The notes below the pieces were generated by a model. The model was not told where the DNA came from and did not search any database. It worked only from the letters and a program-made list of their open reading frames with translations. Positions 1 to 64,000 of a stretch of 64,000 nucleotides of DNA are shown here, one piece after another. The position numbers were made by a program, and so were the translations under genes. Origin of the DNA: Rhodocaloribacter litoris (lineage in GTDB: Bacteria > Bacteroidota > Rhodothermia > Rhodothermales > ISCAR-4553); NCBI RefSeq assembly GCF_011682235.2, contig NZ_CP076718.1, positions 555,758 through 619,757 of the forward strand, read 5' to 3'. Within the stretch, counting starts at the first letter, position 1; the number at the start of each line of letters is the position of its first letter.

Positions 1-210
1 CCCGAACGCCGACGCCCGAAACACCCGCAGCCGCGCCACCGGCACCGACGCCCGCACCACCGCATCGACGCCCCGCGCACACCCGACCACAACCCGACCC
101 CGCACCAGCGGCAGCACCGCCCGCACCGCCGCCACGCACGCCGCCGACGGCGAACGCGAACCCGAGAACCCTACCACCGGCGCAGACGAAAGAGCAGAGC
201 GGACAGACAT
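1..210 (-). CDS. SLOG (DprA-like) domain protein, N-terminal part only
   Basis: The minus strand is open from an ATG at 210 to the window edge, so only the first 70 residues are visible. Residues 13-19 read VGFSGSR and residues 41-50 read VVVGCARGVD. This is the nucleotide-binding loop pattern of SLOG/DprA-like Rossmann proteins (GxSGSR followed by a GCARGxD loop). DprA itself loads RecA on DNA, but short SLOG proteins with this signature are common on plasmids, phages and defence islands, where they may bind nucleotide signals. The gene lies next to a defence cassette on the opposite strand. The function is inferred from the fold only; the 3' end is outside the window. Confidence 0.55.
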   Translation of the reverse strand, partial: MSVRSALSSAPVVGFSGSRSPSAACVAAVRAVLPLVRGRVVVGCARGVDAVVRASVPVARLRVFRASAFG

Positions 211-997
211 GGCAACGACGTGGCAGGTGAAGAAAAAAAACTGAACCGGGGGGCTGAATGCCCCTTTCAGCCCGCGCACAGCGGAGGCAAGGTGGAGCGC
301 CCGCAGGCGCGGACCTGCACAAGCGCAGCGCGGAAGGGAGCACCGAGGACGAACGACCTTGCTGGAGCGAGCACGGGCGTATCCTGAAAAAGCCCCCCGG
401 TGATGGAAGTAGACAGAGCCCGAGCGTCAGCGAGGACGAGATGGGTTCGGCGGGGCGTCAGCCCGGCCGGTCAGCGGCGGTAGGGGAAGCGGAGAGGTGC
501 GGGCAGCGGCGCGGGGACGGTTCTGTCTCGGCCCGGCGCCGCGTGCGAGGAGCCTTCGGGATCAGTCGCGGAGAGGCGCAGAGGGCCTGGCCGCGCACTC
601 GGCTGTCAGGCAGGCGGCAGGTTGGCCGAGCGGCACGCGGGCCGCATCGTGCGCGAGGATGAGATGGCAGGGCACGGAGCGGATCGGGTGCCGCAAGTTG
701 GGTTGGTGCCGGTTTGCTTTTCCGATGCCGGCGATGGGCCGGCGTGCCCGCTGCGGACGCGCGTGCCAGGACCGCCGCAAGGTTCGTACTGCTCCACTTG
801 TCGCCTGATGCATTGACCAGGGGTAAATTTTTTTCTAGGTTTTGCGCCATGCATCACGGCACCATGGAATAACCTAACGAATGGTCGAACGACCCGCTGA
901 AGCATCTCCTGAGGCCGATAACAACGCAGTGAATACTCGCCCTGACGTGCTATCCTGCATTGAGTCGGGATCAGATGGGATGATGGGAGGAGCGCCG
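211..997. other. Intergenic region upstream of the defence cassette, no gene seen
   Basis: No convincing gene is present; frames that stay open here have shadow-like composition. It contains a small hairpin (arms GGGCTGAA 251-258 and its complement 266-273), a directly repeated block (620-777, listed separately), and an inverted repeat TGATGCAT 806-813 / ATGCATCA 849-856 around an AT-rich stretch. That last piece is the only promoter-like sequence ahead of the methyltransferase gene. An alternative upstream ATG for the methyltransferase lies at 881. Confidence 0.5.
620..777. repeat. Left copy of ~160-bp direct repeat flanking the defence cassette
   Basis: Positions 620-646 match 10223-10249 base for base, and 731-777 match 10341-10387 with few mismatches; the sequence between is related (for example GGGTGCCG in both). 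Both copies have the same orientation and bracket the four-gene cassette. No coding function is apparent. It could be a recombination boundary or a dispersed non-coding repeat. Confidence 0.75.
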
Positions 998-2047
998 TTG
1001 CCTCACCTGCCTGCGCAGCCACCGCAGTGGCAGGCGGGGGATGCGCGCGATCTGTCTTTTCTGCCGGAAGCCAGCGTGGACCTGATCGTCACGTCGCCCC
1101 CGTACTGGCGGCGGCGCAATTATGGGCATCCTAAGCAGCTCGGTCAGGAGCCAACGCCGGAAGCCTACGTCGAGGCGCTCGTCGAGGTGCTCGATGGCTG
1201 GCGGCATGTGCTGCGGCCCCATGCATCCGTCTTCGTCAATCTCGGCGATACATACCGGGATGGGTTCCTGATGGGTGTCCCGGCGCGGTTCGAGGTCGCT
1301 GTGCGCCAGGCCGGCTGGAACGTTGCCAACCACATCGTGTGGACGAAATCCGTTGGGCGACCCGAGCCGCGTCCGTACCGGCTGGCGAGCCGGCATGAGG
1401 CCATCTTTCATCTCACCCTCGCCAGGCGTGCTACGCACTACTTCTTCGACCTTTTCGCCCTCTCCGCCGACCTGGGACGCAGTGCGAACCCGGGCGATGT
1501 CTGGGATCTGCATCCCGCTCGCAGCCGGAGCGATCACATTGCCCCCTTTCCGCCCGAACTGGCCCGCCGCGCCATCCTCGTCGCATGCCCCGAGCGCGTC
1601 TGCACTTCGTGCGGCCGGCCATTCACGAGACGCCTGGCGCCGACGGCCGAGCTCGACCCATCACGCCCTCAGGCCGTGCGGGCTATGGAACTGTTTAGGC
1701 AGCACGGCCTGACCGACGCTCATCTGGCTGCCATTCGCGCTGTGGGCATCTCCGACGCCGGCAAGGGCAAGGCGCTTCAAAACGGAGCCGGGCGTAATGC
1801 GGAGCATGTGAAGGAATTGGCAGCCGAGGCAAAGAAAGCGCTCGGCGGCTACTTCCGCGAATTCACGTTTGCCCCGAAGCGACACGTTGGCTGGGAGGGG
1901 TGTGACTGCGGGGCACCAACGACGCCAGGCACGGTGCTCGACCCCTTCATGGGCAGCGGTACGACACTCCGTGTGGCGCAGGAACTGGGACGCCATGCGC
2001 GTGGCGTTGACCTTGTAGTACCTGATCAACTGAAGACGGTGCATTAG
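998..2047 (+). CDS. Beta-class site-specific DNA methyltransferase (N4-cytosine/N6-adenine type)
   Basis: This is a SAM-dependent DNA methylase of the N4/N6 (Pfam N6_N4_Mtase) family. The catalytic motif IV TSPPYW is at residues 32-37 and the SAM-binding motif DPFMGSGTT at 315-323. The order IV-then-I is typical of the beta class. Between them is a putative zinc ribbon (Cys202, Cys205, Cys302, Cys304). SPPY favours N4-cytosine but does not prove it. I chose the TTG at 998 because GGGAGGAG lies five bases upstream and the frame before it looks non-coding; an ATG at 881 is the alternative. The protein stops shortly after motif I, so the last helix of the fold may be missing. The stop is one base before the helicase gene, so the two are probably co-translated, and the methylase may mark self DNA. 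Confidence 0.85.
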   Translation: MPHLPAQPPQWQAGDARDLSFLPEASVDLIVTSPPYWRRRNYGHPKQLGQEPTPEAYVEALVEVLDGWRHVLRPHASVFVNLGDTYRDGFLMGVPARFEVAVRQAGWNVANHIVWTKSVGRPEPRPYRLASRHEAIFHLTLARRATHYFFDLFALSADLGRSANPGDVWDLHPARSRSDHIAPFPPELARRAILVACPERVCTSCGRPFTRRLAPTAELDPSRPQAVRAMELFRQHGLTDAHLAAIRAVGISDAGKGKALQNGAGRNAEHVKELAAEAKKALGGYFREFTFAPKRHVGWEGCDCGAPTTPGTVLDPFMGSGTTLRVAQELGRHARGVDLVVPDQLKTVH

Positions 2048-2048
2048 G

Positions 2049-5000
2049 TTGCCTTCGCTCAAGAAAAAAGCCATCTCGCTCTATCTCCGAACGGGCTGCC
2101 AGCGCCAGCTTCTGCTGAATCTCTACGGCGATAAGGAGCGACGGGAATTGGCGATGCCGCCCCGGCAGACGGTACGCGCCGGGCTGGGGCTCGTCGGCAA
2201 GGCCGGCTACGACTGGCAGGACGAGAAGGTTAGCGAGCTCGGCACGGTCTTCGGGGCTGAGCACGTGCACATGAATCCGAAGCGGGAGGGAAACCGACCG
2301 GGTACGCTGGACCTCCGGGATGTGTTATCCAGGCTGACGTCGTATCAGTTTGTCGTCGAAGGGCGGTTCGATCCGAACACGGACACGTTCAGGCGGGCCA
2401 TCGGGCTCAACGAGCTGCGGGATCTGCAGGGCGAGCCGCTTGGCGTCGGCAACGCGTTCCCAGATGTAGTGCAGGTGTTGCCCCCAATGCGGGAGCGGGC
2501 AGCATGGGAGCAGGAGATCAAAGAGCTGGGGCCGGGGGCTTCAGGGCTGGAGGTACTGCCGGGCGGCGACGTGCACCCGCTCGACGAACACGATGGGCGG
2601 CTCCGCCTCCGCGTGATCGACATCAAGCAGACGGCCGAACCCGGAGCGCACTACTTCGCCGAGGTCGTCTACTACTCGATGGCGCTAGCGGCGTGGCTCG
2701 TTGAGTACGGGCACACCGACCGCTTCGTCGTCGTTGCGACGCCGGCGGTTTGGCCGGGGAGTTACGAGGCATCGGCGCTCATGGAAGTTCGGGAGCGGTG
2801 CCGCAAAGCGGGGCGCGAGCCGACGGCGGAGGAACTGGCGCTCGCCCTCGAGGATGATCTTGAGATCGCTCCGTTCGACGTCTTCGCGCCGCGTCTGCGG
2901 CGGTTCTTCCGCGAGGAGCTCCCCTATGTGCTCCAGACGCCGTGGGACGAGCTGCCGTGGCACGTCTCCTACGCCTGCGCCGGGTGCGATTTCCTCGGGT
3001 ACCCCTGGAAAGATGCGAGCGGAAAGCTCTTGAACGACCCCCTCCACTGCTGGCCGACGGCGGAGGAGAAGGATCACCTCTCGCGTGTGGCCGGCCTCTC
3101 GCGTGGCGGCGCCAGGCTGCTCCGGCCCGTCGCGGCAAACGTCGCGGCGCTCGCCGGTGTGGAGGCAGACGACGTGGCCTTCAACGCCAGCCCGACGCTC
3201 CGGGCGAAGCGGACGGTCTACCCGCACCGGGCGCGGTCGCTCCAGACAGAGACCGCCGGTGTGATCCCGGATTCGGGCAGCGACGCGCTCATGCCACGCT
3301 GGCCGGACCTACACGTGTACGTCTTCCTGGACTACGACCTTGCCAGCGCCGTGACGGCGGCGTTCAGCCTGCGCGCCTTCTGGAAGGAGCCACTCCCGTT
3401 CGGCTCGGTGCTTGAAACCAAGCGACGGCGCTGGGCAGCCGTGGATAACAAAATGCCTACCGGCTTCCAGGAAGTCTTCCTCGTGGACCGGCGCGACCTC
3501 GACCGCGAACGGGAGGAACTCGTCAAGTTCCTTTGCACCCTGCGCGGCATCCTCGACGAGGTACGCCACCTCGACGACGCCGACGTGGAGGCGGGCCGGC
3601 GCGGCGACCCGGACGAGCCGGAGAAAGCGAAGCGAAGTACGTATCAGATCTACCTCTGGGACGAGGCGCAGCGGAAGCACCTGGTCCGCGTGGTGGGCCG
3701 CCACCTTGGGGCCGTATTGTCGGACACCCGTCTGCGTGATCTGGCCTGGTTGTTTCCTCCACCTGAACTGCTCGTACACGCTGAAGACGCGTCGCACAAG
3801 TCGCCCTTCACGCTCGTCTCGGACGTGGTGCAGAACACAGTGGCGGTGCCCGTCCCCCACCACTACACGTTGCTGGACGTCGTGCAGGCGTATCGCCCCG
3901 ACCCGGTCGCGGCACCGAGCGTACACCCGCTCTACCGGGAGCCGCTGAGCGACCTCATCCCCGGCGAGCGCCTCCACGAAATGTGGACGCACCGGGGCGA
4001 CTGGCTGAACACGGCCAATACGATTCGGGAGACGACCGGGAAGAAGCTCTCCGCGCTGGCCTACGTGGTGAGCCAGCTAGAGCGGGACCTCGGGTCCTAC
4101 CTCACGCGGGCCGCGGCTCCACCGGTGATCCGGCCGCCCCGACGGCTGACGGGTGTGCCGCCGCACAGCGAGCTCTGGCACGAGTACACCCGGCTCAACA
4201 AGTCGCTGGAGGAGCTCGATACGCTCGCCACGCGTGCGATGCCTCCGCATGAACGGGAGGCGCGGTTCAAGAGCGCGCACCTCGTGCGTCGATTGGAGGG
4301 GGCCGAGAAGGCAGAGGCGCTCCGGCATCTCGCGGCGGCGAGCCAGCATGCCCTGCCTCCGGCGGATGACCTCGCCGTCTATACGCTCAGCCCGGACTCA
4401 CGGGAGTTCAACGTACGCCCGCCTGCGCTTGGTTATGCACTCTCGCCACGGAGCCAGCCAGCCTTCCTGCAGGGTGCGGCGTACCCGCTCGTGAAGGACC
4501 ATGACATCCACGTGCCAGCGCGGCTGTCGGGGAGCGTGGCGGAGGTGGGGCTCACGCAGGTGTCCGTTGAGGCGATTGACCGCGTGCGGGGGCTGATCGC
4601 ACTCAAGCAATGGTACACGAACGTCGTTCCTGAGATGGAGGCGGCGGGCGTGGTGGACCTGAGTGCGGACGTGATGCTCGACCCCGTGAGCACGGACTTC
4701 CTCACGAAGAAGGTGCGTGCGACGCTCCTGGGGATCGGGCGACCACCGTCGGCGCAGCATGACGAGGCGACGCTCCGGGCGCTCGGGATCGACGCGCCCG
4801 ACACGACCCCGACGTCGCCAGAGTCGCCGGCTTCGGAATTCCTGTGGCAGGCTCCGGTGCTCGCCGAGACTGAGGTGGACGTTGACGTGGCTGCCGCACG
4901 GGCGGCGCTGGAGGCGTCGGGCGTCCGTCTTAACGATTCGCAGTGGGCCGCGTGGGAGGCGGCCCTCACGCGCCGCCTCGCACTCATCTGGGGGCCACCG

Positions 5001-6473
5001 GGGACGGGCAAGAGTCAGACGTTGCGGGCCGTCGTGGCCGGGGCCGTGTGGCTGGCGCATCGGGCAGGCAAGCCGCTCCGTCTCCTCATCGCCGCCGGTA
5101 CGTACGCGGCCGTGGACAACGTGCTGCTGGGTGCCGATCGGCTCCTCGCCGCGCTCCTGCCGGAGAAGCCCTACCGGCTCGTCCGTATCCAGAGCTCGTA
5201 CAGCGAGCTGCCGGTCGAGCAGGCTGAGGCACACCCGGATGTGGAGACACTCACCGTGAAGACGACGCGGGCACCCGAGGAGGTGCTGACGCTGCAAGGG
5301 CTGCTAGAGCATCCTGAGGAAATCGTCGTCGTGGCCGGGCCGTCGCAGCAGCTGCACAACCTCGCCCTGGCGACGAAGAACAAGTCAAAGCCGCGAGTGT
5401 CAGCTAGGCCGGCCCTGACGCAGCGGCGGTGGTTCGACCTCGTGCTGATCGATGAGGCCTCACAGCTCGACGTGGCCGAGAGCACGCTCGTTGTAAGCAA
5501 GGCGGCCGACGAGGCGGCCTTCGTCCTCGCCGGCGACGACAAGCAACTCCCGCCCATCCACCAGGCGACGCCGCCACAGGACCTCGACCACCTCGTCGGG
5601 AGTGTCTACGGGTATGTGCGCCATCACCACGGTGTAGCGCCATGCCCGCTCCAGGTGAACTACCGCTCGTGCCAGACGCTCGTCGCGTTCACGAAGCAGG
5701 CGGGGTATGATCCGAGGCTGCACGCCCACCACCGGGATCTGCGATTGGCCCTCCTCACGAGCCGCTTCCCCGAAGAGCGCCCCGAGGACTGGCCGGCGAT
5801 GCTGCACTGGACGCCCGGCTGGGCGGCCCTGCTCGCCCCCTCGAAGCCCGCCGCCTGCTTCATCTACGAGGACGAGGTGGCGAGCCAGGCCAACGCCTTC
5901 GAGGCCGACGCCGTGGCCGCGCTGCTCCGGCTGTTCTACGGGCGCGTGGACCGCCAACTCGCCGGCGAGCTCGACGAGGACGGGCGGGAGAAGCCCCTCA
6001 CCGGCCGGCCGCACGACCCCGAAGGATTCTGGAACCGGGCCGTCGGCGTGGTGACGCCGCACCGGGCGCAGATGGGGAAGATCGTAGCGCGGCTGCAAGC
6101 CGCCTTCCCTGACCACGACCCCGGCCTCATCTGGGGTGCCGTGGACACGGTGGAGCGCTTCCAGGGGCAACAGCGGGACGTGATCGTGGCCTCGTTCGGG
6201 CTCGGCGACCCGGACCTGATCCGGGCGGAGGACGAGTTCCTCTACAGCCTCAACCGCTTCAACGTGATGGCGTCGCGGGCACGGGCCAAGCTCATCGTCT
6301 TCACCACCCGCTCGCTCGTGGACCACCTCTCGAACGACGCGGACGTGCTGGAAGAGTCGCGGCTGTTGAAGAACTTCGCCGAGTCGTTCTGCAAGGACCC
6401 GCAGCTATTGACGCTGGGGTATCTGGATGAGGGTAGGCTCGTCGAGCGGGCCGGGGTGTTGAGGACGCGCTAA
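2049..6473 (+). CDS. Fe-S PD-(D/E)XK nuclease fused to SF1 (Dna2/UPF1-like) helicase
   Basis: This 1474-residue protein appears to join a RecB/Cas4/TM0106-like nuclease to a superfamily 1 helicase. Near the N-terminus, Cys17 pairs with Cys310, Cys313 and Cys334 in the spacing of a Cas4/AddB-type 4Fe-4S cluster. D191-I-K193 is the core of a PD-(D/E)XK site. The C-terminal third has Walker A GPPGTGKS (982-989), Walker B IDEAS (D1135, E1136), motif III GDDKQLPP, and the VERFQGQQRDV and NVMASRARAKL motifs of DNA2/UPF1-like helicases. The middle 350-950 is unassigned. It starts at TTG directly after the methylase stop. With the methylase it resembles a restriction-modification pair in which this is the DNA-degrading partner. 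Helicase and nuclease calls are strong; the defence role is inference. Confidence 0.85.
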   Translation: MPSLKKKAISLYLRTGCQRQLLLNLYGDKERRELAMPPRQTVRAGLGLVGKAGYDWQDEKVSELGTVFGAEHVHMNPKREGNRPGTLDLRDVLSRLTSYQFVVEGRFDPNTDTFRRAIGLNELRDLQGEPLGVGNAFPDVVQVLPPMRERAAWEQEIKELGPGASGLEVLPGGDVHPLDEHDGRLRLRVIDIKQTAEPGAHYFAEVVYYSMALAAWLVEYGHTDRFVVVATPAVWPGSYEASALMEVRERCRKAGREPTAEELALALEDDLEIAPFDVFAPRLRRFFREELPYVLQTPWDELPWHVSYACAGCDFLGYPWKDASGKLLNDPLHCWPTAEEKDHLSRVAGLSRGGARLLRPVAANVAALAGVEADDVAFNASPTLRAKRTVYPHRARSLQTETAGVIPDSGSDALMPRWPDLHVYVFLDYDLASAVTAAFSLRAFWKEPLPFGSVLETKRRRWAAVDNKMPTGFQEVFLVDRRDLDREREELVKFLCTLRGILDEVRHLDDADVEAGRRGDPDEPEKAKRSTYQIYLWDEAQRKHLVRVVGRHLGAVLSDTRLRDLAWLFPPPELLVHAEDASHKSPFTLVSDVVQNTVAVPVPHHYTLLDVVQAYRPDPVAAPSVHPLYREPLSDLIPGERLHEMWTHRGDWLNTANTIRETTGKKLSALAYVVSQLERDLGSYLTRAAAPPVIRPPRRLTGVPPHSELWHEYTRLNKSLEELDTLATRAMPPHEREARFKSAHLVRRLEGAEKAEALRHLAAASQHALPPADDLAVYTLSPDSREFNVRPPALGYALSPRSQPAFLQGAAYPLVKDHDIHVPARLSGSVAEVGLTQVSVEAIDRVRGLIALKQWYTNVVPEMEAAGVVDLSADVMLDPVSTDFLTKKVRATLLGIGRPPSAQHDEATLRALGIDAPDTTPTSPESPASEFLWQAPVLAETEVDVDVAAARAALEASGVRLNDSQWAAWEAALTRRLALIWGPPGTGKSQTLRAVVAGAVWLAHRAGKPLRLLIAAGTYAAVDNVLLGADRLLAALLPEKPYRLVRIQSSYSELPVEQAEAHPDVETLTVKTTRAPEEVLTLQGLLEHPEEIVVVAGPSQQLHNLALATKNKSKPRVSARPALTQRRWFDLVLIDEASQLDVAESTLVVSKAADEAAFVLAGDDKQLPPIHQATPPQDLDHLVGSVYGYVRHHHGVAPCPLQVNYRSCQTLVAFTKQAGYDPRLHAHHRDLRLALLTSRFPEERPEDWPAMLHWTPGWAALLAPSKPAACFIYEDEVASQANAFEADAVAALLRLFYGRVDRQLAGELDEDGREKPLTGRPHDPEGFWNRAVGVVTPHRAQMGKIVARLQAAFPDHDPGLIWGAVDTVERFQGQQRDVIVASFGLGDPDLIRAEDEFLYSLNRFNVMASRARAKLIVFTTRSLVDHLSNDADVLEESRLLKNFAESFCKDPQLLTLGYLDEGRLVERAGVLRTR

Positions 6474-6501
6474 GGCTGCTCATTAACAGCAATAGAAACA
6501 C

Positions 6502-8868
6502 ATGGAAAGCTTCGACTTCAAGGAGATTGCTGAAGTACTCAACTTCAGCCGTCACGCTACCATTAACACAGAGCCTGCGGAGGCAGAGGAGGGCCAATGG
6601 ACCCTCTACCGAGGTCACTACCGTGTACACCTGCATGAGGATACCTTCAATGTGCTCTGGCTCCACTCCAGAATTACTAAGGTGGCGCTGGAGAAAGTAA
6701 TGAGCCGTTACAACCACCCAAAGACGCATTTGGTGCATCCGGCTGGTAAAGCTGTCTCGGAACGCCTGCGCCGGTGGCGTAAACTTTACGATCGTGTGCA
6801 GGGCCCATACATACCTCGGGATTACTTGCGCTCCTTCATGCGCGACGAACTGGACGCCTATGTTCATCGCATGGTCGAGCAGGCCCCTCAATATTATGTT
6901 GACCCGAGAATCGGATCTTATCTAAGACATCCTAATCCCGTCGAGACATTCCTGGCAAAGCCGGCAAGCGAAGATTCCGGTGCCCTCGGTATCGTACTGG
7001 CTGAGCCTGGTCAGGGCAAGACCTATATGAGCCGGCATATCGTATACCGCCTTGCCTCTTTACATGGAGCGGATCTCGTTCCGGTCATGGTAGACGCTAC
7101 GCAATGGCAATCCATGCCAGAGCAGGATCTCAGCGATCTCTGGAAGACGATTGTTCATTCATTTCGGTACCATCATGCCCCAATCGGTTGGGTCGAAGGT
7201 CATGAGGAAGCTTTCCTCGATGCCGCCTGCAAAGCCGATTTGTTTAGAATCGTTTTTGATGGGTTTGACGAGTTCATTCTCCGCAATCGAGGTCGTGTTG
7301 ACCCAATGGAAGTGCTCGAAGTGCTTTCGGATCTGGCGAAGCGAACCGGCACGCGCGTCGTTATTACCTCCCGAACATCGTTTTGGAATACCAACCTTTC
7401 GAAGGAGGAGGCGGACGATTTCATAGAGCGAACAGGCTCCGAAGTCTTCCCGATGAAGCCATTTGACCTTTCTAAAGCTCGGGATTACTTCGGGATTAGA
7501 TTCAAAGAAGAGAAGGAACGAGACCAGCGGGTTGAGCGCGCCGCACAACTCTATCACGCCCTGGAAAAGCAAAACAAAAAACTGGCAGGCCGTGGCTTCG
7601 TGCTCAACCTTGTTGCTGACGCTGTACAGCGTGGTGATCCTATCTCTACGCCGAGCAATCAAATGCAGATCTTACCCTGGCTTATGATGACTCTTTGCCA
7701 GCGTGAGGAGCTTCGCCAAGAACTACCTCTGTCGGCGGAAGAGCAGATGCAGATGATGCAACTGTTTGCCAGCACCGCTGCTGAAGGCCTCGGACATTCG
7801 ACAGATGTATTGGACCTTGTGTTGCTGGATACCCGTGATGATTTGGATGATTCTACCCGATTACGGTGCATTGAGAAGTTTAAAAGCCACCCACTGCTTT
7901 CATACAAGCCTGAGACTGACCTGTGGGATTTCAAAGAAGAACAAATTGGGACGTTTCTGCTCGCGCAGGAGATTATGGAGTGCCCGCTGCCAAAGCTAGC
8001 TGGTTTTGCTGAGAAGCTTGGTTTGCACACCCGGCTAGGCACCCTCCAGGACCTTGCCTCTACTATCGTGGACCTTCTCGTTCGCATGGACAGCGGGAGC
8101 GAAAAAATCAGCCGCATCATCTCGGCGCTTAGTCGCGGTGACCATAGTAAGGAAGCTTCACCAGGACCACGCCTCCTTGCGAGCCGCATTGCCTTGCTCA
8201 CCGTTGATGCCCTACGCCACCAAGGCCTCCCGAAGAAAGATCGCACGGAGATGCTACTCAGGTTAGTTGGTGACCCCATAAGTGGTCTCCAGTTTTCTGG
8301 CACGAATACTATAGCCAGCTATGACTTCTCCGGAATTACCTTTCGCAACTGCCGCTTCACCAATGTGACCTTCGCTCGCTGTGAGTTTGACAGCAATACC
8401 TCTTTCGAGAATTGCAGCTTTTCCGATGGCGTTCGTATCGTGCGCTCCAAGGGTTTTCGCAGCACTTCCATTGATGAGTCTTGCTTCTTGGACGCGGAAA
8501 GCAAGCGATGGCTGCGGGGTATTCAAGTAAGCGAGGGAGAGCGTGCCTACTCTGATGAAGACCTTCGCGCAGACATCAACAGTGTCGTGGATAAATTCAT
8601 TAGTAAAGGGGGGATGACGCTGAAGACCGTGAAAGAACCTGATCTAAAAAAAGGACCTATTAGCGCGTCACCCCATCAAAAGGTAATCCTTGATGCGTTG
8701 CTCGGATCGGTGCTGGAAACGCACCACCTATCGGGCCTTTCGGCCAAAGGACTGAATGTGCGCGAAGATGCGGCCGATGCAGTCCGTTTCTATGCTGCTA
8801 ACAACGTATATACAGGGCCGCTCCAAGACGTCTATGTGAAGCTTCAGAACAAGCTGACAGCTGCCTAG
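6502..8868 (+). CDS. NACHT-family STAND NTPase with C-terminal pentapeptide repeats
   Basis: This 788-residue protein carries a P-loop EPGQGKT (168-174) and a NACHT-type Walker B ending DGFDE (253-257), followed by a VVITSR sensor strand. These mark a STAND NTPase related to bacterial anti-phage NACHT (Avs-like) proteins. Residues about 608-650 show pentapeptide-repeat spacing (FRNCRF, FARCEF, FENCSF), a possible target-sensing or effector scaffold. The N-terminal 150 residues match no domain I know. The gene is visibly AT-richer than its neighbours, which suggests a separate origin. It follows the helicase gene by 28 bases on the same strand and precedes the DUF4062 gene by 14. I infer a sensing or abortive-infection role. 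Confidence 0.8.
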   Translation: MESFDFKEIAEVLNFSRHATINTEPAEAEEGQWTLYRGHYRVHLHEDTFNVLWLHSRITKVALEKVMSRYNHPKTHLVHPAGKAVSERLRRWRKLYDRVQGPYIPRDYLRSFMRDELDAYVHRMVEQAPQYYVDPRIGSYLRHPNPVETFLAKPASEDSGALGIVLAEPGQGKTYMSRHIVYRLASLHGADLVPVMVDATQWQSMPEQDLSDLWKTIVHSFRYHHAPIGWVEGHEEAFLDAACKADLFRIVFDGFDEFILRNRGRVDPMEVLEVLSDLAKRTGTRVVITSRTSFWNTNLSKEEADDFIERTGSEVFPMKPFDLSKARDYFGIRFKEEKERDQRVERAAQLYHALEKQNKKLAGRGFVLNLVADAVQRGDPISTPSNQMQILPWLMMTLCQREELRQELPLSAEEQMQMMQLFASTAAEGLGHSTDVLDLVLLDTRDDLDDSTRLRCIEKFKSHPLLSYKPETDLWDFKEEQIGTFLLAQEIMECPLPKLAGFAEKLGLHTRLGTLQDLASTIVDLLVRMDSGSEKISRIISALSRGDHSKEASPGPRLLASRIALLTVDALRHQGLPKKDRTEMLLRLVGDPISGLQFSGTNTIASYDFSGITFRNCRFTNVTFARCEFDSNTSFENCSFSDGVRIVRSKGFRSTSIDESCFLDAESKRWLRGIQVSEGERAYSDEDLRADINSVVDKFISKGGMTLKTVKEPDLKKGPISASPHQKVILDALLGSVLETHHLSGLSAKGLNVREDAADAVRFYAANNVYTGPLQDVYVKLQNKLTAA

Positions 8869-8882
8869 ACGTTGGATGCTAT

Positions 8883-10052
8883 ATGAAACCGAAGGTATTT
8901 GTGAGCTCAGTAATGGAGGGGTTCGAGCCCTTCCGCAAAGCCGCGCGTACAGGCATTGAGGCTGCTGGAAGTGAGCCAATGATGGCTGAGGATTGGCCCT
9001 CGCTTGGGAATTCGCCGCGGACGGCATGTCTGGACCTCGTCGCCTCGTCCGACGCCCTCATCCTGATTATTGGCGAGCGCGGCGGGTGGACGGCTCCGTC
9101 TGGGTTGCTTGTTGTGGAGGAAGAGTGGCAGGAGGCGCAGCAGCGCAAGCTCCCCGTCCGCGTGTTCGTCCAAGAAGGCGTAACGCGGGATGCAGAGGCC
9201 GAGCGGCTGGTAGCCAAAGTGAGTGACTACGTGGCGGGCTACTTCCGCCGGACCTTTACGGACCCTGACTCGCTAGCCGCCGAAGTCCAGCAAGCCGTAA
9301 AATCTATCGAACCTTTACCCGCACATGCCATGACACCCGATGCCGATGCTCTGCGGTCTTTTGCAAGAGCGGTCGCCGATTCTCAAGCTGGTTGGGCTGC
9401 AGACGAGAAGACGCTCCGGTTTGTTCTGGCCCCAGAGCGGGCCGGTGAAGTGATTGACCCGCGACGGCTGGACGATCCAGCTTTCCACCATGCCGTAATG
9501 ACGGCAGCGCAACACCCGAACCATCGTCTCATCGACTACGGTCAGCCGGTAGTGCCGCGTGTTCAGGGGACGGCCCTTGTGCTGGAGCGAATGGCACCAC
9601 AGCAGAACTGGCGGGAAGCGCGGCCGGCGCGGATTGAGGTGCACGAACATGGTCTGATCCTGATTGACGCACCATTGGAGACAAAGTCTGACCTGAGCGG
9701 GACAGGGACAATTCCCTCGCATATCCTCAACGAGGATCGTCTGGAAGGAGTGCTCACGGCAGTGTTCCAGTTTGCCGGGACCATTTACGCGCAGGAAGAT
9801 CCGTACCTTCGTTTCGAGCGGCTGCAGGTGGATATTGCGCTGGCAGGCGTTCACGGTGCCGTATTGGAGCGTAATCCACAGCCGCGGTCTAGCTATACTA
9901 TCCCCGATGCATGGATGCAAGGGATGCACGGCCCGGCCGAACCACTCACGCCGCTCCCAGCCCCACGCGTTGTGAACCGACGCGACCTTGAGCACCCGGA
10001 TGACGAAGTCTCCCGCCTGATGGCCTATCTACGCCGGGCACTTGCTTCTTAA
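8883..10052 (+). CDS. DUF4062 (TIR-like) domain protein
   Basis: Residues 2-95 match the DUF4062 pattern: KVFVSS at the start, a conserved FR..A loop, a D-x-SDALILIIGERGG strand and a V..E..EA helix. DUF4062 is a flavodoxin/TIR-like fold found beside NACHT and other NTPases, where it may act as an effector or protein-interaction module. The remaining 290 residues are unassigned. No NADase glutamate can be assigned with confidence. It is the last gene of the cassette, 14 bases after the NACHT stop with an ATG at 8883. Pairing of NACHT and DUF4062 proteins supports a joint signalling role, but this is inference. Confidence 0.8.
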   Translation: MKPKVFVSSVMEGFEPFRKAARTGIEAAGSEPMMAEDWPSLGNSPRTACLDLVASSDALILIIGERGGWTAPSGLLVVEEEWQEAQQRKLPVRVFVQEGVTRDAEAERLVAKVSDYVAGYFRRTFTDPDSLAAEVQQAVKSIEPLPAHAMTPDADALRSFARAVADSQAGWAADEKTLRFVLAPERAGEVIDPRRLDDPAFHHAVMTAAQHPNHRLIDYGQPVVPRVQGTALVLERMAPQQNWREARPARIEVHEHGLILIDAPLETKSDLSGTGTIPSHILNEDRLEGVLTAVFQFAGTIYAQEDPYLRFERLQVDIALAGVHGAVLERNPQPRSSYTIPDAWMQGMHGPAEPLTPLPAPRVVNRRDLEHPDDEVSRLMAYLRRALAS

Positions 10053-10090
10053 AAGCGTGCCGCGAATGCGATGAACCCAACCCCAGGGCC

Positions 10091-10225
10091 ATGAACGATA
10101 CCCTTCCCGACATCCCACCCCCAGGCGCGTTGCTCGACGACCTGCGACGGTTGATCGACAAGACGCGCGCAGCAGTGGTCAGCACGCTCACCGCCGTGCT
10201 GACCATGCTCTACGGGCGCATCGGT
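10091..10225 (+). pseudogene. Truncated DUF1016 (YhcG-like) N-terminal fragment
   Basis: From an ATG at 10091 the frame gives about 45 residues resembling the start of DUF1016 proteins (LLDDLRRLID, then LTMLYGRIG; the family normally reads LLYWxIG). DUF1016 proteins are PD-(D/E)XK-containing nucleases common in accessory DNA and normally run to about 350 residues. Similarity stops where the ~160-bp repeat begins at 10223. The open frame continues to 10324 but only as translated repeat. I read this as a gene cut off by the event that placed the repeat. Confidence 0.6.
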
Positions 10226-10387
10226 TGGCCGAGCGGCACGCGGGCCGCACCGTGCGAGAGGATGAGGGGTCATGTCACAGGGCAGACCGGGTGCCGCGAG
10301 ACGATCAGGTCCTGGGCCGCGTGATGCGGCCACACCTCCTGCGATAGGCCGGCGTGCCCGCCGCCGACAGGCGTGCCAGGGCCGCCG
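10223..10387. repeat. Right copy of ~160-bp direct repeat flanking the defence cassette
   Basis: Same orientation as 620-777; the first 27 bases are identical, and the closing block 10341-10387 matches 731-777. It begins exactly where the DUF1016 remnant ends. Downstream (10388-10620) I see no gene, only a palindromic inverted repeat AGCGCGCT (10528-10535 and 10545-10552). Confidence 0.75.
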
Positions 10388-10622
10388 TGCCGGAGGGAAG
10401 GCCGGGCAGTGTGCGTGTGCGTAGATGCTTCAGGCAGCGACGGCCGAAGGCCTGCGGCCCCGGACGCGGGGCCAGGAAAAAAAGAAGGCCCGCCGGCAAA
10501 CCCTTGCAAGGAAAACCGACAGGCCAGAGCGCGCTCCCGTTAAAAGCGCGCTGTATCAGTAAGGTAGACTCGAGCGTGGCGATTTGTCAATCAGCAGCCA
10601 CGAATGAAGGCGAAATGCACAG

Positions 10623-10644
10623 TTTGTAGAACATTTGTAGAACG
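10623..10644. repeat. Tandem 11-mer, possible integrase arm sites near tRNA-Asn
   Basis: TTTGTAGAACA occurs twice in tandem (second copy ends in G). The unit length, head-to-tail arrangement and position just outside a tRNA terminator match the TTTCGACAACA tandem inside the tRNA-Leu element (13364-13389 and 21856-21881). I infer arm-type sites of a related integrase. No integrase for this end is inside the window. Confidence 0.45.
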
Positions 10645-10652
10645 CCCCCAAA

Positions 10653-10691
10653 AGCCAAGGCGCTAACCCCGTAAGGATCAGCGCCTTGGCT
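10653..10691 (-). terminator. Rho-independent terminator of tRNA-Asn
   Basis: A perfect 12-bp stem (AGCCAAGGCGCT 10653-10664 and its complement 10680-10691) lies ten bases past the tRNA 3' end, followed on the minus strand by a short T run. It terminates transcription of the tRNA. Confidence 0.75.
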
Positions 10692-10700
10692 CAAAAGGTT

Positions 10701-10775
10701 TGGCTCCCCGGGCAGGACTCGAACCTGCAACCCTGCGGTTAACAGCCGCATGCTCTACCATTGAGCTACCGAGGA
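10701..10775 (-). tRNA. tRNA-Asn (anticodon GTT)
   Basis: The minus strand folds as a cloverleaf: acceptor stem TCCTCGG/CCGGGGA, discriminator G, D-arm with GGTAGAGCA, anticodon loop CTGTTAA giving GTT, and a canonical T-arm with GGTTCGAGTCC. The 3' CCA is genome-encoded. It sits at the border between the accessory region to its left and chromosomal genes to its right, and tRNA 3' ends are common integration targets. Confidence 0.95.
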
Positions 10776-10895
10776 GTGAAGCCCTGCCCCTTCCGGGCAA
10801 AGCGGACGCAAAGATAATCACGTTCGCCCCCGCCAGACAAGGGTCTTGACAGCCTTTTCAACTTTCGGCCCGGGGCCGATGTTTCGCTGCGGCTC

Positions 10896-12860
10896 TCACC
10901 GCTCCCACACGTTGTTCGACCGGTCCACGTCCGGCAGATAGCGCTCCGGGTCGATCTCCACCCGGGCGACCGTGCCGGGGTCGAACCGGAGCGTGGTGAC
11001 GGTCTCCCCGCGCAGCCAGACGTCCACCGGGACGGTCGCTTCCGCCACGGCCCCGTCGGCATAGGTGACCCGCACCGGCGCCGGCATCGGGACGAGCCCC
11101 TGATCCCGCACGGTCACCCGGACGCCCCCGCCAGTCTCTTCGACGGCCTCCACGGCCTGGTCGAGGGTCCAGGTGGTGTAAAACATGGACGTCCAGAACC
11201 AGTCGAGGTCCTGTCCCAGCACGTCCTCGAACGTGTTGAACAGGTCGTAGGGCTGCGGGTGTTTGTACGCCCAGCGCCGGGCATATTCGCGATAGGCTTC
11301 CAGGAAACGTTCCTGCCCGACGAGCCCGCGCAGGGCGTGCAGGGTCACGGCCGGCTTGCTGTAGGAGGCGATCACGCGGGCCGGGGACCCGACGGGGTAT
11401 TCGTCGGCATGCCGCATCGACTCCACCTCGCGCCCGCTGCCGGCGATGAAGTAATAGCTCTGCCGTCCGGGATCCCAGGCGTCGATGTTCCAGAAGGCGG
11501 CCACCCCCTCGTTGGTGTTGAACGATGTCAGCCCTTCGTCCATCCAGGTGTACTGCTTCTCGTCCTGCCCGACGATCATGGGAAACCACATGTGGCTGAT
11601 CTCATGGTAGGTCACGCTGAAGAGCGTCTCGTCGGTGCGGTTGCCGCCGATGAGGGTAATCATGGGAAACTCCATCCCCCCGCCGATGAGCCCCTCGACG
11701 GTGGTCATGTGGGGATAGGGGTACGGCATGATCATCTCCGAGAGGTGCTCGATGGAGAAGCGGGCGAACTCGGCGGAGCGCTCCCACGACGGCGTGCCGG
11801 GACGATAGAAGGCGTGGATCTGCGCAACGTCCGCCCGGCCATCCCCGTCGCGGTCACCAACGCGGGCGGTGGCGGCGTCCCACACGTACCGGTCCGACGC
11901 GCCAAAGGCGAAGTCGCGGACGTCCTCAGCGCGGAAGTGCCAGGTGAGCATCCCCGTTGGGCTGGTGGCCGTCGACCGGCCCGCCACACGGTCGCCCTCC
12001 TCCACGACATGGATGACGGCGCCGTTCTCGTGGGTGTCGTCGAGCATCGAGAGGCGGGCCCGGGTCTGCTCGGAGAGCACGTCCTCCGGGTTCTGCAAGA
12101 CGCCCGTCGCGCCGACAAGCCAGCCCTCGGGCACGGTGAGGCGGACGTCGTAGGTGCCGTAGCCCATGTAGAACTCGCCGTTGCCCATGTACGGATCCGC
12201 CTTCCACCCGTTGACGTCGTCGTAGACGGCGAACTGCGGGTACCAGTAGGCCAGGAAAAAAACCTCGCCGTCCTGCCCCATGCGCGGGGCGCCGGCTTCG
12301 GGCACCTCGAAGCTCCAGGCGAAGGCGAACGAGGCCGACGTGCCCGGCAGGATGGGCTCCGGCAGCGTCACGTACATCACGGTGCCGTCGACGACGTAAC
12401 CCGGACGGCGCTCGCGCCCGGGCCGGCGCTCGATCAGCGGCCTGTCCTCATAGGCGACCGAGGCCAGGTGCATCCCACCGGTCACCTGAACAGGCCGGTT
12501 GCGAATGGCCCCCTCCCGGTGAAGGTTCTGCCGGAGATGCACGGCCACGTTCCACAGCGTGTCGGGCGACTGGTTGTGATACACCACCGTCGCCTCCCCG
12601 CGCAACTGCTTCGAATCCGGCGAGAGCGTCGCCCGGATGGTGTAATCGGCCCGGTTCGTCCAGTAGGCCGGGCCGGGCTGCCCCGTCTCGGTGCGCGTCC
12701 CCTTTTCGAGGGCCTGCTCGAACTGCGGCGTGGAGAAGACGGGATACGGCACGGGGCGCGGTGCCTGTGCCCTCGCCGGCCCGAGCACCGGCAGCGACAC
12801 CAGCACGACAACGACCACCCTCCTCATCCGGCGTGTCCAGCGTGCGATCGGTTCCATCAT
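10896..12860 (-). CDS. Secreted M1-family zinc aminopeptidase
   Basis: The 654-residue protein has a Sec signal peptide (about 1-31, ending ARA/Q). It has a GGMEFP exopeptidase loop and the zinc site HEISH (H419, E420, H423) with the third ligand E442 exactly 19 residues after H423. These are diagnostic of gluzincin family M1, so it likely removes N-terminal residues from peptides in the periplasm or outside the cell. A YxxP proline-rich C-terminal region resembles the beta-sandwich seen in Bacteroidota M1 enzymes. It is monocistronic between tRNA-Asn and a 360-base gap. It belongs to the chromosomal backbone rather than the flanking islands. Confidence 0.92.
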   Translation of the reverse strand: MMEPIARWTRRMRRVVVVVLVSLPVLGPARAQAPRPVPYPVFSTPQFEQALEKGTRTETGQPGPAYWTNRADYTIRATLSPDSKQLRGEATVVYHNQSPDTLWNVAVHLRQNLHREGAIRNRPVQVTGGMHLASVAYEDRPLIERRPGRERRPGYVVDGTVMYVTLPEPILPGTSASFAFAWSFEVPEAGAPRMGQDGEVFFLAYWYPQFAVYDDVNGWKADPYMGNGEFYMGYGTYDVRLTVPEGWLVGATGVLQNPEDVLSEQTRARLSMLDDTHENGAVIHVVEEGDRVAGRSTATSPTGMLTWHFRAEDVRDFAFGASDRYVWDAATARVGDRDGDGRADVAQIHAFYRPGTPSWERSAEFARFSIEHLSEMIMPYPYPHMTTVEGLIGGGMEFPMITLIGGNRTDETLFSVTYHEISHMWFPMIVGQDEKQYTWMDEGLTSFNTNEGVAAFWNIDAWDPGRQSYYFIAGSGREVESMRHADEYPVGSPARVIASYSKPAVTLHALRGLVGQERFLEAYREYARRWAYKHPQPYDLFNTFEDVLGQDLDWFWTSMFYTTWTLDQAVEAVEETGGGVRVTVRDQGLVPMPAPVRVTYADGAVAEATVPVDVWLRGETVTTLRFDPGTVARVEIDPERYLPDVDRSNNVWER

Positions 12861-13219
12861 GGCAAAGTCCCTCCATGTTCGGTCTTACGCCGTGCTCGAT
12901 TATAAGCGTCCCTGCCCCCCCGGGCAGAGCGGGCTCTGCGAAGTCGCCATGAAAACCGGGGCGCGCCCCTCTCCCTCTGCGACGCGTCATCGCCCCCTTC
13001 CTGCTTTCCCCGGAAACGGCAGCATGAAGAACGCGTCAACGCACCGCCACAGGGTTGACGAACAGGAAGCCGCCTGCGTAGATTGGGGTCCTCTGACACG
13101 GCACCGGGGCACCGAAACCGTATCGCGGCACCGGCGTTTGTTAACCCGGCGTCCCGCTGTCAGGGTGCGGAAGAGACCGCAGACGGTCCGGCGATGAAGC
13201 ATCGCCTGCTATGCCCTCT
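12861..13219. other. Intergenic region between M1 peptidase and tRNA-Leu
   Basis: I see no gene; open frames here are shadows of the peptidase start region. It must hold the divergent promoters of the peptidase (leftward) and tRNA-Leu (rightward), but no clear -35/-10 pair can be assigned. Confidence 0.4.
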
Positions 13220-13304
13220 GCCCAGGTGGCGGAAGTGGTAGACGCGCTAGATTCAGGATCTAGTGGCCATTGCGGCCGTGGAGGTTCGAGTCCTCTCCTG
13301 GGCA
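13220..13304 (+). tRNA. tRNA-Leu (anticodon CAG)
   Basis: An 85-base cloverleaf with a long variable arm, acceptor stem GCCCAGG/CCTGGGC, discriminator A, anticodon stem CTAGA/TCTAG with loop TTCAGGA giving CAG, and T-loop GTTCGAGTC. CCA is not encoded. Its last bases form the attachment core of the integrative element to its right; the tRNA stays intact after insertion. Confidence 0.95.
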
Positions 13305-13305
13305 C
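13293..13305. repeat. attL core (13-bp direct repeat in tRNA-Leu 3' end)
   Basis: CTCTCCTGGGCAC, identical to 21994-22006. It covers the T-arm and acceptor 3' strand of tRNA-Leu. Confidence 0.85.
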
Positions 13306-13320
13306 ATACACTTCCCTCGG

Positions 13321-13363
13321 AAGCCGTTGAGTCTCAATGACTTAGCGGCTTCTCTTTTTTCCC
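13321..13363 (+). terminator. tRNA-Leu terminator supplied by the element
   Basis: The hairpin at 13321-13351 (AAGCCG/CGGCTT outer arms) is followed by a T-rich run. It closely resembles the hairpin at 22022-22052 beyond attR, so the element brings a substitute terminator when it separates the tRNA from its own. Confidence 0.75.
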
Positions 13364-13389
13364 TTTCGACAACATTTCGACAACATTTT
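13364..13389. repeat. Left arm-type repeat of the element
   Basis: Two tandem TTTCGACAACA units plus TTTT; the 26 bases are identical to 21856-21881 in the same orientation. Probable integrase arm-binding sites. Confidence 0.6.
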
Positions 13390-13400
13390 GCCCCGAAACG

Positions 13401-13439
13401 TAAAAGCCCCGGCAACCTGATGGCAGGCTGCCAGGGCTT
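13401..13439 (-). terminator. Terminator of the element's leftward operon
   Basis: An imperfect stem (AAGCCC at 13404-13409, GGGCTT at 13434-13439) followed on the minus strand by TTTTA. It lies downstream of the last leftward gene and would stop transcription before it reaches the tRNA. Confidence 0.6.
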
Positions 13440-13592
13440 CCGGCTCACGTCCCAGAAGGGCGTGTGCGGCATGATACGCGATCATCTCCTCCGCGATCCC
13501 GGCACCACCCCCCACCCCCCCTTGATTTGCACGCGTGTGCGTACTGCCCCCGCGCCGGTCCCCCCGGCCAGGTCGCAGAGATTTTACCCCCC

Positions 13593-14003
13593 CTACCGGT
13601 ACACCAGCCGGCGCAGGTCCACGGCTCCCAATGTTTGCGTGCAAACACTCACCGCCGGGTCGTCCGCCACCGGCGTCGCCCGCAGCAGCTCGATGGCCTC
13701 CCCGGCAAGGCGCACCTCGGACGCCCCGCCGCCGATGCGGCTTGTGTCCATCGTGGTTACACCGCCGCGCCAGTGCTTAAAGGTGCGCTCGGTGCTGATA
13801 CTTGAAACGTTGCAAGTATCGGCTCTCATTTTTGCTACGAAGGGGTGACTCACCCTGCACCGCCGGGCAATCTCCCGGTCACTCCACCGGCGCCACTCCT
13901 CGTCCTGGAGCAACGTCATGACGGCGCGGCGCTTGTCGGCGCCCGTGCGGCGCAGGCCGTGCTCGGCGTTGGCGCCGACGCTGTGGAGGATGGCGTCACG
14001 CCG
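13593..14003 (-). pseudogene. N-terminally truncated ParB-like phage/plasmid protein
   Basis: The minus-strand frame gives 136 residues beginning RRDAILHSVGANAEHGLRRT and including WSDREIARRCRVSHPFV. I recognise this as the C-terminal half of ParB-N-domain proteins of phages and plasmids: a conserved GANAxHGLRRTxADKRRAV block followed by a helix-turn-helix. The N-terminal ParB nuclease-like domain is absent, and no start codon exists in frame before the block; the first ATG is at 13919, within it. The upstream open frame is shadow-like. It looks like a remnant left by replacement of the gene's 5' half, unless an unusual start is used. Confidence 0.5.
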
Positions 14004-14100
14004 GGACGGGTCCTTTGCTGTAGAGCCCGTGCACGCAGGCCATGAGGATTTTTGCACAGTTTGCGTCTGGACAAGAGGATTTTTGCCGCTCCCGGCCGCC

Positions 14101-14460
14101 TCAAACCTCGACGACACGCCGCACGGTGGCCCTCGCCGGCAGGATGCTCCGCAGGCCGTCGCCCCGCGTCCCGGCCGGGACGTCGTAGCGCCACCGCGGC
14201 GGGTCCGGCCACCGGCACAGCCCGCCGCCGGGCCGGTGCGGCCAGTCGTAGGCCGCACAGCGGCACACGGGCACCGTGCGGCACGCGTAGCGGGTAAACA
14301 GCCTCTGATTGCCGCGTGTGTGGCCCGCGTGCGGCGCACATAGCTGCTCCGGGTGGCCCCACATGGCCCAGGCCCGGCACCGCTCCCCGGCCCGCGGGTG
14401 GCCCTCCGGGTACACGTGGCGGCAACGTCGCAGGTTTTGTGCTCGTCGTGAGTAGGCCAT
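14101..14460 (-). CDS. Cysteine-rich small phage-type protein
   Basis: A 119-residue protein with a pattern of Cys and His residues (RRCRHVYPEGHPRAGERCRAW, split across the first 30 residues; later CRTVPVCRCAAYDWPHRPGG and LCRWPD). The spacing suggests one or two zinc fingers. Similar short proteins with a YxWPHRPGGGxCxWP signature occur in prophage-like elements of other bacteria, but no function is known to me. It lies in the leftward series of the element, 25 bases after the preceding gene. Confidence 0.6.
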   Translation of the reverse strand: MAYSRRAQNLRRCRHVYPEGHPRAGERCRAWAMWGHPEQLCAPHAGHTRGNQRLFTRYACRTVPVCRCAAYDWPHRPGGGLCRWPDPPRWRYDVPAGTRGDGLRSILPARATVRRVVEV

Positions 14461-14485
14461 ACGCCGAGTGTGTTTTCCGGGTTAA

Positions 14486-14701
14486 TCAGCCCCATCCGGG
14501 CGGCGTCTCCAGCGCTCGCAGGAAGGCGTCCCAGAAGGCCGCCTCCTCCCAGGTCACCAGCTCCTCGACCAGCCGGTCCGTGGCCCGCTCGCCGGCCTCG
14601 ATCCACGCCTCCCAGTCCCATCCGTCAGGGTCGAGCCGGGCCACCAGCGCACGGGGCACCTGGTCGGTGAGCTTCAGGTCAGGGTCTTCCATCGCTTTCA
14701 T
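14486..14701 (-). CDS. Small acidic hypothetical protein
   Basis: A 71-residue acidic protein rich in Trp and Glu (WDWEAW, EELVTWEEAAFW). Its composition is protein-like and unlike the shadow frames around it. I recognise no domain. It lies between the resolvase region and the Cys-rich gene in the same direction. Confidence 0.5.
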   Translation of the reverse strand: MKAMEDPDLKLTDQVPRALVARLDPDGWDWEAWIEAGERATDRLVEELVTWEEAAFWDAFLRALETPPGWG

Positions 14702-14792
14702 ATTTCGCCTCTACCGAGTTCTCGTTTCACGGGGGTACTCTCCCCCGGATCGCAGGAGATCGCGCTATCTGGACGCGTAACGCGTCCCTGAG

Positions 14793-14896
14793 CGTCACGG
14801 GCCGAACCACGACTCAAAGTCCTCCAGCCGTAGCACGACCAGGTCCCCCGTCATGGTTGCGCCCCCGCTCGTGCAGGATGGCCACCGGCACAGCCC
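14793..14896 (-). pseudogene. Duplicated 3' end of the resolvase-like gene
   Basis: This stretch repeats, with mismatches and indels, the last ~100 bases of the gene at 14921-15223, including the stop and the codons for WFGP. There is no 5' part. It is a leftover of a second, diverged copy, which suggests an earlier allele was displaced here. Just left of it is the palindrome GGACGCGT/ACGCGTCC at 14771-14787. Confidence 0.65.
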
Positions 14897-14904
14897 GCCG
14901 CCGG

Positions 14905-14920
14905 TGTTTGCGCGCAAACA
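14905..14920. promoter_or_regulatory. Perfect 16-bp palindrome, possible operator
   Basis: TGTTTGCGCGCAAACA is a perfect palindrome in the gap after the resolvase gene. A one-base variant, TGTTTGCGTGCAAACA, occurs at 13632-13647. Two such sites in one element suggest a regulator-binding site; which protein binds is unknown. Confidence 0.35.
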
Positions 14921-15223
14921 TCAGGGGCCGAACCACGACTCGAAGTCGGCCAGCCGCAGCACCACCAGGTCCCGGTCATGGTCGCGCCCTTTCTGGTGGA
15001 GGATGGCGACGGGTAGTTGATCCTCCCGTGCGGCGGCCTCGGCCTGGCACACGGCGTCCTCGATCCAGGCGGGCAGCCGGGTGCGGTGCTTGATCTCGAT
15101 GGCGAGCCAGCGGTGATCTACGTCGGGCGCGTCGCCACGGCTCCGGCCCGTCACGGGTACGCGGCGGCCATTCAGGCGAGCGGCCACGGCGCGTTCGGTG
15201 CGTTTCCACGATTTTTCAGGCAT
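14921..15223 (-). CDS. PD-(D/E)XK resolvase/nuclease-like protein
   Basis: A 100-residue protein with the layout of small Holliday-junction-resolvase-like nucleases: a basic N-terminus (KSWKRTERAVAARLNGRR), then D-APDVDHRWLAIEIKHR, where D..ExK is the metal site. The start at 15223 follows GGAGGA with good spacing; the frame could also begin further upstream at 15274. Such proteins cut branched DNA in phage and plasmid replication. It is in the leftward operon. Confidence 0.7.
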   Translation of the reverse strand: MPEKSWKRTERAVAARLNGRRVPVTGRSRGDAPDVDHRWLAIEIKHRTRLPAWIEDAVCQAEAAAREDQLPVAILHQKGRDHDRDLVVLRLADFESWFGP

Positions 15224-15290
15224 CCGCTTCCTCCGGTTAACAAACGGGCCTCGCAGGCGATGAACGCCTCTCACAAGTCCGCCTTATCGG

Positions 15291-15824
15291 CTAAGAATCG
15301 GCTTCCTCGGTTAACAAATAGCGCCGGCTCAGGGCCTCCATCGTCTCCCGGCCGAAGGCGCGGTAAAGCTCCCTCACCAGGTCGAAGGCCACGTCCAGAC
15401 TCGGGCCCCGGTCGGCGCTCCGCAGGACCTCCGCGATGCTGTGGTAAAACTCGACGGGCTCCTCGACACGCCCCCAGCCCTCCAGGTCGAAGGGTGCACG
15501 CGGCAGGTAGACCGATGCGTACCAGAACCAGGCGCACAGGAAGCCTTCTTCCAGGTCGCCGCCGAAGGCGTCGTCGAAGTAGGAGAGCGGCTCGATGCAG
15601 GCTCGCCACCGCTCCGGGTCCGCACCCTCGGGCACGGCGTCGAGCATGGCATCGAGGATGTCCTGGAGCAGGAGCCGGTCACGCAGCAGGTCCCGGTGTC
15701 GTCGCAGCGCCTCGACCACGTCGTCGGGCAGCGGCTCGCGATACTCGACCACCAGCCGGTGCCGCTCTCGTCGTAGCCGGCAGCCCAGGTCACGGGCGCG
15801 GCGGATGGCGTCGGTCAGGGTCAT
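15291..15824 (-). CDS. Hypothetical protein with TubC-docking-like N-terminus
   Basis: A 177-residue protein. The first ~55 residues (RLRRERHRLVVEYREPLPDD, then LRRHRDLLRDRLLL) resemble the short alpha-beta TubC N-terminal-like segment seen at the start of many phage/plasmid proteins next to primases. The rest is acidic and aromatic with no known motif. It starts 12 bases after the primase stop and is probably co-translated with it. Function unknown. Confidence 0.6.
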   Translation of the reverse strand: MTLTDAIRRARDLGCRLRRERHRLVVEYREPLPDDVVEALRRHRDLLRDRLLLQDILDAMLDAVPEGADPERWRACIEPLSYFDDAFGGDLEEGFLCAWFWYASVYLPRAPFDLEGWGRVEEPVEFYHSIAEVLRSADRGPSLDVAFDLVRELYRAFGRETMEALSRRYLLTEEADS

Positions 15825-15835
15825 GTCACACTCTC

Positions 15836-18832
15836 CTAGAAGGGCGGGTTAGACTCGCGGATCGGCCGCAGCTCGAAGCCGTCCTCATCGTCTCCCAAAA
15901 AATCCCGATTTTTGCTGTCACCGCTGTCACCGCCGTCACCAATCGCGGTTTTTGATGGCGTTTTGGCCGTTTTTTGGGTGACAGCGGCGGTGTCACCCTT
16001 GCTGTCACCGCCGTCACCCTTGCTGTCACCGCTGTTACCGGGTGACGGCGACGATGACACCGGTGACGGCAGGGTGACGGCAGTTGCTGTCACCCCTGAA
16101 TCGCGGTTTTTGCCCCCGTTTTGGCCGTTTGGTGACGGCGGTGACAGCGGTGACAGCATTTTTCGGGACTTTTTGGTGAGACACCACGTGCGGGCCCGCT
16201 TTGATCTCCCCCGCATGATCTCCACGCCGGCGGCCAGCAACGGCGGCTCCAGCCGGGAGAGCATCGAGCCCAGGGCCGCCGGCGTCTTGGGCCACCCGTG
16301 CGGCACCCGCTCGTGGCCGGCGTGCTGGAGCAGCGCGGCGTGCAGATCGGTGGCCGTACCCTCCCAGGTGCCGCGCTCGTCCACGAAGTCGAGCAGGGCT
16401 TGTGCGAGCGGGTCATCGAGCAGCGTCGCACCCAGGTCCTCCTGTGCTCCTGCGTAGGCCTCCAGGAAGCGCCCGGCCGGGCCGGGCAGGGCCTCCTCGG
16501 CGGCCAGCACGAACGCGGCGAAGTCGGCCATCCTCGGCAGCCGCTCCGGTCGCACCTGGTCGATGCGGGCCAGCCCCAGCGCCACGGCGTCGAGCAGCGC
16601 ACCCAGCAGGCGCGGCCTCGCCTCCTCGAACCGGCGCCACAGGTCCGCCTCCATCTCCCGCTCGCTGTCCGGTATCATCGACAGCCGCACCGGGATCGAG
16701 CGGTCGGCCAGGTCGGCGTATCGCACCAGGTCCGGGATGCCGTTGAGGATGATCGGGCGGCGGGCCTCGAAGATCGCTTCCTGCCGGTCTGTGTACAGCG
16801 CACGGGTGCGAAGGCCTCCACCGGTGGCCAGCCGGCACAGGGCATCGGAGAGCCAGCCGGGCACGGTGGACAGGTTGTCCAGCGCCACGATGTGGGCATT
16901 TGCGGCGGTGACCACCAGGTCGCGCACCTCCCGCGGCGGCGCGGTCAGCCCTCCGGTCTGCGGGTCGAGCAGGGCACGCAGCAGACGGGCCGTCGTCGAC
17001 TTGCCGCTCCCCTGCGGGCCGCTCAGCACCAGCAGCGGGTATCCCGCCGGCGATCCCAGCGCTCCGATGAGCCACGCGGCGGTGAGCGGGAGCCCGTCGC
17101 CCTCGGCCCGCACGAACGCGCCTAGCTCGTCGAGACGACCGCCACGCACGGGTGCGGGCAGATCGAGGAAGCCCGGCGGCCTCGTAAACACCGGCCACCC
17201 GTTGGTGGTTTGCGCTTTATGGGATGACAGCGGCGCCGTCATCACGTGCCAGCGGCCGGGCTCCACGACGGCCACGCCGGCGCTCCCCAGGTCGATATAC
17301 ACGCGGTCATCGAGACGGGCCACCCGGACGTGCACCTGCTCCTGCTCTCCCTCAAACGCGGCCATGGCCTCCAGCGTGGGCATGGCCTCCGACAGCGTCG
17401 ATGCCGTCAGCCCCTGGCCCTCGGCCTCGTAGAAAGCGCGGGCCAGGGCACTACGGCCGGCGCCACGGAGCGGCAGAGCGACGTGGTCGTCACCCACCAG
17501 GTACGGTGTGCCATCCACGTCGCGGATGAAACGGAAACGCGCCTTCGCCAGCCGGCACAGCCGGGTGGGTGCGCTCTCACGCGGGCGCTCCCTGGACGCG
17601 TCACGCGTCCGGCGGCGGCCACGGTGCTCCTCGTCCTTCCAGGCGTCGGGAAGCTCGATATTTTTCGCGTCCGCCATCTCCCGCAGGACGTCCCAGTAGG
17701 CCCTGCCCCCCAGCGGTAGCGTCCGCTTGGTGCACCAGGCCCAGGCCTCGATCGCCCCGCCGCCCACCTCCTCGGCGTGACAGTACCACTCGCCCCCCTT
17801 GATGAGTAGGCCGCCGTTATCCGGCAGGCGCGTCTGGCCGTCGCGCTCCTCCCTCACCTCGCCGGCCCGGCCGTGATGGCGAAATACCTCCATCGGCGTC
17901 CAGGCCTCCAGCACCAGGCGGCGGGCCTCCTCGGCGATCTCCTGCCGCTCCCGCTCCCGGTCGTCGCCGACCTTTCTGGAGCGGCCGGTGACCTCCTGAC
18001 GGCGCTCAGGCGGCTCCGGCGGCGGCTCCGGCGGTGCCTCCAGCGCCGGCGTCTCCTTGATGATGCGGCGCAGGTCCTCGGCCGTGCCTCCGGCATCGAG
18101 CCAATCGCTCACGTCGCCCTTCTCGGGCAGGTCGGGCAAATCGACGATGCGGACACTCCGGGCCACGTCGTAGACGGAGCGGGCCACCTCGGCGGCGTGC
18201 CGGCGGCCGGGCCCGTCGTTGTCGGGCAGGATGACGACGTGCGCCCCACGCAGGGCCTCGCTGTACCCGCCATCCCGCCACTTGCCCGCGCCCATCGCGC
18301 AGGTGGTGGCCACGAAGCCCAGGTCGGCCAGGCGGTCAACGTCCTTCTCGCCCTCGACGATGATGACGACGCGCCCGGCGCGGGCGGCCTCGAGGACCTC
18401 GGGCAGGCGATAGAGCACGCGGCGCACGCCTCCCAGGCCCGCCCTCCAGCCGTCGCCCTCGCGGCGGTACTGGCGGAAGGTCTTGGGCTGGTAGCGGCGC
18501 ACCTGGTAGAGCGGCCGGCCCCCCTCGTCACGGTAGGTGTAGCGGGCCACCTCGATGGGCGGCGGTGCGGGCTCCCGGCCACGGCGGCCGTCACCAATGG
18601 ACGCGTCATGCGTCCGATCCTCCGGCATCAGGTCGGCCAGACGCAGCCCCAGGGCCTGGACGACGGCCTCGGTGGAGCAGCCGGCGTGACAATGGATGAG
18701 CACGCGGCCGTCCTCGCCCTCCGAGACGGACAGCGACGGCTCTCGGTCCTCGTGCGCCGGGCAGCGGGCCGCGTAGCCGCTCCCGGACGGGCGGACGCCG
18801 TGGAGACGGCGCAGCAGGTCCTCGAGCCTCAT
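15836..18832 (-). CDS. CHC2/Toprim primase fused to P-loop ATPase (replication protein)
   Basis: This 998-residue protein has a CHC2-type zinc finger (Cys24, His27, Cys48, Cys52) and a Toprim-like centre (VEGEKDVD with E160, and LPDNDG with D204 and D206). Its C-terminal ATPase has Walker A SGPQGSGKS (604-612) and a VALDNLS Walker B. The layout is that of element-encoded primase-helicases, which start DNA synthesis at the element's own origin. The last ~130 residues are low-complexity (GDGGDSGDSK-type) and are encoded by the repeat array listed separately. Two short palindromes sit in frame (encoding residues near 71-81 and near 410). ATG overlaps the upstream stop (ATGA). Confidence 0.85.
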   Translation of the reverse strand: MRLEDLLRRLHGVRPSGSGYAARCPAHEDREPSLSVSEGEDGRVLIHCHAGCSTEAVVQALGLRLADLMPEDRTHDASIGDGRRGREPAPPPIEVARYTYRDEGGRPLYQVRRYQPKTFRQYRREGDGWRAGLGGVRRVLYRLPEVLEAARAGRVVIIVEGEKDVDRLADLGFVATTCAMGAGKWRDGGYSEALRGAHVVILPDNDGPGRRHAAEVARSVYDVARSVRIVDLPDLPEKGDVSDWLDAGGTAEDLRRIIKETPALEAPPEPPPEPPERRQEVTGRSRKVGDDRERERQEIAEEARRLVLEAWTPMEVFRHHGRAGEVREERDGQTRLPDNGGLLIKGGEWYCHAEEVGGGAIEAWAWCTKRTLPLGGRAYWDVLREMADAKNIELPDAWKDEEHRGRRRTRDASRERPRESAPTRLCRLAKARFRFIRDVDGTPYLVGDDHVALPLRGAGRSALARAFYEAEGQGLTASTLSEAMPTLEAMAAFEGEQEQVHVRVARLDDRVYIDLGSAGVAVVEPGRWHVMTAPLSSHKAQTTNGWPVFTRPPGFLDLPAPVRGGRLDELGAFVRAEGDGLPLTAAWLIGALGSPAGYPLLVLSGPQGSGKSTTARLLRALLDPQTGGLTAPPREVRDLVVTAANAHIVALDNLSTVPGWLSDALCRLATGGGLRTRALYTDRQEAIFEARRPIILNGIPDLVRYADLADRSIPVRLSMIPDSEREMEADLWRRFEEARPRLLGALLDAVALGLARIDQVRPERLPRMADFAAFVLAAEEALPGPAGRFLEAYAGAQEDLGATLLDDPLAQALLDFVDERGTWEGTATDLHAALLQHAGHERVPHGWPKTPAALGSMLSRLEPPLLAAGVEIMRGRSKRARTWCLTKKSRKMLSPLSPPSPNGQNGGKNRDSGVTATAVTLPSPVSSSPSPGNSGDSKGDGGDSKGDTAAVTQKTAKTPSKTAIGDGGDSGDSKNRDFLGDDEDGFELRPIRESNPPF
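15914..16160. repeat. Iteron-like GTGAC/GTCAC array in the 3' end of the primase gene
   Basis: Fifteen copies of the pentamer GTGAC or its complement fall within about 245 bases, several spaced at 9 or 11 bases, in two orientations. A second pair of blocks, CGCGGTTTTTG followed by TTTTGGCCGTTT, appears twice (about 15944-15972 and 16093-16129). The array is in frame and produces Gly-Asp-Ser and Val-Thr-Pro-Ser repeats. It could be an origin of replication embedded in the primase gene, or only a low-complexity linker. Confidence 0.5.
17594..17610. repeat. 17-bp palindromic repeat inside the primase gene
   Basis: GGACGCGT and ACGCGTCC arms overlap in a 17-bp hairpin. Near-identical copies lie at 14771-14787 (intergenic) and 18599-18615 (also inside the primase gene). 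Here it encodes in frame a short Arg/Asp-rich insert. Confidence 0.55.
18599..18615. repeat. 17-bp palindromic repeat inside the primase gene, second copy
   Basis: GGACGCGTCATGCGTCC, the same unit as 17594-17610 with a one-base difference. It codes for part of the linker between the zinc finger and Toprim region (residues about 73-78). Confidence 0.55.
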
Positions 18833-18996
18833 CGGGCGGCCCTCCCCGCCGTCAGCCGGCGGCGCTTGATCTCACGGGCGAGGATGCGGGCCACGTAGGC
18901 GCGGGCGCGGGCCAGGTCCTCGGCCGTCAGCGGCTCAAACCGGCGGCGCTCCGGCGGCAGGGCGGGCGGCGCAGCCGGGTGGATGCTGGCGGTCAT
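18829..18996 (-). CDS. Small basic protein coupled to the primase gene
   Basis: A 55-residue basic protein (ARAYVARILAREIKRRR). Its ATG overlaps the stop of the excisionase-like gene and its stop overlaps the primase ATG, both as ATGA, so translation is coupled. It may be a helical DNA-binding or adaptor peptide. No family recognised; support comes from gene packing. Confidence 0.55.
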   Translation of the reverse strand: MTASIHPAAPPALPPERRRFEPLTAEDLARARAYVARILAREIKRRRLTAGRAAR

Positions 18997-19295
18997 CGCT
19001 CGGCCCTCCCGCCGACCAGGTGCCGGCCGATGAACGTCTCCAGGTCCTCCCGGCGATAGAAAATCATCGTGCCCACCTTCGCGTACGGTAGCTCGCCGGA
19101 GTCCCGCCACCTCTGGAGCGTGGCGCGGGAGACGCCGAGCAGGCGAATGGCCTCGGCGTTCGAGATGTAGGCCAGCGGCTCCGGATTGCGGGCCTCGGCG
19201 GTGCGGGCGTCGGGGCGCAGGACCTCCTCCAGGTCCTGCCGGATGGCCGCCCTCAGGTCGTCCAGGACGGCCGGGTCGAGTGCGATGATCTGCAT
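18993..19295 (-). CDS. Excisionase-like MerR-type helix-turn-helix protein
   Basis: About 100 residues. The second half is a winged HTH_17 domain: ISNAEAIRLLGVSRATLQRW, then a short hairpin and IFYRREDLETFI. This family includes excisionases that bend attachment-site DNA, and repressors of integrative elements. The start at ATG 19295 fits the domain better than the frame's first ATG at 19373. Directly upstream is a palindrome-rich control region. Confidence 0.8.
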   Translation of the reverse strand: MQIIALDPAVLDDLRAAIRQDLEEVLRPDARTAEARNPEPLAYISNAEAIRLLGVSRATLQRWRDSGELPYAKVGTMIFYRREDLETFIGRHLVGGRAER

Positions 19296-19354
19296 AGCGA
19301 CAGCGCTCTGGTGATCGATACGGCGCCATGATCGCCATGCAGAAGGGCCTCTAC

Positions 19355-19392
19355 TGGCCAATGCATTGGCCAATCACTGGCCAGTTTGGCCA
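19355..19392. promoter_or_regulatory. Operator-like palindrome upstream of the excisionase operon
   Basis: An 18-bp perfect palindrome TGGCCAATGCATTGGCCA (19355-19372) is followed by two more TGGCCA units (19378, 19387), giving four within 38 bases. It lies just upstream of the excisionase/primase operon. It is probably bound by an element regulator, possibly the HTH protein itself. Confidence 0.55.
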
Positions 19393-19428
19393 AAAAGGTT
19401 AAGATTTGATGAAGTGCGGGCTCACCTC

Positions 19429-19533
19429 GATGTCCTCCAGCGGCGGACGGTGCGCGGTCCTTGACGGCGGCCGAAATCTCAACATTTCTCAACAAGCTCA
19501 CCCTGATGTCCTCCAGCGGCGGACGGTGCGCGG
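19429..19533. repeat. 29-bp direct repeat covering the HTH tail of the next gene
   Basis: Positions 19429-19457 and 19505-19533 are identical over 29 bases. The right copy codes for the last residues of the 376-frame protein (PRTVRRWRTS); the left copy sits beyond its stop. It is a duplicated or recombined gene end. Confidence 0.7.
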
Positions 19534-20604
19534 GCTCACCTCGATGCCCTTCCGGGCCAGGCGCTCGGCCACGGCGGCGTCAGCGGCATCCTTCGGTGCG
19601 CTCATCCCTTCGCTCAGCGCCCGCTCGATCTCCTCCTCAAACCACCGGCGGACGATCTCCTTCTGCGGCCCGGTCAGCTTCGCATTCCCGCGTGGCCGCT
19701 CCCGCCACACCTGTTCGTCACCGGGCGCGGGCGCTTCCGGTAGCGTACCGTGCAGCACGACGCAGGCAGCCACGGCCTCGGCGGCCACGGCCCGCGTCTC
19801 GGCGTGCAGGGCCGCCTCCCGCTCACGCCCCACCCGCTCGGCCAGGTGGCGAAGATAGGGCAGCGGGTCGGGCGTCTCCCCCGGCGGGTGCGCCGGCGGG
19901 AAGGCTGCTTGCAACGCACGAAGCGCCTCCTCGAAGTGCTCCACCGGCGGACGCACCTTCAGCATCGCGCGCCACGCGATCATCACCTCACCGGCCAGGA
20001 CCACCTCGGGCGGATGCACACGACGCAGGGCATCGAGCAGGCGGCGTAAGGTGCGGCGGCGGCGGGATACGGCATCGCCACCCGTCACCGCCCCGGATGT
20101 CCGGCGCAGTCGGTGTGCAAGCTCGGCCCGCTCCACGAAGTAGTCGGGCGGCGGCACGGCCGGCGTCAGGCCCGCACGGATGGCAACGCACACGTACCAC
20201 CCTGCGAAGATGCGCCGGGCCTCATCCTCCGTCGCCCGGGCAGCGTCCAGGTATGCATCACGCTCGGCTCGGGCCGTCTCCTGCACCCCTTTCAGCACGG
20301 TAAGCGCCCGCGTGTCCTCTGTCCCGGCCAGGTCCCGCAGCAGGGCCGCCCGGTGCTGCCGTTCACGCTCCAGCCAGGGCGCAGCGTCCCAGACGTCGGG
20401 AGCACGGTAGGCGATGGCCGGCCCCGCCGCGGTCCGCTGCACGTAAAGCACCGGCGGCTCGAAGGGCGGCAGCGCGAACCCCGGCGGCTCCAGCATCACA
20501 AGCAGCGGGCCACTCCACCCCGGCACGTTAACCATCGTGGCCCCCTCCGGCAGCCGCTCGGGCGGCAGGCCGAAGCGCCGCGCGATGAGCTCACGCGTGG
20601 TCAT
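19498..20604 (-). CDS. Hypothetical element protein with C-terminal HTH
   Basis: A 368-residue protein starting at ATG 20604, which overlaps the integrase stop by 14 bases. The middle is helical with many Arg/Glu pairs. The C-terminus (KDAADAAVAERLARKGIEVS, then PRTVRRW) is a helix-turn-helix of the kind that ends transposon and plasmid proteins. It may control integration or replication. No full-length family is recognised. Its 3' end is duplicated just downstream. Confidence 0.65.
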   Translation of the reverse strand: MTTRELIARRFGLPPERLPEGATMVNVPGWSGPLLVMLEPPGFALPPFEPPVLYVQRTAAGPAIAYRAPDVWDAAPWLERERQHRAALLRDLAGTEDTRALTVLKGVQETARAERDAYLDAARATEDEARRIFAGWYVCVAIRAGLTPAVPPPDYFVERAELAHRLRRTSGAVTGGDAVSRRRRTLRRLLDALRRVHPPEVVLAGEVMIAWRAMLKVRPPVEHFEEALRALQAAFPPAHPPGETPDPLPYLRHLAERVGREREAALHAETRAVAAEAVAACVVLHGTLPEAPAPGDEQVWRERPRGNAKLTGPQKEIVRRWFEEEIERALSEGMSAPKDAADAAVAERLARKGIEVSPRTVRRWRTSG

Positions 20605-21820
20605 CGAACAGCGCCTCCATCGCCTCATCCAGAGCCCCCGCGTCGAAGCCCTTCAGGTAGCGCTCCGTCACCTGCACGTTTGCGTGGCCCAGCGCTTTCG
20701 AGATGCTGTACAGGTCCATGCCCTTCGTGCGGGCCATGTCGGCGAAGCTGTGCCGGGAGACGTGGAAGCTCAGGTGCTTGTCGATGCCGGCCCGCCGGGC
20801 CAGCTGCTTCAGGTACTTGTTCACCAGCGCGTTCCGCGCCGAGATCGCCGTCACCAGCTTCTCCGGCGTGTTCACGTCACGCCCGGCCAGGAGCGGGAAG
20901 ACGTACTCCTCCGGGCCGGGCAGCCGCTCGGGCCAGTAGCGGGTCAGGATCGCACGGGCCGGTGGCAGCAGCTTGATGCTCTTCGTGCTGCCGGTCTTGC
21001 TCATCCGGTACGTCAGGCGGATGCCGCGGCCTTCCTCCCGCAGCGCCTCACCCGTGAGCTTGGCCAGGTCGCCGAAGCGGATGCCCGCACAGTAGAAGGA
21101 GAAGAGCCAGTAGTTGCGGACGTGCCAGAGCAACGAGCCCTCTTTCAGCGGCAGGTCCTCGATGCGGCGGACCTCCTCGTACGTGAGCTTCGCCCGGCGT
21201 GTGGGGCGCTCCTTGACGGGCTGGAAGGCGAAGAACGGGTTCGTGGCCTGGTCGGCCTTCCCCTCCCGGATGGCCCGGTAATAGATCGCCCGGATCGCGT
21301 TGAGGTTGACGCGCGCGGTGTTCGGGCTGTTGCCGTAGTGCGTGAGCAGGTGCGTCTCGTAGCGGCGCAGCAGTTCGGGCGTGACGGCCTCGAAGGGCAG
21401 CGGCTCGCCCGTGAAGGCCCGAAACTTCTTCACGCAGGACTTGTACCGCTTGTGCGTGTAGATCTGGCCGCGTCGCTTCAGGTCGGAGATGACCTCATCG
21501 GCGAAGGCGAAGAAGTCGGCCTCGTCCTGGCCCTCCAGGCGGGCGCGCCAGTCGTCCACGGTGAACGGGCCACGGGCGGCCAGGTCGAGCGACAGGCGTT
21601 CGGCCTCCAGCAGGCGGGCCTCGATGTGGGCGTTGATCGCGTCGGCGTTGGGGTGCCCCTTGCGGACACGTCCCGCGCGGGCGTTCCAATGGCGGGGCGG
21701 GATGCGGATGCCGGCGGCGACGTAGCGCGTCTTGCGCCGGTGCGTCAGGCGCAGGTATACGGGCGTCTGCCCGCGCGCGTCCACGTCGCCCGGCTTGATG
21801 ACGGGCTTCGCGGTAGGCAT
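20591..21820 (-). CDS. Tyrosine recombinase (integrase), Bacteroidetes type
   Basis: A 409-residue protein with an N-terminal arm-binding domain (about 1-90), a SAM-like core-binding domain (105-200) and a catalytic domain. The active-site residues are R248 (GIRFGD), K275 (MSKTG), H353-x-x-R356 (HVSRHSF), H379 (GHANV) and the nucleophile Y388 (ERYLK). It inserts and excises the element at the tRNA-Leu site. It is adjacent to attR. Upstream of its start lie an inverted repeat TGTTGTCG/CGACAACA (21847-21866) and the 26-bp arm repeat, so promoter and arm sites overlap. Confidence 0.93.
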   Translation of the reverse strand: MPTAKPVIKPGDVDARGQTPVYLRLTHRRKTRYVAAGIRIPPRHWNARAGRVRKGHPNADAINAHIEARLLEAERLSLDLAARGPFTVDDWRARLEGQDEADFFAFADEVISDLKRRGQIYTHKRYKSCVKKFRAFTGEPLPFEAVTPELLRRYETHLLTHYGNSPNTARVNLNAIRAIYYRAIREGKADQATNPFFAFQPVKERPTRRAKLTYEEVRRIEDLPLKEGSLLWHVRNYWLFSFYCAGIRFGDLAKLTGEALREEGRGIRLTYRMSKTGSTKSIKLLPPARAILTRYWPERLPGPEEYVFPLLAGRDVNTPEKLVTAISARNALVNKYLKQLARRAGIDKHLSFHVSRHSFADMARTKGMDLYSISKALGHANVQVTERYLKGFDAGALDEAMEALFDDHA

Positions 21821-21855
21821 GAAAGGAACGTGAGCCGGTGTTCAGGTGTTGTCGG

Positions 21856-21881
21856 TTTCGACAACATTTCGACAACATTTT
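21856..21881. repeat. Right arm-type repeat of the element
   Basis: Identical to 13364-13389. The first unit also forms the right half of the 20-bp inverted repeat 21847-21866, in the integrase promoter region, which allows integrase to repress its own gene. Confidence 0.6.
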
Positions 21882-21993
21882 AGTTCCTTTCTCAAACTCT
21901 CTCGGTATCATGGAATCACAGAATCGCCCAAAATGGAGCAGAAACGCGCATTTTCAGCATCAGCGGGAGTCTATCAAAATCGCCCTCGTACTT

Positions 21994-22006
21994 CTCTCCT
22001 GGGCAC
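21994..22006. repeat. attR core
   Basis: CTCTCCTGGGCAC, identical to attL. It is a fragment of the tRNA-Leu 3' end left on the right side of the element. Confidence 0.85.
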
Positions 22007-22021
22007 CAGCCGTCGCACACC

Positions 22022-22060
22022 AAGCCGTTGAGTCGAAAAGACTTGACGGCTTGCTTTTTT
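22022..22060 (+). terminator. Original tRNA-Leu terminator beyond attR
   Basis: A 31-base hairpin (22022-22052) followed by GCTTTTTT. It shares its first 13 bases and closing arm with the hairpin at 13321-13351. It is the native tRNA terminator, displaced by the element. Confidence 0.75.
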
Positions 22061-22084
22061 GAGTCACCCCGCACTGCCCCCACG

Positions 22085-23047
22085 ATGCCCCGCCTCGAAC
22101 ACATCGGCATAGCCGTCCGGGATCCGGCGGCTGTGGCCGCCCTGCTGGAACGGCTTCTCGAGACGTCTCCCTACAAGGTCGAAACGGTCGAGCGGGAGGG
22201 CGTGCGAACCCACTTCGTCTCGGCGGAGACGGCCAAGCTCGAACTGCTGGAAGCCGTGGGGCCGGATTCCCCCCTCTCGAAGTTTCTCGAAAAACGCGGG
22301 GAGGGCCTCCATCACCTTGCCTTCGAGGTGGAAGACCTCGACGCCACGATGGACCGCCTGCGCGCCCTCGGCTTTCAGCCGCTGAGCGACACCCCCCGCC
22401 CCGGCGCCGACGGCAAGCGCATCTTCTTTCTCCACCCGAAACAGACCCACGGGGTGCTGGTAGAGTTCTGCCAGAGCACTCCGGCACCCTTTCCTGCCGT
22501 CGAGGTGCGCACCGGAACGAAGCTCGTCACCGTCCACACGGCCGGCTCGCCCGCGGCCCCGCCGCTGGTGCTCTTTTCCGGTGAGGACGGCCCCCCGACC
22601 GTCAGGACGCGGGACGCGTCCGGGCTCGACCCGCTCGTCCGCCGGCTGGAGCCGCACTTCCACGTGCTGATCCCGGAAGAGGCCCTCGATACGGAAACCT
22701 TCCCGGCCGTGCTCGACCGGTTCGGGCACGAGACCGCGTACCTGCTCGGTTATGCGAACGGCTGCACGGTCGCGCAAGAGATGGCCCGCCACCGGCCCGA
22801 CCGCATCCGCCGCCTGGCCCTGTGCCTGTCCGCCGCGCCCGTATGGCCCGGGGCCGGGACCACCCGCCCCGACGTCCCCACGCTCGTCATCTCCGGAAAC
22901 CGGCCAGCGGAGCTGGACACCGCATGGCGTCTCCACGCCGCCCTGCCCCGGGCCACCCTGGCCGTGCTGCCGGAAACCTCCTCCCCGGCACCGCTCGCCC
23001 TGGACGCGCTGGTGGCCGTCCTCCGCCACCACTTCACCGCCGGATGA
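22085..23047 (+). CDS. Methylmalonyl-CoA epimerase fused to inactive alpha/beta-hydrolase domain
   Basis: Residues 1-130 are a VOC-fold methylmalonyl-CoA epimerase with metal ligands H6, H76 or H77 and E127 and the FLHPKQTHGVLVEF signature. It would interconvert (R)- and (S)-methylmalonyl-CoA in propionate metabolism. Residues 145-320 look like an alpha/beta-hydrolase core, but the nucleophile elbow reads GYANG (222-226), with Ala where Ser is needed. Epimerases usually end near residue 135. Start 22085 is preferred over the upstream ATG at 22028, which lies inside the tRNA terminator. The fused domain could be structural or bind an acyl group. Confidence 0.8.
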   Translation: MPRLEHIGIAVRDPAAVAALLERLLETSPYKVETVEREGVRTHFVSAETAKLELLEAVGPDSPLSKFLEKRGEGLHHLAFEVEDLDATMDRLRALGFQPLSDTPRPGADGKRIFFLHPKQTHGVLVEFCQSTPAPFPAVEVRTGTKLVTVHTAGSPAAPPLVLFSGEDGPPTVRTRDASGLDPLVRRLEPHFHVLIPEEALDTETFPAVLDRFGHETAYLLGYANGCTVAQEMARHRPDRIRRLALCLSAAPVWPGAGTTRPDVPTLVISGNRPAELDTAWRLHAALPRATLAVLPETSSPAPLALDALVAVLRHHFTAG

Positions 23048-23062
23048 TACGGGAGCGGCCCG

Positions 23063-23527
23063 CTACGAGCCCACCGTCTCCGGGCCGGCCGCCGCGCGCT
23101 CCCGCAGGGAGGCACGGCGCGACGACAACCAGGCATCCAGGCTGTACCGCCCGGGTCCCAGCGGCATCAAGCCCACGAGCACGAAAAAGTTCTTGAGGGC
23201 ATGCGCCGGCGTTCCCTGCCCCGTCACGAAGTGCCGCACCGTCGCCACAAACATGGTGAAGGCCAGCAGCGCACACACGGGGCGATAGAACAGTCCGAGG
23301 GCAATCAGGACGCCCCCGATCGACTCTGAAACGGCCGCCATGAACCCGAAGAAGGTGTGGCCGAAGGTGATTCCGAACATCTCCATGGCACTGCCCACAC
23401 CGGCCCAGGTCTCCGGCCCGCCGGAGAGCTTCCCCCATCCGTGAAAGAAGAGAAAGCCCAGGCCGAACCCCAGCCTGAAAAAGAGCAGACCTGCATCCTG
23501 ATAACGCGCAAGTCGATCACCAATCAT
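23063..23527 (-). CDS. DoxX-family membrane protein
   Basis: A 154-residue protein with four predicted membrane helices (about 13-30, 50-72, 77-97, 106-125) and the DoxX pattern FFHGWGKL. DoxX proteins are inner-membrane subunits or partners of quinone-linked oxidoreductases and respond to oxidative stress. It converges on the epimerase gene with a 15-base gap and is followed upstream by a dienelactone hydrolase gene on the same strand. Confidence 0.88.
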   Translation of the reverse strand: MIGDRLARYQDAGLLFFRLGFGLGFLFFHGWGKLSGGPETWAGVGSAMEMFGITFGHTFFGFMAAVSESIGGVLIALGLFYRPVCALLAFTMFVATVRHFVTGQGTPAHALKNFFVLVGLMPLGPGRYSLDAWLSSRRASLRERAAAGPETVGS

Positions 23528-23608
23528 GATGAACTCCCGGTCTGGTTCGAAAAAAACGTCCCGGCACCGCGATCTCCCGGCCCCCTGGTTTGGCCGGGGA
23601 TGCCGGGG

Positions 23609-24499
23609 TCATGCCAGGTTTTCGCGGAGAAAGTCCACAGTGCGTTGCCAGGCTTTCCGGGCGGCCGCCTCGTCGTAGCGCGGGGTGGTGTCGTTGTGGA
23701 AGCCGTGGTTCACGTGGGGGTAGAAGTGGGTGGAATACGCCTTCTGGTGTTCCATCAGGGCGGCTTCGTAGGCGGGCCAGCCGGCGTTGACCCGTGCATC
23801 CAGCCCGGCGAAGTGGAGCATCAGCGGGGCCTGGATGGTGGGTACGTCTTCCGCAGCCGGTTGTCCCCCGTAGAACGGCACCGCCGCCCCCAGTTCCGGC
23901 ACCCGCACCGCCATCATGTTGGCCACCCACCCCCCGAAGCAGAACCCCACGACGCCGGCCCGGCCGGTACACCGGGGATGCCGTTTCAGGTAGTCGAACC
24001 CCGCGATGAAATCCTCCAGCATCTCGTCCCGATCCCGCTGGCGTTGCAGGGCCCGCCCCTCGTCGTCGTTGCCGGGGTAGCCGCCGAGCGGCGTCAGCGC
24101 ATCCGGTGCCAGGGCCACGAAGCCGGCCAGGGCCGCCCGCCGGCAGACGTCCTCGATGTGCGGGTTGAGGCCCCGGTTCTCGTGGACCACCACCACGCCG
24201 GGCCATGGTCCGGCGGCACCGGCGGGCCAGGCCAGCAGGCCCCGGATCGTCCCCCCGCCACGGGGAGAGGCATACGTCACGTATTCCTCGTCGAGGCGCG
24301 GGTCGCCCGGCTGCACCTGCCGGGCGGTGGCGTACTTCGGCATGAGGTAGTCGAGCAGGGCGGCGACCGTCACCCCGCCGGCTGCGTACTGCGACAGCCG
24401 GCTCACGAACGTCCGCCGGTCGATCTGGTCGTGCGCATACAGGTCGTAGAGGTCGAACACCTCCTGGCTCAGGTCTTCTTTCGAGATCGATCTCTTCAT
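23609..24499 (-). CDS. Dienelactone hydrolase-family esterase
   Basis: A 296-residue alpha/beta-hydrolase. The catalytic triad is Cys187 (GFCFGG), Asp234 and His265 (NHGFHN), typical of dienelactone/carboxymethylenebutenolidase enzymes. An N-terminal extension (residues 1-60) has an RR-F-S-R segment followed by a hydrophobic run, which resembles a twin-arginine or anchor region found in Bacteroidota members of this family. It hydrolyses lactones or small esters; the actual substrate is unknown. It lies between DoxX and the FAD-oxidase in the same direction. Confidence 0.88.
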   Translation of the reverse strand: MKRSISKEDLSQEVFDLYDLYAHDQIDRRTFVSRLSQYAAGGVTVAALLDYLMPKYATARQVQPGDPRLDEEYVTYASPRGGGTIRGLLAWPAGAAGPWPGVVVVHENRGLNPHIEDVCRRAALAGFVALAPDALTPLGGYPGNDDEGRALQRQRDRDEMLEDFIAGFDYLKRHPRCTGRAGVVGFCFGGWVANMMAVRVPELGAAVPFYGGQPAAEDVPTIQAPLMLHFAGLDARVNAGWPAYEAALMEHQKAYSTHFYPHVNHGFHNDTTPRYDEAAARKAWQRTVDFLRENLA

Positions 24500-24538
24500 G
24501 GGATGCTGCGGGGTTGAATCATTGCCGGGCGCACCGGC

Positions 24539-25927
24539 TCAGGACGGCCGGATGTTCTGGTTCATGCGGAAGAGGTTCTCCGGATCGTACTCCTTCTTGA
24601 CCTCGACCAGGCGGTCCCAGACCTCCGGGATGTAGGCCGCCCGCACGCGGTCTTCGCCCTCGTCGCTCAGAAAGTTCACATAGACCCCCCGGGCAAAGGG
24701 CTCCGTTGCCTGGTGAAACGCCCGTGCCCAGGCGAGGCACCGTGCGTCGTCCGCGGCGTCGCGCCAGCGCGTGTGGATGTTGAGCACAAAGGGCGTCTTG
24801 CGATGGGCATAGGCCGTGGCGGTCTCCGGTACCCGGCCGGGGGCGCCTTCCATGTGCGGGATGAACACCTCGATCTCCTTCGTGGGCATGGTTTCGGCGA
24901 ACTCGAGTATCCGGTCGATGCATGCATCCGAGAGCGCCGTCAGGTGATGCGACTTCCAGTAGTTACGCGCCCCGTGCTCGACCAGCCCGTCGAAGCCCGC
25001 CTGCCAGGCCACCCAGGGGTTCATACCGACGGCCTCGCCGAGTGAGGGCGTCGCCTCGCGGATGGGCCGGATCAGGCGGGCTCCTTCCGCTTCGTCGCCC
25101 AGCCAGACGAACGGCACGACGACTACCCGTTGCCCGTGCACCTCCGGCGGCAGGAACGGCAGCGGCGGCGCGTGCCGCACCACGATCCAGGCCGTCATCG
25201 CGTCGGGCAGGCCGCGCACGTAGTCGCGGTGAAACTGCATGTATCGCTTCGCGTCTTCGAACCGCTTGACGATCAGGCCCGAATAGACGTGCGGGCCGAC
25301 CTCCACACACCTGAACCGGAAGGACGTGACGACGCCAAAGTTGCCCCCTCCTCCCCGGATCCCCCAGAACAGGTCGGGGTTCTCCCCGGCGCTGGCAGTC
25401 AGCAGCCGGCCGTCGGCCGTCACCACCTCGGCTGCGAGGAGGTTGTCGACGGCCAGCCCGTGTTTGCGGCTGATCCAGCCGAACCCGCCGCCCAGCGTCA
25501 GCCCTCCCACCCCCGTGTGGGACACGATCCCCCCGCCCGACACGGCGAGCCCGTAGAGCTGGGTTTCACGGTCCATATCGCCCAGCAGGGCGCCCCCGTC
25601 GACCCGGGCGGTCCTGTTCTCCGGGTCCACGTTGACGCGCCGCATGAGCGACAGGTCGATCATGATGCCCCCGTCACAGACCGCGTTCCCCGCCGAGTTG
25701 TGCCCGCCTCCCCTGACGGCGACAAGCAGGCCGTTATCGCGGGCGAAGTGCACGGCGTTGATGACGTCTGCCGTGCCGGCACAGCGGGCGATGATCGCCG
25801 GCCGCCGGTCGAACATACCGTTCCAGATCCGGCGTACCCTGTCATAGTCCCGGTCGCCGGGAAGAAGAACCTCTCCCCGAAAACTTTTCCGGAACGCACC
25901 GGTTTGCGCATCGCGTAGTGGTTCCAT
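24539..25927 (-). CDS. FAD-binding oxidoreductase, BBE-like
   Basis: A 462-residue PCMH-type flavoprotein. It has a VRGGGHNSAG loop whose His can carry covalent FAD, the GLTLGGGFGW strand, and a C-terminal BBE segment ending PENLFRMNQNI. The second Cys of bicovalent berberine-bridge enzymes is absent (GVGGLTLGG), so a single linkage is expected. These enzymes oxidise alcohols or sugars and pass electrons to oxygen. The start at 25927 follows GGAGG with five-base spacing; a longer frame begins at 26035. It may act with the adjacent esterase and DoxX. Confidence 0.9.
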   Translation of the reverse strand: MEPLRDAQTGAFRKSFRGEVLLPGDRDYDRVRRIWNGMFDRRPAIIARCAGTADVINAVHFARDNGLLVAVRGGGHNSAGNAVCDGGIMIDLSLMRRVNVDPENRTARVDGGALLGDMDRETQLYGLAVSGGGIVSHTGVGGLTLGGGFGWISRKHGLAVDNLLAAEVVTADGRLLTASAGENPDLFWGIRGGGGNFGVVTSFRFRCVEVGPHVYSGLIVKRFEDAKRYMQFHRDYVRGLPDAMTAWIVVRHAPPLPFLPPEVHGQRVVVVPFVWLGDEAEGARLIRPIREATPSLGEAVGMNPWVAWQAGFDGLVEHGARNYWKSHHLTALSDACIDRILEFAETMPTKEIEVFIPHMEGAPGRVPETATAYAHRKTPFVLNIHTRWRDAADDARCLAWARAFHQATEPFARGVYVNFLSDEGEDRVRAAYIPEVWDRLVEVKKEYDPENLFRMNQNIRPS

Positions 25928-26579
25928 GAAGGCCTCCGTTGCGATCCAGGGCCCCACCAGCGCAGGGCGTAACGCGCTCCCCCTTTCACAACGCCCCGGG
26001 CCGGCGCCCCCTGCCCCGGCCTCCTCCGAAACCACACGCTCCCTCCGCCGCGAAGCCGGTATGGTGGCCGCGTCATGCGACCCTATGGACCTTCACCGTG
26101 TGGGGTTCCAGCCCGCCGCCTTCCCGCATTTCATGGCACCGGCATCCTGGGGAGCGGCTGCCATACCCCGGCCCCCGGTACATCCCGGCACACCACACAC
26201 CGCCACGATGGTCAACCCTGGACCTTGTTTTTTTCCGTCATCCTGCACTGACGGGTATGGTGGTTCGGACACCGCTGCAGGGCGGCCAGACGATAGCCGC
26301 TCACCCGCGAGGGACAACGTGGCGGAGAACATCGAAGGACGGCAAGCGCCGGGACTGCCATGCGGTTCATCCGGCGAGACATCCGGAATCCCACGACGGC
26401 ACACACCGGCCACCTGGCGCACGAAACGGGGGTCCCTCCACGAGGAATGCCCCCTGCTCCCACAAGGTAACCTTCACCAAAAGAAGAGGCAAGGATCGTC
26501 CGGAAACGCCCGATGCGCCGCCGACGCCGGGCCTCCTCCCGCTCAGTCCTCCGCCCCGGACGCGTGCGGACGTGCATGA
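25928..26579. other. Gene-free stretch upstream of the FAD oxidase
   Basis: No supported gene. The long frames on both strands are Pro/Arg-rich shadows. It probably holds the oxidase promoter and decayed remains of the membrane-protein gene to its right. Confidence 0.4.
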
Positions 26580-26789
26580 GCCGCCCGCCGGAAAAGCAGG
26601 GCCGATCCCATGGGGCCGGAAACGCGCGAGCACGGCACCGAAAAGCCCGACGGCCAGCACTCCGAAGTATATCCGGTTGGCGGGATCGCCACCCGCCCCG
26701 ATGATGCCGCCCCCCAGGCTCAGCCAGACGAGCAGGACCGCGGCGACGAGGGCCATACCGGCGGCGGTGCTATACGCTTTGTGCCTCAT
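26580..26789 (-). pseudogene. Frameshifted small membrane protein
   Basis: From ATG 26789, preceded by an excellent AGGAGG site, about 60 residues read as a two-helix membrane protein (VAAVLLVWLSLGGGIIG, then NRIYFGVLAVGLFGAVLARF). I recognise a widespread ~100-residue family with this layout. After RPHG the frame shifts to an Arg/Gly-rich tail, while the +1 frame would resume a plausible sequence and then stop. It is probably a recently inactivated gene or contains a sequencing error. Confidence 0.5.
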
Positions 26790-26859
26790 CCTCCTTTCCT
26801 CCAGAAACCAACACGGTTCGCAAGGGCATATTGGACGCGTTAGCATCCTATTCGCCCGA

Positions 26860-28194
26860 TCATCCGCCTCCCGTGAGGACCGGCAGCAGCGGCAGGACGA
26901 GCAGCAGCAAGAGCGCCCAGAGCGCGGCCAGCGGGGCAAACAGGCCTGTGGACGCTCGCAAGACCGGGATCCAGGGTTGCCGGCGCGCCTTCCAGAGCCG
27001 TACCCCCACCGAGGCCAGGATCAGCAGCGTCGTAACGTTCCATCCGACCACCGCCAGCCGGTTCGGGGTCAGGCCCAGGGCAAACAGCCGGCTGGCGACG
27101 GCAGCCAGGGCATACACGTTCAGGATCAGCGTGAGTCCCCCCAGGCCCAGCACGGCATACCGGAAAAGTGCCTTCCCGCGCCCGGTCCTGGCCTCGACCG
27201 GCCCGGAGACGACAACCGTCAGCAGCACCATGATGGCCAGGATGGTCACGTTGTAGACGATGAGCACCTCCCGCTCCTCGAAAGGCTTCCGGAAGTAGAC
27301 CGGAAGGAACCACAGGAGGTAGACGAGCAGCACCCCGAGGGCCAGCGGCAGCAGCAGCCGGGCGAGGATGCGGAGCGTTCGCGTCAGCCCGGCACGCTCA
27401 TCCTGCGCCGCGGGCGGCACCGAGGCGTCGTACACGCTGCCGAGCGCCAGCAAGGGCAGGGCACCGGCAGCCCAGGCGGCAACCACCTGCAGGTCCTCTT
27501 CGGGCAGTTCGACCCCCAGCACCAGAAAGATGCCATAGGTAAGCCCGACGAAGGCCATGCCGGCGCCGAAAAAGATCCCCCCCGTCAGCACGACCTCGAC
27601 GGACTTGACCAGGTAGGCATAGGCCTGTCGTGCGGGGTTCGGATAGCCGAGGCAGAGCGCTCCCCCGACGAGCGCCCAGGCCACGAACGGCAGGTGCAGC
27701 GCCCCCAGCACGGCCACGTCGTCGGTCCGGTCGCCGATGGTGAGGCCCACAAAGAGGGCCACCAGGACGATGGCGGCGGCGGCGACGACATACCGCATCA
27801 CGCGCCGCGGGCGTTCGCTCCAGGCCAGGTAGGCGAGCAGGCCGAGGGCCACGAGCGGTCCCCACCCCACCCAGAACAGCGTGCTCGCTTCGTTCGGGTC
27901 GGGAACCGGCGGCCGGCCTCCCGCCAGCAGGGCGCTCACCACCCCGAGTAGCACGCTCGTCCCGATGATCATGGGCCAGTGCCGGTCGGGCCGCGATTCC
28001 GGCTCGCGTTCGACCGCCAGCCCGAGCCGGTGGGCCCAGGCTTCGAGCAGCAGGTTCCCCGGATGCCCGGCCACACATTGCCCGAGGGCTTCCCGGAACG
28101 CGGCCTCCTCACCTTCGGCCTGTGCGCTCCGGTAGAGACGTTCGAGACCGGCCGGGTCGTCTCGCAGTGCTTCGATGTTCTCCTTCCAGGTCAT
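26860..28194 (-). CDS. Polytopic membrane protein of unknown function
   Basis: A 444-residue protein with a soluble N-terminal ~75 residues (helical, tetratricopeptide-like length) and about ten hydrophobic helices. I see no catalytic motif. The layout resembles DUF4153-type or related Bacteroidota membrane proteins, but this is not certain. The start at 28194 is set by a GGAGG site eight bases upstream. It is divergent from the winged-helix regulator gene, so the two may share control. Confidence 0.7.
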   Translation of the reverse strand: MTWKENIEALRDDPAGLERLYRSAQAEGEEAAFREALGQCVAGHPGNLLLEAWAHRLGLAVEREPESRPDRHWPMIIGTSVLLGVVSALLAGGRPPVPDPNEASTLFWVGWGPLVALGLLAYLAWSERPRRVMRYVVAAAAIVLVALFVGLTIGDRTDDVAVLGALHLPFVAWALVGGALCLGYPNPARQAYAYLVKSVEVVLTGGIFFGAGMAFVGLTYGIFLVLGVELPEEDLQVVAAWAAGALPLLALGSVYDASVPPAAQDERAGLTRTLRILARLLLPLALGVLLVYLLWFLPVYFRKPFEEREVLIVYNVTILAIMVLLTVVVSGPVEARTGRGKALFRYAVLGLGGLTLILNVYALAAVASRLFALGLTPNRLAVVGWNVTTLLILASVGVRLWKARRQPWIPVLRASTGLFAPLAALWALLLLLVLPLLPVLTGGG

Positions 28195-28340
28195 GGTCGG
28201 TTCCTCCGGGGATTGTGTCCTGCATCTCGGCGTGTACACGCCGCGTTCGAGCCGGTGCAGGCCCGCGTTGCGGATCTGACCGGTTGCCCGTAATATGCCG
28301 CCCGGGCCGGTGAGCCGCATGAGCGACCCCTGAGCATTCC
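28195..28340. promoter_or_regulatory. Divergent promoter region
   Basis: A 146-base gap between the leftward membrane-protein gene and the rightward winged-helix regulator. It must carry both promoters. No clear operator is visible. Confidence 0.45.
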
Positions 28341-29513
28341 GTGAGCATCGTGCAGGAGACCCCGATCTACCGCTTCGGCGACTTCACGCTCGACGTTACC
28401 AACCGGGAGTTGCGCCTCGGGGAAAAGCGCCTGGAACTCAACGCCCGGTACTTCGATGCCCTCGCCCTGCTGGTACGGGAGCACGGCCGCCTCGTCGCAA
28501 AAGAGCGGTTCTTCGAGGAAGTCTGGGCCGACGTGGTGGTCAGCGACAGCGCCCTCACGCAGGGGATCAAGGCAATCCGGCGCGTACTCGGCGACGACGC
28601 GGCCAATCCCCGGTTCATCCAGACGGTCCCCCGGCACGGATACCGGTTCATCGCCGGCGTCTCGACCGTGGCCCGCGACGACACGGCGCCCCTCCCGGAC
28701 GGGGAAGCGGCAGGCTCTCCGGACGCGGCGAGCACGCCCGCGACGCCTGCTGCGGGCGAAGCCTTCCCTTCCCCAACCCGCCTTGCAGACCGGGGAGCCG
28801 CCGCCCTGGCGACGGCTCTGGCCACGGCGCTCGCCGGCACCCTGGGCGGTGCCGTAGCCGGCCTGTTCGGCGGGCTGCTCTACGGCTTCGGGCTCGCACA
28901 CGCCCCCCCGGATCCGCAACCCGGCACCGCCTCCATCCTGCTCGTGCTGATCACCCTCTCCGGCTTTCTGGGCACCATGGGAGGGTTCGGCGTGGGAGCC
29001 GGGATCGCGGCCGCCGAATATGCCGCGGGCGGGCGGGCCGCCTGGCGCATCGCGGGCGCCGTGCTGGGCGGCATGCTCGTAGGCGGCAGCGTGAAGCTGC
29101 TGGGCGTCGACGCGTTCAACCTGCTCTTCGGACGGACACCGGCCGGCATCACGGGCGGGATGGAAGGTGCGGCGCTCGGCCTCGCGGTAGGGCTCGGCGC
29201 ACACCTCGGCGGCGGCTTCGAGGCGTCCCCCTGGTGGCGACCCGTCGCGGCGGCGGCCGCCACCGGCGCCGCCTGCGGGGTGCTGATCGTCCTGGCGGGC
29301 GGCCACCTCCTCGGCGGCAGCCTCGACCTCCTGGCCCGCTCCTTTGCGGAATCCCGGCTTCAACTCGACGCCATCGGGCACTTCTTCGGGGAGGTCCGCT
29401 TCGGACCAACCACCCGGATGGTCCTCGCCGCGATCGAAGGGCTCCTCTTTGCCTCCTGTGTCGTCGGGGCCCTCGTCGCCGCCCGGCGCCCCCGTAACGG
29501 GCTACCGGCCTGA
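28341..29513 (+). CDS. Membrane-anchored winged-helix regulator (CadC/OmpR-type DNA-binding domain)
   Basis: Residues 8-105 are an OmpR/PhoB-type winged helix (FGDFTLDVTNRELRLGEKRL, FDALALLVREHG, TVPRHGYRFI) with no receiver domain. After a Pro/Ala linker, residues 150-385 are five to six hydrophobic, Gly/Ala-rich helices. This is the ToxR/CadC plan of a one-component regulator embedded in the membrane, though with an unusually large membrane part. It starts at GTG 28341 and is divergent from the membrane-protein gene it may control. The signal sensed is unknown. Confidence 0.85.
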   Translation: MSIVQETPIYRFGDFTLDVTNRELRLGEKRLELNARYFDALALLVREHGRLVAKERFFEEVWADVVVSDSALTQGIKAIRRVLGDDAANPRFIQTVPRHGYRFIAGVSTVARDDTAPLPDGEAAGSPDAASTPATPAAGEAFPSPTRLADRGAAALATALATALAGTLGGAVAGLFGGLLYGFGLAHAPPDPQPGTASILLVLITLSGFLGTMGGFGVGAGIAAAEYAAGGRAAWRIAGAVLGGMLVGGSVKLLGVDAFNLLFGRTPAGITGGMEGAALGLAVGLGAHLGGGFEASPWWRPVAAAAATGAACGVLIVLAGGHLLGGSLDLLARSFAESRLQLDAIGHFFGEVRFGPTTRMVLAAIEGLLFASCVVGALVAARRPRNGLPA

Positions 29514-29526
29514 GGGCCGGCGCCGG

Positions 29527-30912
29527 CTATCCCTTGCGGCGGCCATACCAGTACATCCCGCCCATCAAGAGGCGCAGGGTCTCCGCCGCTCCCGCCCGGT
29601 CATCGAACGTCACGCGATGAGCGTCCGGATCACGGCCCGCGAACGCGTGGTTGCCGAGGTACGTGAGGGGCGTCGTGGGACCCGGCGGGGGCATCTCGAG
29701 CCAGAGCCGGCCGGCACGCTCCACCACGTGAACGTCGAAGACACCGATGTCGTACGTGCCGACGTAGCGCTGCCGCTCCCGCATCGACAGGGGCACTTCA
29801 CGAAAGCCGGGCTGCGGCAGGCCGAGCAGCCGGCGCACGACCTGCCGTTCGATCGACTCGGTCCGCACGTCGCCGCGATGTACGAGGACGACGACCGTCA
29901 GCGCGCTGTCCGGATAATAGGCGGCCGTGGCGGAAAAGCCGCGCATCGCACCATTATGGCCCACCCGCCGGAGCGACTCGAAGTCGACCAGCGACAGGCC
30001 CAGGCCGTAGGCGGCCCGGCTGCCGTCCGGGAGCAGTGCCGGGGCGACCATCTGCTCGTACAGGTGAGGCGGCAGGACCCGGCCCGTAGCGAGCAGGCGC
30101 GTCCATCGCGCCACATCGAGGGCATGGCCGCACAGCCCCCCATCGCCCCGGATCCAGTTCATGTTCTCGGGAGCGGCGGCGACGATGACCCCGTCGTGCA
30201 ACACGTGCCCCACCGCCTCGGCCGGCCCGTGCGGCCGCGACGCGCACTGGCGCAGAGAGGACAACCCCAGCGGCCGGAAGAATCGTGCGACCAGCAGGTC
30301 CTCGTAGGGCTCTCCCATGATGCGCTCGACCAGCAGCGCAAGCATCGTGTAGTTGGTGTTGCTGTACGACCACCTCGACCCCGGCGGCCAATCCACCGGA
30401 AGCCGGCGTACGAGCGCAACGAGTTCGGCGCGGCTTCGCGTCAGATCATCGAACCCCGCCTGTGCTTCCGGCGCGGTGAACAACTCGCGCACGCCGGAAG
30501 TGTGGTTCAACAGATGCCGAACACGAAGACCCGGCGGCAATTGCGGGAAATCGGGAAGATGACGGACGACGGGGTCGTCGAGGGAAAGATGCCGTTCATC
30601 GACCAGCACGAGCACAAGCGCCGCCAGAAACTGCTTACTGATCGAGCCGAGCTGGAAGACCGTCGTTTCGCGGACCCTGTCGGCCCGGCTCATGTCCACG
30701 TATCCATAGCCGCCCGCCAGCACGATCTCGTCGCCGCGCAGGACCGTGAGCGCCAGGCCCGGAAGGCGGTGTGCCTCCAGCGCATGCACGGCGATCGAAT
30801 CCACCTGATGGACCGGGGCGGCCGATCCCGGCCTGTCTTGAGGCACCGGTGTGGTACACCCGGCCGCCAGGGCCACCAGGGCCGGAAAAACCTTCCAGTC
30901 GAACGAAGCCAT
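29527..30912 (-). CDS. Lipoprotein serine hydrolase, class C beta-lactamase fold
   Basis: A 461-residue protein. Lipobox ALAAGC puts the lipidated Cys at 19. The penicillin-binding motifs are S90-I-S-K93, Y183-S-N and HNG in place of KTG. A C-terminal beta domain of about 100 residues follows. Members act as D-amino peptidases, esterases or beta-lactam-binding proteins on the periplasmic side. The start at 30912 has an AAAGGGG site; the longer frame to 31071 has no signal peptide. The upstream cupin lipoprotein is in the same direction, 70 bases away. Confidence 0.88.
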   Translation of the reverse strand: MASFDWKVFPALVALAAGCTTPVPQDRPGSAAPVHQVDSIAVHALEAHRLPGLALTVLRGDEIVLAGGYGYVDMSRADRVRETTVFQLGSISKQFLAALVLVLVDERHLSLDDPVVRHLPDFPQLPPGLRVRHLLNHTSGVRELFTAPEAQAGFDDLTRSRAELVALVRRLPVDWPPGSRWSYSNTNYTMLALLVERIMGEPYEDLLVARFFRPLGLSSLRQCASRPHGPAEAVGHVLHDGVIVAAAPENMNWIRGDGGLCGHALDVARWTRLLATGRVLPPHLYEQMVAPALLPDGSRAAYGLGLSLVDFESLRRVGHNGAMRGFSATAAYYPDSALTVVVLVHRGDVRTESIERQVVRRLLGLPQPGFREVPLSMRERQRYVGTYDIGVFDVHVVERAGRLWLEMPPPGPTTPLTYLGNHAFAGRDPDAHRVTFDDRAGAAETLRLLMGGMYWYGRRKG

Positions 30913-30982
30913 GTGTCCCCTTTGAGGAAAAACCGCCTTCCGGCGTGAGGCAGGGGATGGGCACGGCCGCCGCGGCACGGTC

Positions 30983-31651
30983 TTACCAGCGAGCCACTTC
31001 CACCTCGTCGGCCATGAACAGGTTGCCGCCTTCCCCCTCGATCTCATATTGAACGAGCGTGCCCGAGGCATATCCCTGGCGAATCGTCCCCCTTCCGCGC
31101 GGCGTCCTCACACGCTCTCCCTTTCGAAACCGGAATGGACCGGACCCCCCGGCATCATCCAGCAACTTCAACCCGTCCCGCCAGTGGATATGGAAAGGGC
31201 CCACTCCGTGTACCTGCACGATGGCTCCCTCCGGGGCATAGCCGAACATGGTGGTTCCCTTCGGGACAAAGGCGTACGCGCCGGAGCGCATCTCCTTCAA
31301 CGCCTCGCTTTCCCACGTCTCTCCCACGGCAAAATAGAACGTTCCCTGCACCACGGTCAGGTGCTCATCGACCGGGTGCGTATGCAACGGAATCTTCGTG
31401 CCCGGAAGTTCACGAATCCGCATCACAAAGGCCTCTCCGGGCGTGTCGGGGTCACCGAAGAGGATTTCCACATCTCCCGACAACGCCTGCAAGGGAATCA
31501 CGCGGGGCTGCGCGCCCTGCCCGCCGGCACGCGTCACGCCGGAGGCGGCACCAAAAGCGGTGCGCGTCTCACCGGTTTCGCTTTCCCCGGCAGGGGGCGT
31601 GGCCGGTCCACACGCGAGCGCGAGACACAGGATGGGGAGGAGCAGGCGCAT
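30983..31651 (-). CDS. Cupin-domain lipoprotein
   Basis: A 222-residue protein. Signal peptide with lipobox LALAC. A cupin barrel occupies about 50-145: motif 1 carries the pattern HTHPVDEHLTVV and a downstream His lies in FHIHW. The last ~55 residues (KGERVRTPRGRGTIRQG) form a small SH3-like beta domain. Metal-binding cupins of this sort bind small ligands or detoxify. It precedes the serine hydrolase gene on the same strand. Confidence 0.8.
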   Translation of the reverse strand: MRLLLPILCLALACGPATPPAGESETGETRTAFGAASGVTRAGGQGAQPRVIPLQALSGDVEILFGDPDTPGEAFVMRIRELPGTKIPLHTHPVDEHLTVVQGTFYFAVGETWESEALKEMRSGAYAFVPKGTTMFGYAPEGAIVQVHGVGPFHIHWRDGLKLLDDAGGSGPFRFRKGERVRTPRGRGTIRQGYASGTLVQYEIEGEGGNLFMADEVEVARW

Positions 31652-31812
31652 GCGGTACACTCGGAGGGTGAGGCGGCCTGAAGGCATCCGGCCAACGTCC
31701 TGCCCGAGACGGCCCGGCAGCGCGGTATCAACGGCACAGCGGGAACGGCAGGGCGAAGCATGCGGACCGGCACGGTGAGGCGGCAACGCATCGCGTTCTC
31801 GCGGAACCGGTA

Positions 31813-32226
31813 TCACGCTTCTTCGAGCACGTCGGCCAGGGTGCGCATGTAGAGGGCGGCATCGCGGGGGTCGTTGTGATGAAGCGGGGTGCGGTCCGGG
31901 GGAAGGCGGCGCAGCACCCGCGCGTCGGAGAGGTACTCGAGGCGGGCCAGGTCATCCGGGGCGAGGCCGGCCCGCTGGAGCGTCTGGAACAGGTCGTCGA
32001 CGCGGTGGCCGGTGCCGGCGCAGTAGTCGCGGGCGTGCTCGGTCCACTCGTCCAGCGCGTAGTCCACGGCGCGGACGATCTCAAGGTCCGTCATCCCGGT
32101 GAGCGTCTGCACCAGGTGGCCGCAGTTGCAGCGGCCCATGTGGCCCCATTCGTAGCGGGCCCCGGCGTCGAGGCGGCGGGCGGTCTCGCGCAGGGCGTCG
32201 ATCAGGTGGGGGGAGCGCTGTGGCAC
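31813..32226 (-). CDS. Conserved hypothetical protein
   Basis: A 137-residue acidic protein beginning with a helical region and containing a GRCNCGHLVQTLT block with two Cys and one His. I know similar short proteins from other Bacteroidota but no function. It is the last chromosomal gene before the cassette-bearing accessory block. Confidence 0.7.
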   Translation of the reverse strand: MPQRSPHLIDALRETARRLDAGARYEWGHMGRCNCGHLVQTLTGMTDLEIVRAVDYALDEWTEHARDYCAGTGHRVDDLFQTLQRAGLAPDDLARLEYLSDARVLRRLPPDRTPLHHNDPRDAALYMRTLADVLEEA

Positions 32227-32610
32227 GGTTTTCCTCCTTTCGGTTTTGCCGTCATCCGTATCACGCCGGTTTCCGGCCCCGGCGTATTCTCTCTCAAAGC
32301 GGCACCGCCCGCCGGGTTCCTTGTTGCGATGGACAGGACTTCAGCCCGGCCCTCGCGGCGGCCGGCGGGACGCACCCGTGAACGAGAAGGCAGGCACAAA
32401 CCGAGTGGGGCGCACCCGTGAAGGGTGCGGCTACAGGATTGGGGGTTAAGACCGTAGCCGCGGGCTTTAGCCCGGGCCTCGCGGCGGCCGGCGGGACGCA
32501 CCCGTGAATGAGAAGGCAGGCGCAAACCGAGTAGAGCTCCTCCGGTCAGCCGCATAGACGGACCGTGAGTGTCCATGTTCTGCCCTTGACAAAGGGAGGC
32601 CATAAAGGGG
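32227..32610. other. Gene-free stretch at the left edge of the cassette block
   Basis: No supported gene. It holds the pair of 68-bp repeats at 32339-32532 (listed separately) and the decayed right end of the accessory block. Confidence 0.5.
32339..32532. repeat. Two 68-bp direct repeats with hairpins
   Basis: Positions 32339-32406 and 32465-32532 differ at four of 68 positions. Between them is a CGCACCC/GGGTGCG stem and an inverted pair GGCTAC (32430-32435) and GTAGCC. This resembles widespread intergenic repeats with a GGCTACA...GTAGCCGCGGGC core. Confidence 0.8.
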
Positions 32611-33003
32611 TTATATAGCCGTGTTGGAATAATCTTCTTTAAGTAGTTCTGGACGTTTATTGAGGTAATTAAAAAGCCAGGGCTTGAGCTGGTACCAAGT
32701 TGTCCTTTCGTTCGGTTTCTCTTCTTCCCGGACCGGCACCAACGCTCCTTCATCAATCAGGAACGGAAGGAATGCTTCGGCAGGATTAAGCCCCCCTCCG
32801 GTGATAGTCCAGCCAAAGAGCCGATCGTCCGAATTCGCTGCTGCACGATACATCCCGTTCAGAGCCAAGCGTCCTTCCCGAGGCAAATTTTCAAGACGCT
32901 GCTTGATGCGACGGCGGGATCGAAACCCCTTGAATGCTTTGCCAACCGCAGATAACGGCGTTTTGAGCAAGCTCGTCAGCCAACTAGGAAGCGCGAGATC
33001 CAT
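32611..33003 (-). CDS. Cassette-encoded hypothetical protein
   Basis: A 130-residue protein with an amphipathic N-terminus, a basic central region (KGFRSRRRIKQRLE) and a Trp-rich end (TWYQLKPWLFNYL). Not recognised; the tail resembles small superinfection-type proteins only in length and composition. It is visibly AT-richer than the chromosome and begins right after a GTTATAGGGC boundary, as expected of the next cassette in a CALIN-like array. Confidence 0.55.
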   Translation of the reverse strand: MDLALPSWLTSLLKTPLSAVGKAFKGFRSRRRIKQRLENLPREGRLALNGMYRAAANSDDRLFGWTITGGGLNPAEAFLPFLIDEGALVPVREEEKPNERTTWYQLKPWLFNYLNKRPELLKEDYSNTAI

Positions 33004-33040
33004 TTGGAGGATGGCACGGAAGCCCTATAACACTACGGAA

Positions 33041-33105
33041 GCCCTATAACGGCACTCGCGTCAGCGGCGGCGCGAAGCGCCGTCCGCTGCAAGCCATTGT
33101 TAGGC
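33041..33105 (-). other. attC-like recombination site
   Basis: Read on the minus strand, the site begins with GCCTAAC (33105-33099) at the stop codon of the preceding gene and ends at GTTATAGGGC (33050-33041). Internal arms CAGCGG and CCGCTG enclose a GGCGCTTCGCGCC stem. Its length of 65 bases and its fold are those of integron attC sites. A second copy of GTTATAGGGC lies at 33022-33031. Confidence 0.7.
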
Positions 33106-33899
33106 TATGTTACTTCTTCGATAGGAGTGAAGCGGTCACGACTATAAGCAACAAGATCTTCAGGTGGAACATCAGAATTGACACCAACGCGTAATACTAA
33201 CAAATAACGCGGCGCACCAAACCTGTCTTCATGTCCTTTTGCCATGGCTAAAGCACGCTGAGTGCGTTCCAATTCAAAGCCCAGAAGATACAAAAGCAAC
33301 TGTGTCGAAAACGGCTTTGAGAACTTGTACAATGATGCATCCCGCTTCCTTGTCACAAGAGCTAAATCCATGGGAACTGCAGCCGCAAATGTTTGTGGCA
33401 AACATTTCCATGGTCTCCAAGGATGGCAATAGTGCACTGGTTCATAATCATAGAGTAGCATAGAAGCTCTTGGAGCATGTTTTACGATGCGCCTAAGCTG
33501 ACTCACTCTAATAGCATCAAATTTCGCATTTTGATGATTTCGTTTCTTGGCTTCAAGAAAACCCACTCCTTCGACTCGGTCTCCGTCAGGATACTGTGTC
33601 AATACTAGAATAGCTATGTCTCCGAAAAAACGTTCCGGTGTGCCTGTTTGCTTGTAGGCGCTCCATTCAATATTTAAGATTGTTTCAGAAAGACGATTCC
33701 ATATCGGCCAACAAAAAGGTAGAGGATACCATTGCTCCATTTCGAAATAGTCGACATGGAGAGCGGTTTTTCTGATTCGGCGCAAGTCACGGAGAAGATC
33801 TCGGGTTACAAAGTCCTCGTCCCAGTCTATGGGGAAATTCCCATACACTCTCTTAGCCACGATTTCTTCAATCCGGAGAAGAAAATTCCACAGATCCAA
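33105..33899 (-). CDS. Cassette-encoded hypothetical protein
   Basis: A 264-residue AT-rich gene. The protein is neither membrane-bound nor secreted and reads as soluble alpha/beta, with a plausible PD-(D/E)XK-like segment (a GVGFLEAKKRNHQNAKFD stretch where E..K and upstream D could form a metal site). Not recognised as a family. It sits exactly between GTTAGGC at 33917-33923 and the attC at 33041-33105, as a gene cassette would. Confidence 0.6.
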   Translation of the reverse strand: MDLWNFLLRIEEIVAKRVYGNFPIDWDEDFVTRDLLRDLRRIRKTALHVDYFEMEQWYPLPFCWPIWNRLSETILNIEWSAYKQTGTPERFFGDIAILVLTQYPDGDRVEGVGFLEAKKRNHQNAKFDAIRVSQLRRIVKHAPRASMLLYDYEPVHYCHPWRPWKCLPQTFAAAVPMDLALVTRKRDASLYKFSKPFSTQLLLYLLGFELERTQRALAMAKGHEDRFGAPRYLLVLRVGVNSDVPPEDLVAYSRDRFTPIEEVT

Positions 33900-33947
33900 G
33901 ATGCCCTCCTGACGATGCCTAACATATTATTAACCCGCCAAGGGGCG

Positions 33948-34289
33948 TGTTACAACGCGCCCCTTGGCCATGTATCACCGACTTGACACGCCGGCAAAAT
34001 ATCTAAAAAATAAAAACATACACTCAGGGAATATCCGGTCATATACCGCCACGGGCCATATAACACCAACATATCTTACACATGTTGTCATGAAGCACCA
34101 TGAACCCGTCTTCGCCCCGGTTGCTCGATCGGCTTCGCCCCGTCTGCCGGACCCGCCACTACAAGATAACCACCCACAGCCCATAAATCCAGCAGAGCTC
34201 AATCCTTAAGCGCCACGACGACAAGCATTTCCTGCCCCAACGCGGGGCTTCACACGTGGGCGAATCCCTGCGCTTCCGGGCCGGGGGGC
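33948..34289 (-). repeat. Leader repeat A next to the cassette gene
   Basis: Block 34141-34289 matches 38147-38296 closely over ~150 bases, and 33948-33998 matches 38061-38110. The spacer between the blocks differs in length (142 versus 36 bases). Both copies lie just upstream of an AT-rich cassette gene reading leftward. It could be a cassette-array leader or an attachment region. A strong hairpin CCAAGGGGCG/CGCCCCTTGG spans 33938-33967. Confidence 0.7.
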
Positions 34290-35044
34290 GGTGCACCGGG
34301 CGCAACAGGCTCCGGCAGCCGGGACGCAGGCTCAAGCGTGAGCCGGGCGCCGGATCCCAGCACAGCTAGCTCTCGGTAGTCGCTTCGCTTGTGCAGTACT
34401 GCTCCGCTGAGGGCATCGACGTAGTAGATCCAGGCATCCGGGGGTGTTTCGCTGGAGAGCCGTAGCTTCCAGGCCAGGTGGAACTGCGCGTCGCCAGGAT
34501 AAACGACCAGTTCACCTGTCGATCCGTCCTGCAACGCGACGTCGTTGCCGAGATCCGATTGGGCAATGCGCAGCGCGGCAGCTTCGGTGAGCGCCGGGCG
34601 GGTCGGGGCCTGGATCGTGGGGTAATAGGTGCCGTTGGCCATGTCCACGCCGCCGTCCTCATGGATGTGCACGAGGTACTCGGCCCCTTCGACCGGCAGC
34701 CCCTGGTAGGTCTGTTGAAACTTGACGTGATGGATGCCGCGATGCGCCTGCGTACGAATGTGCGTTAGATCCGAAAGATCGGACCGCATCTTGAAGAGCT
34801 TATGATTCTCTTGGAGGAACGTCCGGGCCGCTTCAAGCGGGGTGCCCGTGAACGGCAGGGTCTTGCCCCAGAAGATCGAGGCAGGTGTGCCGGTGTGCTC
34901 GTTCCAGCGGATGTGCCAGGACGCCCCATGACGCGCGGTGAAGGCGTCCAGGGCGGCGCGTTGCGCGGTGTCGGGCTGAGGCTGGGCTGAGGCTGGAGCC
35001 AGCGCGAGGAAAGTCAACGTGAAGAAGAGTAGCAGTCGTTTCAT
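34250..35044 (-). CDS. Secreted FTP/PepSY propeptide protein, probably truncated metalloprotease
   Basis: A 264-residue protein with signal peptide (about 1-21, ending ASA/Q), then a fungalysin/thermolysin propeptide (FTP) motif region and a PepSY-like segment (EAAALRIAQSD, DAWIYYVDALSGAVL). In thermolysin-type proteases these precede a catalytic M4 domain with HExxH; here the frame ends inside leader repeat A with a Pro-rich tail and no catalytic domain. It could be a free inhibitor or chaperone, or the stump of an M4 peptidase whose 3' part was lost at the repeat. Start 35044 preferred over the frame's 35203. Confidence 0.75.
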   Translation of the reverse strand: MKRLLLFFTLTFLALAPASAQPQPDTAQRAALDAFTARHGASWHIRWNEHTGTPASIFWGKTLPFTGTPLEAARTFLQENHKLFKMRSDLSDLTHIRTQAHRGIHHVKFQQTYQGLPVEGAEYLVHIHEDGGVDMANGTYYPTIQAPTRPALTEAAALRIAQSDLGNDVALQDGSTGELVVYPGDAQFHLAWKLRLSSETPPDAWIYYVDALSGAVLHKRSDYRELAVLGSGARLTLEPASRLPEPVAPGAPPPGPEAQGFAHV

Positions 35045-35112
35045 GGGGTCTCTCTTGTCTGAGATATGAGGGAAAAGGGAAAGGGACAAACAGGTTGTCA
35101 GAAGAGCACCGT

Positions 35113-36126
35113 TTACTGTCTGGACCAGTCGGCAAAGAGAACCTCGTCGTCCTCTAACAGGCGCGTGATCTCCTCGCTCGCTACATCGACGAGGTAAAGA
35201 CAATGGCGCTCACGTCCTTTGTTTGAAATCACGAGCAACTCGCGCCCATCGGGAGACCAGGCCAGCGGAAAGAGACGTTCCCCAGCGATCGAGACGTCAA
35301 GAGGGACAATCGTCTCACAGGCCAGGTGAAACAGGTGCAATTCACCGCGCAGGGCAAAAGCAATCCATGCTCCATCCGGCGACCAGGAAGGGGAACTGGA
35401 CAAAGTGTTTTCAAAGGTCAGCCGTCGCTGCTTTTCCCCGTCGGCATCCATGAGGTAGAGTTCCTGGAAGAAATCCCCATCACCCTTTACAAAGTCCCGA
35501 TCCGAGACAAAGACGATCCGGCTTCCATCCGGCGACCACGCTGGTGTGCTATCCCTTGTAGGGTTGTTGGTTAGGGCCGTTACCTCATCTGTCCTGAAGT
35601 CGTACACCAGGACCTCCTGGTTTACGCCGCCGGCCTCACAGTTGAGGCAATGCGTGAAGGCGATCTTCGTCCCGTCGGGCGACCACGCCGGCCAAAAGCC
35701 CAGTTGCAGGAGCGGCTCGTCCTCGATCACACGCAGTACCTTCAAGGGCCGGATGTCCGTGCCGTCGGCCTTCATCAGGTAGAGCGGCGTGCCGGCGGTC
35801 GAACCCAGGCTGTCCGAGGTGAAGACGATCTGCTCTCCGTCGGGCGACCACCGGCCCGCGTCGACGAAATGATCCTTGAAGAAGGTCAACTGCCGGAGGG
35901 CTGAGCCGTCAGGATTCATCGTGTAGAGCTGCCAGGTGCCCGTGCGACGTGAGCTAAAGAGGATCCGGCCGGTCAGCGGGGCCTCCGGCTCCGCAGGACC
36001 GGTGAAACGCAGGTTCTCACAGGCATCCACCGGCGGATCGGGGTCGTCGCCGGGGGCTTGCGCATCGCAGCCTGCAAGGCCGGCCAGAAAAAGCCAGGCG
36101 CTCAGGAGAACCCATCGAGGTAGCAT
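35113..36126 (-). CDS. TolB-like beta-propeller lipoprotein
   Basis: A 337-residue protein with lipobox AGLAGC and five to six TolB/PD40 propeller repeats (SPDGEQIVF, SPDGTKIAF, SPDGSRIVF and similar). It is outside the cell membrane and may bind glycans or peptides. Its ATG lies just after the R' end of the attC at 36152-36274 with an AAGGAAG site, so it may itself be a mobile cassette, unusual for a lipoprotein of this length. The upstream split gene is in the same direction. Confidence 0.85.
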   Translation of the reverse strand: MLPRWVLLSAWLFLAGLAGCDAQAPGDDPDPPVDACENLRFTGPAEPEAPLTGRILFSSRRTGTWQLYTMNPDGSALRQLTFFKDHFVDAGRWSPDGEQIVFTSDSLGSTAGTPLYLMKADGTDIRPLKVLRVIEDEPLLQLGFWPAWSPDGTKIAFTHCLNCEAGGVNQEVLVYDFRTDEVTALTNNPTRDSTPAWSPDGSRIVFVSDRDFVKGDGDFFQELYLMDADGEKQRRLTFENTLSSSPSWSPDGAWIAFALRGELHLFHLACETIVPLDVSIAGERLFPLAWSPDGRELLVISNKGRERHCLYLVDVASEEITRLLEDDEVLFADWSRQ

Positions 36127-36151
36127 ATTTGCACTTCCTTTGAAGATTACG

Positions 36152-36274
36152 GCATATAACGGCGTAGCAAAAAGCGGCAGGCGCAGTATCGGCGGTCGGG
36201 GACATTAAAGGAAACACGGCGACCATGAGAGCGGTGCGATGGCGCGCCTGTCCGGCTTCATTGCCTGGTTATAC
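36152..36274 (-). other. attC-like recombination site, second
   Basis: On the minus strand it runs from GTATAAC (36274-36268) to GTTATATGC (36160-36152). The halves pair imperfectly: a CAGGC...GGCGC arm against GCGCC...GCCTG-like sequence, with a spacer of about 50 bases. Length 123 bases, within the attC range. It lies directly after the stop of the split cassette gene. Confidence 0.6.
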
Positions 36275-36686
36275 ATCCCTCATGCTTTGTCGAAATGAAG
36301 GCGCTTCTGGACAAGCTCCTCAATCTCAGACATGAGGGGTTTTGATGTCTCGACAAGTTCTTGATAAGGTTCGTGTGCGCGCCTGAGTAGATCAGCATCC
36401 GCTTCTTCGATCGCTTTCGTACTTAGGCGTGCATGTGCGCGCTTCATCACCTTCTGAAGACTCGAGAAGCGTTCAGCAATATCAGAGGTCAGGAATATCC
36501 GATTGTACTGCATGTAGTTATTGAAGTCCGCTAGCTTCTCAGCGGCCTTGTTTAGGCGAATCCAATATACTTTCTCTCGATAATACTGTGTCTTGTCTCG
36601 CTGATCTCGTAGCTCGACTTTCTGAAAATCATGGAGTTCGCAGTTTGCCAAGAATGCATCGAGTGCCGCGTTGGCATAGTTATCAA

Positions 36687-37691
36687 TGCGAATTAAGGGT
36701 AGAACGCGAGGATCCACATCGCCGCGGCTAGCCGCCCGAAGACGTGCACCAAGAGGCCCTCGAACGAACGCACCTTCGAGGCCACCTCGATGCCCGTCTT
36801 CTGCTCGATCCAATTGAACAGCGACTCGATCGGCTGCCGGCGCTGACTGACCCGCCGCGAGTACACCTTCTCGGTCAGCAGCACATCGGTCTGCCCCTTG
36901 CGCTTCTTCACCGGCGTGCACAGGTGCAGGTTCTGCTCGGCTGCCAGGCGCTCGCCTAGCTCACGGTCGGCGTAGATCTTATCGGCAAAGAGACGCCCCT
37001 CGTGCAGGCGCGGTAGGATCTGTCGGGCCACGGTCAGGTCATTGGCCGGGCCGGGAGCCAGTCCGATGTAGAGCGGCAGCGGCATCGTGCCGGGACGCCG
37101 CCGTGCGACGACATGTACCTTGACGCCGTAGAAATACAGGTTCTTCGAGGCGCAGAAGCCTTTGCCGGCGATGTGCGGAGCGACCCTGGCCCAGGCCGAG
37201 CGCTTCTGCTGGGCCATCACGACCGGAAAAGAGTCGATGATGTAATCGGTTGGTTCACCAGAGCGCTCTGCAGGTCGCTCACCAGAGGACTGGCGCGGAC
37301 ATGCCTCCAGGGCTGCTTCGACCAGCAGGGGGAAGGCATCGGCCAGCCGGTTGAGGCGCTGCACGAAGGCGACGTAGGAGGGCAGTTTGGGGAAGAAGGC
37401 CATCAGGTGGTCGCGGGTGTAGGCGTAGATGTCGGTCAGCGTGCGGCGCTGCTGCATGAGCCCGAAGAGGTAGACGGTGAGGACTTCTTCATCGGAGAAG
37501 GCCGGCGCGTGGTTGTTGCTCAGGCGCTGGGCAACGACGCAGAGGCGGCGCTGATACTGCTCACAGACGTGGAGGAACAGATGAATGAGCGTATATTGCC
37601 AGTCCATGGGGTCCTCGGGCGTTTGGTTGGAGGTGAGGGGTCATCTCCTTCTAAACGCTCAGGACACCATGGTGTCAACTCTTAATTCGCA
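36687..37691 (-). mobile_element. IS982-family insertion sequence
   Basis: The element is 1005 bp. Its ends are perfect 11-bp inverted repeats TGCGAATTAAG (left 36687-36697; complement at 37681-37691), with further partial matching inside. It is flanked by 7-bp target duplications TTATCAA (36680-36686 and 37692-37698). Size and single transposase gene fit IS982. The intact ends and duplications argue for recent insertion. Confidence 0.92.
36693..37607 (-). CDS. IS982-family transposase
   Basis: A 304-residue DDE transposase of the IS982/DDE_Tnp_1 type. It has the N-terminal FSDEEVLTVYLFG block, DSFPVVM with the first Asp, GVKVHVV, ADKIYAD with the second acidic position, and the R-x-x-IE-SLFNWIEQ final block with the Glu. 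The gene fills most of the IS and is full length, so the element may still move. Confidence 0.9.
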   Translation of the reverse strand: MDWQYTLIHLFLHVCEQYQRRLCVVAQRLSNNHAPAFSDEEVLTVYLFGLMQQRRTLTDIYAYTRDHLMAFFPKLPSYVAFVQRLNRLADAFPLLVEAALEACPRQSSGERPAERSGEPTDYIIDSFPVVMAQQKRSAWARVAPHIAGKGFCASKNLYFYGVKVHVVARRRPGTMPLPLYIGLAPGPANDLTVARQILPRLHEGRLFADKIYADRELGERLAAEQNLHLCTPVKKRKGQTDVLLTEKVYSRRVSQRRQPIESLFNWIEQKTGIEVASKVRSFEGLLVHVFGRLAAAMWILAFYP

Positions 37692-38060
37692 TTATCAAGA
37701 TCCGGGTAGCTCTGCAGAGGATGAGTAATGCCGGCGAAGAATTCATAGGCGTCTAAAAGCTTCCTCCAAGCAGTTGACAAAACTTCGAACTCCTTGTCGT
37801 GAACCTTGCTGACTCGGCTGAATCGAGCGTTTATATCGTATCGAACCTCTTCGAGAATCTCAGTCTGCTTGCGTTTGAATTCCTCCAAGCGTTCTGCGAA
37901 CTTTTGGTCTATCCACTTCTGCCCGATAAATTTCAGCAGACCATACGCGATCGCTGTGGCGCCACCGCCCACAAGCACAATCTGACCCAACAGCTGCAGG
38001 ATAGTATCCATCTACTTTGATCGTCTGGTGGGATACCCTATTATTCACTCACCCCGGCTC

Positions 38061-38296
38061 TGTTACACACGCCCCATGGCCATGTATCCCCGGCCTGACA
38101 CGCCGGCAAATCACGGAACAGTCAAGGGCTTCCGCCAGGTTAGTTCCGTCTGCCGGACCCGGCACTACAAGATAACCACCCACAGCCCCACAAATCCAGC
38201 ATAACGCAACCCTTAAGCGCCCCGCCGTCCAGCATTTCCTATCACAGCGTGGGGCTTCACACGTGGGCGAATCCCTGCGCTTCCGGGCCGGGGGGC
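38061..38296 (-). repeat. Leader repeat B next to the split cassette gene
   Basis: Counterpart of 33948-34289. Blocks 38061-38110 and 38147-38296 match those of copy A in order and orientation. It lies just upstream of the leftward cassette gene at 38011 and about 170 bases upstream of the rightward BNR-repeat gene. Confidence 0.7.
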
Positions 38297-38469
38297 TCGG
38301 GGGGTGGCCCGCCTGGAACACACGGCCACCCCAAGATCCGTCACGGGTCCCTCCCCCCCGGCCTTTTGCCTTTGTCCGTGCCACGCCGGATTTTGGCCCC
38401 GGCGCGTCTTTGCCCGGCGCAGCCGGGCGCGCTGTGTCCTTCCCCACCCGTTCATCCCGCTTGTCCGCC
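38297..38469. other. Gap upstream of the BNR-repeat exoprotein
   Basis: No gene; an in-frame extension of the downstream protein is open but has no signal peptide and shadow-like composition. It should contain that gene's promoter. Confidence 0.4.
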
Positions 38470-41400
38470 ATGATCGCTCCTCGACTGCCGCTCCGCATCC
38501 TGCCGGTCCTGTTCCTGCTGTTCCCCACCGCCATCCATGCCCAGGACGACGTACCCGTTGACCCGAAGCGGCTCGAGGCGATGGAATGGCGCAACATCGG
38601 CCCGTTCCGGGGCGGGCGCGTCACGGCCGTCGCCGGCGTGGCCGCCGACCCCATGACCTACTACATGGGCGCCACCGGCGGGGGCGTCTGGAAGACCACC
38701 GACGGCGGCACCACCTGGAAGAACGTCTCCGACGGCTTCTTCAAGACCGGCTCCGTGGGCGCGGTGGCCGTGGCGCCGTCCGACCCCAACGTCGTCTATG
38801 TGGGGATGGGCGAGGCTCCCATCCGCGGCGTCATGACCAGCCACGGCGACGGCGTCTACCGCTCCACCGACGCCGGGCGCACGTGGACCCACCTGGGCCT
38901 GGAAAAGACCGAGCACATCGCGAAAGTCATCGTCCACCCCGGCGACCCGGACGTGGTGTACGTGGCGGCGCAGGGCAACGCCTGGCGGCCCACCCCCGAG
39001 CGCGGCATCTACCGCTCCACCGACGGCGGCCGCACGTGGGAGCGGGTGCTCTTCGTGGACGAGGGCACCGGCGCCAGCGACCTGAGCATGGACGCCACCA
39101 ACCCGCGCATCCTCTACGCCGCCTTCTGGACCCACCGCCGCTACCCCTGGCAGGTGGTCAGCGGCGGGGACGGCAGCGGGCTCTTCAAGAGCACCGACGG
39201 CGGCGACACGTGGGAGCGCCTGCGCGAGGGCCTGCCCGAACGGATGGGCAAGACCGCCGTGACCGTCTCCCCCGCCAACCCGGACCGCGTCTGGGCCCTC
39301 ATCGAAGCCGAAGACGGCGGGCTCTTCCGCTCCGACGACGCCGGCAAGACGTGGACCCGCGTCAACAAGGAGCGTGTGCTGCGCGCCCGCGCCTGGTACT
39401 ATATCCACGTCATGGCCGACCCGCTCGACGAGGAGACGGTCTACGTGATGAACGCCCCCCTGCTCCGCTCCACCGACGGCGGCCGCACCTTCCGTCCCGT
39501 CCCCACCCCCCACGGCGACAACCACGCCCTCTGGATCAACCCGCACGACAACCGCATCCTCATCAACGGCAACGACGGCGGCGCCAACGTCTCGTTCAAC
39601 GGCGGGAAGACGTGGTCCACCCAGGCCAACCAGCCGACGGCCCAGTTCTACCGCGTCATCACGGACAACCGCTTCCCCTACTACGTCTACGGCGGGCAGC
39701 AGGACAACTCGTCCGTGGCCATCGCCAGCCGCACCATGGACGCCGGCATCGGCCGGGAGGACTGGTACCCGGTGGGCGGCTGTGAGAGCGCCTTCCCCGC
39801 CTTCGACCCGGACAACCCCCGCTACGTCTATGCCGGCTGCTACCAGGGCCTCATCACCGAGTACGACACCGAGACCCGGATGACCCGTAGCGTGATGGCC
39901 TACGAGTTCCTGGGACTGGGCGAGACGCCGTCCGATATGAAGTACCGGTTCAACTGGAACGCGCCGATCGTCGTCTCGCCCCACGACCCGAACGTGATCT
40001 ACCACGCGGGCAACGTGGTCCTCCGCTCCGACGACCGGGGCAACACCTGGCGCGAGATCAGCCCGGACCTGACGCGCGACGAGCCGGAGAAGCAGGGACC
40101 GGGCGGCGCCCCCATCACCAACGAGGGCGCCGGCGGCGAGGTGTACAACACCATCGCCTACCTGGCCGCCTCGCCGCACGAGCCCGGCACCCTCTGGGCC
40201 GGCACCGACGACGGGCTGGTTCACGTCACCCGCGACGAGGGCCGGACGTGGCAGAACGTCACGCCCGAGGGCCTGGGCGAGGCCCTGGTCAACGCCATCG
40301 AGGTCTCACCGCACGACCCCGCCACGGCCTACCTGGCCGTCACCCGGTACAAGTTCGGCGACTACACGCCCCACGTGTACAAGACCACCGACTACGGGCG
40401 GAGCTGGCGGCGCCTCGTCGAGGGCCTGCCGGACGGCGCCTGGGTGCGCGTGGTGCGCGAAGACCCCGGCCGCCGCGACCTGCTCTACGCCGGCACGGAG
40501 CTGGGCCTGTTCATCTCATTCGACGGCGGGCGGCGCTGGCAGCCGTTCCAGAACAACCTGCCCGTCGTCCCCATCACCGACCTGGCCGTGCACGCGGGCG
40601 ACCTGGTGGCCGCCACCCAGGGCCGCGCCTTCTGGATCCTGGACGACCTCACCCCGCTCCACCAGCTCACCGCCGACGTCCTGGCGCACGACGGGCCGTT
40701 CCTCTTCCGCCCGCGCCCGGCTTACCTCACCGGCGGCGCCAACCCCGAGCAGACGGACGAGGGCCGCAACCCGCCCAACGGGGCGCTCCTGCACTACCTC
40801 CTCCCCGCCGGCGCCGACTCCTCGCTCAAGCTCGAACTCCTCGACGGCGAGGAGGTCCTGCGCACCCTTACCCCGAAGAAGACCGGCAACGCCGCGGGAC
40901 TGACCGTGAAAGAAGGACTGAACCGGGTGGTGTGGGACCTGCGCCGCGACCCCGTCACGCGGGTGCCCGGGCTGTTCACCTTCGGCAGCCTCGACGGCTA
41001 CCGCGTCCCGCCCGGCACGTACACCGCCCGCCTGATCGCCGGCGCCGACACGCTCGTGCAGCCCCTCGCGGTGGTGCCGGACCCGCGCCTGGAGGCGACC
41101 CCCGCCCAGTGGGCCGAGCGGGCCGCCCTGCTCGACACCCTCCGCACCACCGTCGACGCCATCCACCGGGCCGTCCTGCGGCTGCGCAAGGTGCGTGAGC
41201 AGGTGAAGGACCGGATGACCCTCACCGCCGACCACCCCGAAGCCGACACGCTCCGGGCCACCGGGCAGCGCCTCGTCGACGCCCTCGCGGCCTGGGAAGA
41301 ACACCTCGTCCAGCCCCGCCAGGAGACGTTCCAGGACGTGATCAACTTCCCCAACAAGCTCAACGCCCACCTGCTCAACCTGATGAGCAAGATCGATGGC

Positions 41401-41613
41401 TCGCCCCCCCCGGTGACGCAGGGCATGCGGGCCCGCCTGAACGACCTGCTGGCCCGATGGGACGAACACCGGGCCACGATGCAGCGCCTCCTCGACGAAG
41501 ACGTGGCCGCCTTCAACGCCCTCTTCGACGCCCTGGGCATCCCGGCCGTCATCGTTCCCGAAAGGGCCGGAGCACCCGCCTCCGCCCCGGCCGGTCCGGG
41601 CTCCCCGCCATGA
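38470..41613 (+). CDS. Sortilin-like BNR-repeat exoprotein
   Basis: A 1047-residue secreted protein (signal peptide about 1-20, ending IHA/Q). It contains many BNR/Asp-box repeats ([24 protein letters not shown]) that make two beta-propellers of the VPS10/sortilin kind, then a beta domain and a helical C-terminus. Related proteins in Bacteroidota are large glycosidase-like or adhesion-type exoproteins with no proven catalysis; no sialidase RIP motif is seen. The start at 38470 places the signal peptide at the N-terminus. Confidence 0.88.
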
Positions 41614-41945
41614 GCTTTCCTGTGGCAAAATGGTCACCTGGAAAACACACGCGCCTTCGTCCGGGAGGCCCCGGCCCCGGGTCCGGAAACAACCGTCACA
41701 TTTTCGTGAAACTCCTGACGTCCCCGCACCGGCACAAGCGGTGCCGTATCGCGTAGAGGCAGCGGACCGGCTTTTGCTGATACCGGGATGAACCGGTCCC
41801 CCCCGCCAGATCCCGCCGGCACGGCACCCTGTGCGGTGTGGGACGGGAAAGATTTTTCTGTGCCCGGCCGGCTTTTCCGGCGGGGCGGTCGCTCACGCGT
41901 GAAATCATCTTGAAGGATCGTACCGCAGAGGACGCAGGAGGCACC
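41614..41945. other. Intergenic region, no gene seen
   Basis: No supported gene in 332 bases. It contains GC-rich stem-prone sequence after the BNR-repeat gene and should hold the promoter of the SPOR-like lipoprotein gene. Confidence 0.4.
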
Positions 41946-42878
41946 ATGCGCCTGGCTTGCAGCTTTCTCCTCGTATTCCTGCTTGCCGTTCCGGCCCTGG
42001 CCCAGGTCGGCCGGATCGGGATGTCCGGAGAAACGCTCCGGCAGCAGCTCGGCCCGCCGCTGCGGGTCGTGCCCGACGAGCCGGGGGAGATGTGGTTCTA
42101 CGGCGGCGAGGACCCGCACATGACCTTCGCCTACTACCTCATCGACGGGACCATCGCGGCCACGGAGGTGCTGATCACCCACCCCACCCACGAAGCCGCC
42201 GCCGAACGGGCTGCCTCGGTGGTCGAGGCGATGAAAAAAGCGGGCTGGCGTGTCACCGAACTGAACCGGAACAACTACCTCCTGCACGCGGCGTCCTCGG
42301 TCTACCGCGTCTACCTGCTGCCGGGACGGGCGGACCACGCCCTGGTGCTCTCGCACATGCGCCGTGCCGAGGTGAAGGCCCTGAACGGGCGGATGCGCGC
42401 GGACCTGCTGGCCGTCCATGCCGAGAAGGGCGAACTCAGCCCTGAGCTCGTCGCCTACCTCGCCGAGGACACCCCGGCCCCGCAGCCGCCCGTCCGCCCG
42501 GCGGCGAGCGCGGAACCCGTCTCGCCCGGCTCACGCCCGGAGCCGAACCCCTCCCCGCCGGCGCCCGCCACCGAGAAATCCGCACCACCGAAGGCGGTAT
42601 CGAAAACCCTCGGGCGCTTTGCCCGGAGCGGCTACACGTGGGTCGTCGTGTCCGAATCGCGCCTGGAGAAGGCGAAGCAGATCGCCGCCTGGTGCCGCAC
42701 CCAGGGATGGGAGAGCGCCGTCATCGAGGGCGAATCGAACGGCCGGCGGGTCTACCGCGTCGGAATCGGATGGTATCCCTCGCTCGAAACCCTGCAGGCC
42801 GACCGCGACAACCTGCCCGAATGGGCCCCGAAAGACGCCTGGCCCTTCCGCGTCGATCCGGCGGCCGTGCGGGACTGA
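41946..42878 (+). CDS. Secreted protein with SPOR-like C-terminus
   Basis: A 310-residue protein with Sec signal peptide (about 1-19, ending ALA/Q). The N-terminal half is a conserved but unassigned domain; a Pro-rich linker follows, and the last ~85 residues (GYTWVVVSESRLEKAKQIAA, then YRVGIGWYPSLETLQADRD) fit a SPOR domain, which binds denuded peptidoglycan. An excellent AGGAGG site stands five bases before ATG 41946. Its role may be in the cell wall or septum. Confidence 0.75.
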   Translation: MRLACSFLLVFLLAVPALAQVGRIGMSGETLRQQLGPPLRVVPDEPGEMWFYGGEDPHMTFAYYLIDGTIAATEVLITHPTHEAAAERAASVVEAMKKAGWRVTELNRNNYLLHAASSVYRVYLLPGRADHALVLSHMRRAEVKALNGRMRADLLAVHAEKGELSPELVAYLAEDTPAPQPPVRPAASAEPVSPGSRPEPNPSPPAPATEKSAPPKAVSKTLGRFARSGYTWVVVSESRLEKAKQIAAWCRTQGWESAVIEGESNGRRVYRVGIGWYPSLETLQADRDNLPEWAPKDAWPFRVDPAAVRD

Positions 42879-42929
42879 AAAACAAAGTGCCGGGCACCGG
42901 GATCGCGGGCGGCATGACGACGTAGAAGG

Positions 42930-42950
42930 GGTGTGTATTCGATACACACC
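42930..42950. promoter_or_regulatory. Perfect 21-bp palindrome upstream of merC-like gene
   Basis: Arms GGTGTGTAT and ATACACACC around TCG, 14 bases before the ATG of the MerC protein. This looks like a Fur/Zur-type metal operator. It would control the MerC gene and the ribbon-helix-helix gene downstream. Confidence 0.6.
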
Positions 42951-42964
42951 ATTCCACACCTTCC

Positions 42965-43426
42965 ATGCCCGACGCCCCCGCCTCGACCACCTCACCTCCG
43001 TTGGCCACCCTGCCGGCCCGGCCCCCTTTCTGGGATCGCCTGGGCATCGGGATCTCCGGCCTGTGCATGATCCACTGCCTGCTGCTGCCGGTGGTGCTGG
43101 CACTGGCCCCCCTCTGGCCGATGGCCGAGGAACTGCATGCCTGGCTGCACCCGGTCTTCGCGTTGCTGCTGGTACCCACCACGCTCCTGGCCCTCGTTCA
43201 CGGCTACCGGCGCCACCGTAACCGCCGCATCGCCATGTGGCTCGTCGCCGGGCTCGTCATCGTCCTCGTCGCCGGGGTGCTCGGGCATGAGATGCCGGGT
43301 GCCTTCGCCGAGACGAGCATCACCGTCACGGGCAGCGTGGTGCTCATCGCCGCGCACTGGCGCAACTGGCGGGCCGGTGCCGCCTGTCGCCCGCACCCCC
43401 CGGCAACCGTTCCACCTGCCTCCTGA
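42965..43426 (+). CDS. MerC-domain membrane protein
   Basis: A 153-residue protein with four membrane helices and the MerC signature CMIHCLLLP in helix 1. MerC proteins move Hg(II) or other soft metals across the membrane; in Bacteroidota, MerC homologues outside mer operons often lie in zinc-linked operons. The palindrome directly upstream supports metal-responsive control. The ribbon-helix-helix protein gene follows after six bases. Confidence 0.82.
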   Translation: MPDAPASTTSPPLATLPARPPFWDRLGIGISGLCMIHCLLLPVVLALAPLWPMAEELHAWLHPVFALLLVPTTLLALVHGYRRHRNRRIAMWLVAGLVIVLVAGVLGHEMPGAFAETSITVTGSVVLIAAHWRNWRAGAACRPHPPATVPPAS

Positions 43427-43432
43427 AACGTC

Positions 43433-43771
43433 ATGCATCGCCTCAACTTCACCCTGGACGACGCCACGGTCCGGCTTCTCGAAAAGCTGGCACGGACCTA
43501 CTACCACGGCAACAAGTCGCAGACGGTGCGGGCGGCGCTCGAGAGCCTGGCCGCCCACATCGGTCACGAGGGCTGGGTCATCGCCGGCTACACGCCCGTG
43601 GAGGTGCACGGCGACGTGGCCTGCCACACCTGCGGCGAGGAACACCACGAAGGCGAGGTGCTCTACCGGCCCGTCTTCGAGCGCGGCGAGAGCCCCCGTG
43701 CCCTGCCCCGCATCCCGGCCGAGGTCTGGCTCGACTGCCCCCGGTGCGTGGAACAGCAGCTACAGGCCTGA
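43433..43771 (+). CDS. Ribbon-helix-helix protein with zinc-ribbon C-terminus
   Basis: A 112-residue protein. Residues 1-48 form a ribbon-helix-helix motif (LNFTLDDATVRLLEKLARTY, NKSQTVRAALESL). Residues 60-112 have CHTCGEEHHEGE and CPRC, fitting a zinc ribbon or metal-sensing site. It could be a metal-responsive repressor acting on the palindrome upstream of merC. No known family is identical, so this is inference. Confidence 0.72.
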   Translation: MHRLNFTLDDATVRLLEKLARTYYHGNKSQTVRAALESLAAHIGHEGWVIAGYTPVEVHGDVACHTCGEEHHEGEVLYRPVFERGESPRALPRIPAEVWLDCPRCVEQQLQA

Positions 43772-43792
43772 GCACGCCGGTGCGCCGGCCCG

Positions 43793-45319
43793 TCAGTCCG
43801 GCATCGTGAGCAGGGCGGCGAAGAGGTCGATGCCGTAGAAAAGGTTGGCCAGGCGGAGGTTCTCGTCCGGGGCGTGCTGGTTGTCGTCGTGGTTGGCGAT
43901 GGGGACGATGACGAAGGGCTGGCCGAGCACGTCGGAGAAGAGGTAGAGGGGCAGCGACCCGCCGAGGGCGGGCACGAGCAGCGGGGCCTCGCCGGCGGCG
44001 GCCGTCACGGCCTCGACGAGCCGCGCCGTGATCGGCAGGTCCATCGGCGTGCGGGCGGCGGGATAGCCGCTCCCCCGGCGGTCCACCCGAACGATCTTCG
44101 GATAGCGCAGCCGCGTGGCGTGATCCGGCTCTTCATAGACGATGTGGTAGCCCTGCTTCCGGATGTGCGCCTCGACGAGGTCGAGCATGTGCTCCGGGTC
44201 GTTGCCCTTGACGAGGCGGATGCCCAGCGTGGCCGTGGCGGTGGCGGGGATGACGTTGCGGGCCAGCGCCCCGGTGTTGCCGCTGGCGAGGCCGCGCACG
44301 GTGAGCGAGGGCAGCATCAGCCGTTCGGCCAGCGGGGCATTGTTCGCCTCCGTCTCGGCCAGCCCCAGCTCGCGCCGCAGCGCGTCGTCGTAGTCGGGCA
44401 GGGCCGCCAGCGCCGCCCGCTCCGTCTCGCTCAGCGGCTCGACGGTGTCGTAGAAGCCGTCGATGAGGACCGTGCCGTCCTCGGCCTTCATGCTGGCGAG
44501 CAGGTGGGCCAGCCGCATACCGGGCACCGGCGCCCAGTTGCCGTAATGGCCGCTGTGGAGCGACCGCGTGGCGCCGTAGACGGTGATCTCCATCCCGGTA
44601 ACGCCCCGCACCCCGAAGACGAGCTGCGGGCGGCGGCTCTGGTGGACCGGCCCGTCACAGAAAAGCCACACGTCCACGTCGGCATAGCGGTCCCCGAAAC
44701 GCTCGAGGTATTCCTTCAGGTGGGGAGAGCCGCGCTCTTCCTCCCCGTCGAAGAGCAACTTGACGTTCGACGTGAGGCCGAGGCCGGCGGCCTCGAGGGC
44801 GTCGAGCGCGGCCAGGAGGGCCGCCAGCGGGGCCTTGTCGTCGCCGGCGCTGCGGGCGTAGAGGTACCACCCGGGATCCACCGGCTCGCCCGGGGCGGGC
44901 AGCGGGCGCGGCGTGCCCCCTGCCTCCATGCTGGCCGTGTAGAGCGTGGGCGTCCAGGGGCCGTGGGTCCACCGGGCCGGATCGACGGGCTGGCCGTCGT
45001 AGTGCACGTAGAGGCCCAGGGTGCGCGTGGCCCCCGGCACCCGCCGCTCGCCGTAGACCAGCGGCGGCGCCCCCGGCACCTTCAGCAGCTCCACGGTAAA
45101 GCCGCGCCGGGCGAAGGCCTCCCGCAGGTAGTCGGCGTTACGGTGGATGCCGGCCGAGTCGGTAGCGACGTTCGGGATCGACAGCAACTCGGCGAAGCCG
45201 GCCAGGATCTCGGCGGCATGGACCGTCCGGTAGGCCCGGGCCGCCTCCACGGCCGGGTGCTGGGCCCGTGCCGGAAGCAAGACCAGGCCCAGGAGCAGAA
45301 AAGCGCAACAACGTCTCAT
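43793..45319 (-). CDS. Secreted M20-family dipeptidase
   Basis: A 508-residue protein with a signal peptide (about 1-19). It has the M20 metal ligands in order: HYDGQ, GDDK (bridging Asp), DGEEE (catalytic Glu pair), CDGP, and NHDDNQHAP at the end. M20 members of this size are carnosinase-like dipeptidases that hydrolyse short peptides with a di-zinc site. The start at ATG 45319 is set by the signal peptide; the frame begins further upstream at 45430. Confidence 0.9.
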   Translation of the reverse strand: MRRCCAFLLLGLVLLPARAQHPAVEAARAYRTVHAAEILAGFAELLSIPNVATDSAGIHRNADYLREAFARRGFTVELLKVPGAPPLVYGERRVPGATRTLGLYVHYDGQPVDPARWTHGPWTPTLYTASMEAGGTPRPLPAPGEPVDPGWYLYARSAGDDKAPLAALLAALDALEAAGLGLTSNVKLLFDGEEERGSPHLKEYLERFGDRYADVDVWLFCDGPVHQSRRPQLVFGVRGVTGMEITVYGATRSLHSGHYGNWAPVPGMRLAHLLASMKAEDGTVLIDGFYDTVEPLSETERAALAALPDYDDALRRELGLAETEANNAPLAERLMLPSLTVRGLASGNTGALARNVIPATATATLGIRLVKGNDPEHMLDLVEAHIRKQGYHIVYEEPDHATRLRYPKIVRVDRRGSGYPAARTPMDLPITARLVEAVTAAAGEAPLLVPALGGSLPLYLFSDVLGQPFVIVPIANHDDNQHAPDENLRLANLFYGIDLFAALLTMPD

Positions 45320-45434
45320 GAGGGGAACGCAAAGGATGAGCACGGATGCGCTACAAACTATCGCTTTCCCGCCGAAGGAGCAAAGCGGGCCGGCCTGCTC
45401 CCGCATGCCCCGGACGACCGCTGCCGGCACACAG

Positions 45435-45492
45435 AAAAAAACAGGAGAGGAGACGCATCACCGGCCTTCCGGTCGACACGCCCCCTCTCCTG
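45435..45492 (-). terminator. Terminator of the S8 peptidase gene
   Basis: Stem CAGGAGAGG/CCTCTCCTG (45442-45450 and 45484-45492) with seven T on the minus strand after it. It separates the S8 and M20 transcription units. Confidence 0.7.
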
Positions 45493-45546
45493 TCCGACAG
45501 GCTATCTTTCGATCTCTCCGGCCGGCTCGGCGGCCGTCCGTCGTCC

Positions 45547-46920
45547 TCACTGGCCGACGTAGACGCTGCGCCGGGTGGTGCCGTACGGCACCCCGTCGAC
45601 GATGGGACGGGCGGAGCGCACCAGCCGGCGTTCCACGGCCCGGGGCTCCAGAGAAGGATAGCGAGCCAGCAGGAGGGCCACGGCCCCGGTCACATGCGGT
45701 GCCGCGATCGAGGTGCCCGAGGTCCAGATGATGGTGTTCCCGAGCGAAAGGGTCTCGACGTCTTCCCCGGGTGCGAGCAGATCCACCACCGGCCCATAGT
45801 TGGAAAACGACGAGAACCGGCCTCCTTCCCCGTAGGCGCCGACCGTGATGGCCTCGGCCACATGTGCCGGCGTCACGGTGGAAGCATCGATGCCGGCGTT
45901 GCCGGCAGCCAGCACGTACACGACCCCTGCCTCGATCGAGGCGCGGATGGCCTCGTCCAGCCCGTTGTAGGCCGTCGTACCCACCTCGGCCCCCAAGCTC
46001 ATATTGACCACCATCGGCACGGACGGCCGGGCCAGCTTGCGCTCGGTCAGGTAGTCGACGACCGCGATGATCGAGGAGAGCTCGGCCGTGCCCAGTTCGT
46101 TGAGCACGTTGAAGGCATGGATCCGCGCCCCGGGCGCCACCCCGACGATCCCGTCCCGGTCATCCACGGCGGCCGCTGCGCCGGCCACCTCGGTGCCGTG
46201 CGACCCGAGGTCCAGCCTGTCTATCAGGTTGCACGGACGCGGCGTATTGCCGTCGAACTCCAGGCATTCGACCACGTTCAGATCGCTGTGGGCGGCGCCG
46301 GTGTCGAGGATGTAGATGTCCACATCCACCTGTCCCCTGCCGTCCCCGGAGCGCGTCCAGCTCTGATCCGCCCCGATGGCCGCCATGCTCCAGGGCGTCA
46401 CCTGGGTGCTGCGATACCACAACAGCCCCTCGACCAGCCCGGTCCCCAGATCCAGCGTTCCCTTGACGGTGTTGACCAGCGTCTCAATGAGTGACAGCGG
46501 GATGTCCGGCTCCACCCAGCTGATATCCGGATCGGCCAGCATGGCGGCAAGCAACCCGTCGAGCGAGTCCGGATGCACCGAGGTGGCCATCCCCGGGAAC
46601 ACCGTATCAAACTCGTAGCGACTGACGATCTTGTAGCGGGAGACGATCTTGTTGGCCGTCACCGTGGTGTCGCGGAAGCCGATCACGAGCCGGACCTCAT
46701 CGACCAGGCCTCCCGTCTTGCCGCCGGCCCGCACCATGGCCCGATCCAGCAGGTGAAAATGACGGGTTTTTTCCGCCTGGAGCGGCACCGCAGGCTCCCC
46801 TCCTTGCCCCTGCGTCGGCAAATCGACACAGCCGGCGAGAAGCCCCGAAAGCACCAGCGCGAAAACCACCGGGCCCGATCGGCCCGGACGATGCGAAACA
46901 AGGGGGATCGACATGAGCAT
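45547..46920 (-). CDS. Lipoprotein S8 (subtilisin-like) peptidase
   Basis: A 457-residue protein with lipobox LLAGC (Cys31). It has an inhibitor-I9-like pro-region and the subtilase triad D206 (ILDTG), H241 (GSHGT) and S404 (GTSIAAPH), plus oxyanion N341 (AAGNAG). It would cleave proteins or peptides outside the cell. A short tandem duplication KIVSRYKIVSRY is seen near residue 91-102. It is divergent from the two-component sensor gene at 47169. Confidence 0.92.
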   Translation of the reverse strand: MLMSIPLVSHRPGRSGPVVFALVLSGLLAGCVDLPTQGQGGEPAVPLQAEKTRHFHLLDRAMVRAGGKTGGLVDEVRLVIGFRDTTVTANKIVSRYKIVSRYEFDTVFPGMATSVHPDSLDGLLAAMLADPDISWVEPDIPLSLIETLVNTVKGTLDLGTGLVEGLLWYRSTQVTPWSMAAIGADQSWTRSGDGRGQVDVDIYILDTGAAHSDLNVVECLEFDGNTPRPCNLIDRLDLGSHGTEVAGAAAAVDDRDGIVGVAPGARIHAFNVLNELGTAELSSIIAVVDYLTERKLARPSVPMVVNMSLGAEVGTTAYNGLDEAIRASIEAGVVYVLAAGNAGIDASTVTPAHVAEAITVGAYGEGGRFSSFSNYGPVVDLLAPGEDVETLSLGNTIIWTSGTSIAAPHVTGAVALLLARYPSLEPRAVERRLVRSARPIVDGVPYGTTRRSVYVGQ

Positions 46921-47168
46921 GCACCCGGAGCAGGTTCTTCAAATCGAAAAGGCAACAAAAGGCTTCCGGGGTATCGGCAATCTGCCCCCTTTTCTTAATA
47001 GGTCTTTTGTGAATGTTTGATGAACGAAGATGGCATACCCCTGCCCCTTCCGCCCGCTCCTCCGGCAGGCGATTTTAGCCCCTCCGCTCCTGGTCGATTA
47101 GAAGGGTATCCCTGCTGCCCCGGTGTTCCCGGTCTGTCACGAACCTGCCGAACCGCTCCGGGAGATTC
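46921..47168. promoter_or_regulatory. Divergent promoter region of S8 peptidase and sensor kinase
   Basis: A 248-base gap. The AT-rich segment around 46994-47040 (TTAATAGGTC, TGTGAATGTTTGATG) is the most promoter-like part; no operator is assigned. Confidence 0.4.
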
Positions 47169-50100
47169 ATGTCCCCTCTCGTTCGACGTACGACCCTGAG
47201 CCTGCTCCTGCTGTCCGCCGGCGTGGTGACCGCCGCCGGGCAGCCGGCCGTACCGCTGCGGCTGGACCCGGCCCTTCGCCCCACGCAGTACGTCCACACG
47301 GCCTGGCAGGTCGAGGACGGGCTGCCGCAGAACTCGATCTTCACCGCCCTGCAGACGCGCGACGGGTACCTCTGGCTCGGCACCCAGGAGGGGCTGGTCC
47401 GGTTCGACGGGATGCGCTTCACGGTCTTCGACAAGGCCCACGTCGAGGCGCTGCAGAGCAACGAGATCCGCGCCCTGCTGGAAGACCGCAGTGGCGCGCT
47501 CTGGATCGGCACCAACGGCGGCGGGCTGACCCGCTACCGGGACGGCACCTTCACCACCTACACGACGGCGGACGGCCTGCCCAGCGACCTCGTGCGGGCC
47601 CTCTACGAAGACCGGCAGGGCCACCTCTGGATCGGCACGATCGACGGGGGCCTGAGCCGGTTCGACGGGACCGCCTTCACCACCTACACGACGGCGGACG
47701 GCCTGCCGGGCAACGTGGTGCTGGCGATCCTCGAAGATCCGGCAGGAGCGCTCTGGATCGGGACGGAGAACGGGCTCAGTCACTTCCACGATGGTACGTT
47801 CACACGCTACGGCGAGACGGAGGGACTGCCGGGCACCGTCGTCTGGGCCCTCCACCTCGACGCCCGGGGCGGGCTCTGGATCGGCACCACGGGCGGGGCC
47901 GCCTACCTGCACGACGGCCGGCTTGCCACGCTGACGCCGTCCGACGGCCTCTGCGGCCAGATGGTCAGCGCCTTCTACGAGGATGCGGCGGGCGCGCTCT
48001 GGATCGGCACCCTCGACGGCGGCGTCTGCCGGCGCTTCGCGGGCCGTTTCGATGTTTTCTCCACGGGCGAAGGCCTGACGCACCACCGTGTCCGTACCCT
48101 CCTCGGCGACCGCGAAGGTTCCCTCTGGATCGGCACCGAAGGCGGCGGGCTGAACCAGTTGCGTCCCGGCAAGTTCATCCCCTTCACCACCGCCGAGGGG
48201 CTCTCCAGCGACGTCGTGCTGACCGTGCTGGAGGACCGCACGGGCGCGGTCTGGATCGGCACCGAAGGCGGCGGGCTGCACCGTATCGAGGAAGACCGCA
48301 TCGTCCCCGTCCCGGCCGGCAGCCCCTCGGGTCATACCGTCTACGCCCTTCACGAAGGCCGGGACGGCACGATCTGGGCCGGCACCGAAGGCGACGGCCT
48401 CTGCCGCGTACGCGACGACCGCCTCACCTGCCTCCCGAACACGCAGGGGCTACGCGGCCACAACGTCTACGCCCTGTATGAAGACCGCTCCGGCATACTC
48501 TGGGTCGGGACGGAAGAGGGGCTGCACACCTACCGCGACGGCCGCCTGGCCCCCTACACGGCCGACGTGGACCTCCGGCACAGCCTGATCACCGCCCTGT
48601 ACGAAGACCGCCACGGCGCGCTCTGGGTCGGCACCTATGGCAACGGCCTGCACCGCCTCCACGCGGGAAGCCTGGCGACGTACACCACCGCTGAGGGCCT
48701 CTCCAGCGACATCGTCCTGGTCATCCAGGAAGACGCGGAGCGGCCGGACGTGCTCTGGATCGGCACGCAGGGCGGCGGGCTCTGCCGGCTGCTCACCGCA
48801 CCGGGCCCCGGCGAGCGGCCGCTCGTCTGCGCCACCACCCGCGAAGGCCTCGCCAACGACAACGTCTTGCAACTCCTCGACGATGGCTCGGGCCACCTCT
48901 GGATCGGCTCCAACAAGGGGATCGCTCGCCTGAGCAAAGCGGCCTTCGCGGCGTTCGCCCGGGACCCCGGCGTGCCCCTGGCTCCGGTCGTCTACGACCG
49001 GGCCGACGGCCTCAAGAGCGCCGAGGCGAACGGGGGCACCCAGCCGGCCGCCTGGCGCGCCCGCGACGGAAAGCTCTGGTTTGCAACCATGAAGGGGGTG
49101 GTCCGGCTCGATCCCGCCCGCATCCCCGTCAACCGCGTCCCGCCGCCGGTGGTGATCGAAGAGGTGGTCGTCGCCGGGCGGCCGCTGCCCCTGTCCGGCA
49201 CGCCGGAGCTGCCGCCGGGCCGCAAGGACTTCACCTTCCGCTACACCGCCCTGAGCTTCGCCGCCCCCAGCGACGTCCGCTTCCGGTACCGGCTCGACGG
49301 CTACAACGACGACTGGGTCGAGGCCGGCCCCCGGCGGGAGGCCTACTACACCAACCTGCCGCCCGGCACCTATACCTTCCGCCTCGAGGCCCGCAACGCC
49401 GACGGGGTCCGGAACGAGACCGGCCCCACGTTCACCTTCCGCGTACGGCCCCACTTCTACCAGACCCCCTGGTTCCTCCTCCTGGCGACGCTCGGGCTCG
49501 GGCTGCTGGTCGCGGGCGGCTACCAGCTGCGCGTGCGTCACCTGAAGACCCGCGAACGCGAGCTCGTCCGGCGCGTCGAGGAGCAGACCCGGGCCCTGCG
49601 GGAAGAAAAGAACCGCACCGAGGCCGCGCTCCACCAGACGGAGATCGCCCGCCGGGAGGCCGAAGCGCAACGCGCACGCGCCGAACAGGCCCGGGCCGTC
49701 ATCGAGGAACAGGCCGAACGGCTCCGCGAGCTGGACGAGCTCAAGACGCGCTTCTTCAACAACATCTCCCACGAGTTCCGCACCCCGCTGACGCTCATTG
49801 TCGGCCCGCTGGAAAACCTCCTGGGCCGGTTTCACGGCCGGCTCGACGCGGCGCTGGAGGAACAACTCGCCCTCGTCCTGCGCAACGCCCGGCGGCTGCT
49901 GCGGCTCATCAACCAGTTGCTCGATATCTCCCGGCTCGAATCCGGCAGGATGACCCTGCACGCGCGCCCGCGCAACGTGGTCTCGTTCCTGGAAGAAGTG
50001 GTGACCTCGTTCGCCTCCCTGGCCCGGGAGCGTGGCATCGCGCTGTCCTTCGAGGCGGCCCGGGACGACCTGACCCTCTACTACGATGCCGACAAGCTGG

Positions 50101-51854
50101 AGAAGGTCTGCTTCAACCTGCTGTCGAACGCGCTGAAGTTCACCCCGGCGGGCGGGCAGGTGGCCGTGAGCGTCACGGACGTCGCGGCGGGCGATGCACC
50201 GCCGTACGTGGAGATCCGGGTGCGGGACACCGGACCGGGCATCCCACCGCACGAGCTGCCGCACCTGTTCGACCGCTTCCACCAGGTCGAAGGCATCGTC
50301 TCGTCGGTGCAGGAAGGCTCCGGCATCGGCCTGGCGCTGGCCCGCGAGCTCGTCGAACTGCACGGCGGCACCATCCTCGTCGAGAGCACCGTCGGGCAGG
50401 GCACTGCGTTCATCGTCCGCCTGCTGCAGGGCCGGGACCACCTGACACCCGACCAGATCGCCGACGGGGACGACCCTCCGGAGGTTGAGCCGGCCTTCCA
50501 TGTGGAGGAACCCCGGGAAGCCATGCCCGCCGAAGCGGACGCCCCCGAGCGCCTCGCCGCCGGCGCGACCGGCCCGGAGGGCGCACCGACGATCCTGGTC
50601 GTCGACGACAACCGGGACATCCGGGCCTACCTGCGCAGCTGCCTGCTCCCGGCCTACCGGGTCGCCGAAGCCGTCGACGGCGCCGACGCGCTGGAGCGCC
50701 TGCCCGCCGTCGCGCCCGACCTGATCCTCTGCGACGTGATGATGCCCCGCATGGACGGCTATGCGTTCCTCCGCCACGTCAAGGAAAGCCCCGACTTCCG
50801 GCACCTCCCCGTCATCCTGCTGACGGCCAAAGCCGCCACGGACTGGAAGATCGCGGGCCTCGAACACGGGGCCGACGACTACGTGGCCAAGCCGTTCAAC
50901 GCCCGCGAGCTCCTGGCCCGGATCGACAACCTGCTCCGGCTGCGCCGGCAGGAAAAAGAGCTCAAGCGCCTGAACGAAAACCTCGAACAGCAGGTGCAGG
51001 AACAGCTCGAACTGATCCTGTCCGAACGCCGCCGCTACGAAGCCGAGCTGATCGCAGCCCGCGACCGGGCCGAGGCGTCTTCGCGCCTCAAGTCCGCCAT
51101 CCTGAACAACATGAGCCACGAGTTCCGCACGCCCATCAGCGGCATTCTGGGCATCACCCAGATCCTGGAACACGAGGTCAGCGAGGAGCACCGGGAGTTC
51201 ATCGAACTGATCGCGCGGAGCGGCCACCGCCTGCTCGACACGCTGAGCGCCGTCCTCGACTTCTCGCAGCTGGAATCCGACGGCTTCGTGCTCCAACCGG
51301 AGCCGGTGGACCTGACTGGCGCGGCCGCGGAGGCCCTCGCCGCGTTCGAGGCCGCGGCCCGGAAGAAAGGGCTCACGCTCCGGCTCGATCCCCCGGAGGA
51401 ACCCGTTCGGGGGCTGCTGGACGCGCGGGCCCTCCAGCGCATCTTTCACCACGTGTTCGGCAATGCCGTCAAGTTCACCGACACCGGAGAGGTGGTGGCC
51501 CGCACCGGCCGCGACGGGAGCCGCCTGTACCTCGAGGTGCGGGACACGGGCCCCGGCATCGACCCGGCCTTCATGCCCCACCTGTTCGAGCCGTTCCGGC
51601 AGGCGTCGACGGGACTGGCCCGCACGCACGAGGGAAGCGGCCTCGGCCTGGCCATCACGGCGCGCCTGGTCCGGCTCATGGGCGGCGAGATCCGCGTCGA
51701 CAGCCGGCCGGGCGAGGGCACCACGGTCACCGTCTTTCTACCAGCTGCACCGCCCACCTCGCACCCCACGGCACCCGACCGGGCCGGCACCGGGACGCCG
51801 GACGCCCCCGCTGCAAGGTCCTCCCGGCCGGCGCACGGTCATCCTACCCCCTGA
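47169..51854 (+). CDS. Hybrid two-component sensor with two histidine-kinase cores
   Basis: This 1561-residue protein has a signal peptide; a periplasmic double propeller of Reg_prop-type repeats (LWIGTxxGGL, about 45-650); a Y_Y_Y domain (about 684-750); one membrane helix (about 768-787); a coiled coil; HisKA with H868 and HATPase; a receiver with D1189; and then a second HisKA with H1317 and HATPase. Bacteroidota hybrid sensors of this kind usually end with an AraC DNA-binding domain; here a second kinase core takes its place, so output must go through another protein. ATG follows GGGAG. It is divergent from the S8 peptidase gene and may sense glycans. Confidence 0.92.
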   Translation: MSPLVRRTTLSLLLLSAGVVTAAGQPAVPLRLDPALRPTQYVHTAWQVEDGLPQNSIFTALQTRDGYLWLGTQEGLVRFDGMRFTVFDKAHVEALQSNEIRALLEDRSGALWIGTNGGGLTRYRDGTFTTYTTADGLPSDLVRALYEDRQGHLWIGTIDGGLSRFDGTAFTTYTTADGLPGNVVLAILEDPAGALWIGTENGLSHFHDGTFTRYGETEGLPGTVVWALHLDARGGLWIGTTGGAAYLHDGRLATLTPSDGLCGQMVSAFYEDAAGALWIGTLDGGVCRRFAGRFDVFSTGEGLTHHRVRTLLGDREGSLWIGTEGGGLNQLRPGKFIPFTTAEGLSSDVVLTVLEDRTGAVWIGTEGGGLHRIEEDRIVPVPAGSPSGHTVYALHEGRDGTIWAGTEGDGLCRVRDDRLTCLPNTQGLRGHNVYALYEDRSGILWVGTEEGLHTYRDGRLAPYTADVDLRHSLITALYEDRHGALWVGTYGNGLHRLHAGSLATYTTAEGLSSDIVLVIQEDAERPDVLWIGTQGGGLCRLLTAPGPGERPLVCATTREGLANDNVLQLLDDGSGHLWIGSNKGIARLSKAAFAAFARDPGVPLAPVVYDRADGLKSAEANGGTQPAAWRARDGKLWFATMKGVVRLDPARIPVNRVPPPVVIEEVVVAGRPLPLSGTPELPPGRKDFTFRYTALSFAAPSDVRFRYRLDGYNDDWVEAGPRREAYYTNLPPGTYTFRLEARNADGVRNETGPTFTFRVRPHFYQTPWFLLLATLGLGLLVAGGYQLRVRHLKTRERELVRRVEEQTRALREEKNRTEAALHQTEIARREAEAQRARAEQARAVIEEQAERLRELDELKTRFFNNISHEFRTPLTLIVGPLENLLGRFHGRLDAALEEQLALVLRNARRLLRLINQLLDISRLESGRMTLHARPRNVVSFLEEVVTSFASLARERGIALSFEAARDDLTLYYDADKLEKVCFNLLSNALKFTPAGGQVAVSVTDVAAGDAPPYVEIRVRDTGPGIPPHELPHLFDRFHQVEGIVSSVQEGSGIGLALARELVELHGGTILVESTVGQGTAFIVRLLQGRDHLTPDQIADGDDPPEVEPAFHVEEPREAMPAEADAPERLAAGATGPEGAPTILVVDDNRDIRAYLRSCLLPAYRVAEAVDGADALERLPAVAPDLILCDVMMPRMDGYAFLRHVKESPDFRHLPVILLTAKAATDWKIAGLEHGADDYVAKPFNARELLARIDNLLRLRRQEKELKRLNENLEQQVQEQLELILSERRRYEAELIAARDRAEASSRLKSAILNNMSHEFRTPISGILGITQILEHEVSEEHREFIELIARSGHRLLDTLSAVLDFSQLESDGFVLQPEPVDLTGAAAEALAAFEAAARKKGLTLRLDPPEEPVRGLLDARALQRIFHHVFGNAVKFTDTGEVVARTGRDGSRLYLEVRDTGPGIDPAFMPHLFEPFRQASTGLARTHEGSGLGLAITARLVRLMGGEIRVDSRPGEGTTVTVFLPAAPPTSHPTAPDRAGTGTPDAPAARSSRPAHGHPTP

Positions 51855-51888
51855 CGTTCGCCCCGCTCGAAAAGCGGCCACAGGCCTC

Positions 51889-53145
51889 TCAACCGGCCTG
51901 CTTCAACGTTTCCGGCCCGGTCTTCCCCTTTCCGTCGCGAATCTCGAGGGCCTCGTACTCCACGGCCGAGACGTACTGTCCCTGGCGAATCCGGTCCTCG
52001 GTATGCAGCCGGTAATACCGGTCGGCATTGCTGATGAAGCGTTCGATCTTCTCGCGATGGAAGCGATAGAAGAAGGTCTCGCCGAAGCTCTGGTCGAGCC
52101 GTTCCATGGTGCGGGTGAGGCTTCCGAAGGAGGGGTTGTGCCCGAGCCGGGCTTCGCCGTCCTCGATGACCCGGGTCTCCTCCGTAAAGTAAGCCGACAC
52201 GATCTGATTGGAGATGGCGATACAATAGATGCGCGCGAGGTTGCTCCGGTTCGGATATCCCGGCGGGGGGCCGCTGCGGTAGCGCACCAGTTCGAGCAAC
52301 TCCCCGGCGTCGATGCCGAGTTCGGCCAGGGGCTCGCAGATCTGCACCCCTTCGAGAATACCCAGATGGGCCAGCACTTCGACCGTCGCATCGTTGATGC
52401 CTTCGTAGATCTTCCCCGGATAGTAGTCCTCGTCGTCGTTGAAGAGCGCCCCGAAATGCTGGACGAGGCACGCCAGCCCGACCGTATAGATGAGCTGGTC
52501 CGAGGCCCCCGGATGGATCTGCTGGATGAGCGTGATGGCGAGGCTGGCGGCGCGTGTGCTGTCGGTGAGGATCATCCGCCCCCGGGGCGTCATCAGGTGC
52601 GGCGTGAGAAAGAGGCTGATCCCTTCGAGGGTCATGATGCGGTTGACGATCTCCTCGAGGTACCGCTTGTGCAGGTGCGAGTTGACCTGGCCGTACCACG
52701 AGGTCTTCATCGTGGCCGGATCGAAGAAGATCGAGCGGGCGATGTGCACCATGAAGACGTTGCGCACCGCCTGGTCGTAGTAGCGCAGGAACTCCCGCGG
52801 CTCTCCTTCGGAGGCGATCACGATCGGGCCGTAGTGCCGGCACCGGTCGTTGCGCCGGTCGTTGACCATCTTCTCGATCAGAAACGGAAAAGCCTTTTCG
52901 GTCGCCTCGCCGGCCGTGCAAACCAGCTTGAGTCCCTTCTCCCCGCCGGTCTCGCCCTGCAGGACGTGGACGTCTTTGGCGAGCGTGGTACGCCCGAGCG
53001 GAAACGCCTTCTTTTTGAGGTGGCTCATGAGGCGTGCCACCACCTGGTCGGTTGCTTCCTCTTCCCGTCCCAGGTCGAGCGTATCGAGGTGAAAACGCAG
53101 GAAATGCTCGAACGTGGGGTGGGTATATACGGGGGCGTCCTTCAT
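51889..53145 (-). CDS. Conserved hypothetical protein, all-helical
   Basis: A 418-residue soluble, mostly helical protein. It has no signal peptide. Residues about 200-330 have an arrangement reminiscent of HD/GTPase-associated helical domains, but no HD metal pair is present. The C-terminus is charged (KGKTGPETLKQ). I do not recognise it. It converges on the sensor-kinase gene and is upstream of hyuB only by strand. Confidence 0.55.
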   Translation of the reverse strand: MKDAPVYTHPTFEHFLRFHLDTLDLGREEEATDQVVARLMSHLKKKAFPLGRTTLAKDVHVLQGETGGEKGLKLVCTAGEATEKAFPFLIEKMVNDRRNDRCRHYGPIVIASEGEPREFLRYYDQAVRNVFMVHIARSIFFDPATMKTSWYGQVNSHLHKRYLEEIVNRIMTLEGISLFLTPHLMTPRGRMILTDSTRAASLAITLIQQIHPGASDQLIYTVGLACLVQHFGALFNDDEDYYPGKIYEGINDATVEVLAHLGILEGVQICEPLAELGIDAGELLELVRYRSGPPPGYPNRSNLARIYCIAISNQIVSAYFTEETRVIEDGEARLGHNPSFGSLTRTMERLDQSFGETFFYRFHREKIERFISNADRYYRLHTEDRIRQGQYVSAVEYEALEIRDGKGKTGPETLKQAG

Positions 53146-53290
53146 CTGACCACTGCGTTCGGGCCTGCGGCCGGCGGCGCTCCGGTCCCTGTCCCGGACC
53201 GGTAAGCCATCCTTCTCACCCGGCGCGGCCTGCCCGTTTCTACTACCATCTTCCTCTGTATCGGCCGTTTCGCCTGTCGTTCAAGCGACG

Positions 53291-54913
53291 TCAAGAAATG
53301 GGCATTTTTCCCGCGGTATCGTTTTCCGGCGGGCCGTACCCGCCGCCACCGGGCGTCTCGATGACGAGCCGGTCGCCCGCCTGGAGGCGGCGGGTAAACT
53401 TCGAGGGCAACACCTCTTCGCGCCCGTCGGCGTGGACGAGGACATTGCGGCCCGGGGCGCCGGCTTCGCCGCCGGCCAGCCCCCACGGTCCGGTGTCCCG
53501 GCGTTCGCTGAGCACGGTGACGGTCGCGGGGGCGAGCAGTTCGTAGGCCCGCACCAGCCCGTCGCCTCCCCGGTGACGGCCGCGCCCGCCGCTGCCGGTG
53601 CGCAGGGCATAGCGCACGATGCGGAAAGGAAAGGCCAGTTCCAGGGCTTCCACCGGCGTGTTGCGCGTGTTCGTCATGTGCACGTGCACACCGCTGAGCC
53701 CGTCGGCATCCGGGGCGGCCCCCATCCCTCCGCCGATGGTTTCGTAATAGGTGAAGGGCCGGCCATCGGAGCGCAGGCCGCCGATGGTGAGGTTGTTCAT
53801 TGTGCCCTGCGAGGCGGCGGGGATGCGCCCGGGCAGCGCCTGCGCCAGCGCCCCGAGCACCACGTCCACGATGCGCTGCGACGTCTCGACGTTGCCGCCG
53901 GCCACGGCGGCGGGGGGGCGGGCGTTCACCAGGCACCCTTCCGGTGCCGTCACGGTCACCGGGGCGAAGCACCCGGCATTGACCGGCACGTCCGGCACGC
54001 CGGGATCGCCGTCGCCGGCCAGGCACCGCACGACGTAGTAACAGGCGGACTGCGTGATGCTCAGCACGGCGTTGAAGGAGCGGTCCACGGCGCCGGCGGT
54101 ACCGGTGAAGTCGAACGTCACGTGGTCTCCCCGGATACGGGCACAGACGCGGATCGGGATGCGGCGGGCCTCGCCGTCGTCGTCGAGGACGAGGTGGTCT
54201 TCGAACGTGTAGGCCCCGTCGGGCCAGGTCGCAACGGCGGCCCGCACGAGCCGGGCGCTGTAGGCCTGCAGGTGCCGGGCATAGGCACAGACCTCCCCGG
54301 CGCCGTGCCGTGCCACGAGCTCGCGCAGCCGTCGTTCGCCCACGGTGTGCGCGGCCCGCTGCGCGGCCAGGTCGCCCCGTCGCTCCTCCGGGGTGCGCAC
54401 GTTCCGGAGCAGAACCCGCAGCAGGTCTTCATTGAGCACGCCCCCCCGATAGAGCTTCACCGGCGGCAGGATCAGCCCTTCCTGATACAGCTCGGTCGAG
54501 AGCGGGAGCGAACCCGGCGTCATCCCGCCGACGTCGGCATGGTGGGCGCGGCTGGCCACGAAGAAACGCGGCGCCGCATCGGCCGCGTCGAGGAAGACCG
54601 GGGACACCATCGTAACGTCGGGCAGGTGGGTACCGCCCTCGTAGGGGTCGTTGAAGACCACCACGTCGCCCGGCGTCCAGTCCGGAAAAGCCGCGCGCGC
54701 GGCCGCCACCCCGGCCGGCATCGCCCCCAGGTGGACGGGGATGTGGGCCGCCTGCGCCACCAGCCGCCCCTCCCCGTCGAAAACGGCACAGGAGAAATCC
54801 AGTCGCTCCTTGATGTTGGGCGAATAGCTCGTCCGTTGCAGCGTCACGCCCATCTCCTCGGCGACACCCGCAAACCGATGCCGGTAGAGCTCGATCTTGA
54901 TCGGATCAATCAT
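53291..54913 (-). CDS. hyuB: Hydantoinase B/oxoprolinase-family protein
   Basis: A 540-residue protein of the HyuB/N-methylhydantoinase B family: DPIKIELYRHRF start, NDPYEGGTHLPD block, and the Gly-rich end RRLQAGDRLVIETPGGGGYG. HyuB pairs with HyuA to cleave cyclic amides such as 5-oxoproline or N-methylhydantoin in an ATP-dependent way. The HyuA gene is at 56701-58830; a GH13-type gene lies between them, which is unusual. Confidence 0.9.
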   Translation of the reverse strand: MIDPIKIELYRHRFAGVAEEMGVTLQRTSYSPNIKERLDFSCAVFDGEGRLVAQAAHIPVHLGAMPAGVAAARAAFPDWTPGDVVVFNDPYEGGTHLPDVTMVSPVFLDAADAAPRFFVASRAHHADVGGMTPGSLPLSTELYQEGLILPPVKLYRGGVLNEDLLRVLLRNVRTPEERRGDLAAQRAAHTVGERRLRELVARHGAGEVCAYARHLQAYSARLVRAAVATWPDGAYTFEDHLVLDDDGEARRIPIRVCARIRGDHVTFDFTGTAGAVDRSFNAVLSITQSACYYVVRCLAGDGDPGVPDVPVNAGCFAPVTVTAPEGCLVNARPPAAVAGGNVETSQRIVDVVLGALAQALPGRIPAASQGTMNNLTIGGLRSDGRPFTYYETIGGGMGAAPDADGLSGVHVHMTNTRNTPVEALELAFPFRIVRYALRTGSGGRGRHRGGDGLVRAYELLAPATVTVLSERRDTGPWGLAGGEAGAPGRNVLVHADGREEVLPSKFTRRLQAGDRLVIETPGGGGYGPPENDTAGKMPIS

Positions 54914-54985
54914 GGGATGCCGGTTTTTTGCGTCAAAATTTTCCTTTGCAACCTCTCCTGACCCGATCCAGGCACACGAAAGAAT

Positions 54986-55141
54986 GTATGGGTTGAGGGT
55001 TACAGGTTGTAAGGTTGAAGGTTACAGGTTGAAGGTTACAGGTTGCAGAGTGGAGGCATGCGATAGGTGTTAGCAACCCGATCTGCAATCCGCAATTCGC
55101 AATTCGCAATTTGCAATCCGCAATTTGCAATTTGCAATCCC
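54986..55141. repeat. Minisatellite-like tandem repeats between hyuB and the GH13-like gene
   Basis: Two simple tandem families lie side by side: a 13-14-base unit around GGTTACAGGTTGAAG (about 54994-55046), and an 8-base unit around GCAATTTG/GCAATCCG (about 55084-55141). They fill the gap between two leftward genes. No gene is seen in the 234-base gap. Confidence 0.75.
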
Positions 55142-55147
55142 GAACGA

Positions 55148-56665
55148 TCACTTCACCTCTTCGAGCAGCAGCACGCCGCTTTCATGGGCGGGGAAGGAGA
55201 CGAGACCATAGGAAACCAGGCCGATCTTGCCGGTGAGCGCGTCGCGGAGCACGGTGTCGTCCGGAAAGGCACGGGCGACGTTGAGCCGCGTTGTCCCGGA
55301 GGCCCCGAGGACGACGACGACCCGGTCTTCGTAGGCACCGTAGCGGAAGGTGCGCAGAAAGGCATAGGGGTCGTCGGAGAGCTTGACGTGCGTGCCCCCG
55401 GCCACGGCGGGGTGGCGCCGGCGAAACGCCCCGATCACCTGTTCGCCGACCGGCGCGCGGCGGACTGCGCCCGTGGGATCTTCGAGCGTGATGATCTCGT
55501 CATCGCAGGGCCGTTGCACGGCACCGGGCAGGAGCAGCAGCCGCGTCCCGAGTTCGACGAGCCGGTCCCGTCCCAAGCGGTGGAGATCAGACCGGGAAAG
55601 GGAGGTAAGAACGTGCGGCCCGTCGCCGGCGTACAGGCGGGCCGCATACGCGGCATAGAGGCTGTCCAGGCGCGCCGTGGAGGCCAGGAGCTCCCCGGAA
55701 AGCCCGGTGACGACGGCATCGAAGCCCTGGTAGGCGGCGGGCGGGCGGTCGTCCCCGGTCAGGCGGGCGACCATCCAGAAGTCGTGGCCGCCGGGGGTAC
55801 GGCCGGGATGGGCGGTTTGCCACGCCCGGAACGCACGCCGGGCTTCCCGGCGGAGCGCCTGCCAGGTTTCCGGTTCCACGTGGTTCGCCGCGTCGACGAG
55901 AAAGCCGTCGATACCGAAGCGCTCGACCCAGTCCGTGACCCACTTGATCAGGTGGTAGCGTGGCGTTCGGGGATAGCCCGTGCGTTCGAAGAAGGCTTCG
56001 AGGGCGGCCTGTTCGGCGGCGAGCTTCTCCGTTCCCCATTTTTTCCGGAGAAAGGCCGGGATGGACACGGGCTGCCCGGAGGCGGTTTTGAAGTCGGGCA
56101 GGCCGTGCAGGCAGGCGGTCGTCTCGTCCGTGCCGCAGGGGTCGTAGCCGGGGAGGTTGGCCCGCACCCAGGCCGGTCCCCACCAGCGGGCCCAGGCCGT
56201 GTCGTCCGGGACGCCGGGGTGCCGCCCGGCATCGCCCACCGGGGCGCCGAACCCGAAGGCCTCCATATCCGCCGGGGTGGGCGGTCCGGGATGGTTGAGC
56301 GTGAGGGCGATCAGCACCCGGAGCCCCCGTTCGTGCGCCGCGTCGACGAAGCGTCGGAAGTCTTCCCGGCTCCCCAGGGCGGCATCGGGTTCCGTGAAGT
56401 CGAGCACCTGGCCGCCGAGAAAGGTCCCGGCGTCGACCCGGCCGTGGACCTGCTCGAAGGGAGAAGAGAGCGCGATGGCGTCGATGCCGAGTGTCTCGAA
56501 GGAGCCGGCCTCGACGTCACGGGTGAGGCCGGCGAAGCGGTCCGTCGTCACGAAACAGACCGTCGCCCGTTCCCACGCGAACGGCGGCCCGGCGGCTTGC
56601 CCGTGGGCGATGCAGGCGCCCAGGGTCATGCCCAGCAGCAAAGCATAGCAGGTTCGCATCGCCAT
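55148..56665 (-). CDS. Secreted GH13-like protein, probably catalytically inactive
   Basis: A 505-residue alpha-amylase-fold protein with signal peptide. The barrel pattern is recognisable (GIDAIALSSPF, GLRVLIALTLNH, GIDGFLVDAANHV), but the residues that define GH13 are changed: Arg before the nucleophile Asp is Leu, the acid/base region reads FWMVARL instead of carrying Glu, and the third-Asp region lacks the NHD. It may be a carbohydrate-binding homologue. It is interposed between hyuA and hyuB on the same strand. Confidence 0.7.
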   Translation of the reverse strand: MAMRTCYALLLGMTLGACIAHGQAAGPPFAWERATVCFVTTDRFAGLTRDVEAGSFETLGIDAIALSSPFEQVHGRVDAGTFLGGQVLDFTEPDAALGSREDFRRFVDAAHERGLRVLIALTLNHPGPPTPADMEAFGFGAPVGDAGRHPGVPDDTAWARWWGPAWVRANLPGYDPCGTDETTACLHGLPDFKTASGQPVSIPAFLRKKWGTEKLAAEQAALEAFFERTGYPRTPRYHLIKWVTDWVERFGIDGFLVDAANHVEPETWQALRREARRAFRAWQTAHPGRTPGGHDFWMVARLTGDDRPPAAYQGFDAVVTGLSGELLASTARLDSLYAAYAARLYAGDGPHVLTSLSRSDLHRLGRDRLVELGTRLLLLPGAVQRPCDDEIITLEDPTGAVRRAPVGEQVIGAFRRRHPAVAGGTHVKLSDDPYAFLRTFRYGAYEDRVVVVLGASGTTRLNVARAFPDDTVLRDALTGKIGLVSYGLVSFPAHESGVLLLEEVK

Positions 56666-56700
56666 GGTGTAGCCGTTAGCAGCGGAGGCCTGGCGGTAAG

Positions 56701-58830
56701 CTACGGCCTGCGCTCCTGGCGTTCCACCCACAGGTTACGCCATGCATCGACGCGGGCCGCCCAGCCGGGAGGAACGACCACGGTGGTATCGTACTGGAAG
56801 ACGATGGCGGGACCTTCGAAGCGGTGGCCGTGCCGGAGGCGGGCCCGGTCGTAGCCGGGTGTGGGGGTGGGACCGTTGTCGCCGAACCAGACGGGGTGCG
56901 TGCCGAGGCGGGCCACGCCGGCATCGGTACCGGCAGGCGGTTCCTGCGGCAGGTCGAGGGGCAGGCCGGGCACCGTACCGCGCACCCGGAGCGTGACCAC
57001 CTCGACGGGAGCCTCCGGTCGGGCGTGACCGTAGCGCCGCGCGTGCGCTTCGTGGAAGGCCGACACGGCCTGGCTCACATGGTCGCCGGTGACGGGCAGC
57101 GCCAGCGGGACCTCGAGCTCGTAGCTCTGCCCGGCGTAGCGCAGGTCGAGCCCGGCCGAGAGCACCACACCGGGGGCGTCCCGGCGGCCGGTGCCGGCGG
57201 GCTCGAGTACGGCACACACGTCGGCACGCAGCGCCTCGACGGCGTCCCGGAGCGGCGACGGATCGGCGACGAGGGCGGCGGCATCCCGGAGCACGGCCTG
57301 CGAGGCATCGTAGACGACGTCGGCCAGGAGCAGGCCGAGGGCGCTGAGCACGCCGGGGTTGGGCGGCACGAGCACGCGGCGGATGCCGAGCGCGGCGGCC
57401 AGATCGCAGGCGTGGAGCGGGCCGGCCCCGCCGAAAGGTACGAGTACGTGTGCGGCCGGGTCGTGCCCGCGTTCGACCGAGACGCGGCGGAGGGCCCGCT
57501 CCATCGTCGCGTTGGCCACGCGGAGCACCCCGAGGGCGGCGGCTTCGGCGGAACGCCCGAGGCGCTCTCCGAGGCGAGCCAGGGCGGCATGCGCGGCGTC
57601 GGGGTCGAGCCGGAGGGGACGCGCCGGGGAGGCGGGCGGCGCGGAGGTCCGTCCGGAGGCTTCGCCCGCGGCGGGATCCTCTCCAGCCGCGAGGAACTGC
57701 CCGGGGTGGAGGCGCCCCAGCACCAGGTTGGCATCGGTGACGGTCGGCGCCGTACCGCCGCGCCCGTAGCAGACCGGTCCGGGGTCGGCGCCGGCGCTCT
57801 CCGGTCCCACCCGGAGCACCCCGCCGGCATCCACGCGGGCGATGCTGCCGCCCCCGGCGCCGACGGTGTGGATGTCCACGGCCGGCAGGCGCAGGGGCAC
57901 TCCGTCGATGACGCTCTCGGCGGTATGCGGGACGGCCCCGGGGCACAGGGCCACGTCGGTGCTCGTCCCCCCCATGTCGAACGTGATGAGGTGCGGCGTG
58001 GCCGTCTGCATCGCCCGCGCGGCCACGGCCATCGCCCCGACGACGCCGCCCGCCGGCCCGCTGAGCACGAGCCGGGCGGCCTGGGCCGCCGCCTGCCCGG
58101 CTCCGATGGTGCCCCCGTTCGACTGCATGACACGGAGGGAGCGCGTGCCGAGCGCCCGGCCGAGGCGCGTCAGGTAGCGGGCCACCAGCGGCTGCACATA
58201 GGCGCTCGCGACCGTCGTCGCCGTACGCTCATACTCCCGGTACTCGGGCAGGATGTCGCTGCTGAGCGAGACGGCCAGGCCGGGACACCGCTCGCGCAGC
58301 AACGTGCCGATGCGACGTTCGTGTGCCGGTGCGCGGAAGGAAAAGAGCAAGACGACGGCCACACTCTCGACTGCCTCCTCGCGAAGCCGGGCGGCCAGCC
58401 GCTCGACGGCGGCCTCATCGAGGGGGATCAGCACGCGGCCGTGGTGGTCGAGGCGTTCGGGCACTTCGAAGCGCCAGGCGGCAGGCACCAGCGGGGGCGG
58501 CCGCTCCTGGCTGAGGCGATAGAGGTGCGGGCGGTCCTGCCGGCCGATGGCCAGCACGTCGGCAAACCCCTCGGTGGTGACGAGCGCCGTCCGTGCGCCG
58601 CGTCGTTCCAGGAGGGCGTTCGTGGCCACCGTCGTGCCGTGGACGACCGGGGCACCGGGTGCCACCCCGAGCGCCTCGAGCCCCGCCACCACGGCGCGGC
58701 TCTGGTCCGCCGGCGTCGTCGGGATCTTGTGCACGATCAGCCGTCCATCGACCCACCACACGAAGTCGGTGAACGTGCCGCCTACATCGATGCCCACGAG
58801 CTGGCGGGCCGGCGTCCCTGTGCTGGTCAT
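56701..58830 (-). CDS. hyuA: Hydantoinase A/oxoprolinase-family protein
   Basis: A 709-residue protein of the HyuA family with the ATPase core: GIDVGGTFTDFVW near the N-terminus (residues 13-25), VHGTTVATNALLERRG, and the TFDMGGTSTDVAL phosphate loop. It supplies the ATP-dependent half of the hydantoinase/oxoprolinase reaction and should act with HyuB at 53291. The ATG start is at 58830. It is the first gene of the leftward group hyuA, GH13-like, hyuB. Confidence 0.92.
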   Translation of the reverse strand: MTSTGTPARQLVGIDVGGTFTDFVWWVDGRLIVHKIPTTPADQSRAVVAGLEALGVAPGAPVVHGTTVATNALLERRGARTALVTTEGFADVLAIGRQDRPHLYRLSQERPPPLVPAAWRFEVPERLDHHGRVLIPLDEAAVERLAARLREEAVESVAVVLLFSFRAPAHERRIGTLLRERCPGLAVSLSSDILPEYREYERTATTVASAYVQPLVARYLTRLGRALGTRSLRVMQSNGGTIGAGQAAAQAARLVLSGPAGGVVGAMAVAARAMQTATPHLITFDMGGTSTDVALCPGAVPHTAESVIDGVPLRLPAVDIHTVGAGGGSIARVDAGGVLRVGPESAGADPGPVCYGRGGTAPTVTDANLVLGRLHPGQFLAAGEDPAAGEASGRTSAPPASPARPLRLDPDAAHAALARLGERLGRSAEAAALGVLRVANATMERALRRVSVERGHDPAAHVLVPFGGAGPLHACDLAAALGIRRVLVPPNPGVLSALGLLLADVVYDASQAVLRDAAALVADPSPLRDAVEALRADVCAVLEPAGTGRRDAPGVVLSAGLDLRYAGQSYELEVPLALPVTGDHVSQAVSAFHEAHARRYGHARPEAPVEVVTLRVRGTVPGLPLDLPQEPPAGTDAGVARLGTHPVWFGDNGPTPTPGYDRARLRHGHRFEGPAIVFQYDTTVVVPPGWAARVDAWRNLWVERQERRP

Positions 58831-58929
58831 ACGCTGCGTTCCGGGTCGTCAGGAGCATGCCCGGGTGCACTGCTCACCCGGCGCGGTCGCCCGCATATAC
58901 GCCATTGCCGGGAAAGAACGCAAGCGCCG

Positions 58930-59556
58930 TCAGGCCGGAATGCGGCCGCCGCAGACGAAGAAGTCGTCCTGCCGCCAGGCGCAGTCCACGTCGGCGAAGC
59001 CGGCCCGTTCCATCGCCTTCATCTGCCGGAACAGGCCGAGCGTCCCGACGTGGTCGGCCACGATGAGGTGACCGCCGGGTACGAGGCTGTCCCGCAGGCC
59101 CTGGAAGAGCAGTTCGTATCGGGTCTCCGCCTCGGCCCCTTCCACCTGAGGCCCCACGATGGCGTGCAGCGCCAGCGAGGCCACGATCACGTCGTAGGGT
59201 CCTCCCGGCAGCGGCTCGCCATCCGTCGCCACGGTGACCTGAAAGGCTTCCGCATCGACCCGCAGGTCCCCCAGCTTGGCACGCGCCAGGGCCAGCATCT
59301 CCGGATCCTCGTCGATCAGGGTGACGCGCACCATCGGATACGCCGAAACCACCGCGAAGGCCGCATTGCCCGTACCGCAGGCCAGGTCGCAGACGCTCGT
59401 GTGCTCGTCGAGCGGCGGCAGGGCCGCCAGCATCTCTTCGAGCATGGGCACCACCAGCGGCATCCGGCGCTCGACGTGCAGGTCGTACCAGTAGCCGTTC
59501 TTCCAGAAACCGCCGCCTTTGCGCAACAGGTTCTGGCGCCAGTTGGGAGGAGTCAT
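58930..59556 (-). CDS. Class I SAM-dependent methyltransferase
   Basis: A 208-residue protein. Motif I DLACGTGNAAFA near residue 56 and the acidic strand 2 end VTLIDEDPEM are class I Rossmann methyltransferase features; YDVIVASLALHA is motif IV. No substrate can be inferred. The start at ATG 59556 follows a weak site and removes the low-quality N-terminal extension of the frame to 59643. Its direction is the same as lexA upstream. Confidence 0.82.
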   Translation of the reverse strand: MTPPNWRQNLLRKGGGFWKNGYWYDLHVERRMPLVVPMLEEMLAALPPLDEHTSVCDLACGTGNAAFAVVSAYPMVRVTLIDEDPEMLALARAKLGDLRVDAEAFQVTVATDGEPLPGGPYDVIVASLALHAIVGPQVEGAEAETRYELLFQGLRDSLVPGGHLIVADHVGTLGLFRQMKAMERAGFADVDCAWRQDDFFVCGGRIPA

Positions 59557-59667
59557 GTATGTGCGGACAGAACGTCGAAAAAGGAGGGGAAGCCCGGGCG
59601 CACCGCCAGACGCGCTGCGCCGGACCGGGATTGCACGATGCATGCCGTCCCAAAGATCCGGGCGGCT

Positions 59668-60309
59668 TCAGGCCCGGCCCGTCGTGCGTTTGAAGATGCC
59701 GTTGCGGTTCACATGCCCTACGTACCGCCCCAGGATGCGCACCTCCTCGAACACGTCCGGCCGGATGTAGATGTCCTCATACTCCTCGTTGGCCGGTTCG
59801 AGACGCAGCCCGTTTTCGTCGTAATAGATGCGCTTGAGCGAGGTCTCGCCGTTGTACAGCACCGCGCCGATGCCGCCGTTGGGAATGTCGTCGTCGATCA
59901 GCAGCACGTAGTCGCCGTCGTGGATGTCGGCGCCCTGCATCGACTGCCCGGCGACGCGGATGGCATAGATGCGATCCAGGTTGGGAAAGAGGGTCTCGAG
60001 CGTGATGGTGCCCAGGTGCTCTTCGACGGCTTCCTGCAACCGCCCCGCCGAAATGATGCCCCGGATGGGGATGCCGTGCGCTTCCTGCTGCGGCAGCCTC
60101 TCTTCCACCAGCCGGAACCCGTTCGCATCCCGCCGGAGATACCCTTTCTTGTGCAGGGCCTGCAGGTTCTGCGTCACGCTGTTGGGGGAACGGTACCCGA
60201 AATGCTCGACGATCTCGCGGTAGGTCGGCCAGACGCCCCGCTCCGCGATGAAGTCCCTCAGAAAAAGCAGAAAGTCGCGCTGTTTGGCGGTCAGGTGTTT
60301 CCGGCTCAT
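59668..60309 (-). CDS. lexA: LexA repressor
   Basis: A 213-residue LexA: N-terminal winged HTH (residues 1-65), then the S24 protease domain with the cleavage site A88-G89, nucleophile S123 (GQSMQG) and K159. It represses SOS genes and cleaves itself when RecA is activated. The start at ATG 60309 is favoured; the frame extends to 60411 over the promoter. A palindrome CGTTCGAACG lies in its promoter. Confidence 0.95.
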   Translation of the reverse strand: MSRKHLTAKQRDFLLFLRDFIAERGVWPTYREIVEHFGYRSPNSVTQNLQALHKKGYLRRDANGFRLVEERLPQQEAHGIPIRGIISAGRLQEAVEEHLGTITLETLFPNLDRIYAIRVAGQSMQGADIHDGDYVLLIDDDIPNGGIGAVLYNGETSLKRIYYDENGLRLEPANEEYEDIYIRPDVFEEVRILGRYVGHVNRNGIFKRTTGRA

Positions 60310-60351
60310 GATCTCACGGTGGATGGCTGGCGGTTTACACATGCCCTGCAC

Positions 60352-60381
60352 AGTATACTGACGTTCGAACGACAAGGTCAA
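60352..60381 (-). promoter_or_regulatory. lexA promoter with embedded palindrome (candidate SOS box)
   Basis: On the minus strand TTGACC (60381-60376) and TATACT (60357-60352) are spaced 18 bases, as in a good sigma-70-like promoter. The palindrome CGTTCGAACG (60362-60371) sits in the spacer, where a repressor would block RNA polymerase. This supports autoregulation. Confidence 0.65.
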
Positions 60382-60448
60382 GACGTACCGGTTCATCCAG
60401 GCTTTCGCCACGGAAAAGGCCCGTGCCCATGCCGCGCCGGCCGGGCAT

Positions 60449-61213
60449 TCACGAGCCCGTATGGCGCCGCCGGTCGAAGAGTTGCCCGATCACCCGTTCG
60501 CTCCGGTGCGGATAGGCTTCTTCGACGTGGTACTTGAGATAGGCTTCGATGAGGTGATCGACGTCGCGCTGCACCTCGGGGCGCAGCCGCATCCGCATGA
60601 CGTCGTCGAGTTCGGCGCGGGCGAAGACGGCGAAGGCCCGGAGGGCAGCCCGGGAGGCCCGCATCCCGCCCGGCGCCTGCTCCGGCGGCAGGATCGTGCC
60701 CGTATCGAGGGCAAGCATCCCCCCCGTCTCCGGCAGGGCTTCCACCGCCGACCGTTCCACCGCCGGGGCGAAGCCCAGCATCCCGGCCAGCCGGAGCTGA
60801 AAATACGGCCATACGTTGGCGACCCGTTCCCCCGCGTGCTCCAGGCAGGCCAGCGTCTGAAGCACCAGCGACAACACGGCCGGCAGGGGTTGTTCTTCCT
60901 GCAGCAGTGCCGCCGTCAGCTCCATCATCCGAAGCCCGACCGTGATCTTCTCCATGTCCTGCCCGATCCCGGGGAAGCGCTGGAGATGGGCGCTCTCGGT
61001 GAGGGTCTGCAGCCCTCGCGTCGGCTTGTAGTAGAAGACGGCCTGCACGTAGGACATCGGCTGCAACGTCGACCCGAAGCGACTCCGGGGCAGGCGGGCG
61101 CCCCGGGCCAGCACGGCGACCTTGCCCTTCTCCCGCGTGAGCAACGTGACGATCCGGCTCGTCTCGCCGTAATCCATGCCCCGCAGCACCACCGCATCGG
61201 TTCGGATGATCAT
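60449..61213 (-). CDS. recO: DNA repair protein RecO
   Basis: A 254-residue protein with the RecO OB-fold start (IIRTDAVVLRGMDYGETSRI, then VAVLARGARLP) and the helical C-terminal domain. RecO helps RecR load RecA on SSB-coated single-stranded DNA. The start at 61213 leaves the conserved OB strand intact; an earlier ATG at 61234 is possible. It is leftward, in the same direction as lexA but 140 bases away. Confidence 0.9.
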   Translation of the reverse strand: MIIRTDAVVLRGMDYGETSRIVTLLTREKGKVAVLARGARLPRSRFGSTLQPMSYVQAVFYYKPTRGLQTLTESAHLQRFPGIGQDMEKITVGLRMMELTAALLQEEQPLPAVLSLVLQTLACLEHAGERVANVWPYFQLRLAGMLGFAPAVERSAVEALPETGGMLALDTGTILPPEQAPGGMRASRAALRAFAVFARAELDDVMRMRLRPEVQRDVDHLIEAYLKYHVEEAYPHRSERVIGQLFDRRRHTGS

Positions 61214-61386
61214 CGGGCAGCCTCCGCTCCGCAAGGAATTCCACCGGGTGAAACGCCCGAGTGCCCCAAAAGAAAGATGAAGAACGTTCGAAGAGGGTTA
61301 TGCGGGAGGTACCCGGTGTGTTTTGGTTACGAATGAGGCGTGTAGCGCCTGAAGCGACTTGCCGGCATCGTACACCCCGTCTCCTC

Positions 61387-61857
61387 ATGAACTGGTTGTA
61401 CCGCCTCCAGCATCGTATCGGCCTGACCCGCCAGGAGTGCACCGCCCTGCTTTTCGTTGTCCTGGTCCTGCTCTCCGGCCTTGTGGTGCGCCACGTCTAC
61501 AGCCGGATGACCCTCCCGGCCCCGGCCACGGATACCGACCGGCAGTTCGCGGAACGGGCCCGGTCCTTCCGCAACGTCCCGGAGCAACGTGCCGGCCATG
61601 CGGCGTCCCCGGCGGGTGCGACACCGTCCGTACCCGGTGAACCGGCGGTACCCGCCCGGGTGAACCTCAACACCGCCACGGCCCCGGAGCTGGAGCGCCT
61701 GCCCCGCATCGGTCCGAAGCTGGCCGCCCGCATCGTTGCCTACCGGGAAGCACACGGCCCCTTCCGGCGCGTCGCCGACCTGGTACACGTACGCGGCATT
61801 GGCCCGAAGACGCTCGCCGATCTGGAACCCCTCCTCTTCGTCGAGCACCGGCCATGA
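61387..61857 (+). CDS. ComEA-like helix-hairpin-helix DNA-binding protein
   Basis: A 156-residue protein with one N-terminal membrane helix (about 20-38) and a C-terminal pair of helix-hairpin-helix motifs: NLNTATAPELERLPRIGPKL, then VRGIGPKTLADLEP. This is the plan of ComEA, which binds DNA during natural transformation. The ATG at 61387 is chosen because the membrane helix then starts at the right distance. It is divergent from recO. Confidence 0.85.
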   Translation: MNWLYRLQHRIGLTRQECTALLFVVLVLLSGLVVRHVYSRMTLPAPATDTDRQFAERARSFRNVPEQRAGHAASPAGATPSVPGEPAVPARVNLNTATAPELERLPRIGPKLAARIVAYREAHGPFRRVADLVHVRGIGPKTLADLEPLLFVEHRP

Positions 61858-61895
61858 GCGGCCGGGCCGGCCGCCGCCATCTGAAAACCCGCGTC

Positions 61896-62102
61896 CTATC
61901 CGTCTTCTTTGGACATGTCCCGCGATGTACCGTTGGTGGGAGGCGCCTGCTCCTGGTAGCGCCGGGCCAGCGCTTCCGGTGTCCAGGACCGGCTGGCCCG
62001 CTCCTCACGCTTCAGAAAGAGGTAGACCGGGACGAGCAGAACCGCTGCCAGCACCACAAACCCGACAAAGGTCAAGACGATAACGACGAGGTAGTCGCTC
62101 AT
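61896..62102 (-). CDS. Small single-helix membrane protein
   Basis: A 68-residue protein with one long hydrophobic helix (about 5-30: VVIVLTFVGFVVLAAVLLV) and a charged tail. No family recognised. It faces the ComEA-like gene and is divergent from the regulator at 62311. Confidence 0.6.
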   Translation of the reverse strand: MSDYLVVIVLTFVGFVVLAAVLLVPVYLFLKREERASRSWTPEALARRYQEQAPPTNGTSRDMSKEDG

Positions 62103-62310
62103 ACAGGCTCAGGGTCTTTAGTGAGGAGTGACGCGCCGGCACGGGTGCGGGTTCTTCCGGTTTACGATTTTAACAGTATATTGAGCCCCAGTCATGTCTC
62201 ACGCACCCCAGGCATCACCGTCCCGTGTGGCGACCCGCTCCGGCGGTCACACGCCAAAGACCGACCTGCTGCGACAAGCCCGGCCGTACTTTGAACGAGA
62301 CGTGAGGAAG
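62103..62310. promoter_or_regulatory. Promoter region of the atypical response regulator
   Basis: A 208-base gap with an AT-rich section (about 62160-62185) that is the most promoter-like. A longer frame of the downstream gene begins at 62194 but has poor composition. Confidence 0.4.
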
Positions 62311-63003
62311 ATGGAAGCTCCCGCGAAGCGGATGCTTATCGTAGAGAACGACCCGGAGGTGGGAACCGAACTGGAGGATTTTTTCCGCCTGCTCGGCTAT
62401 ACCGTCACCCGCACCGGCGACGGCGATCAGGCCCTGCAACTGATCAAGGCACAGACGCCCTATGACATCGTGCTGATCAAGCGGGGATTGCCCGGGCATG
62501 ACGGCCTCGACGTGCTGCGTGAGGCGCGCCGGAACGGCTTCGAGGCACCGGTCGTCATGCTCGCCGCCGAAGAGGCCCGCAACACGCAGGCGACCGACGT
62601 CATGCCGGACGAGTACGTCACCGGTCCGTTCGACGCGGAGGAACTGGCGGCCCGCGTGCGCGCCCTCTTGCAGCGCTTCTCGTCCTCGGAGGCAGCACCG
62701 CTGCACACCGTCCGCATTGGAAACGTCGAGATCGACTTCAAAAACCGAACGGCTCACCGGAACGGGGAGGTCCTGCATTTCACCGCCCTGGAACTCGACA
62801 TCCTGCACTACCTCATCCGGCATCGCGGGCGCACCGTCAACCGGAAACAGCTCCTGCGCGACGTGTGGCGCATCAGCCCGGAAATCAACACGCGCACGAT
62901 CGACCGGCACATCGCTTCGATCCGAAAGAAGATCGAGCTCCACCCGGGTGAACCGATCTACATCGAAACGGTTTACGGCGTCGGGTATCGCTTCAGCGGC
63001 TAG
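62311..63003 (+). CDS. OmpR-family regulator with degenerate receiver
   Basis: A 230-residue protein. Residues 8-120 are a receiver-like domain with the acidic pair E12-N-D14 but Lys57 at the phosphorylation site (VLIKRGLPG instead of VLLDxxLPG), Ala instead of the switch Ser/Thr (VMLAAE), and Gly instead of the conserved Lys (TGPF). Residues 130-228 are a normal winged helix (FTALELDILHYL, TVYGVGYRF). It must work without phosphorylation, possibly through dimerisation or a ligand. The start at 62311 is the first that keeps the receiver only. Confidence 0.85.
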   Translation: MEAPAKRMLIVENDPEVGTELEDFFRLLGYTVTRTGDGDQALQLIKAQTPYDIVLIKRGLPGHDGLDVLREARRNGFEAPVVMLAAEEARNTQATDVMPDEYVTGPFDAEELAARVRALLQRFSSSEAAPLHTVRIGNVEIDFKNRTAHRNGEVLHFTALELDILHYLIRHRGRTVNRKQLLRDVWRISPEINTRTIDRHIASIRKKIELHPGEPIYIETVYGVGYRFSG

Positions 63004-63322
63004 CGTCCCCGTCCTCATCGCCCGTTTCCGGGCTGGTCTGGGACGGGTTTGGTCGAATCCGAAACCCTTTCCCTTCCAGCAGCCGGCGTACCTGTGCGGA
63101 TCGCTGCGCCACAGGCGGCTTGCTCGGCCGTCCGCTTCCTCTGCGGGCGTCCTGCAGCAGCCACCAGCGCACGGCAATGGCATGGTCGCACAGCCTGTCC
63201 GCGGCGACGAGGGCGGCCTCATATCCGTCCCGGTCCCAGACCTCCGTCGCCCGCAGTTGTTCGGCCAGGGCAATGATCTTTTCCAGGCGCTCGTGCAGCG
63301 CCGGCTCGGTCGATTCCTGCAT
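62993..63322 (-). CDS. Hypothetical helical protein
   Basis: A 109-residue protein, mostly helical with a basic tail (GRPSKPPVAQRSAQVRRLLE). Its 3' end overlaps the response-regulator gene by 11 bases on the opposite strand. No family recognised. The chosen start at 63322 leaves out a Cys/Arg-rich upstream extension. Confidence 0.5.
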   Translation of the reverse strand: MQESTEPALHERLEKIIALAEQLRATEVWDRDGYEAALVAADRLCDHAIAVRWWLLQDARRGSGRPSKPPVAQRSAQVRRLLEGKGFRIRPNPSQTSPETGDEDGDASR

Positions 63323-63553
63323 GGGTCGTTCCGGCTGTGTTGTCTCGAACCGGTATCGTCCACGGGCACGACGGCATAAGACCCACCCTCCGGATTTTCC
63401 CGCCGGCGTAGCCGCACAGGGTGCGAATCTGAAACGCAGGCCCGCCGCCGTCCACAGGTCGGGCAACGTCTCACCGGCGCCGCACGCCATGACACCCTTG
63501 GTAGCGTCCCTGTGCACGAAAAATGTAACTTTCCCTCGCCAATCCGCATAGAC
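63323..63553. other. Gap ahead of the probable lasso-peptide genes
   Basis: No supported gene. It should contain the promoter of the PqqD-like gene and the divergent small gene. Confidence 0.4.
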
Positions 63554-63865
63554 ATGAGCAGGTCAGAAACCCAGCCCGTGCATCCGGGTTCATTCGAGGG
63601 CGTTCGTGTGATGCCCTCACCGCAGGTCCTGGCGCAGGAGCTCAACGGCGAAACCGTGCTCCTGCACACCGGACGGGGGTGCTACTACGGGCTCGACGAC
63701 GTGGGCACACGTATGTGGCGCGCCCTGCTGGCGCACGGCACCGTACAGCGCGCCTGCGAAGCCTTGCTGCAGGAATACGACGTCTCTCCCGACGTACTTC
63801 GACATGACCTCGGCGAGCTGGTCGCCCGGTTGAAAGAACATGACTTGATTCAGCTCGTCGAATAA
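63554..63865 (+). CDS. PqqD-like RiPP recognition element (candidate lasso B1)
   Basis: A 103-residue PqqD-family protein. It has the signature region VLAQELNGETVLLHTGRGCYYGLDDVGTRMW, split here into VLAQELNGETVLLH and GRGCYYGLDDVGTRMW, and a helical C-terminus. PqqD-like domains bind the leader peptide of ribosomal peptides. Stand-alone copies (B1) recruit the leader in lasso-peptide clusters. The start at 63554 is preferred to GTG 63512. It is just upstream of a candidate precursor. Confidence 0.82.
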   Translation: MSRSETQPVHPGSFEGVRVMPSPQVLAQELNGETVLLHTGRGCYYGLDDVGTRMWRALLAHGTVQRACEALLQEYDVSPDVLRHDLGELVARLKEHDLIQLVE

Positions 63866-63947
63866 CGCCTTCCGAGGCAATTCCACTCAAAACTTATCAC
63901 CCTGCTTCCCCGGCGGTCGAATCCCCTTCACCCAACCGGAAACGACT

Positions 63948-64000
63948 ATGCATACCGAACAAGTCGCGGAGCGCAAGCAACCCTACCATCGTCCCCGGTT
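63948..64000 (+). CDS. Candidate lasso-peptide precursor, N-terminus only
   Basis: An ATG at 63948 opens MHTEQVAERKQPYHRPR before the window ends. The leader carries Y-x-x-P followed by a residue starting with TT (Leu or Phe), which fits the YxxPxL leader motif that B1 proteins recognise. It is 82 bases after the PqqD-like gene. The core peptide lies outside the window. Confidence 0.5.
   Translation, partial: MHTEQVAERKQPYHRPR

What the first reader, a model, noticed from the sequence alone, without database searches (positions are those of the whole stretch)
998..10052. Four-gene cassette: methylase, Fe-S nuclease-helicase, NACHT, DUF4062
Seen: four tightly spaced same-strand genes (gaps of 1, 28 and 14 bases) encoding a beta-class methylase, a 1474-residue Cas4-like nuclease fused to an SF1 helicase, a NACHT NTPase with pentapeptide repeats and a DUF4062 protein. 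Known: each family is linked to anti-phage defence, but I know no named system with this combination. Inference: the first pair acts as restriction-modification while the second pair acts as a NACHT-triggered back-up or abortive module; they may be one system or two neighbours.
Basis: partly seen in the sequence, partly recalled or inferred. Interest (0 to 1): 0.85.

Follow-up and report, generated by a model that had tools for sequence, protein, structure and literature searches.

The report
Restriction-modification pair beside NACHT–NADase pair
Four adjacent genes in a mobile bacterial defence island turn out to be two modules: a conserved but apparently unnamed DNA-protecting/DNA-destroying pair (methylase plus nuclease-helicase) and, behind it, a probable cell-suicide pair (NACHT sensor plus NAD-destroying enzyme) that is not found with the first pair anywhere else we looked.

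Summary
In detail: four co-directional genes (gaps 1, 28, 14 nt) encode a beta-class DNA methylase, a 1474-aa Cas4/RecB-like nuclease–SF1 helicase, a NACHT–pentapeptide protein and a DUF4062 protein. It is not one conserved four-gene system. The methylase/nuclease-helicase pair is a real unit: in 14 of 14 related loci the helicase abuts a methylase (one locus is truncated), with at least four methylase types swapped in. None of 14 sister helicases has one. The NACHT and DUF4062 genes occur in only 1 of the 14 (this window), and their GC3 (0.57, 0.63) departs from the helicase (0.85) and host. No PADLOC or NCBIfam model covers the pair, so it is best called a new variant of restriction-modification, type III-like in logic. 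DUF4062 is a TIR-like NADase family (Swarozyc), and the catalytic Glu is kept. DUF4062–NACHT fusions occur in Chloroflexota and human TEP1, so the second pair is probably a split NACHT–NADase abortive module. The block lies in a 27.5-kb element at tRNA-Asn, between two 166-nt repeats found nowhere else in the genome. A PrrC-like link between the two modules is possible but unproven.

The parts
620..777 (.). Left copy of a ~166-nt imperfect direct repeat that flanks the four-gene block
   Evidence: 76% identical over 166 nt to 10223-10387; only these two copies in the 4.5-Mb genome (E 2.8e-23)
881..2047 (+). Beta-class DNA methylase, 388 aa (or 349 aa from the TTG at 998); motif order TSPPYW, then a target-recognition-like insert, then FMGSGTT
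   Evidence: Pfam N6_N4_Mtase 1.6e-31; PADLOC MTase_II PDLC03316 401.7 bits; 66% identical to the Herpetosiphon partner
2049..6473 (+). 1474-aa nuclease-helicase, the restriction-type partner
   Evidence: Full-length relatives at 26-67% identity, each abutting a methylase
2049..3083 (+). Residues 1-345: Cas4/RecB-like PD-(D/E)xK nuclease with four-Cys (Fe-S type) set C17, C310, C313, C334
   Evidence: Invariant residues in 12 family members; profile match to TM0106/PDDEXK_1 family
4926..6320 (+). Residues 960-1424: SF1 (Upf1/Dna2-like AAA_11/AAA_12) helicase; Walker A GPPGTGK, DEASQ, GDDKQ, VDTVERFQGQ, SRA motifs intact
   Evidence: Pfam AAA_11 4.9e-20, AAA_12 4.8e-17; PDB best match DNA2 nuclease-helicase 1e-9
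6502..8868 (+). 788-aa NACHT NTPase (NACHT ~6997-7494) with pentapeptide repeats (~8329-8433) and a conserved C-terminal tail; GC3 0.565
   Evidence: Pfam; full-length relative in genome G103, 28%; GC3
8883..10052 (+). 389-aa DUF4062 (TIR-like NADase family) protein; putative catalytic Glu81 (codon 9123-9125); GC3 0.633
   Evidence: Pfam DUF4062 3.8e-15; weak match to KpSwz 10wc, E 0.025; E81 invariant in 3 relatives
10223..10387 (.). Right copy of the flanking direct repeat
10622..10644 (+). Possible integrase arm-type repeat (GTTTGTAGAAC..TTGTAGAACG), 21/23 to a site near the far end of the element
10701..10775 (-). tRNA-Asn(GTT), the integration target
   Evidence: ARAGORN and Rfam
10702..10717 (+). 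16-nt att-like core GGCTCCCCGGGCAGGA (3' end of tRNA-Asn); its only other genomic copy is 27.5 kb to the left (G000:C1:538940), outside the window
   Evidence: exactly two copies in the genome, control pattern none

Best explanation
Two adjacent defence modules share one slot of a tRNA-Asn integrative element. Module 1 (methylase + nuclease-helicase) works as a restriction-modification pair. The methylase marks host DNA. The SF1 helicase with its Fe-S Cas4/RecB-like nuclease loads on and degrades DNA that lacks the mark. Specificity probably comes from the methylase, as with Mod in type III systems, because different methylases are swapped in while the helicase stays. Module 2 (NACHT + DUF4062) is probably an abortive-infection pair: the NACHT protein senses a phage cue, oligomerises, and switches on the TIR-like DUF4062 enzyme, which destroys NAD+. 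Shown here: the conserved pairing, intact catalytic residues, lack of co-occurrence of the two modules, and the element boundaries. Inferred: enzymatic activities, phage protection, where specificity lies, and NACHT control of the NADase.
For: Methylase abuts the helicase in 14/14 related loci, with at least four methylase types in both gene orders, against 0/14 sister helicases; NACHT/DUF4062 in 1/14. Helicase tree: beta-methylase clade 100/100, alpha-type clade 99/99. Nuclease, Fe-S and helicase residues invariant. The Herpetosiphon pair keeps the same 1-nt gap and ends without NACHT/DUF4062. GC3: methylase 0.71, helicase 0.85, NACHT 0.57, DUF4062 0.63. DUF4062 as TIR-like NADase: PMC13174449; catalytic-type Glu kept. 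DUF4062 fused to NACHT/NB-ARC in Chloroflexota. Element: tRNA-Asn 16-nt repeat pair, tyrosine recombinase (2.6e-32), IS elements and a broken RM operon.
Against: The four genes are tightly spaced on one strand with no terminator-like site at the module junction on the + strand, and the whole block is bounded by a repeat pair unique in the genome, so they may have moved, and may work, together. The closest NACHT relative also sits directly behind a nuclease-helicase, but without DUF4062. DUF4062 proteins closest to this one stand alone, so NACHT-DUF4062 coupling in this locus is not itself conserved. No phage assay exists.
Confidence: 0.66

Rival explanations
1. One functional system of the PrrC/EcoprrI type: the methylase/nuclease-helicase is the first line, and the NACHT/DUF4062 pair is a guard kept silent by it and released as an NADase when a phage blocks restriction.
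For: Tight co-directional spacing and shared flanking repeats. A NACHT relative lies 46 nt behind a ResIII/T5orf172 helicase-nuclease in G103. Another DUF4062 subfamily (~500 aa) sits inside type I and III RM operons, e.g. HsdR-DUF4062-HsdM-HsdS and Res-DUF4062-Mod. PrrC is silenced by a linked type I RM enzyme and released by a phage inhibitor (PMC2610378).
Against: 0 of 13 other copies of the pair carry NACHT or DUF4062. The relatives of this particular DUF4062 are not in RM operons. GC3 differs sharply between the modules.
Confidence: 0.15
2. Three independent units in a defence-island pile-up: the RM-like pair, a solo NACHT-pentapeptide sensor-effector, and a solo Swarozyc-like DUF4062, adjacent by chance.
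For: The NACHT relative in G103 has no DUF4062; DUF4062 relatives in Rhizobium, Methylobacterium and Cupriavidus plasmids have no NACHT; KpSwz acts alone (PMC13174449).
Against: DUF4062-NACHT/NB-ARC fusions in Chloroflexota and in human TEP1/NWD1 show that the two domains work together elsewhere; 14-nt gap.
Confidence: 0.25
3. The nuclease-helicase is a repair enzyme and the methylase beside it is an unrelated epigenetic or orphan enzyme.
For: Sister TM0106-type nuclease-helicases lack methylases, and this methylase family also exists without the helicase.
Against: Fourteen of fourteen pairings with at least four methylase types, and occurrence in plasmids, virus/prophage contigs and integrative elements, fit restriction rather than repair.
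Confidence: 0.1

Closest known systems
Type III restriction-modification (Mod/Res)
   Same: A beta-class N4/N6 methylase plus a separate large helicase-nuclease, two adjacent genes
   Different: Helicase is SF1 (AAA_11/AAA_12) with an N-terminal Fe-S RecB/Cas4-like nuclease, not an SF2 ResIII helicase with C-terminal nuclease; partner methylases of several classes, including D12, occur
UvrD-Cas4 fusions near Mod/Res or Dcm (PMC5704561)
   Same: Cas4-like nuclease plus SF1 helicase linked to DNA methylases and assigned to defence
   Different: That family is UvrD-type (3'-5'); here the helicase is Upf1/Dna2-type, the nuclease is N-terminal, and it pairs one-to-one with a methylase
TM0106 family RecB-like nuclease-helicases (TIGR03491/PF12705 with AAA_11/AAA_12) and DpdJ
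   Same: Same overall architecture; profile match probability 100, E 6.7e-60; DpdJ is the best PADLOC match of the helicase (partial)
   Different: The sister proteins tested have no methylase nearby (0/14)
Swarozyc (DUF4062 TIR-like NADase; PDB 10wc)
   Same: DUF4062 domain with the conserved Glu
   Different: Weak similarity (E 0.025), C-terminal region without significant match, NACHT gene next door; KpSwz acts alone on the phage portal
TEP1/NWD1/NPHP3 (DUF4062-NACHT fusions)
   Same: DUF4062 coupled to a NACHT ATPase
   Different: Here they are two separate bacterial genes, with pentapeptide repeats in the NACHT protein
PrrC/EcoprrI
   Same: An abortive effector next to RM genes
   Different: Effector is a putative NADase with a NACHT regulator, and the linkage is not conserved

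Membership tests
Restriction-modification pair (any type) | DNA methylase gene consistently paired with a DNA-cleaving partner | tested here: met
   14/14 related loci, 0/14 sister controls; exception: M. extorquens L012 with a frameshifted helicase and no methylase
Restriction-modification pair (any type) | Cleavage blocked by the partner's methylation | not testable with these tools
   needs bench work
Type III RM | SF2 ResIII helicase with C-terminal endonuclease | tested here: not met
   Pfam shows SF1 AAA_11/AAA_12 and no ResIII; the nuclease motifs are N-terminal
Type III RM | Beta-class Mod methylase supplying specificity | tested here: inconclusive
   Beta-class order is present here, but other copies use alpha-like or D12 methylases; specificity untested
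TM0106-type RecB nuclease-helicase superfamily | RecB/Cas4-like nuclease with four-Cys cluster plus Upf1-like SF1 helicase | tested here: met
   TIGR03491 itself does not reach significance in this protein
Dpd system (DpdJ) | DpdJ within a 7-deazapurine modification cluster | tested here: inconclusive
   Partial helicase match only; the immediate neighbours are the methylase, NACHT and DUF4062; the rest of the genome was not searched for Dpd genes
Swarozyc | DUF4062 domain with catalytic Glu (KpSwz E97) | tested here: met
   Pfam 3.8e-15; Glu81 aligned and invariant; the E97 mapping assumes the deposited chain is the E97A mutant
Swarozyc | KpSwz-like auxiliary, portal-binding domain | tested here: inconclusive
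   No significant match beyond residue ~134; the structure model failed (pLDDT 34)
Bacterial NACHT/STAND defence proteins | NACHT P-loop domain plus sensor repeats | tested here: met
   NACHT and pentapeptide matches, with the relative at 1.9e-9; no PADLOC match
PrrC-like RM guard | Conserved linkage of the effector to this RM family | tested here: not met
   NACHT/DUF4062 in only 1 of 14 loci

The most novel reading that the evidence does not exclude
A four-gene, two-tier immune operon: an unnamed SF1/Fe-S restriction-modification pair physically guards a split TEP1-like NACHT-NADase, so that phage anti-restriction proteins trigger NAD+ loss, as a PrrC-style guard with a new chemistry.
Probability: 0.12. 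Interest if true: 0.85.

Novelty: new variant of a known kind. Interest (0 to 1): 0.55.

Why it matters
The methylase/nuclease-helicase pair appears to be a widespread, unnamed restriction-modification type (the window's own phylum, Chloroflexota, Alphaproteobacteria, virus/prophage contigs) in which one nuclease-helicase core takes different methylases. That makes it testable whether specificity can be exchanged by swapping the methylase. The second pair is a bacterial two-gene counterpart of the DUF4062–NACHT architecture of human TEP1/NWD1, a simple model for how a NACHT protein switches on a TIR-like NADase.

Tried and rejected
Single four-gene system: rejected on co-occurrence (1/14). Known named system: no PADLOC or NCBIfam model covers the helicase full length; only partial helicase matches such as DpdJ, MkoA and PLuB. 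Integron cassette: the flanking repeats lack paired RYYYAAC/GTTRRRY cores, fold no better or only somewhat better than shuffles (z -0.6 and -1.9), and exist in only two copies. RNA element at the repeats: no Rfam match. Structure of DUF4062: single-sequence model useless (pLDDT 34). Structure of helicase residues 1-950: moderate (pLDDT 69.5), no significant PDB match; viral library matches to YprB/RNase-H-like giant-virus proteins at 1.7e-6 to 2e-4 hint at an RNase H-like middle domain but were not pursued. NACHT relatives in plasmids, phages, virus contigs and 301 Chloroflexota: none, so the co-occurrence statistics for NACHT rest on few relatives. Literature searches found no paper describing a methylase plus Upf1/Dna2-like Fe-S nuclease-helicase system.

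Full report
Observation. The four genes are real and laid out as described: methylase 881-2047 (or from TTG 998), nuclease-helicase 2049-6473, NACHT-pentapeptide 6502-8868, DUF4062 8883-10052, all on the + strand with gaps of 1, 28 and 14 nt. Family matches are N6_N4_Mtase, AAA_11/AAA_12, NACHT/Pentapeptide_3 and DUF4062. In this protein NACHT alone is just below its curated cut-off; its full-length relative in genome G103 passes it clearly (1.9e-9).

The nuclease-helicase. Twelve aligned family members (relatives 26-67% identical to the window protein) keep four cysteines (C17, C310, C313, C334), the PD-(D/E)xK-type residues D139, D191-x-K193 and E205-xxx-Y209, and all SF1 helicase motifs checked. 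Profile comparison with the TM0106-type RecB nuclease-helicases gives probability 100 and E 6.7e-60; members of that family hit PF12705 PDDEXK_1 and TIGR03491. The best solved relative by sequence is the DNA2 nuclease-helicase (1e-9).

The first pair is a unit. Relatives were collected from genome contigs, plasmids, virus contigs and whole genomes. In 14 of 14 loci the helicase abuts or overlaps a methylase: beta-class upstream (window, Herpetosiphon, G583, G629, one virus contig); permuted alpha-like downstream, mostly convergent (Rhizobium, Bradyrhizobium, G142, three virus contigs); a large ~700-aa methylase (G442, one virus contig); a D12 methylase (G011). One of the 14 (L051) lacks the N-terminal part of the helicase. 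In 14 sister TM0106-type helicases examined the same way, none has a methylase within the stretch. One further relative, on the M. extorquens AM1 megaplasmid, is frameshifted and has no methylase. The helicase tree separates the beta-type and alpha-type users with strong support, so partner exchange is old and rare rather than constant. The methylase family itself also occurs without the helicase.

The second pair is not part of that unit. No NACHT or DUF4062 relative lies beside any other copy of the pair. GC3 is 0.71 (methylase), 0.85 (helicase), 0.57 (NACHT) and 0.63 (DUF4062), against 0.86-0.90 in two other genes of the window. The only full-length NACHT relative found (G103, 28%) lies 46 nt behind a ResIII/T5orf172 helicase-nuclease and has no DUF4062. 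The closest DUF4062 relatives stand alone.

What the second pair probably does. DUF4062 was recently shown to be a TIR-like NADase family: the one-gene Swarozyc system in bacteria and TEP1 in humans, where it lies next to a NACHT ATPase (PMC13174449). The window protein aligns with KpSwz only weakly (E 0.025), but its Glu81 falls at the catalytic position and is invariant in three relatives; this mapping assumes that the deposited KpSwz chain is the E97A mutant described in the paper. DUF4062 fused to NACHT or NB-ARC occurs in Chloroflexota. A split NACHT-NADase pair is therefore the best reading of genes 3 and 4, but control of one by the other is inference.

The genomic setting. The block lies in an integrative element at tRNA-Asn. 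A 16-nt sequence at the tRNA 3' end has exactly one other copy in the genome, 27.5 kb to the left (G000:C1:538940 and 566459), with TGTAGAAC-type repeats near both ends. Inside are a tyrosine recombinase, IS elements, a phage lysozyme gene and an interrupted HsdR_N/N6_Mtase restriction gene; RecQ lies just outside. Within the element a 166-nt, 76% identical direct repeat flanks just the four genes and occurs nowhere else in the genome. The four genes may therefore have moved as a block in this lineage, or been stacked at the same place.

Known or new. PADLOC 2.0.0 and NCBIfam have no full-length model for the helicase, and paper searches found no description of this pairing. The nearest precedents are type III RM and the UvrD-Cas4 fusions that sit beside Mod/Res or Dcm (PMC5704561). 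I rate the first pair a new variant of restriction-modification. The four-gene arrangement is a neighbourhood, with a minority chance (about 0.15) that it works as a PrrC-like guarded system (PMC2610378).

Limits. Samples are small, genomes in the handle collection are unnamed, some virus contigs may be prophage fragments, the NACHT family is so rare that its associations rest on two loci, and all activities are inferred from sequence.

Noticed in passing
L145:1820-3301; L143:3799-5403; L151, L153-L155, L157, L158: A different ~500-aa DUF4062 subfamily sits inside restriction operons: HsdR-DUF4062-HsdM-HsdS (G182), Res-DUF4062-Mod (G211), HsdM overlapping DUF4062 by 4 nt (G152, G110, G181, G126), and beside HsdS or HsdR (G163, G207). 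It looks like a recurrent RM-embedded NADase and deserves its own study.
   Followed up: partly
L084, L087, L091, L097: Chloroflexota encode DUF4062 fused to NACHT or NB-ARC ATPases, the architecture of human TEP1/NWD1.
   Followed up: partly
L057:2815-12052: In G103 the only full-length relative of the window's NACHT follows an MmeI-like methylase fragment and a ResIII/T5orf172 helicase-nuclease, in the same order as the window but with unrelated enzymes.
   Followed up: partly
window 620-777 and 10223-10387: A 166-nt direct repeat, two copies in the genome, flanks exactly the four genes; its origin is unexplained.
   Followed up: partly
L068:5497-9468: The same element carries an HsdR_N/N6_Mtase restriction gene in pieces, with transposase genes nearby.
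   Followed up: no
window 13220-21820: A second tyrosine recombinase (20591-21820, with Arm-DNA-bind_5) and a 998-aa primase/helicase-like gene (by eye; no Pfam match) lie to the right of tRNA-Leu (13220), probably another integrated element.
   Followed up: no
L015:9549-18240: In Azospirillum a 768-aa TM0106-type nuclease ORF (6.2e-14) overlaps a 2211-aa helicase ORF that may be DpdJ (size and family resemblance only, not tested), suggesting the Dpd protein shares this origin.
   Followed up: no
L012:11965-16387: Methylorubrum extorquens AM1 carries a frameshifted copy of the nuclease-helicase without a methylase.
   Followed up: no

Follow-up and report, generated by a model that had tools for sequence, protein, structure and literature searches.

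Remnants of two putative tandem integrons, invaded by insertion sequences, in the chromosome of Rhodocaloribacter litoris

The cassette-bearing region described here very probably consists of two decayed integrons that stand in tandem on the minus strand, invaded by insertion sequences, with cassettes that would have been captured by the integron integrase IntI at two attI sites (Table 1). It belongs to a 64-kb window, the whole stretch of DNA that was analyzed, which corresponds to positions 555758–619757 of the chromosome. We read the region on both strands, and searched also the rest of the chromosome (one contig, 4,502,320 bases) as well as other genomes of the order, 113 at most. Decayed integrons are a known kind of element; it is the form that is unusual here, with tandem platforms, several conserved attI sites without intI, and one intact integrase gene in the chromosome.

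As we reconstruct it, each unit would originally have consisted of an intI gene on the plus strand, an attI site and a row of cassettes divergent from intI. Cassettes would have been captured at both attI sites by IntI. At first this would have been the work of the locally encoded integrases; the product of the intact gene at 3.198 Mb may have acted in trans afterwards. The decay is seen in the sequence itself, and it comprises the loss of both intI genes beyond about 64 codons, the splitting of one cassette gene by an IS982-like insertion and of the last attC by an IS110/IS1111-type element, and the degeneration of one attC. This reading is limited by the E value of 0.5 obtained for attC2 with one of two covariance models (R1, see below), by the degenerate attI of platform B, and by the use in trans, which we infer.

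Table 1. Features of the region, in window coordinates
Feature	Position	Strand	Remarks
41-bp direct repeat, left copy	32244–32284		80% identical to right copy
Third attC, R'' (ATATAAC) abutting an IS110/IS1111-type element end	32578–32616	−	remainder of both lost
Gene B, 130 aa	32611–33003	−	cassette gene
attC1	33044–33105	−	R'' GCCTAAC 33105–33099, R' GTTATAG 33050–33044; found with covariance models
Gene A, 264 aa	33105–33899	−	first cassette of unit A; 44.4% GC; a Vibrio plasmid carries a distant relative (31%)
Platform A attI	33917–33977	−	core GTTAGGC 33923–33917
Platform A intI 5' remnant	34100–34290	+	stop at 34184–34186; homologous to intact intI as far as about codon 64
Platform A eroded Pc-like promoter	34163–34191	−	TGGATT-17-TATCTT; intact copy TGGACA-17-TATACT
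Truncated peptidase propeptide gene (FTP/PepSY)	34290–35044	−	3' part lost at junction with platform A intI remnant
Lipoprotein gene, TolB/PD40-type beta-propeller	35113–36126	−	starts 28 bp after attC2
attC2, long, degenerate	36154–36274	−	R'' GTATAAC 36274–36268, R' GTTATAT 36160–36154; found with models and shuffles
Gene C, 3' part	36280–36699	−	ends 6 bp before attC2
IS982-like insertion	36690–37680	−	transposase 36693–37607; splits gene C
Gene C, 5' part, interrupted	37682–38011	−	starts 20 bp after attI B
Platform B attI, degenerate	38031–38093	−	core GGTATCC
Platform B intI 5' remnant	38137–38296	+	truncated near codon 64; start codon deleted
41-bp direct repeat, right copy	38364–38404		region lies between the two copies

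Truncated integrase genes beside attI sites

An internal repeat of the window (33955–34289 and 38067–38296) matches the DNA around the start of the intact intI gene of the same chromosome, and the segments 33935–34300 and 38067–38300 are homologous to the stretch from attI into the 5' part of intI in the intact integron (for A, 76% across 357 bp). The intact gene (3197356–3198294, minus strand; 456 bits against a family cut-off of 265) is followed by four attC sites, about 2.6 Mb from the window. Both remnants in the window are divergent from the minus-strand cassettes, and their homology to intI stops near codon 64, the rest of both genes being absent. Stub A reads 28 residues and then a stop (its counterpart in the intact gene is MNPSSPRLLDQVRSVCRTRHYSISTERAY), and it differs from the intact gene at 19, 22 and 19 of the 67 first, second and third codon positions, respectively. 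By this measure, stub A evolves without coding constraint. Thus, the genes are inactivated as in pseudo-integrons, A by a premature stop and truncation, with no codon bias, and B by truncation and the loss of the start.

The order of elements is attI A, gene A and attC1 in the first unit, and attI B, the IS982-split gene C, attC2 and the lipoprotein gene in the second. This layout is that of the intact integron, which argues for two decayed integrons in tandem. An intact intI beside attI and attC, as in a complete integron, was not found in the window, which holds 5' remnants only; attI A adjoins its intI remnant, and attI B is degenerate. The original prediction of a cluster devoid of an integron integrase holds for intact genes in the window, but it missed the two 5' remnants there, and in the genome as a whole an intact intI is present. 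The label CALIN, applied by IntegronFinder to two or more attC sites without intI (PMC9024848), would formally fit if attC2 is accepted, as no intact integrase gene is nearby. However, unlike in a CALIN so defined, the attI sites and 5' intI remnants reveal an older platform, and they make the proposed label misleading. Because attI sites and stubs adjoin the cassettes at two places, we regard the region as a probable pair of decayed integrons, and not as a platform-less cluster.

The remnants of platforms A and B share 89% identity across 151 bp, and their start points in intI nearly coincide, as if one decayed platform had been duplicated in tandem by unequal crossing-over after the truncation of intI. 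The copies of the attI region at 1409 and 1412 kb form a second tandem pair of the same pattern, with attC sites between and behind them. On the other hand, A and B are followed by unrelated cassettes, and in G034, a relative from another family, a single site carries a stack of separate integron units, with a copy of an EttA-type gene 3' end as the boundary of every unit, so that repeated integration is possible as well. We give such a duplication slightly less than an even chance.

The attI region, with or without a part of intI, recurs also at 2569 and 2595 kb, so that the chromosome carries one intact intI and six copies of attI without intI, the window pair included and at least four elsewhere. 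A second, broken relative of the integrase, matched piecewise, is located at 2.84 Mb. More copies were found in G034, including a 94%-identical head with an internal deletion in intI. A break near intI codons 64–75 recurs in four stubs, in this deletion, and in insertions in other genera; the independent events are too few for a claim of mechanism, and we discarded the idea of a hot spot at this place.

Decayed intI genes beside cassettes are known from pseudo-integrons with inactivated intI (PMC2426708), also in Xanthomonas (PMC12444791), in which CALIN occur away from the main locus. In the survey of Nemergut et al. (2008), about one third of intI genes were pseudogenes, some of them formed by duplication within a genome, and pseudo-integrons and several intI genes per genome are known in other phyla (PMC2426708). 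Contrary to those cases, several loci here have lost the greater part of intI and still keep attI, platforms occur in tandem pairs, and besides one intact integron there are six attI copies without intI. With the integron of Salinibacter ruber M1 (PMC9024848), the present genome shares an intI gene and an attC array in a Bacteroidetes-type genome; set side by side by description, the copies in the window are broken and the intact copy of this genome is 2.6 Mb off. The M1 integron was the sole complete one named for Bacteroidetes proper in the literature that we found (PMC9024848). The genes themselves are nevertheless common, as intI scored above the NCBIfam cut-off in 41 of the 114 genomes of the order, and at E < 1e-30 in 53 of them; a contig search with IntI returned relatives in many phyla (best identity 66%). 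The order is thus a hardly described lineage with frequent integrons.

Chromosomal integrons are regarded as sedentary platforms, the cassettes of which are mobile. One intact intI together with six intI-less attI copies, some of them in tandem pairs, bears directly on how platforms multiply and on the question of several docking sites sharing one integrase.

Conservation of attI and decay of the integrase stubs

In copy A, 56 of 61 attI bases (92%) are identical to those of the intact attI, as compared with 228 of 323 (71%) across the intI stub and the intergenic DNA (Fisher p 1.7e-4). The difference was similar in the 2595-kb copy (52/61 in attI and 90/161 elsewhere, p 2e-5), whereas copy B gave no clear sign of constraint (45/59 and 139/215, p 0.06). 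Among ten attI copies from two genomes, conservation peaked in the 60 bp that lead up to the crossover point. As stub A lacks coding constraint, most of its divergence seems to have followed the loss of intI, and attI would therefore have been held back over that period. This suggests that the loss of its own integrase did not end the use of attI A, or that selection of another kind acted on the site from then on. Perhaps it was used in trans by the intact IntI, which is one explanation of its conservation; the same bases might instead contain a promoter or a leader, or the attI copies might have undergone conversion among themselves.

The putative Pc promoter lies inside intI, at the position known from class 1 integrons, and both the 3.198-Mb copy and G034 have it intact. 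In A and B, Pc has been eroded at the background rate. Therefore, retention of the promoter does not explain why the two intI stubs of the window were kept, and we rejected this candidate.

The conservation of attI beside a decaying stub could mean more, namely that one distributed integron has the attI copies as its working satellite platforms, with the single intact IntI acting on all of them in trans. In favor of this, different first cassettes stand behind each attI, and only one intact intI is present in the genome. Against that, the cores are poor in attI B and in the 2569-kb copy, and Pc is eroded in both platforms of the window; we consider a distributed integron possible but doubtful. 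Parts of attI away from the normal intI-attI head are known also from the Delta-attI cassettes of class 1 and class 2 integrons, in which, however, a short piece of attI replaces attC in a cassette, whereas here whole attI regions recur together with a part of intI (PMC12901181). Whatever the cause, intact and decayed attI copies in one cell are natural material for testing which attI bases matter.

Flanking repeats and a possible spread of platforms

Only two copies of the 41-bp direct repeat were found in the 209 kb of DNA of this genome that were searched for it, and the right copy is 90% conserved upstream of an orthologous BNR/sortilin gene in one relative. The intact integron is flanked on one side by the 3' end of an EttA-type ABC-F gene; this 3' end recurs on the other side (3210550–3210619; 89% over 70 bp to the query from G034). 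In the G034 stack, EttA-type 3'-end fragments follow attC directly at three places, and the DNA past the last such copy is the same in both genomes. Taken together, these repeats suggest that integrons may enter the chromosome as units next to genes and duplicate the target in the process. We keep unit integration as a lead only, because no empty site could be shown: a left-flank gene was absent in all five relatives that were searched for it, and where the right-flank orthologue is present, in one relative, its neighbor is a different one.

A broader scheme would be that the platform itself spreads. Units composed of a target-gene end, intI, attI and cassettes ending in attC would integrate beside genes, stack in tandem, and leave target repeats, namely the EttA-type 3' end in two genomes and the 41-bp repeat around the region in the window; the leftover intI-less attI copies would then be satellite docking sites for one intact IntI. 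As a whole we judge this scheme improbable.

Cassette genes, attC sites and insertion sequences

The two predicted attC-like sites are present, both on the minus strand. A motif-only scan gave attC1 a score of 15.9, which is within the range of shuffled sequences, and it was replaced by covariance models from which the window sites were excluded: R1, of 50 attC sites from beside integron integrases of many phyla and from elsewhere in this genome, and the lineage model R2, of 20 attC sites. With R1, attC1 scored 43.3 bits (E 5e-7 in 184 kb; E 1.7e-7 in the 64-kb window with filters off), which is the level of the sites in the intact 3.198-Mb integron, and with R2 it scored 46.3 bits. Clearly, attC1 is a genuine attC. 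In the case of attC2, R1 gave 13.8 bits (E 0.5) and R2 gave 21.5 bits (E 0.0043), the runner-up in 124 kb having 12.8 bits; its box and arm-pairing score was equalled by 1 of 2000 shuffles of the 1.8-kb surroundings. Thus, attC2 is likely a degenerate attC.

The folding potential ascribed to both sites was confirmed for attC1, which was separated from shuffled sequences in single-strand folding (z −2.3 and −2.8), and not for attC2 (z −0.7). The GTTAGGC taken for a cassette boundary is present at 33099–33105, but it is the R'' end; on the cassette (minus) strand, the R' end is GTTATAG(GGC). An Rfam scan returned nothing beyond two tRNAs.

Gene A starts 18 bp past attI A and ends at attC1, as expected of a first cassette, and its GC content is the lowest of 633 windows. 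Its structure, predicted from the single sequence, reached a pLDDT of 33 and was discarded. Genes B and C had no family match in Pfam or NCBIfam. The description of the genes as AT-rich fits A, B and C (44–51% GC, compared with 66.7% for the window), but not the lipoprotein gene (60.6%). The latter does begin right after an attC, as proposed, although 35113, given as its start, is its end. No attC was found behind the lipoprotein gene, and the segment 36126–34290 is therefore only partly cassette-like.

It is for this segment alone that a CALIN formed by off-target insertion could survive, in which a distant IntI would have put single cassettes at attG-like chromosomal sites, never with any platform. 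Such insertion is a proposed origin of CALIN (PMC8618304), an intact IntI is present in the genome, and solitary attC sites are found elsewhere in the chromosome, at 1841 and 2271 kb (the whole-genome search scored 150 of 9561 candidates, so that its attC count is a lower bound). For the region as a whole, attI and intI 5' remnants beside cassettes at two places, in the normal integron orientation, make off-target insertion very unlikely. That the attC sites are chance look-alikes in GC-rich DNA, as the motif-only score of attC1 and the weak R1 score of attC2 might suggest, is hardly credible in view of the covariance score of attC1, which refutes it for that site, the R2 score of attC2, and the attI and intI remnants.

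The region was invaded by insertion sequences of two types. The 304-aa IS982-like transposase, the gene of which lies within gene C, occurs also in the 1.41-Mb array. The third attC, behind gene B, is split by an IS110/IS1111-type element, about 32 bp of the end of which are left in the window. A 33-bp motif of this end, which lies at the distal ends of arrays and which we had considered as the right end of an integron island, was rejected in that role, as it is the end of the element inside attC. At two other loci with the motif, an IS110/IS116-type transposase gene adjoins (Transposase_20 match, 1.1e-12), and at one of them (L215) attC resumes past the element (14831–14965, 23.8 bits). As examined at these related loci, the transposase gene is inserted at one end of an attC directly behind a cassette gene, which is how the IS1111-attC group, with an IS110/IS116-type transposase, appears in the citation of Tetu and Holmes (2008) in PMC11187229, and both the split third attC and the loci with the motif fit this group. 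Compared with the group as cited there, the motif occurs here only four times in the 114 genomes of the order, in two genomes, each time directly after an R'' box behind a cassette gene.

Integron boundaries and intI decay

The intact integron of the R. litoris chromosome (L009/L010) has an EttA-type gene on one side and, on the other, a 70-bp duplicate of the 3' end of this gene. In G034, a relative from another family of the order, integron units are stacked (L171/L172), and 3'-end fragments of an EttA-type gene lie directly behind three attC sites of this stack. One intI of the stack carries an internal deletion, with a GTTAGGC box at the deletion junction. In the intI genes of three other genomes of the order, G066 (L164), G065 (L165) and G073 (L168), the motif STQNQALNAL is followed by a short insertion that disrupts the reading frame and is common to all three; both parts around it are otherwise intact.

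Cassette contents and associated elements

The cassettes of the intact integron encode, among others, an AbiJ-like protein and proteins with C-terminal tails resembling those of type IX secretion. The window array and the 1.41-Mb array (L012) of the same chromosome share one 304-aa IS982-like transposase; a MazF-like toxin gene occupies a cassette of the latter. The stretch DIAILV...GVGFLEAKKR of gene A, the first cassette gene behind attI A of the two decayed integrons in the window, recalls PD-(D/E)XK nucleases in sequence; the family search returned no match, and the structure model was unusable.

Adjoining the distal end of the window array is a GC-rich 83-bp repeat, possibly a REP-like element, with copies 88% identical. 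Two strong solitary attC sites were found elsewhere in the chromosome, without a known attI nearby.

Coordinates of the features described
Feature	Location	Score (bits)
Intact integron, bracketed region	chromosome 3197.2-3210.6 kb	
Integron stack	G034 1762-1785 kb	
IS982-like transposase	L012 9797-10711; window 36693-37607	
MazF-like toxin cassette	L012 11932-12255	
Gene A	window 33105-33899 (-)	
83-bp repeat	window 32336-32418; 32462-32544	
Solitary attC (L126)	chromosome 1841235	44.3
Solitary attC (L129)	chromosome 2271160	38.2
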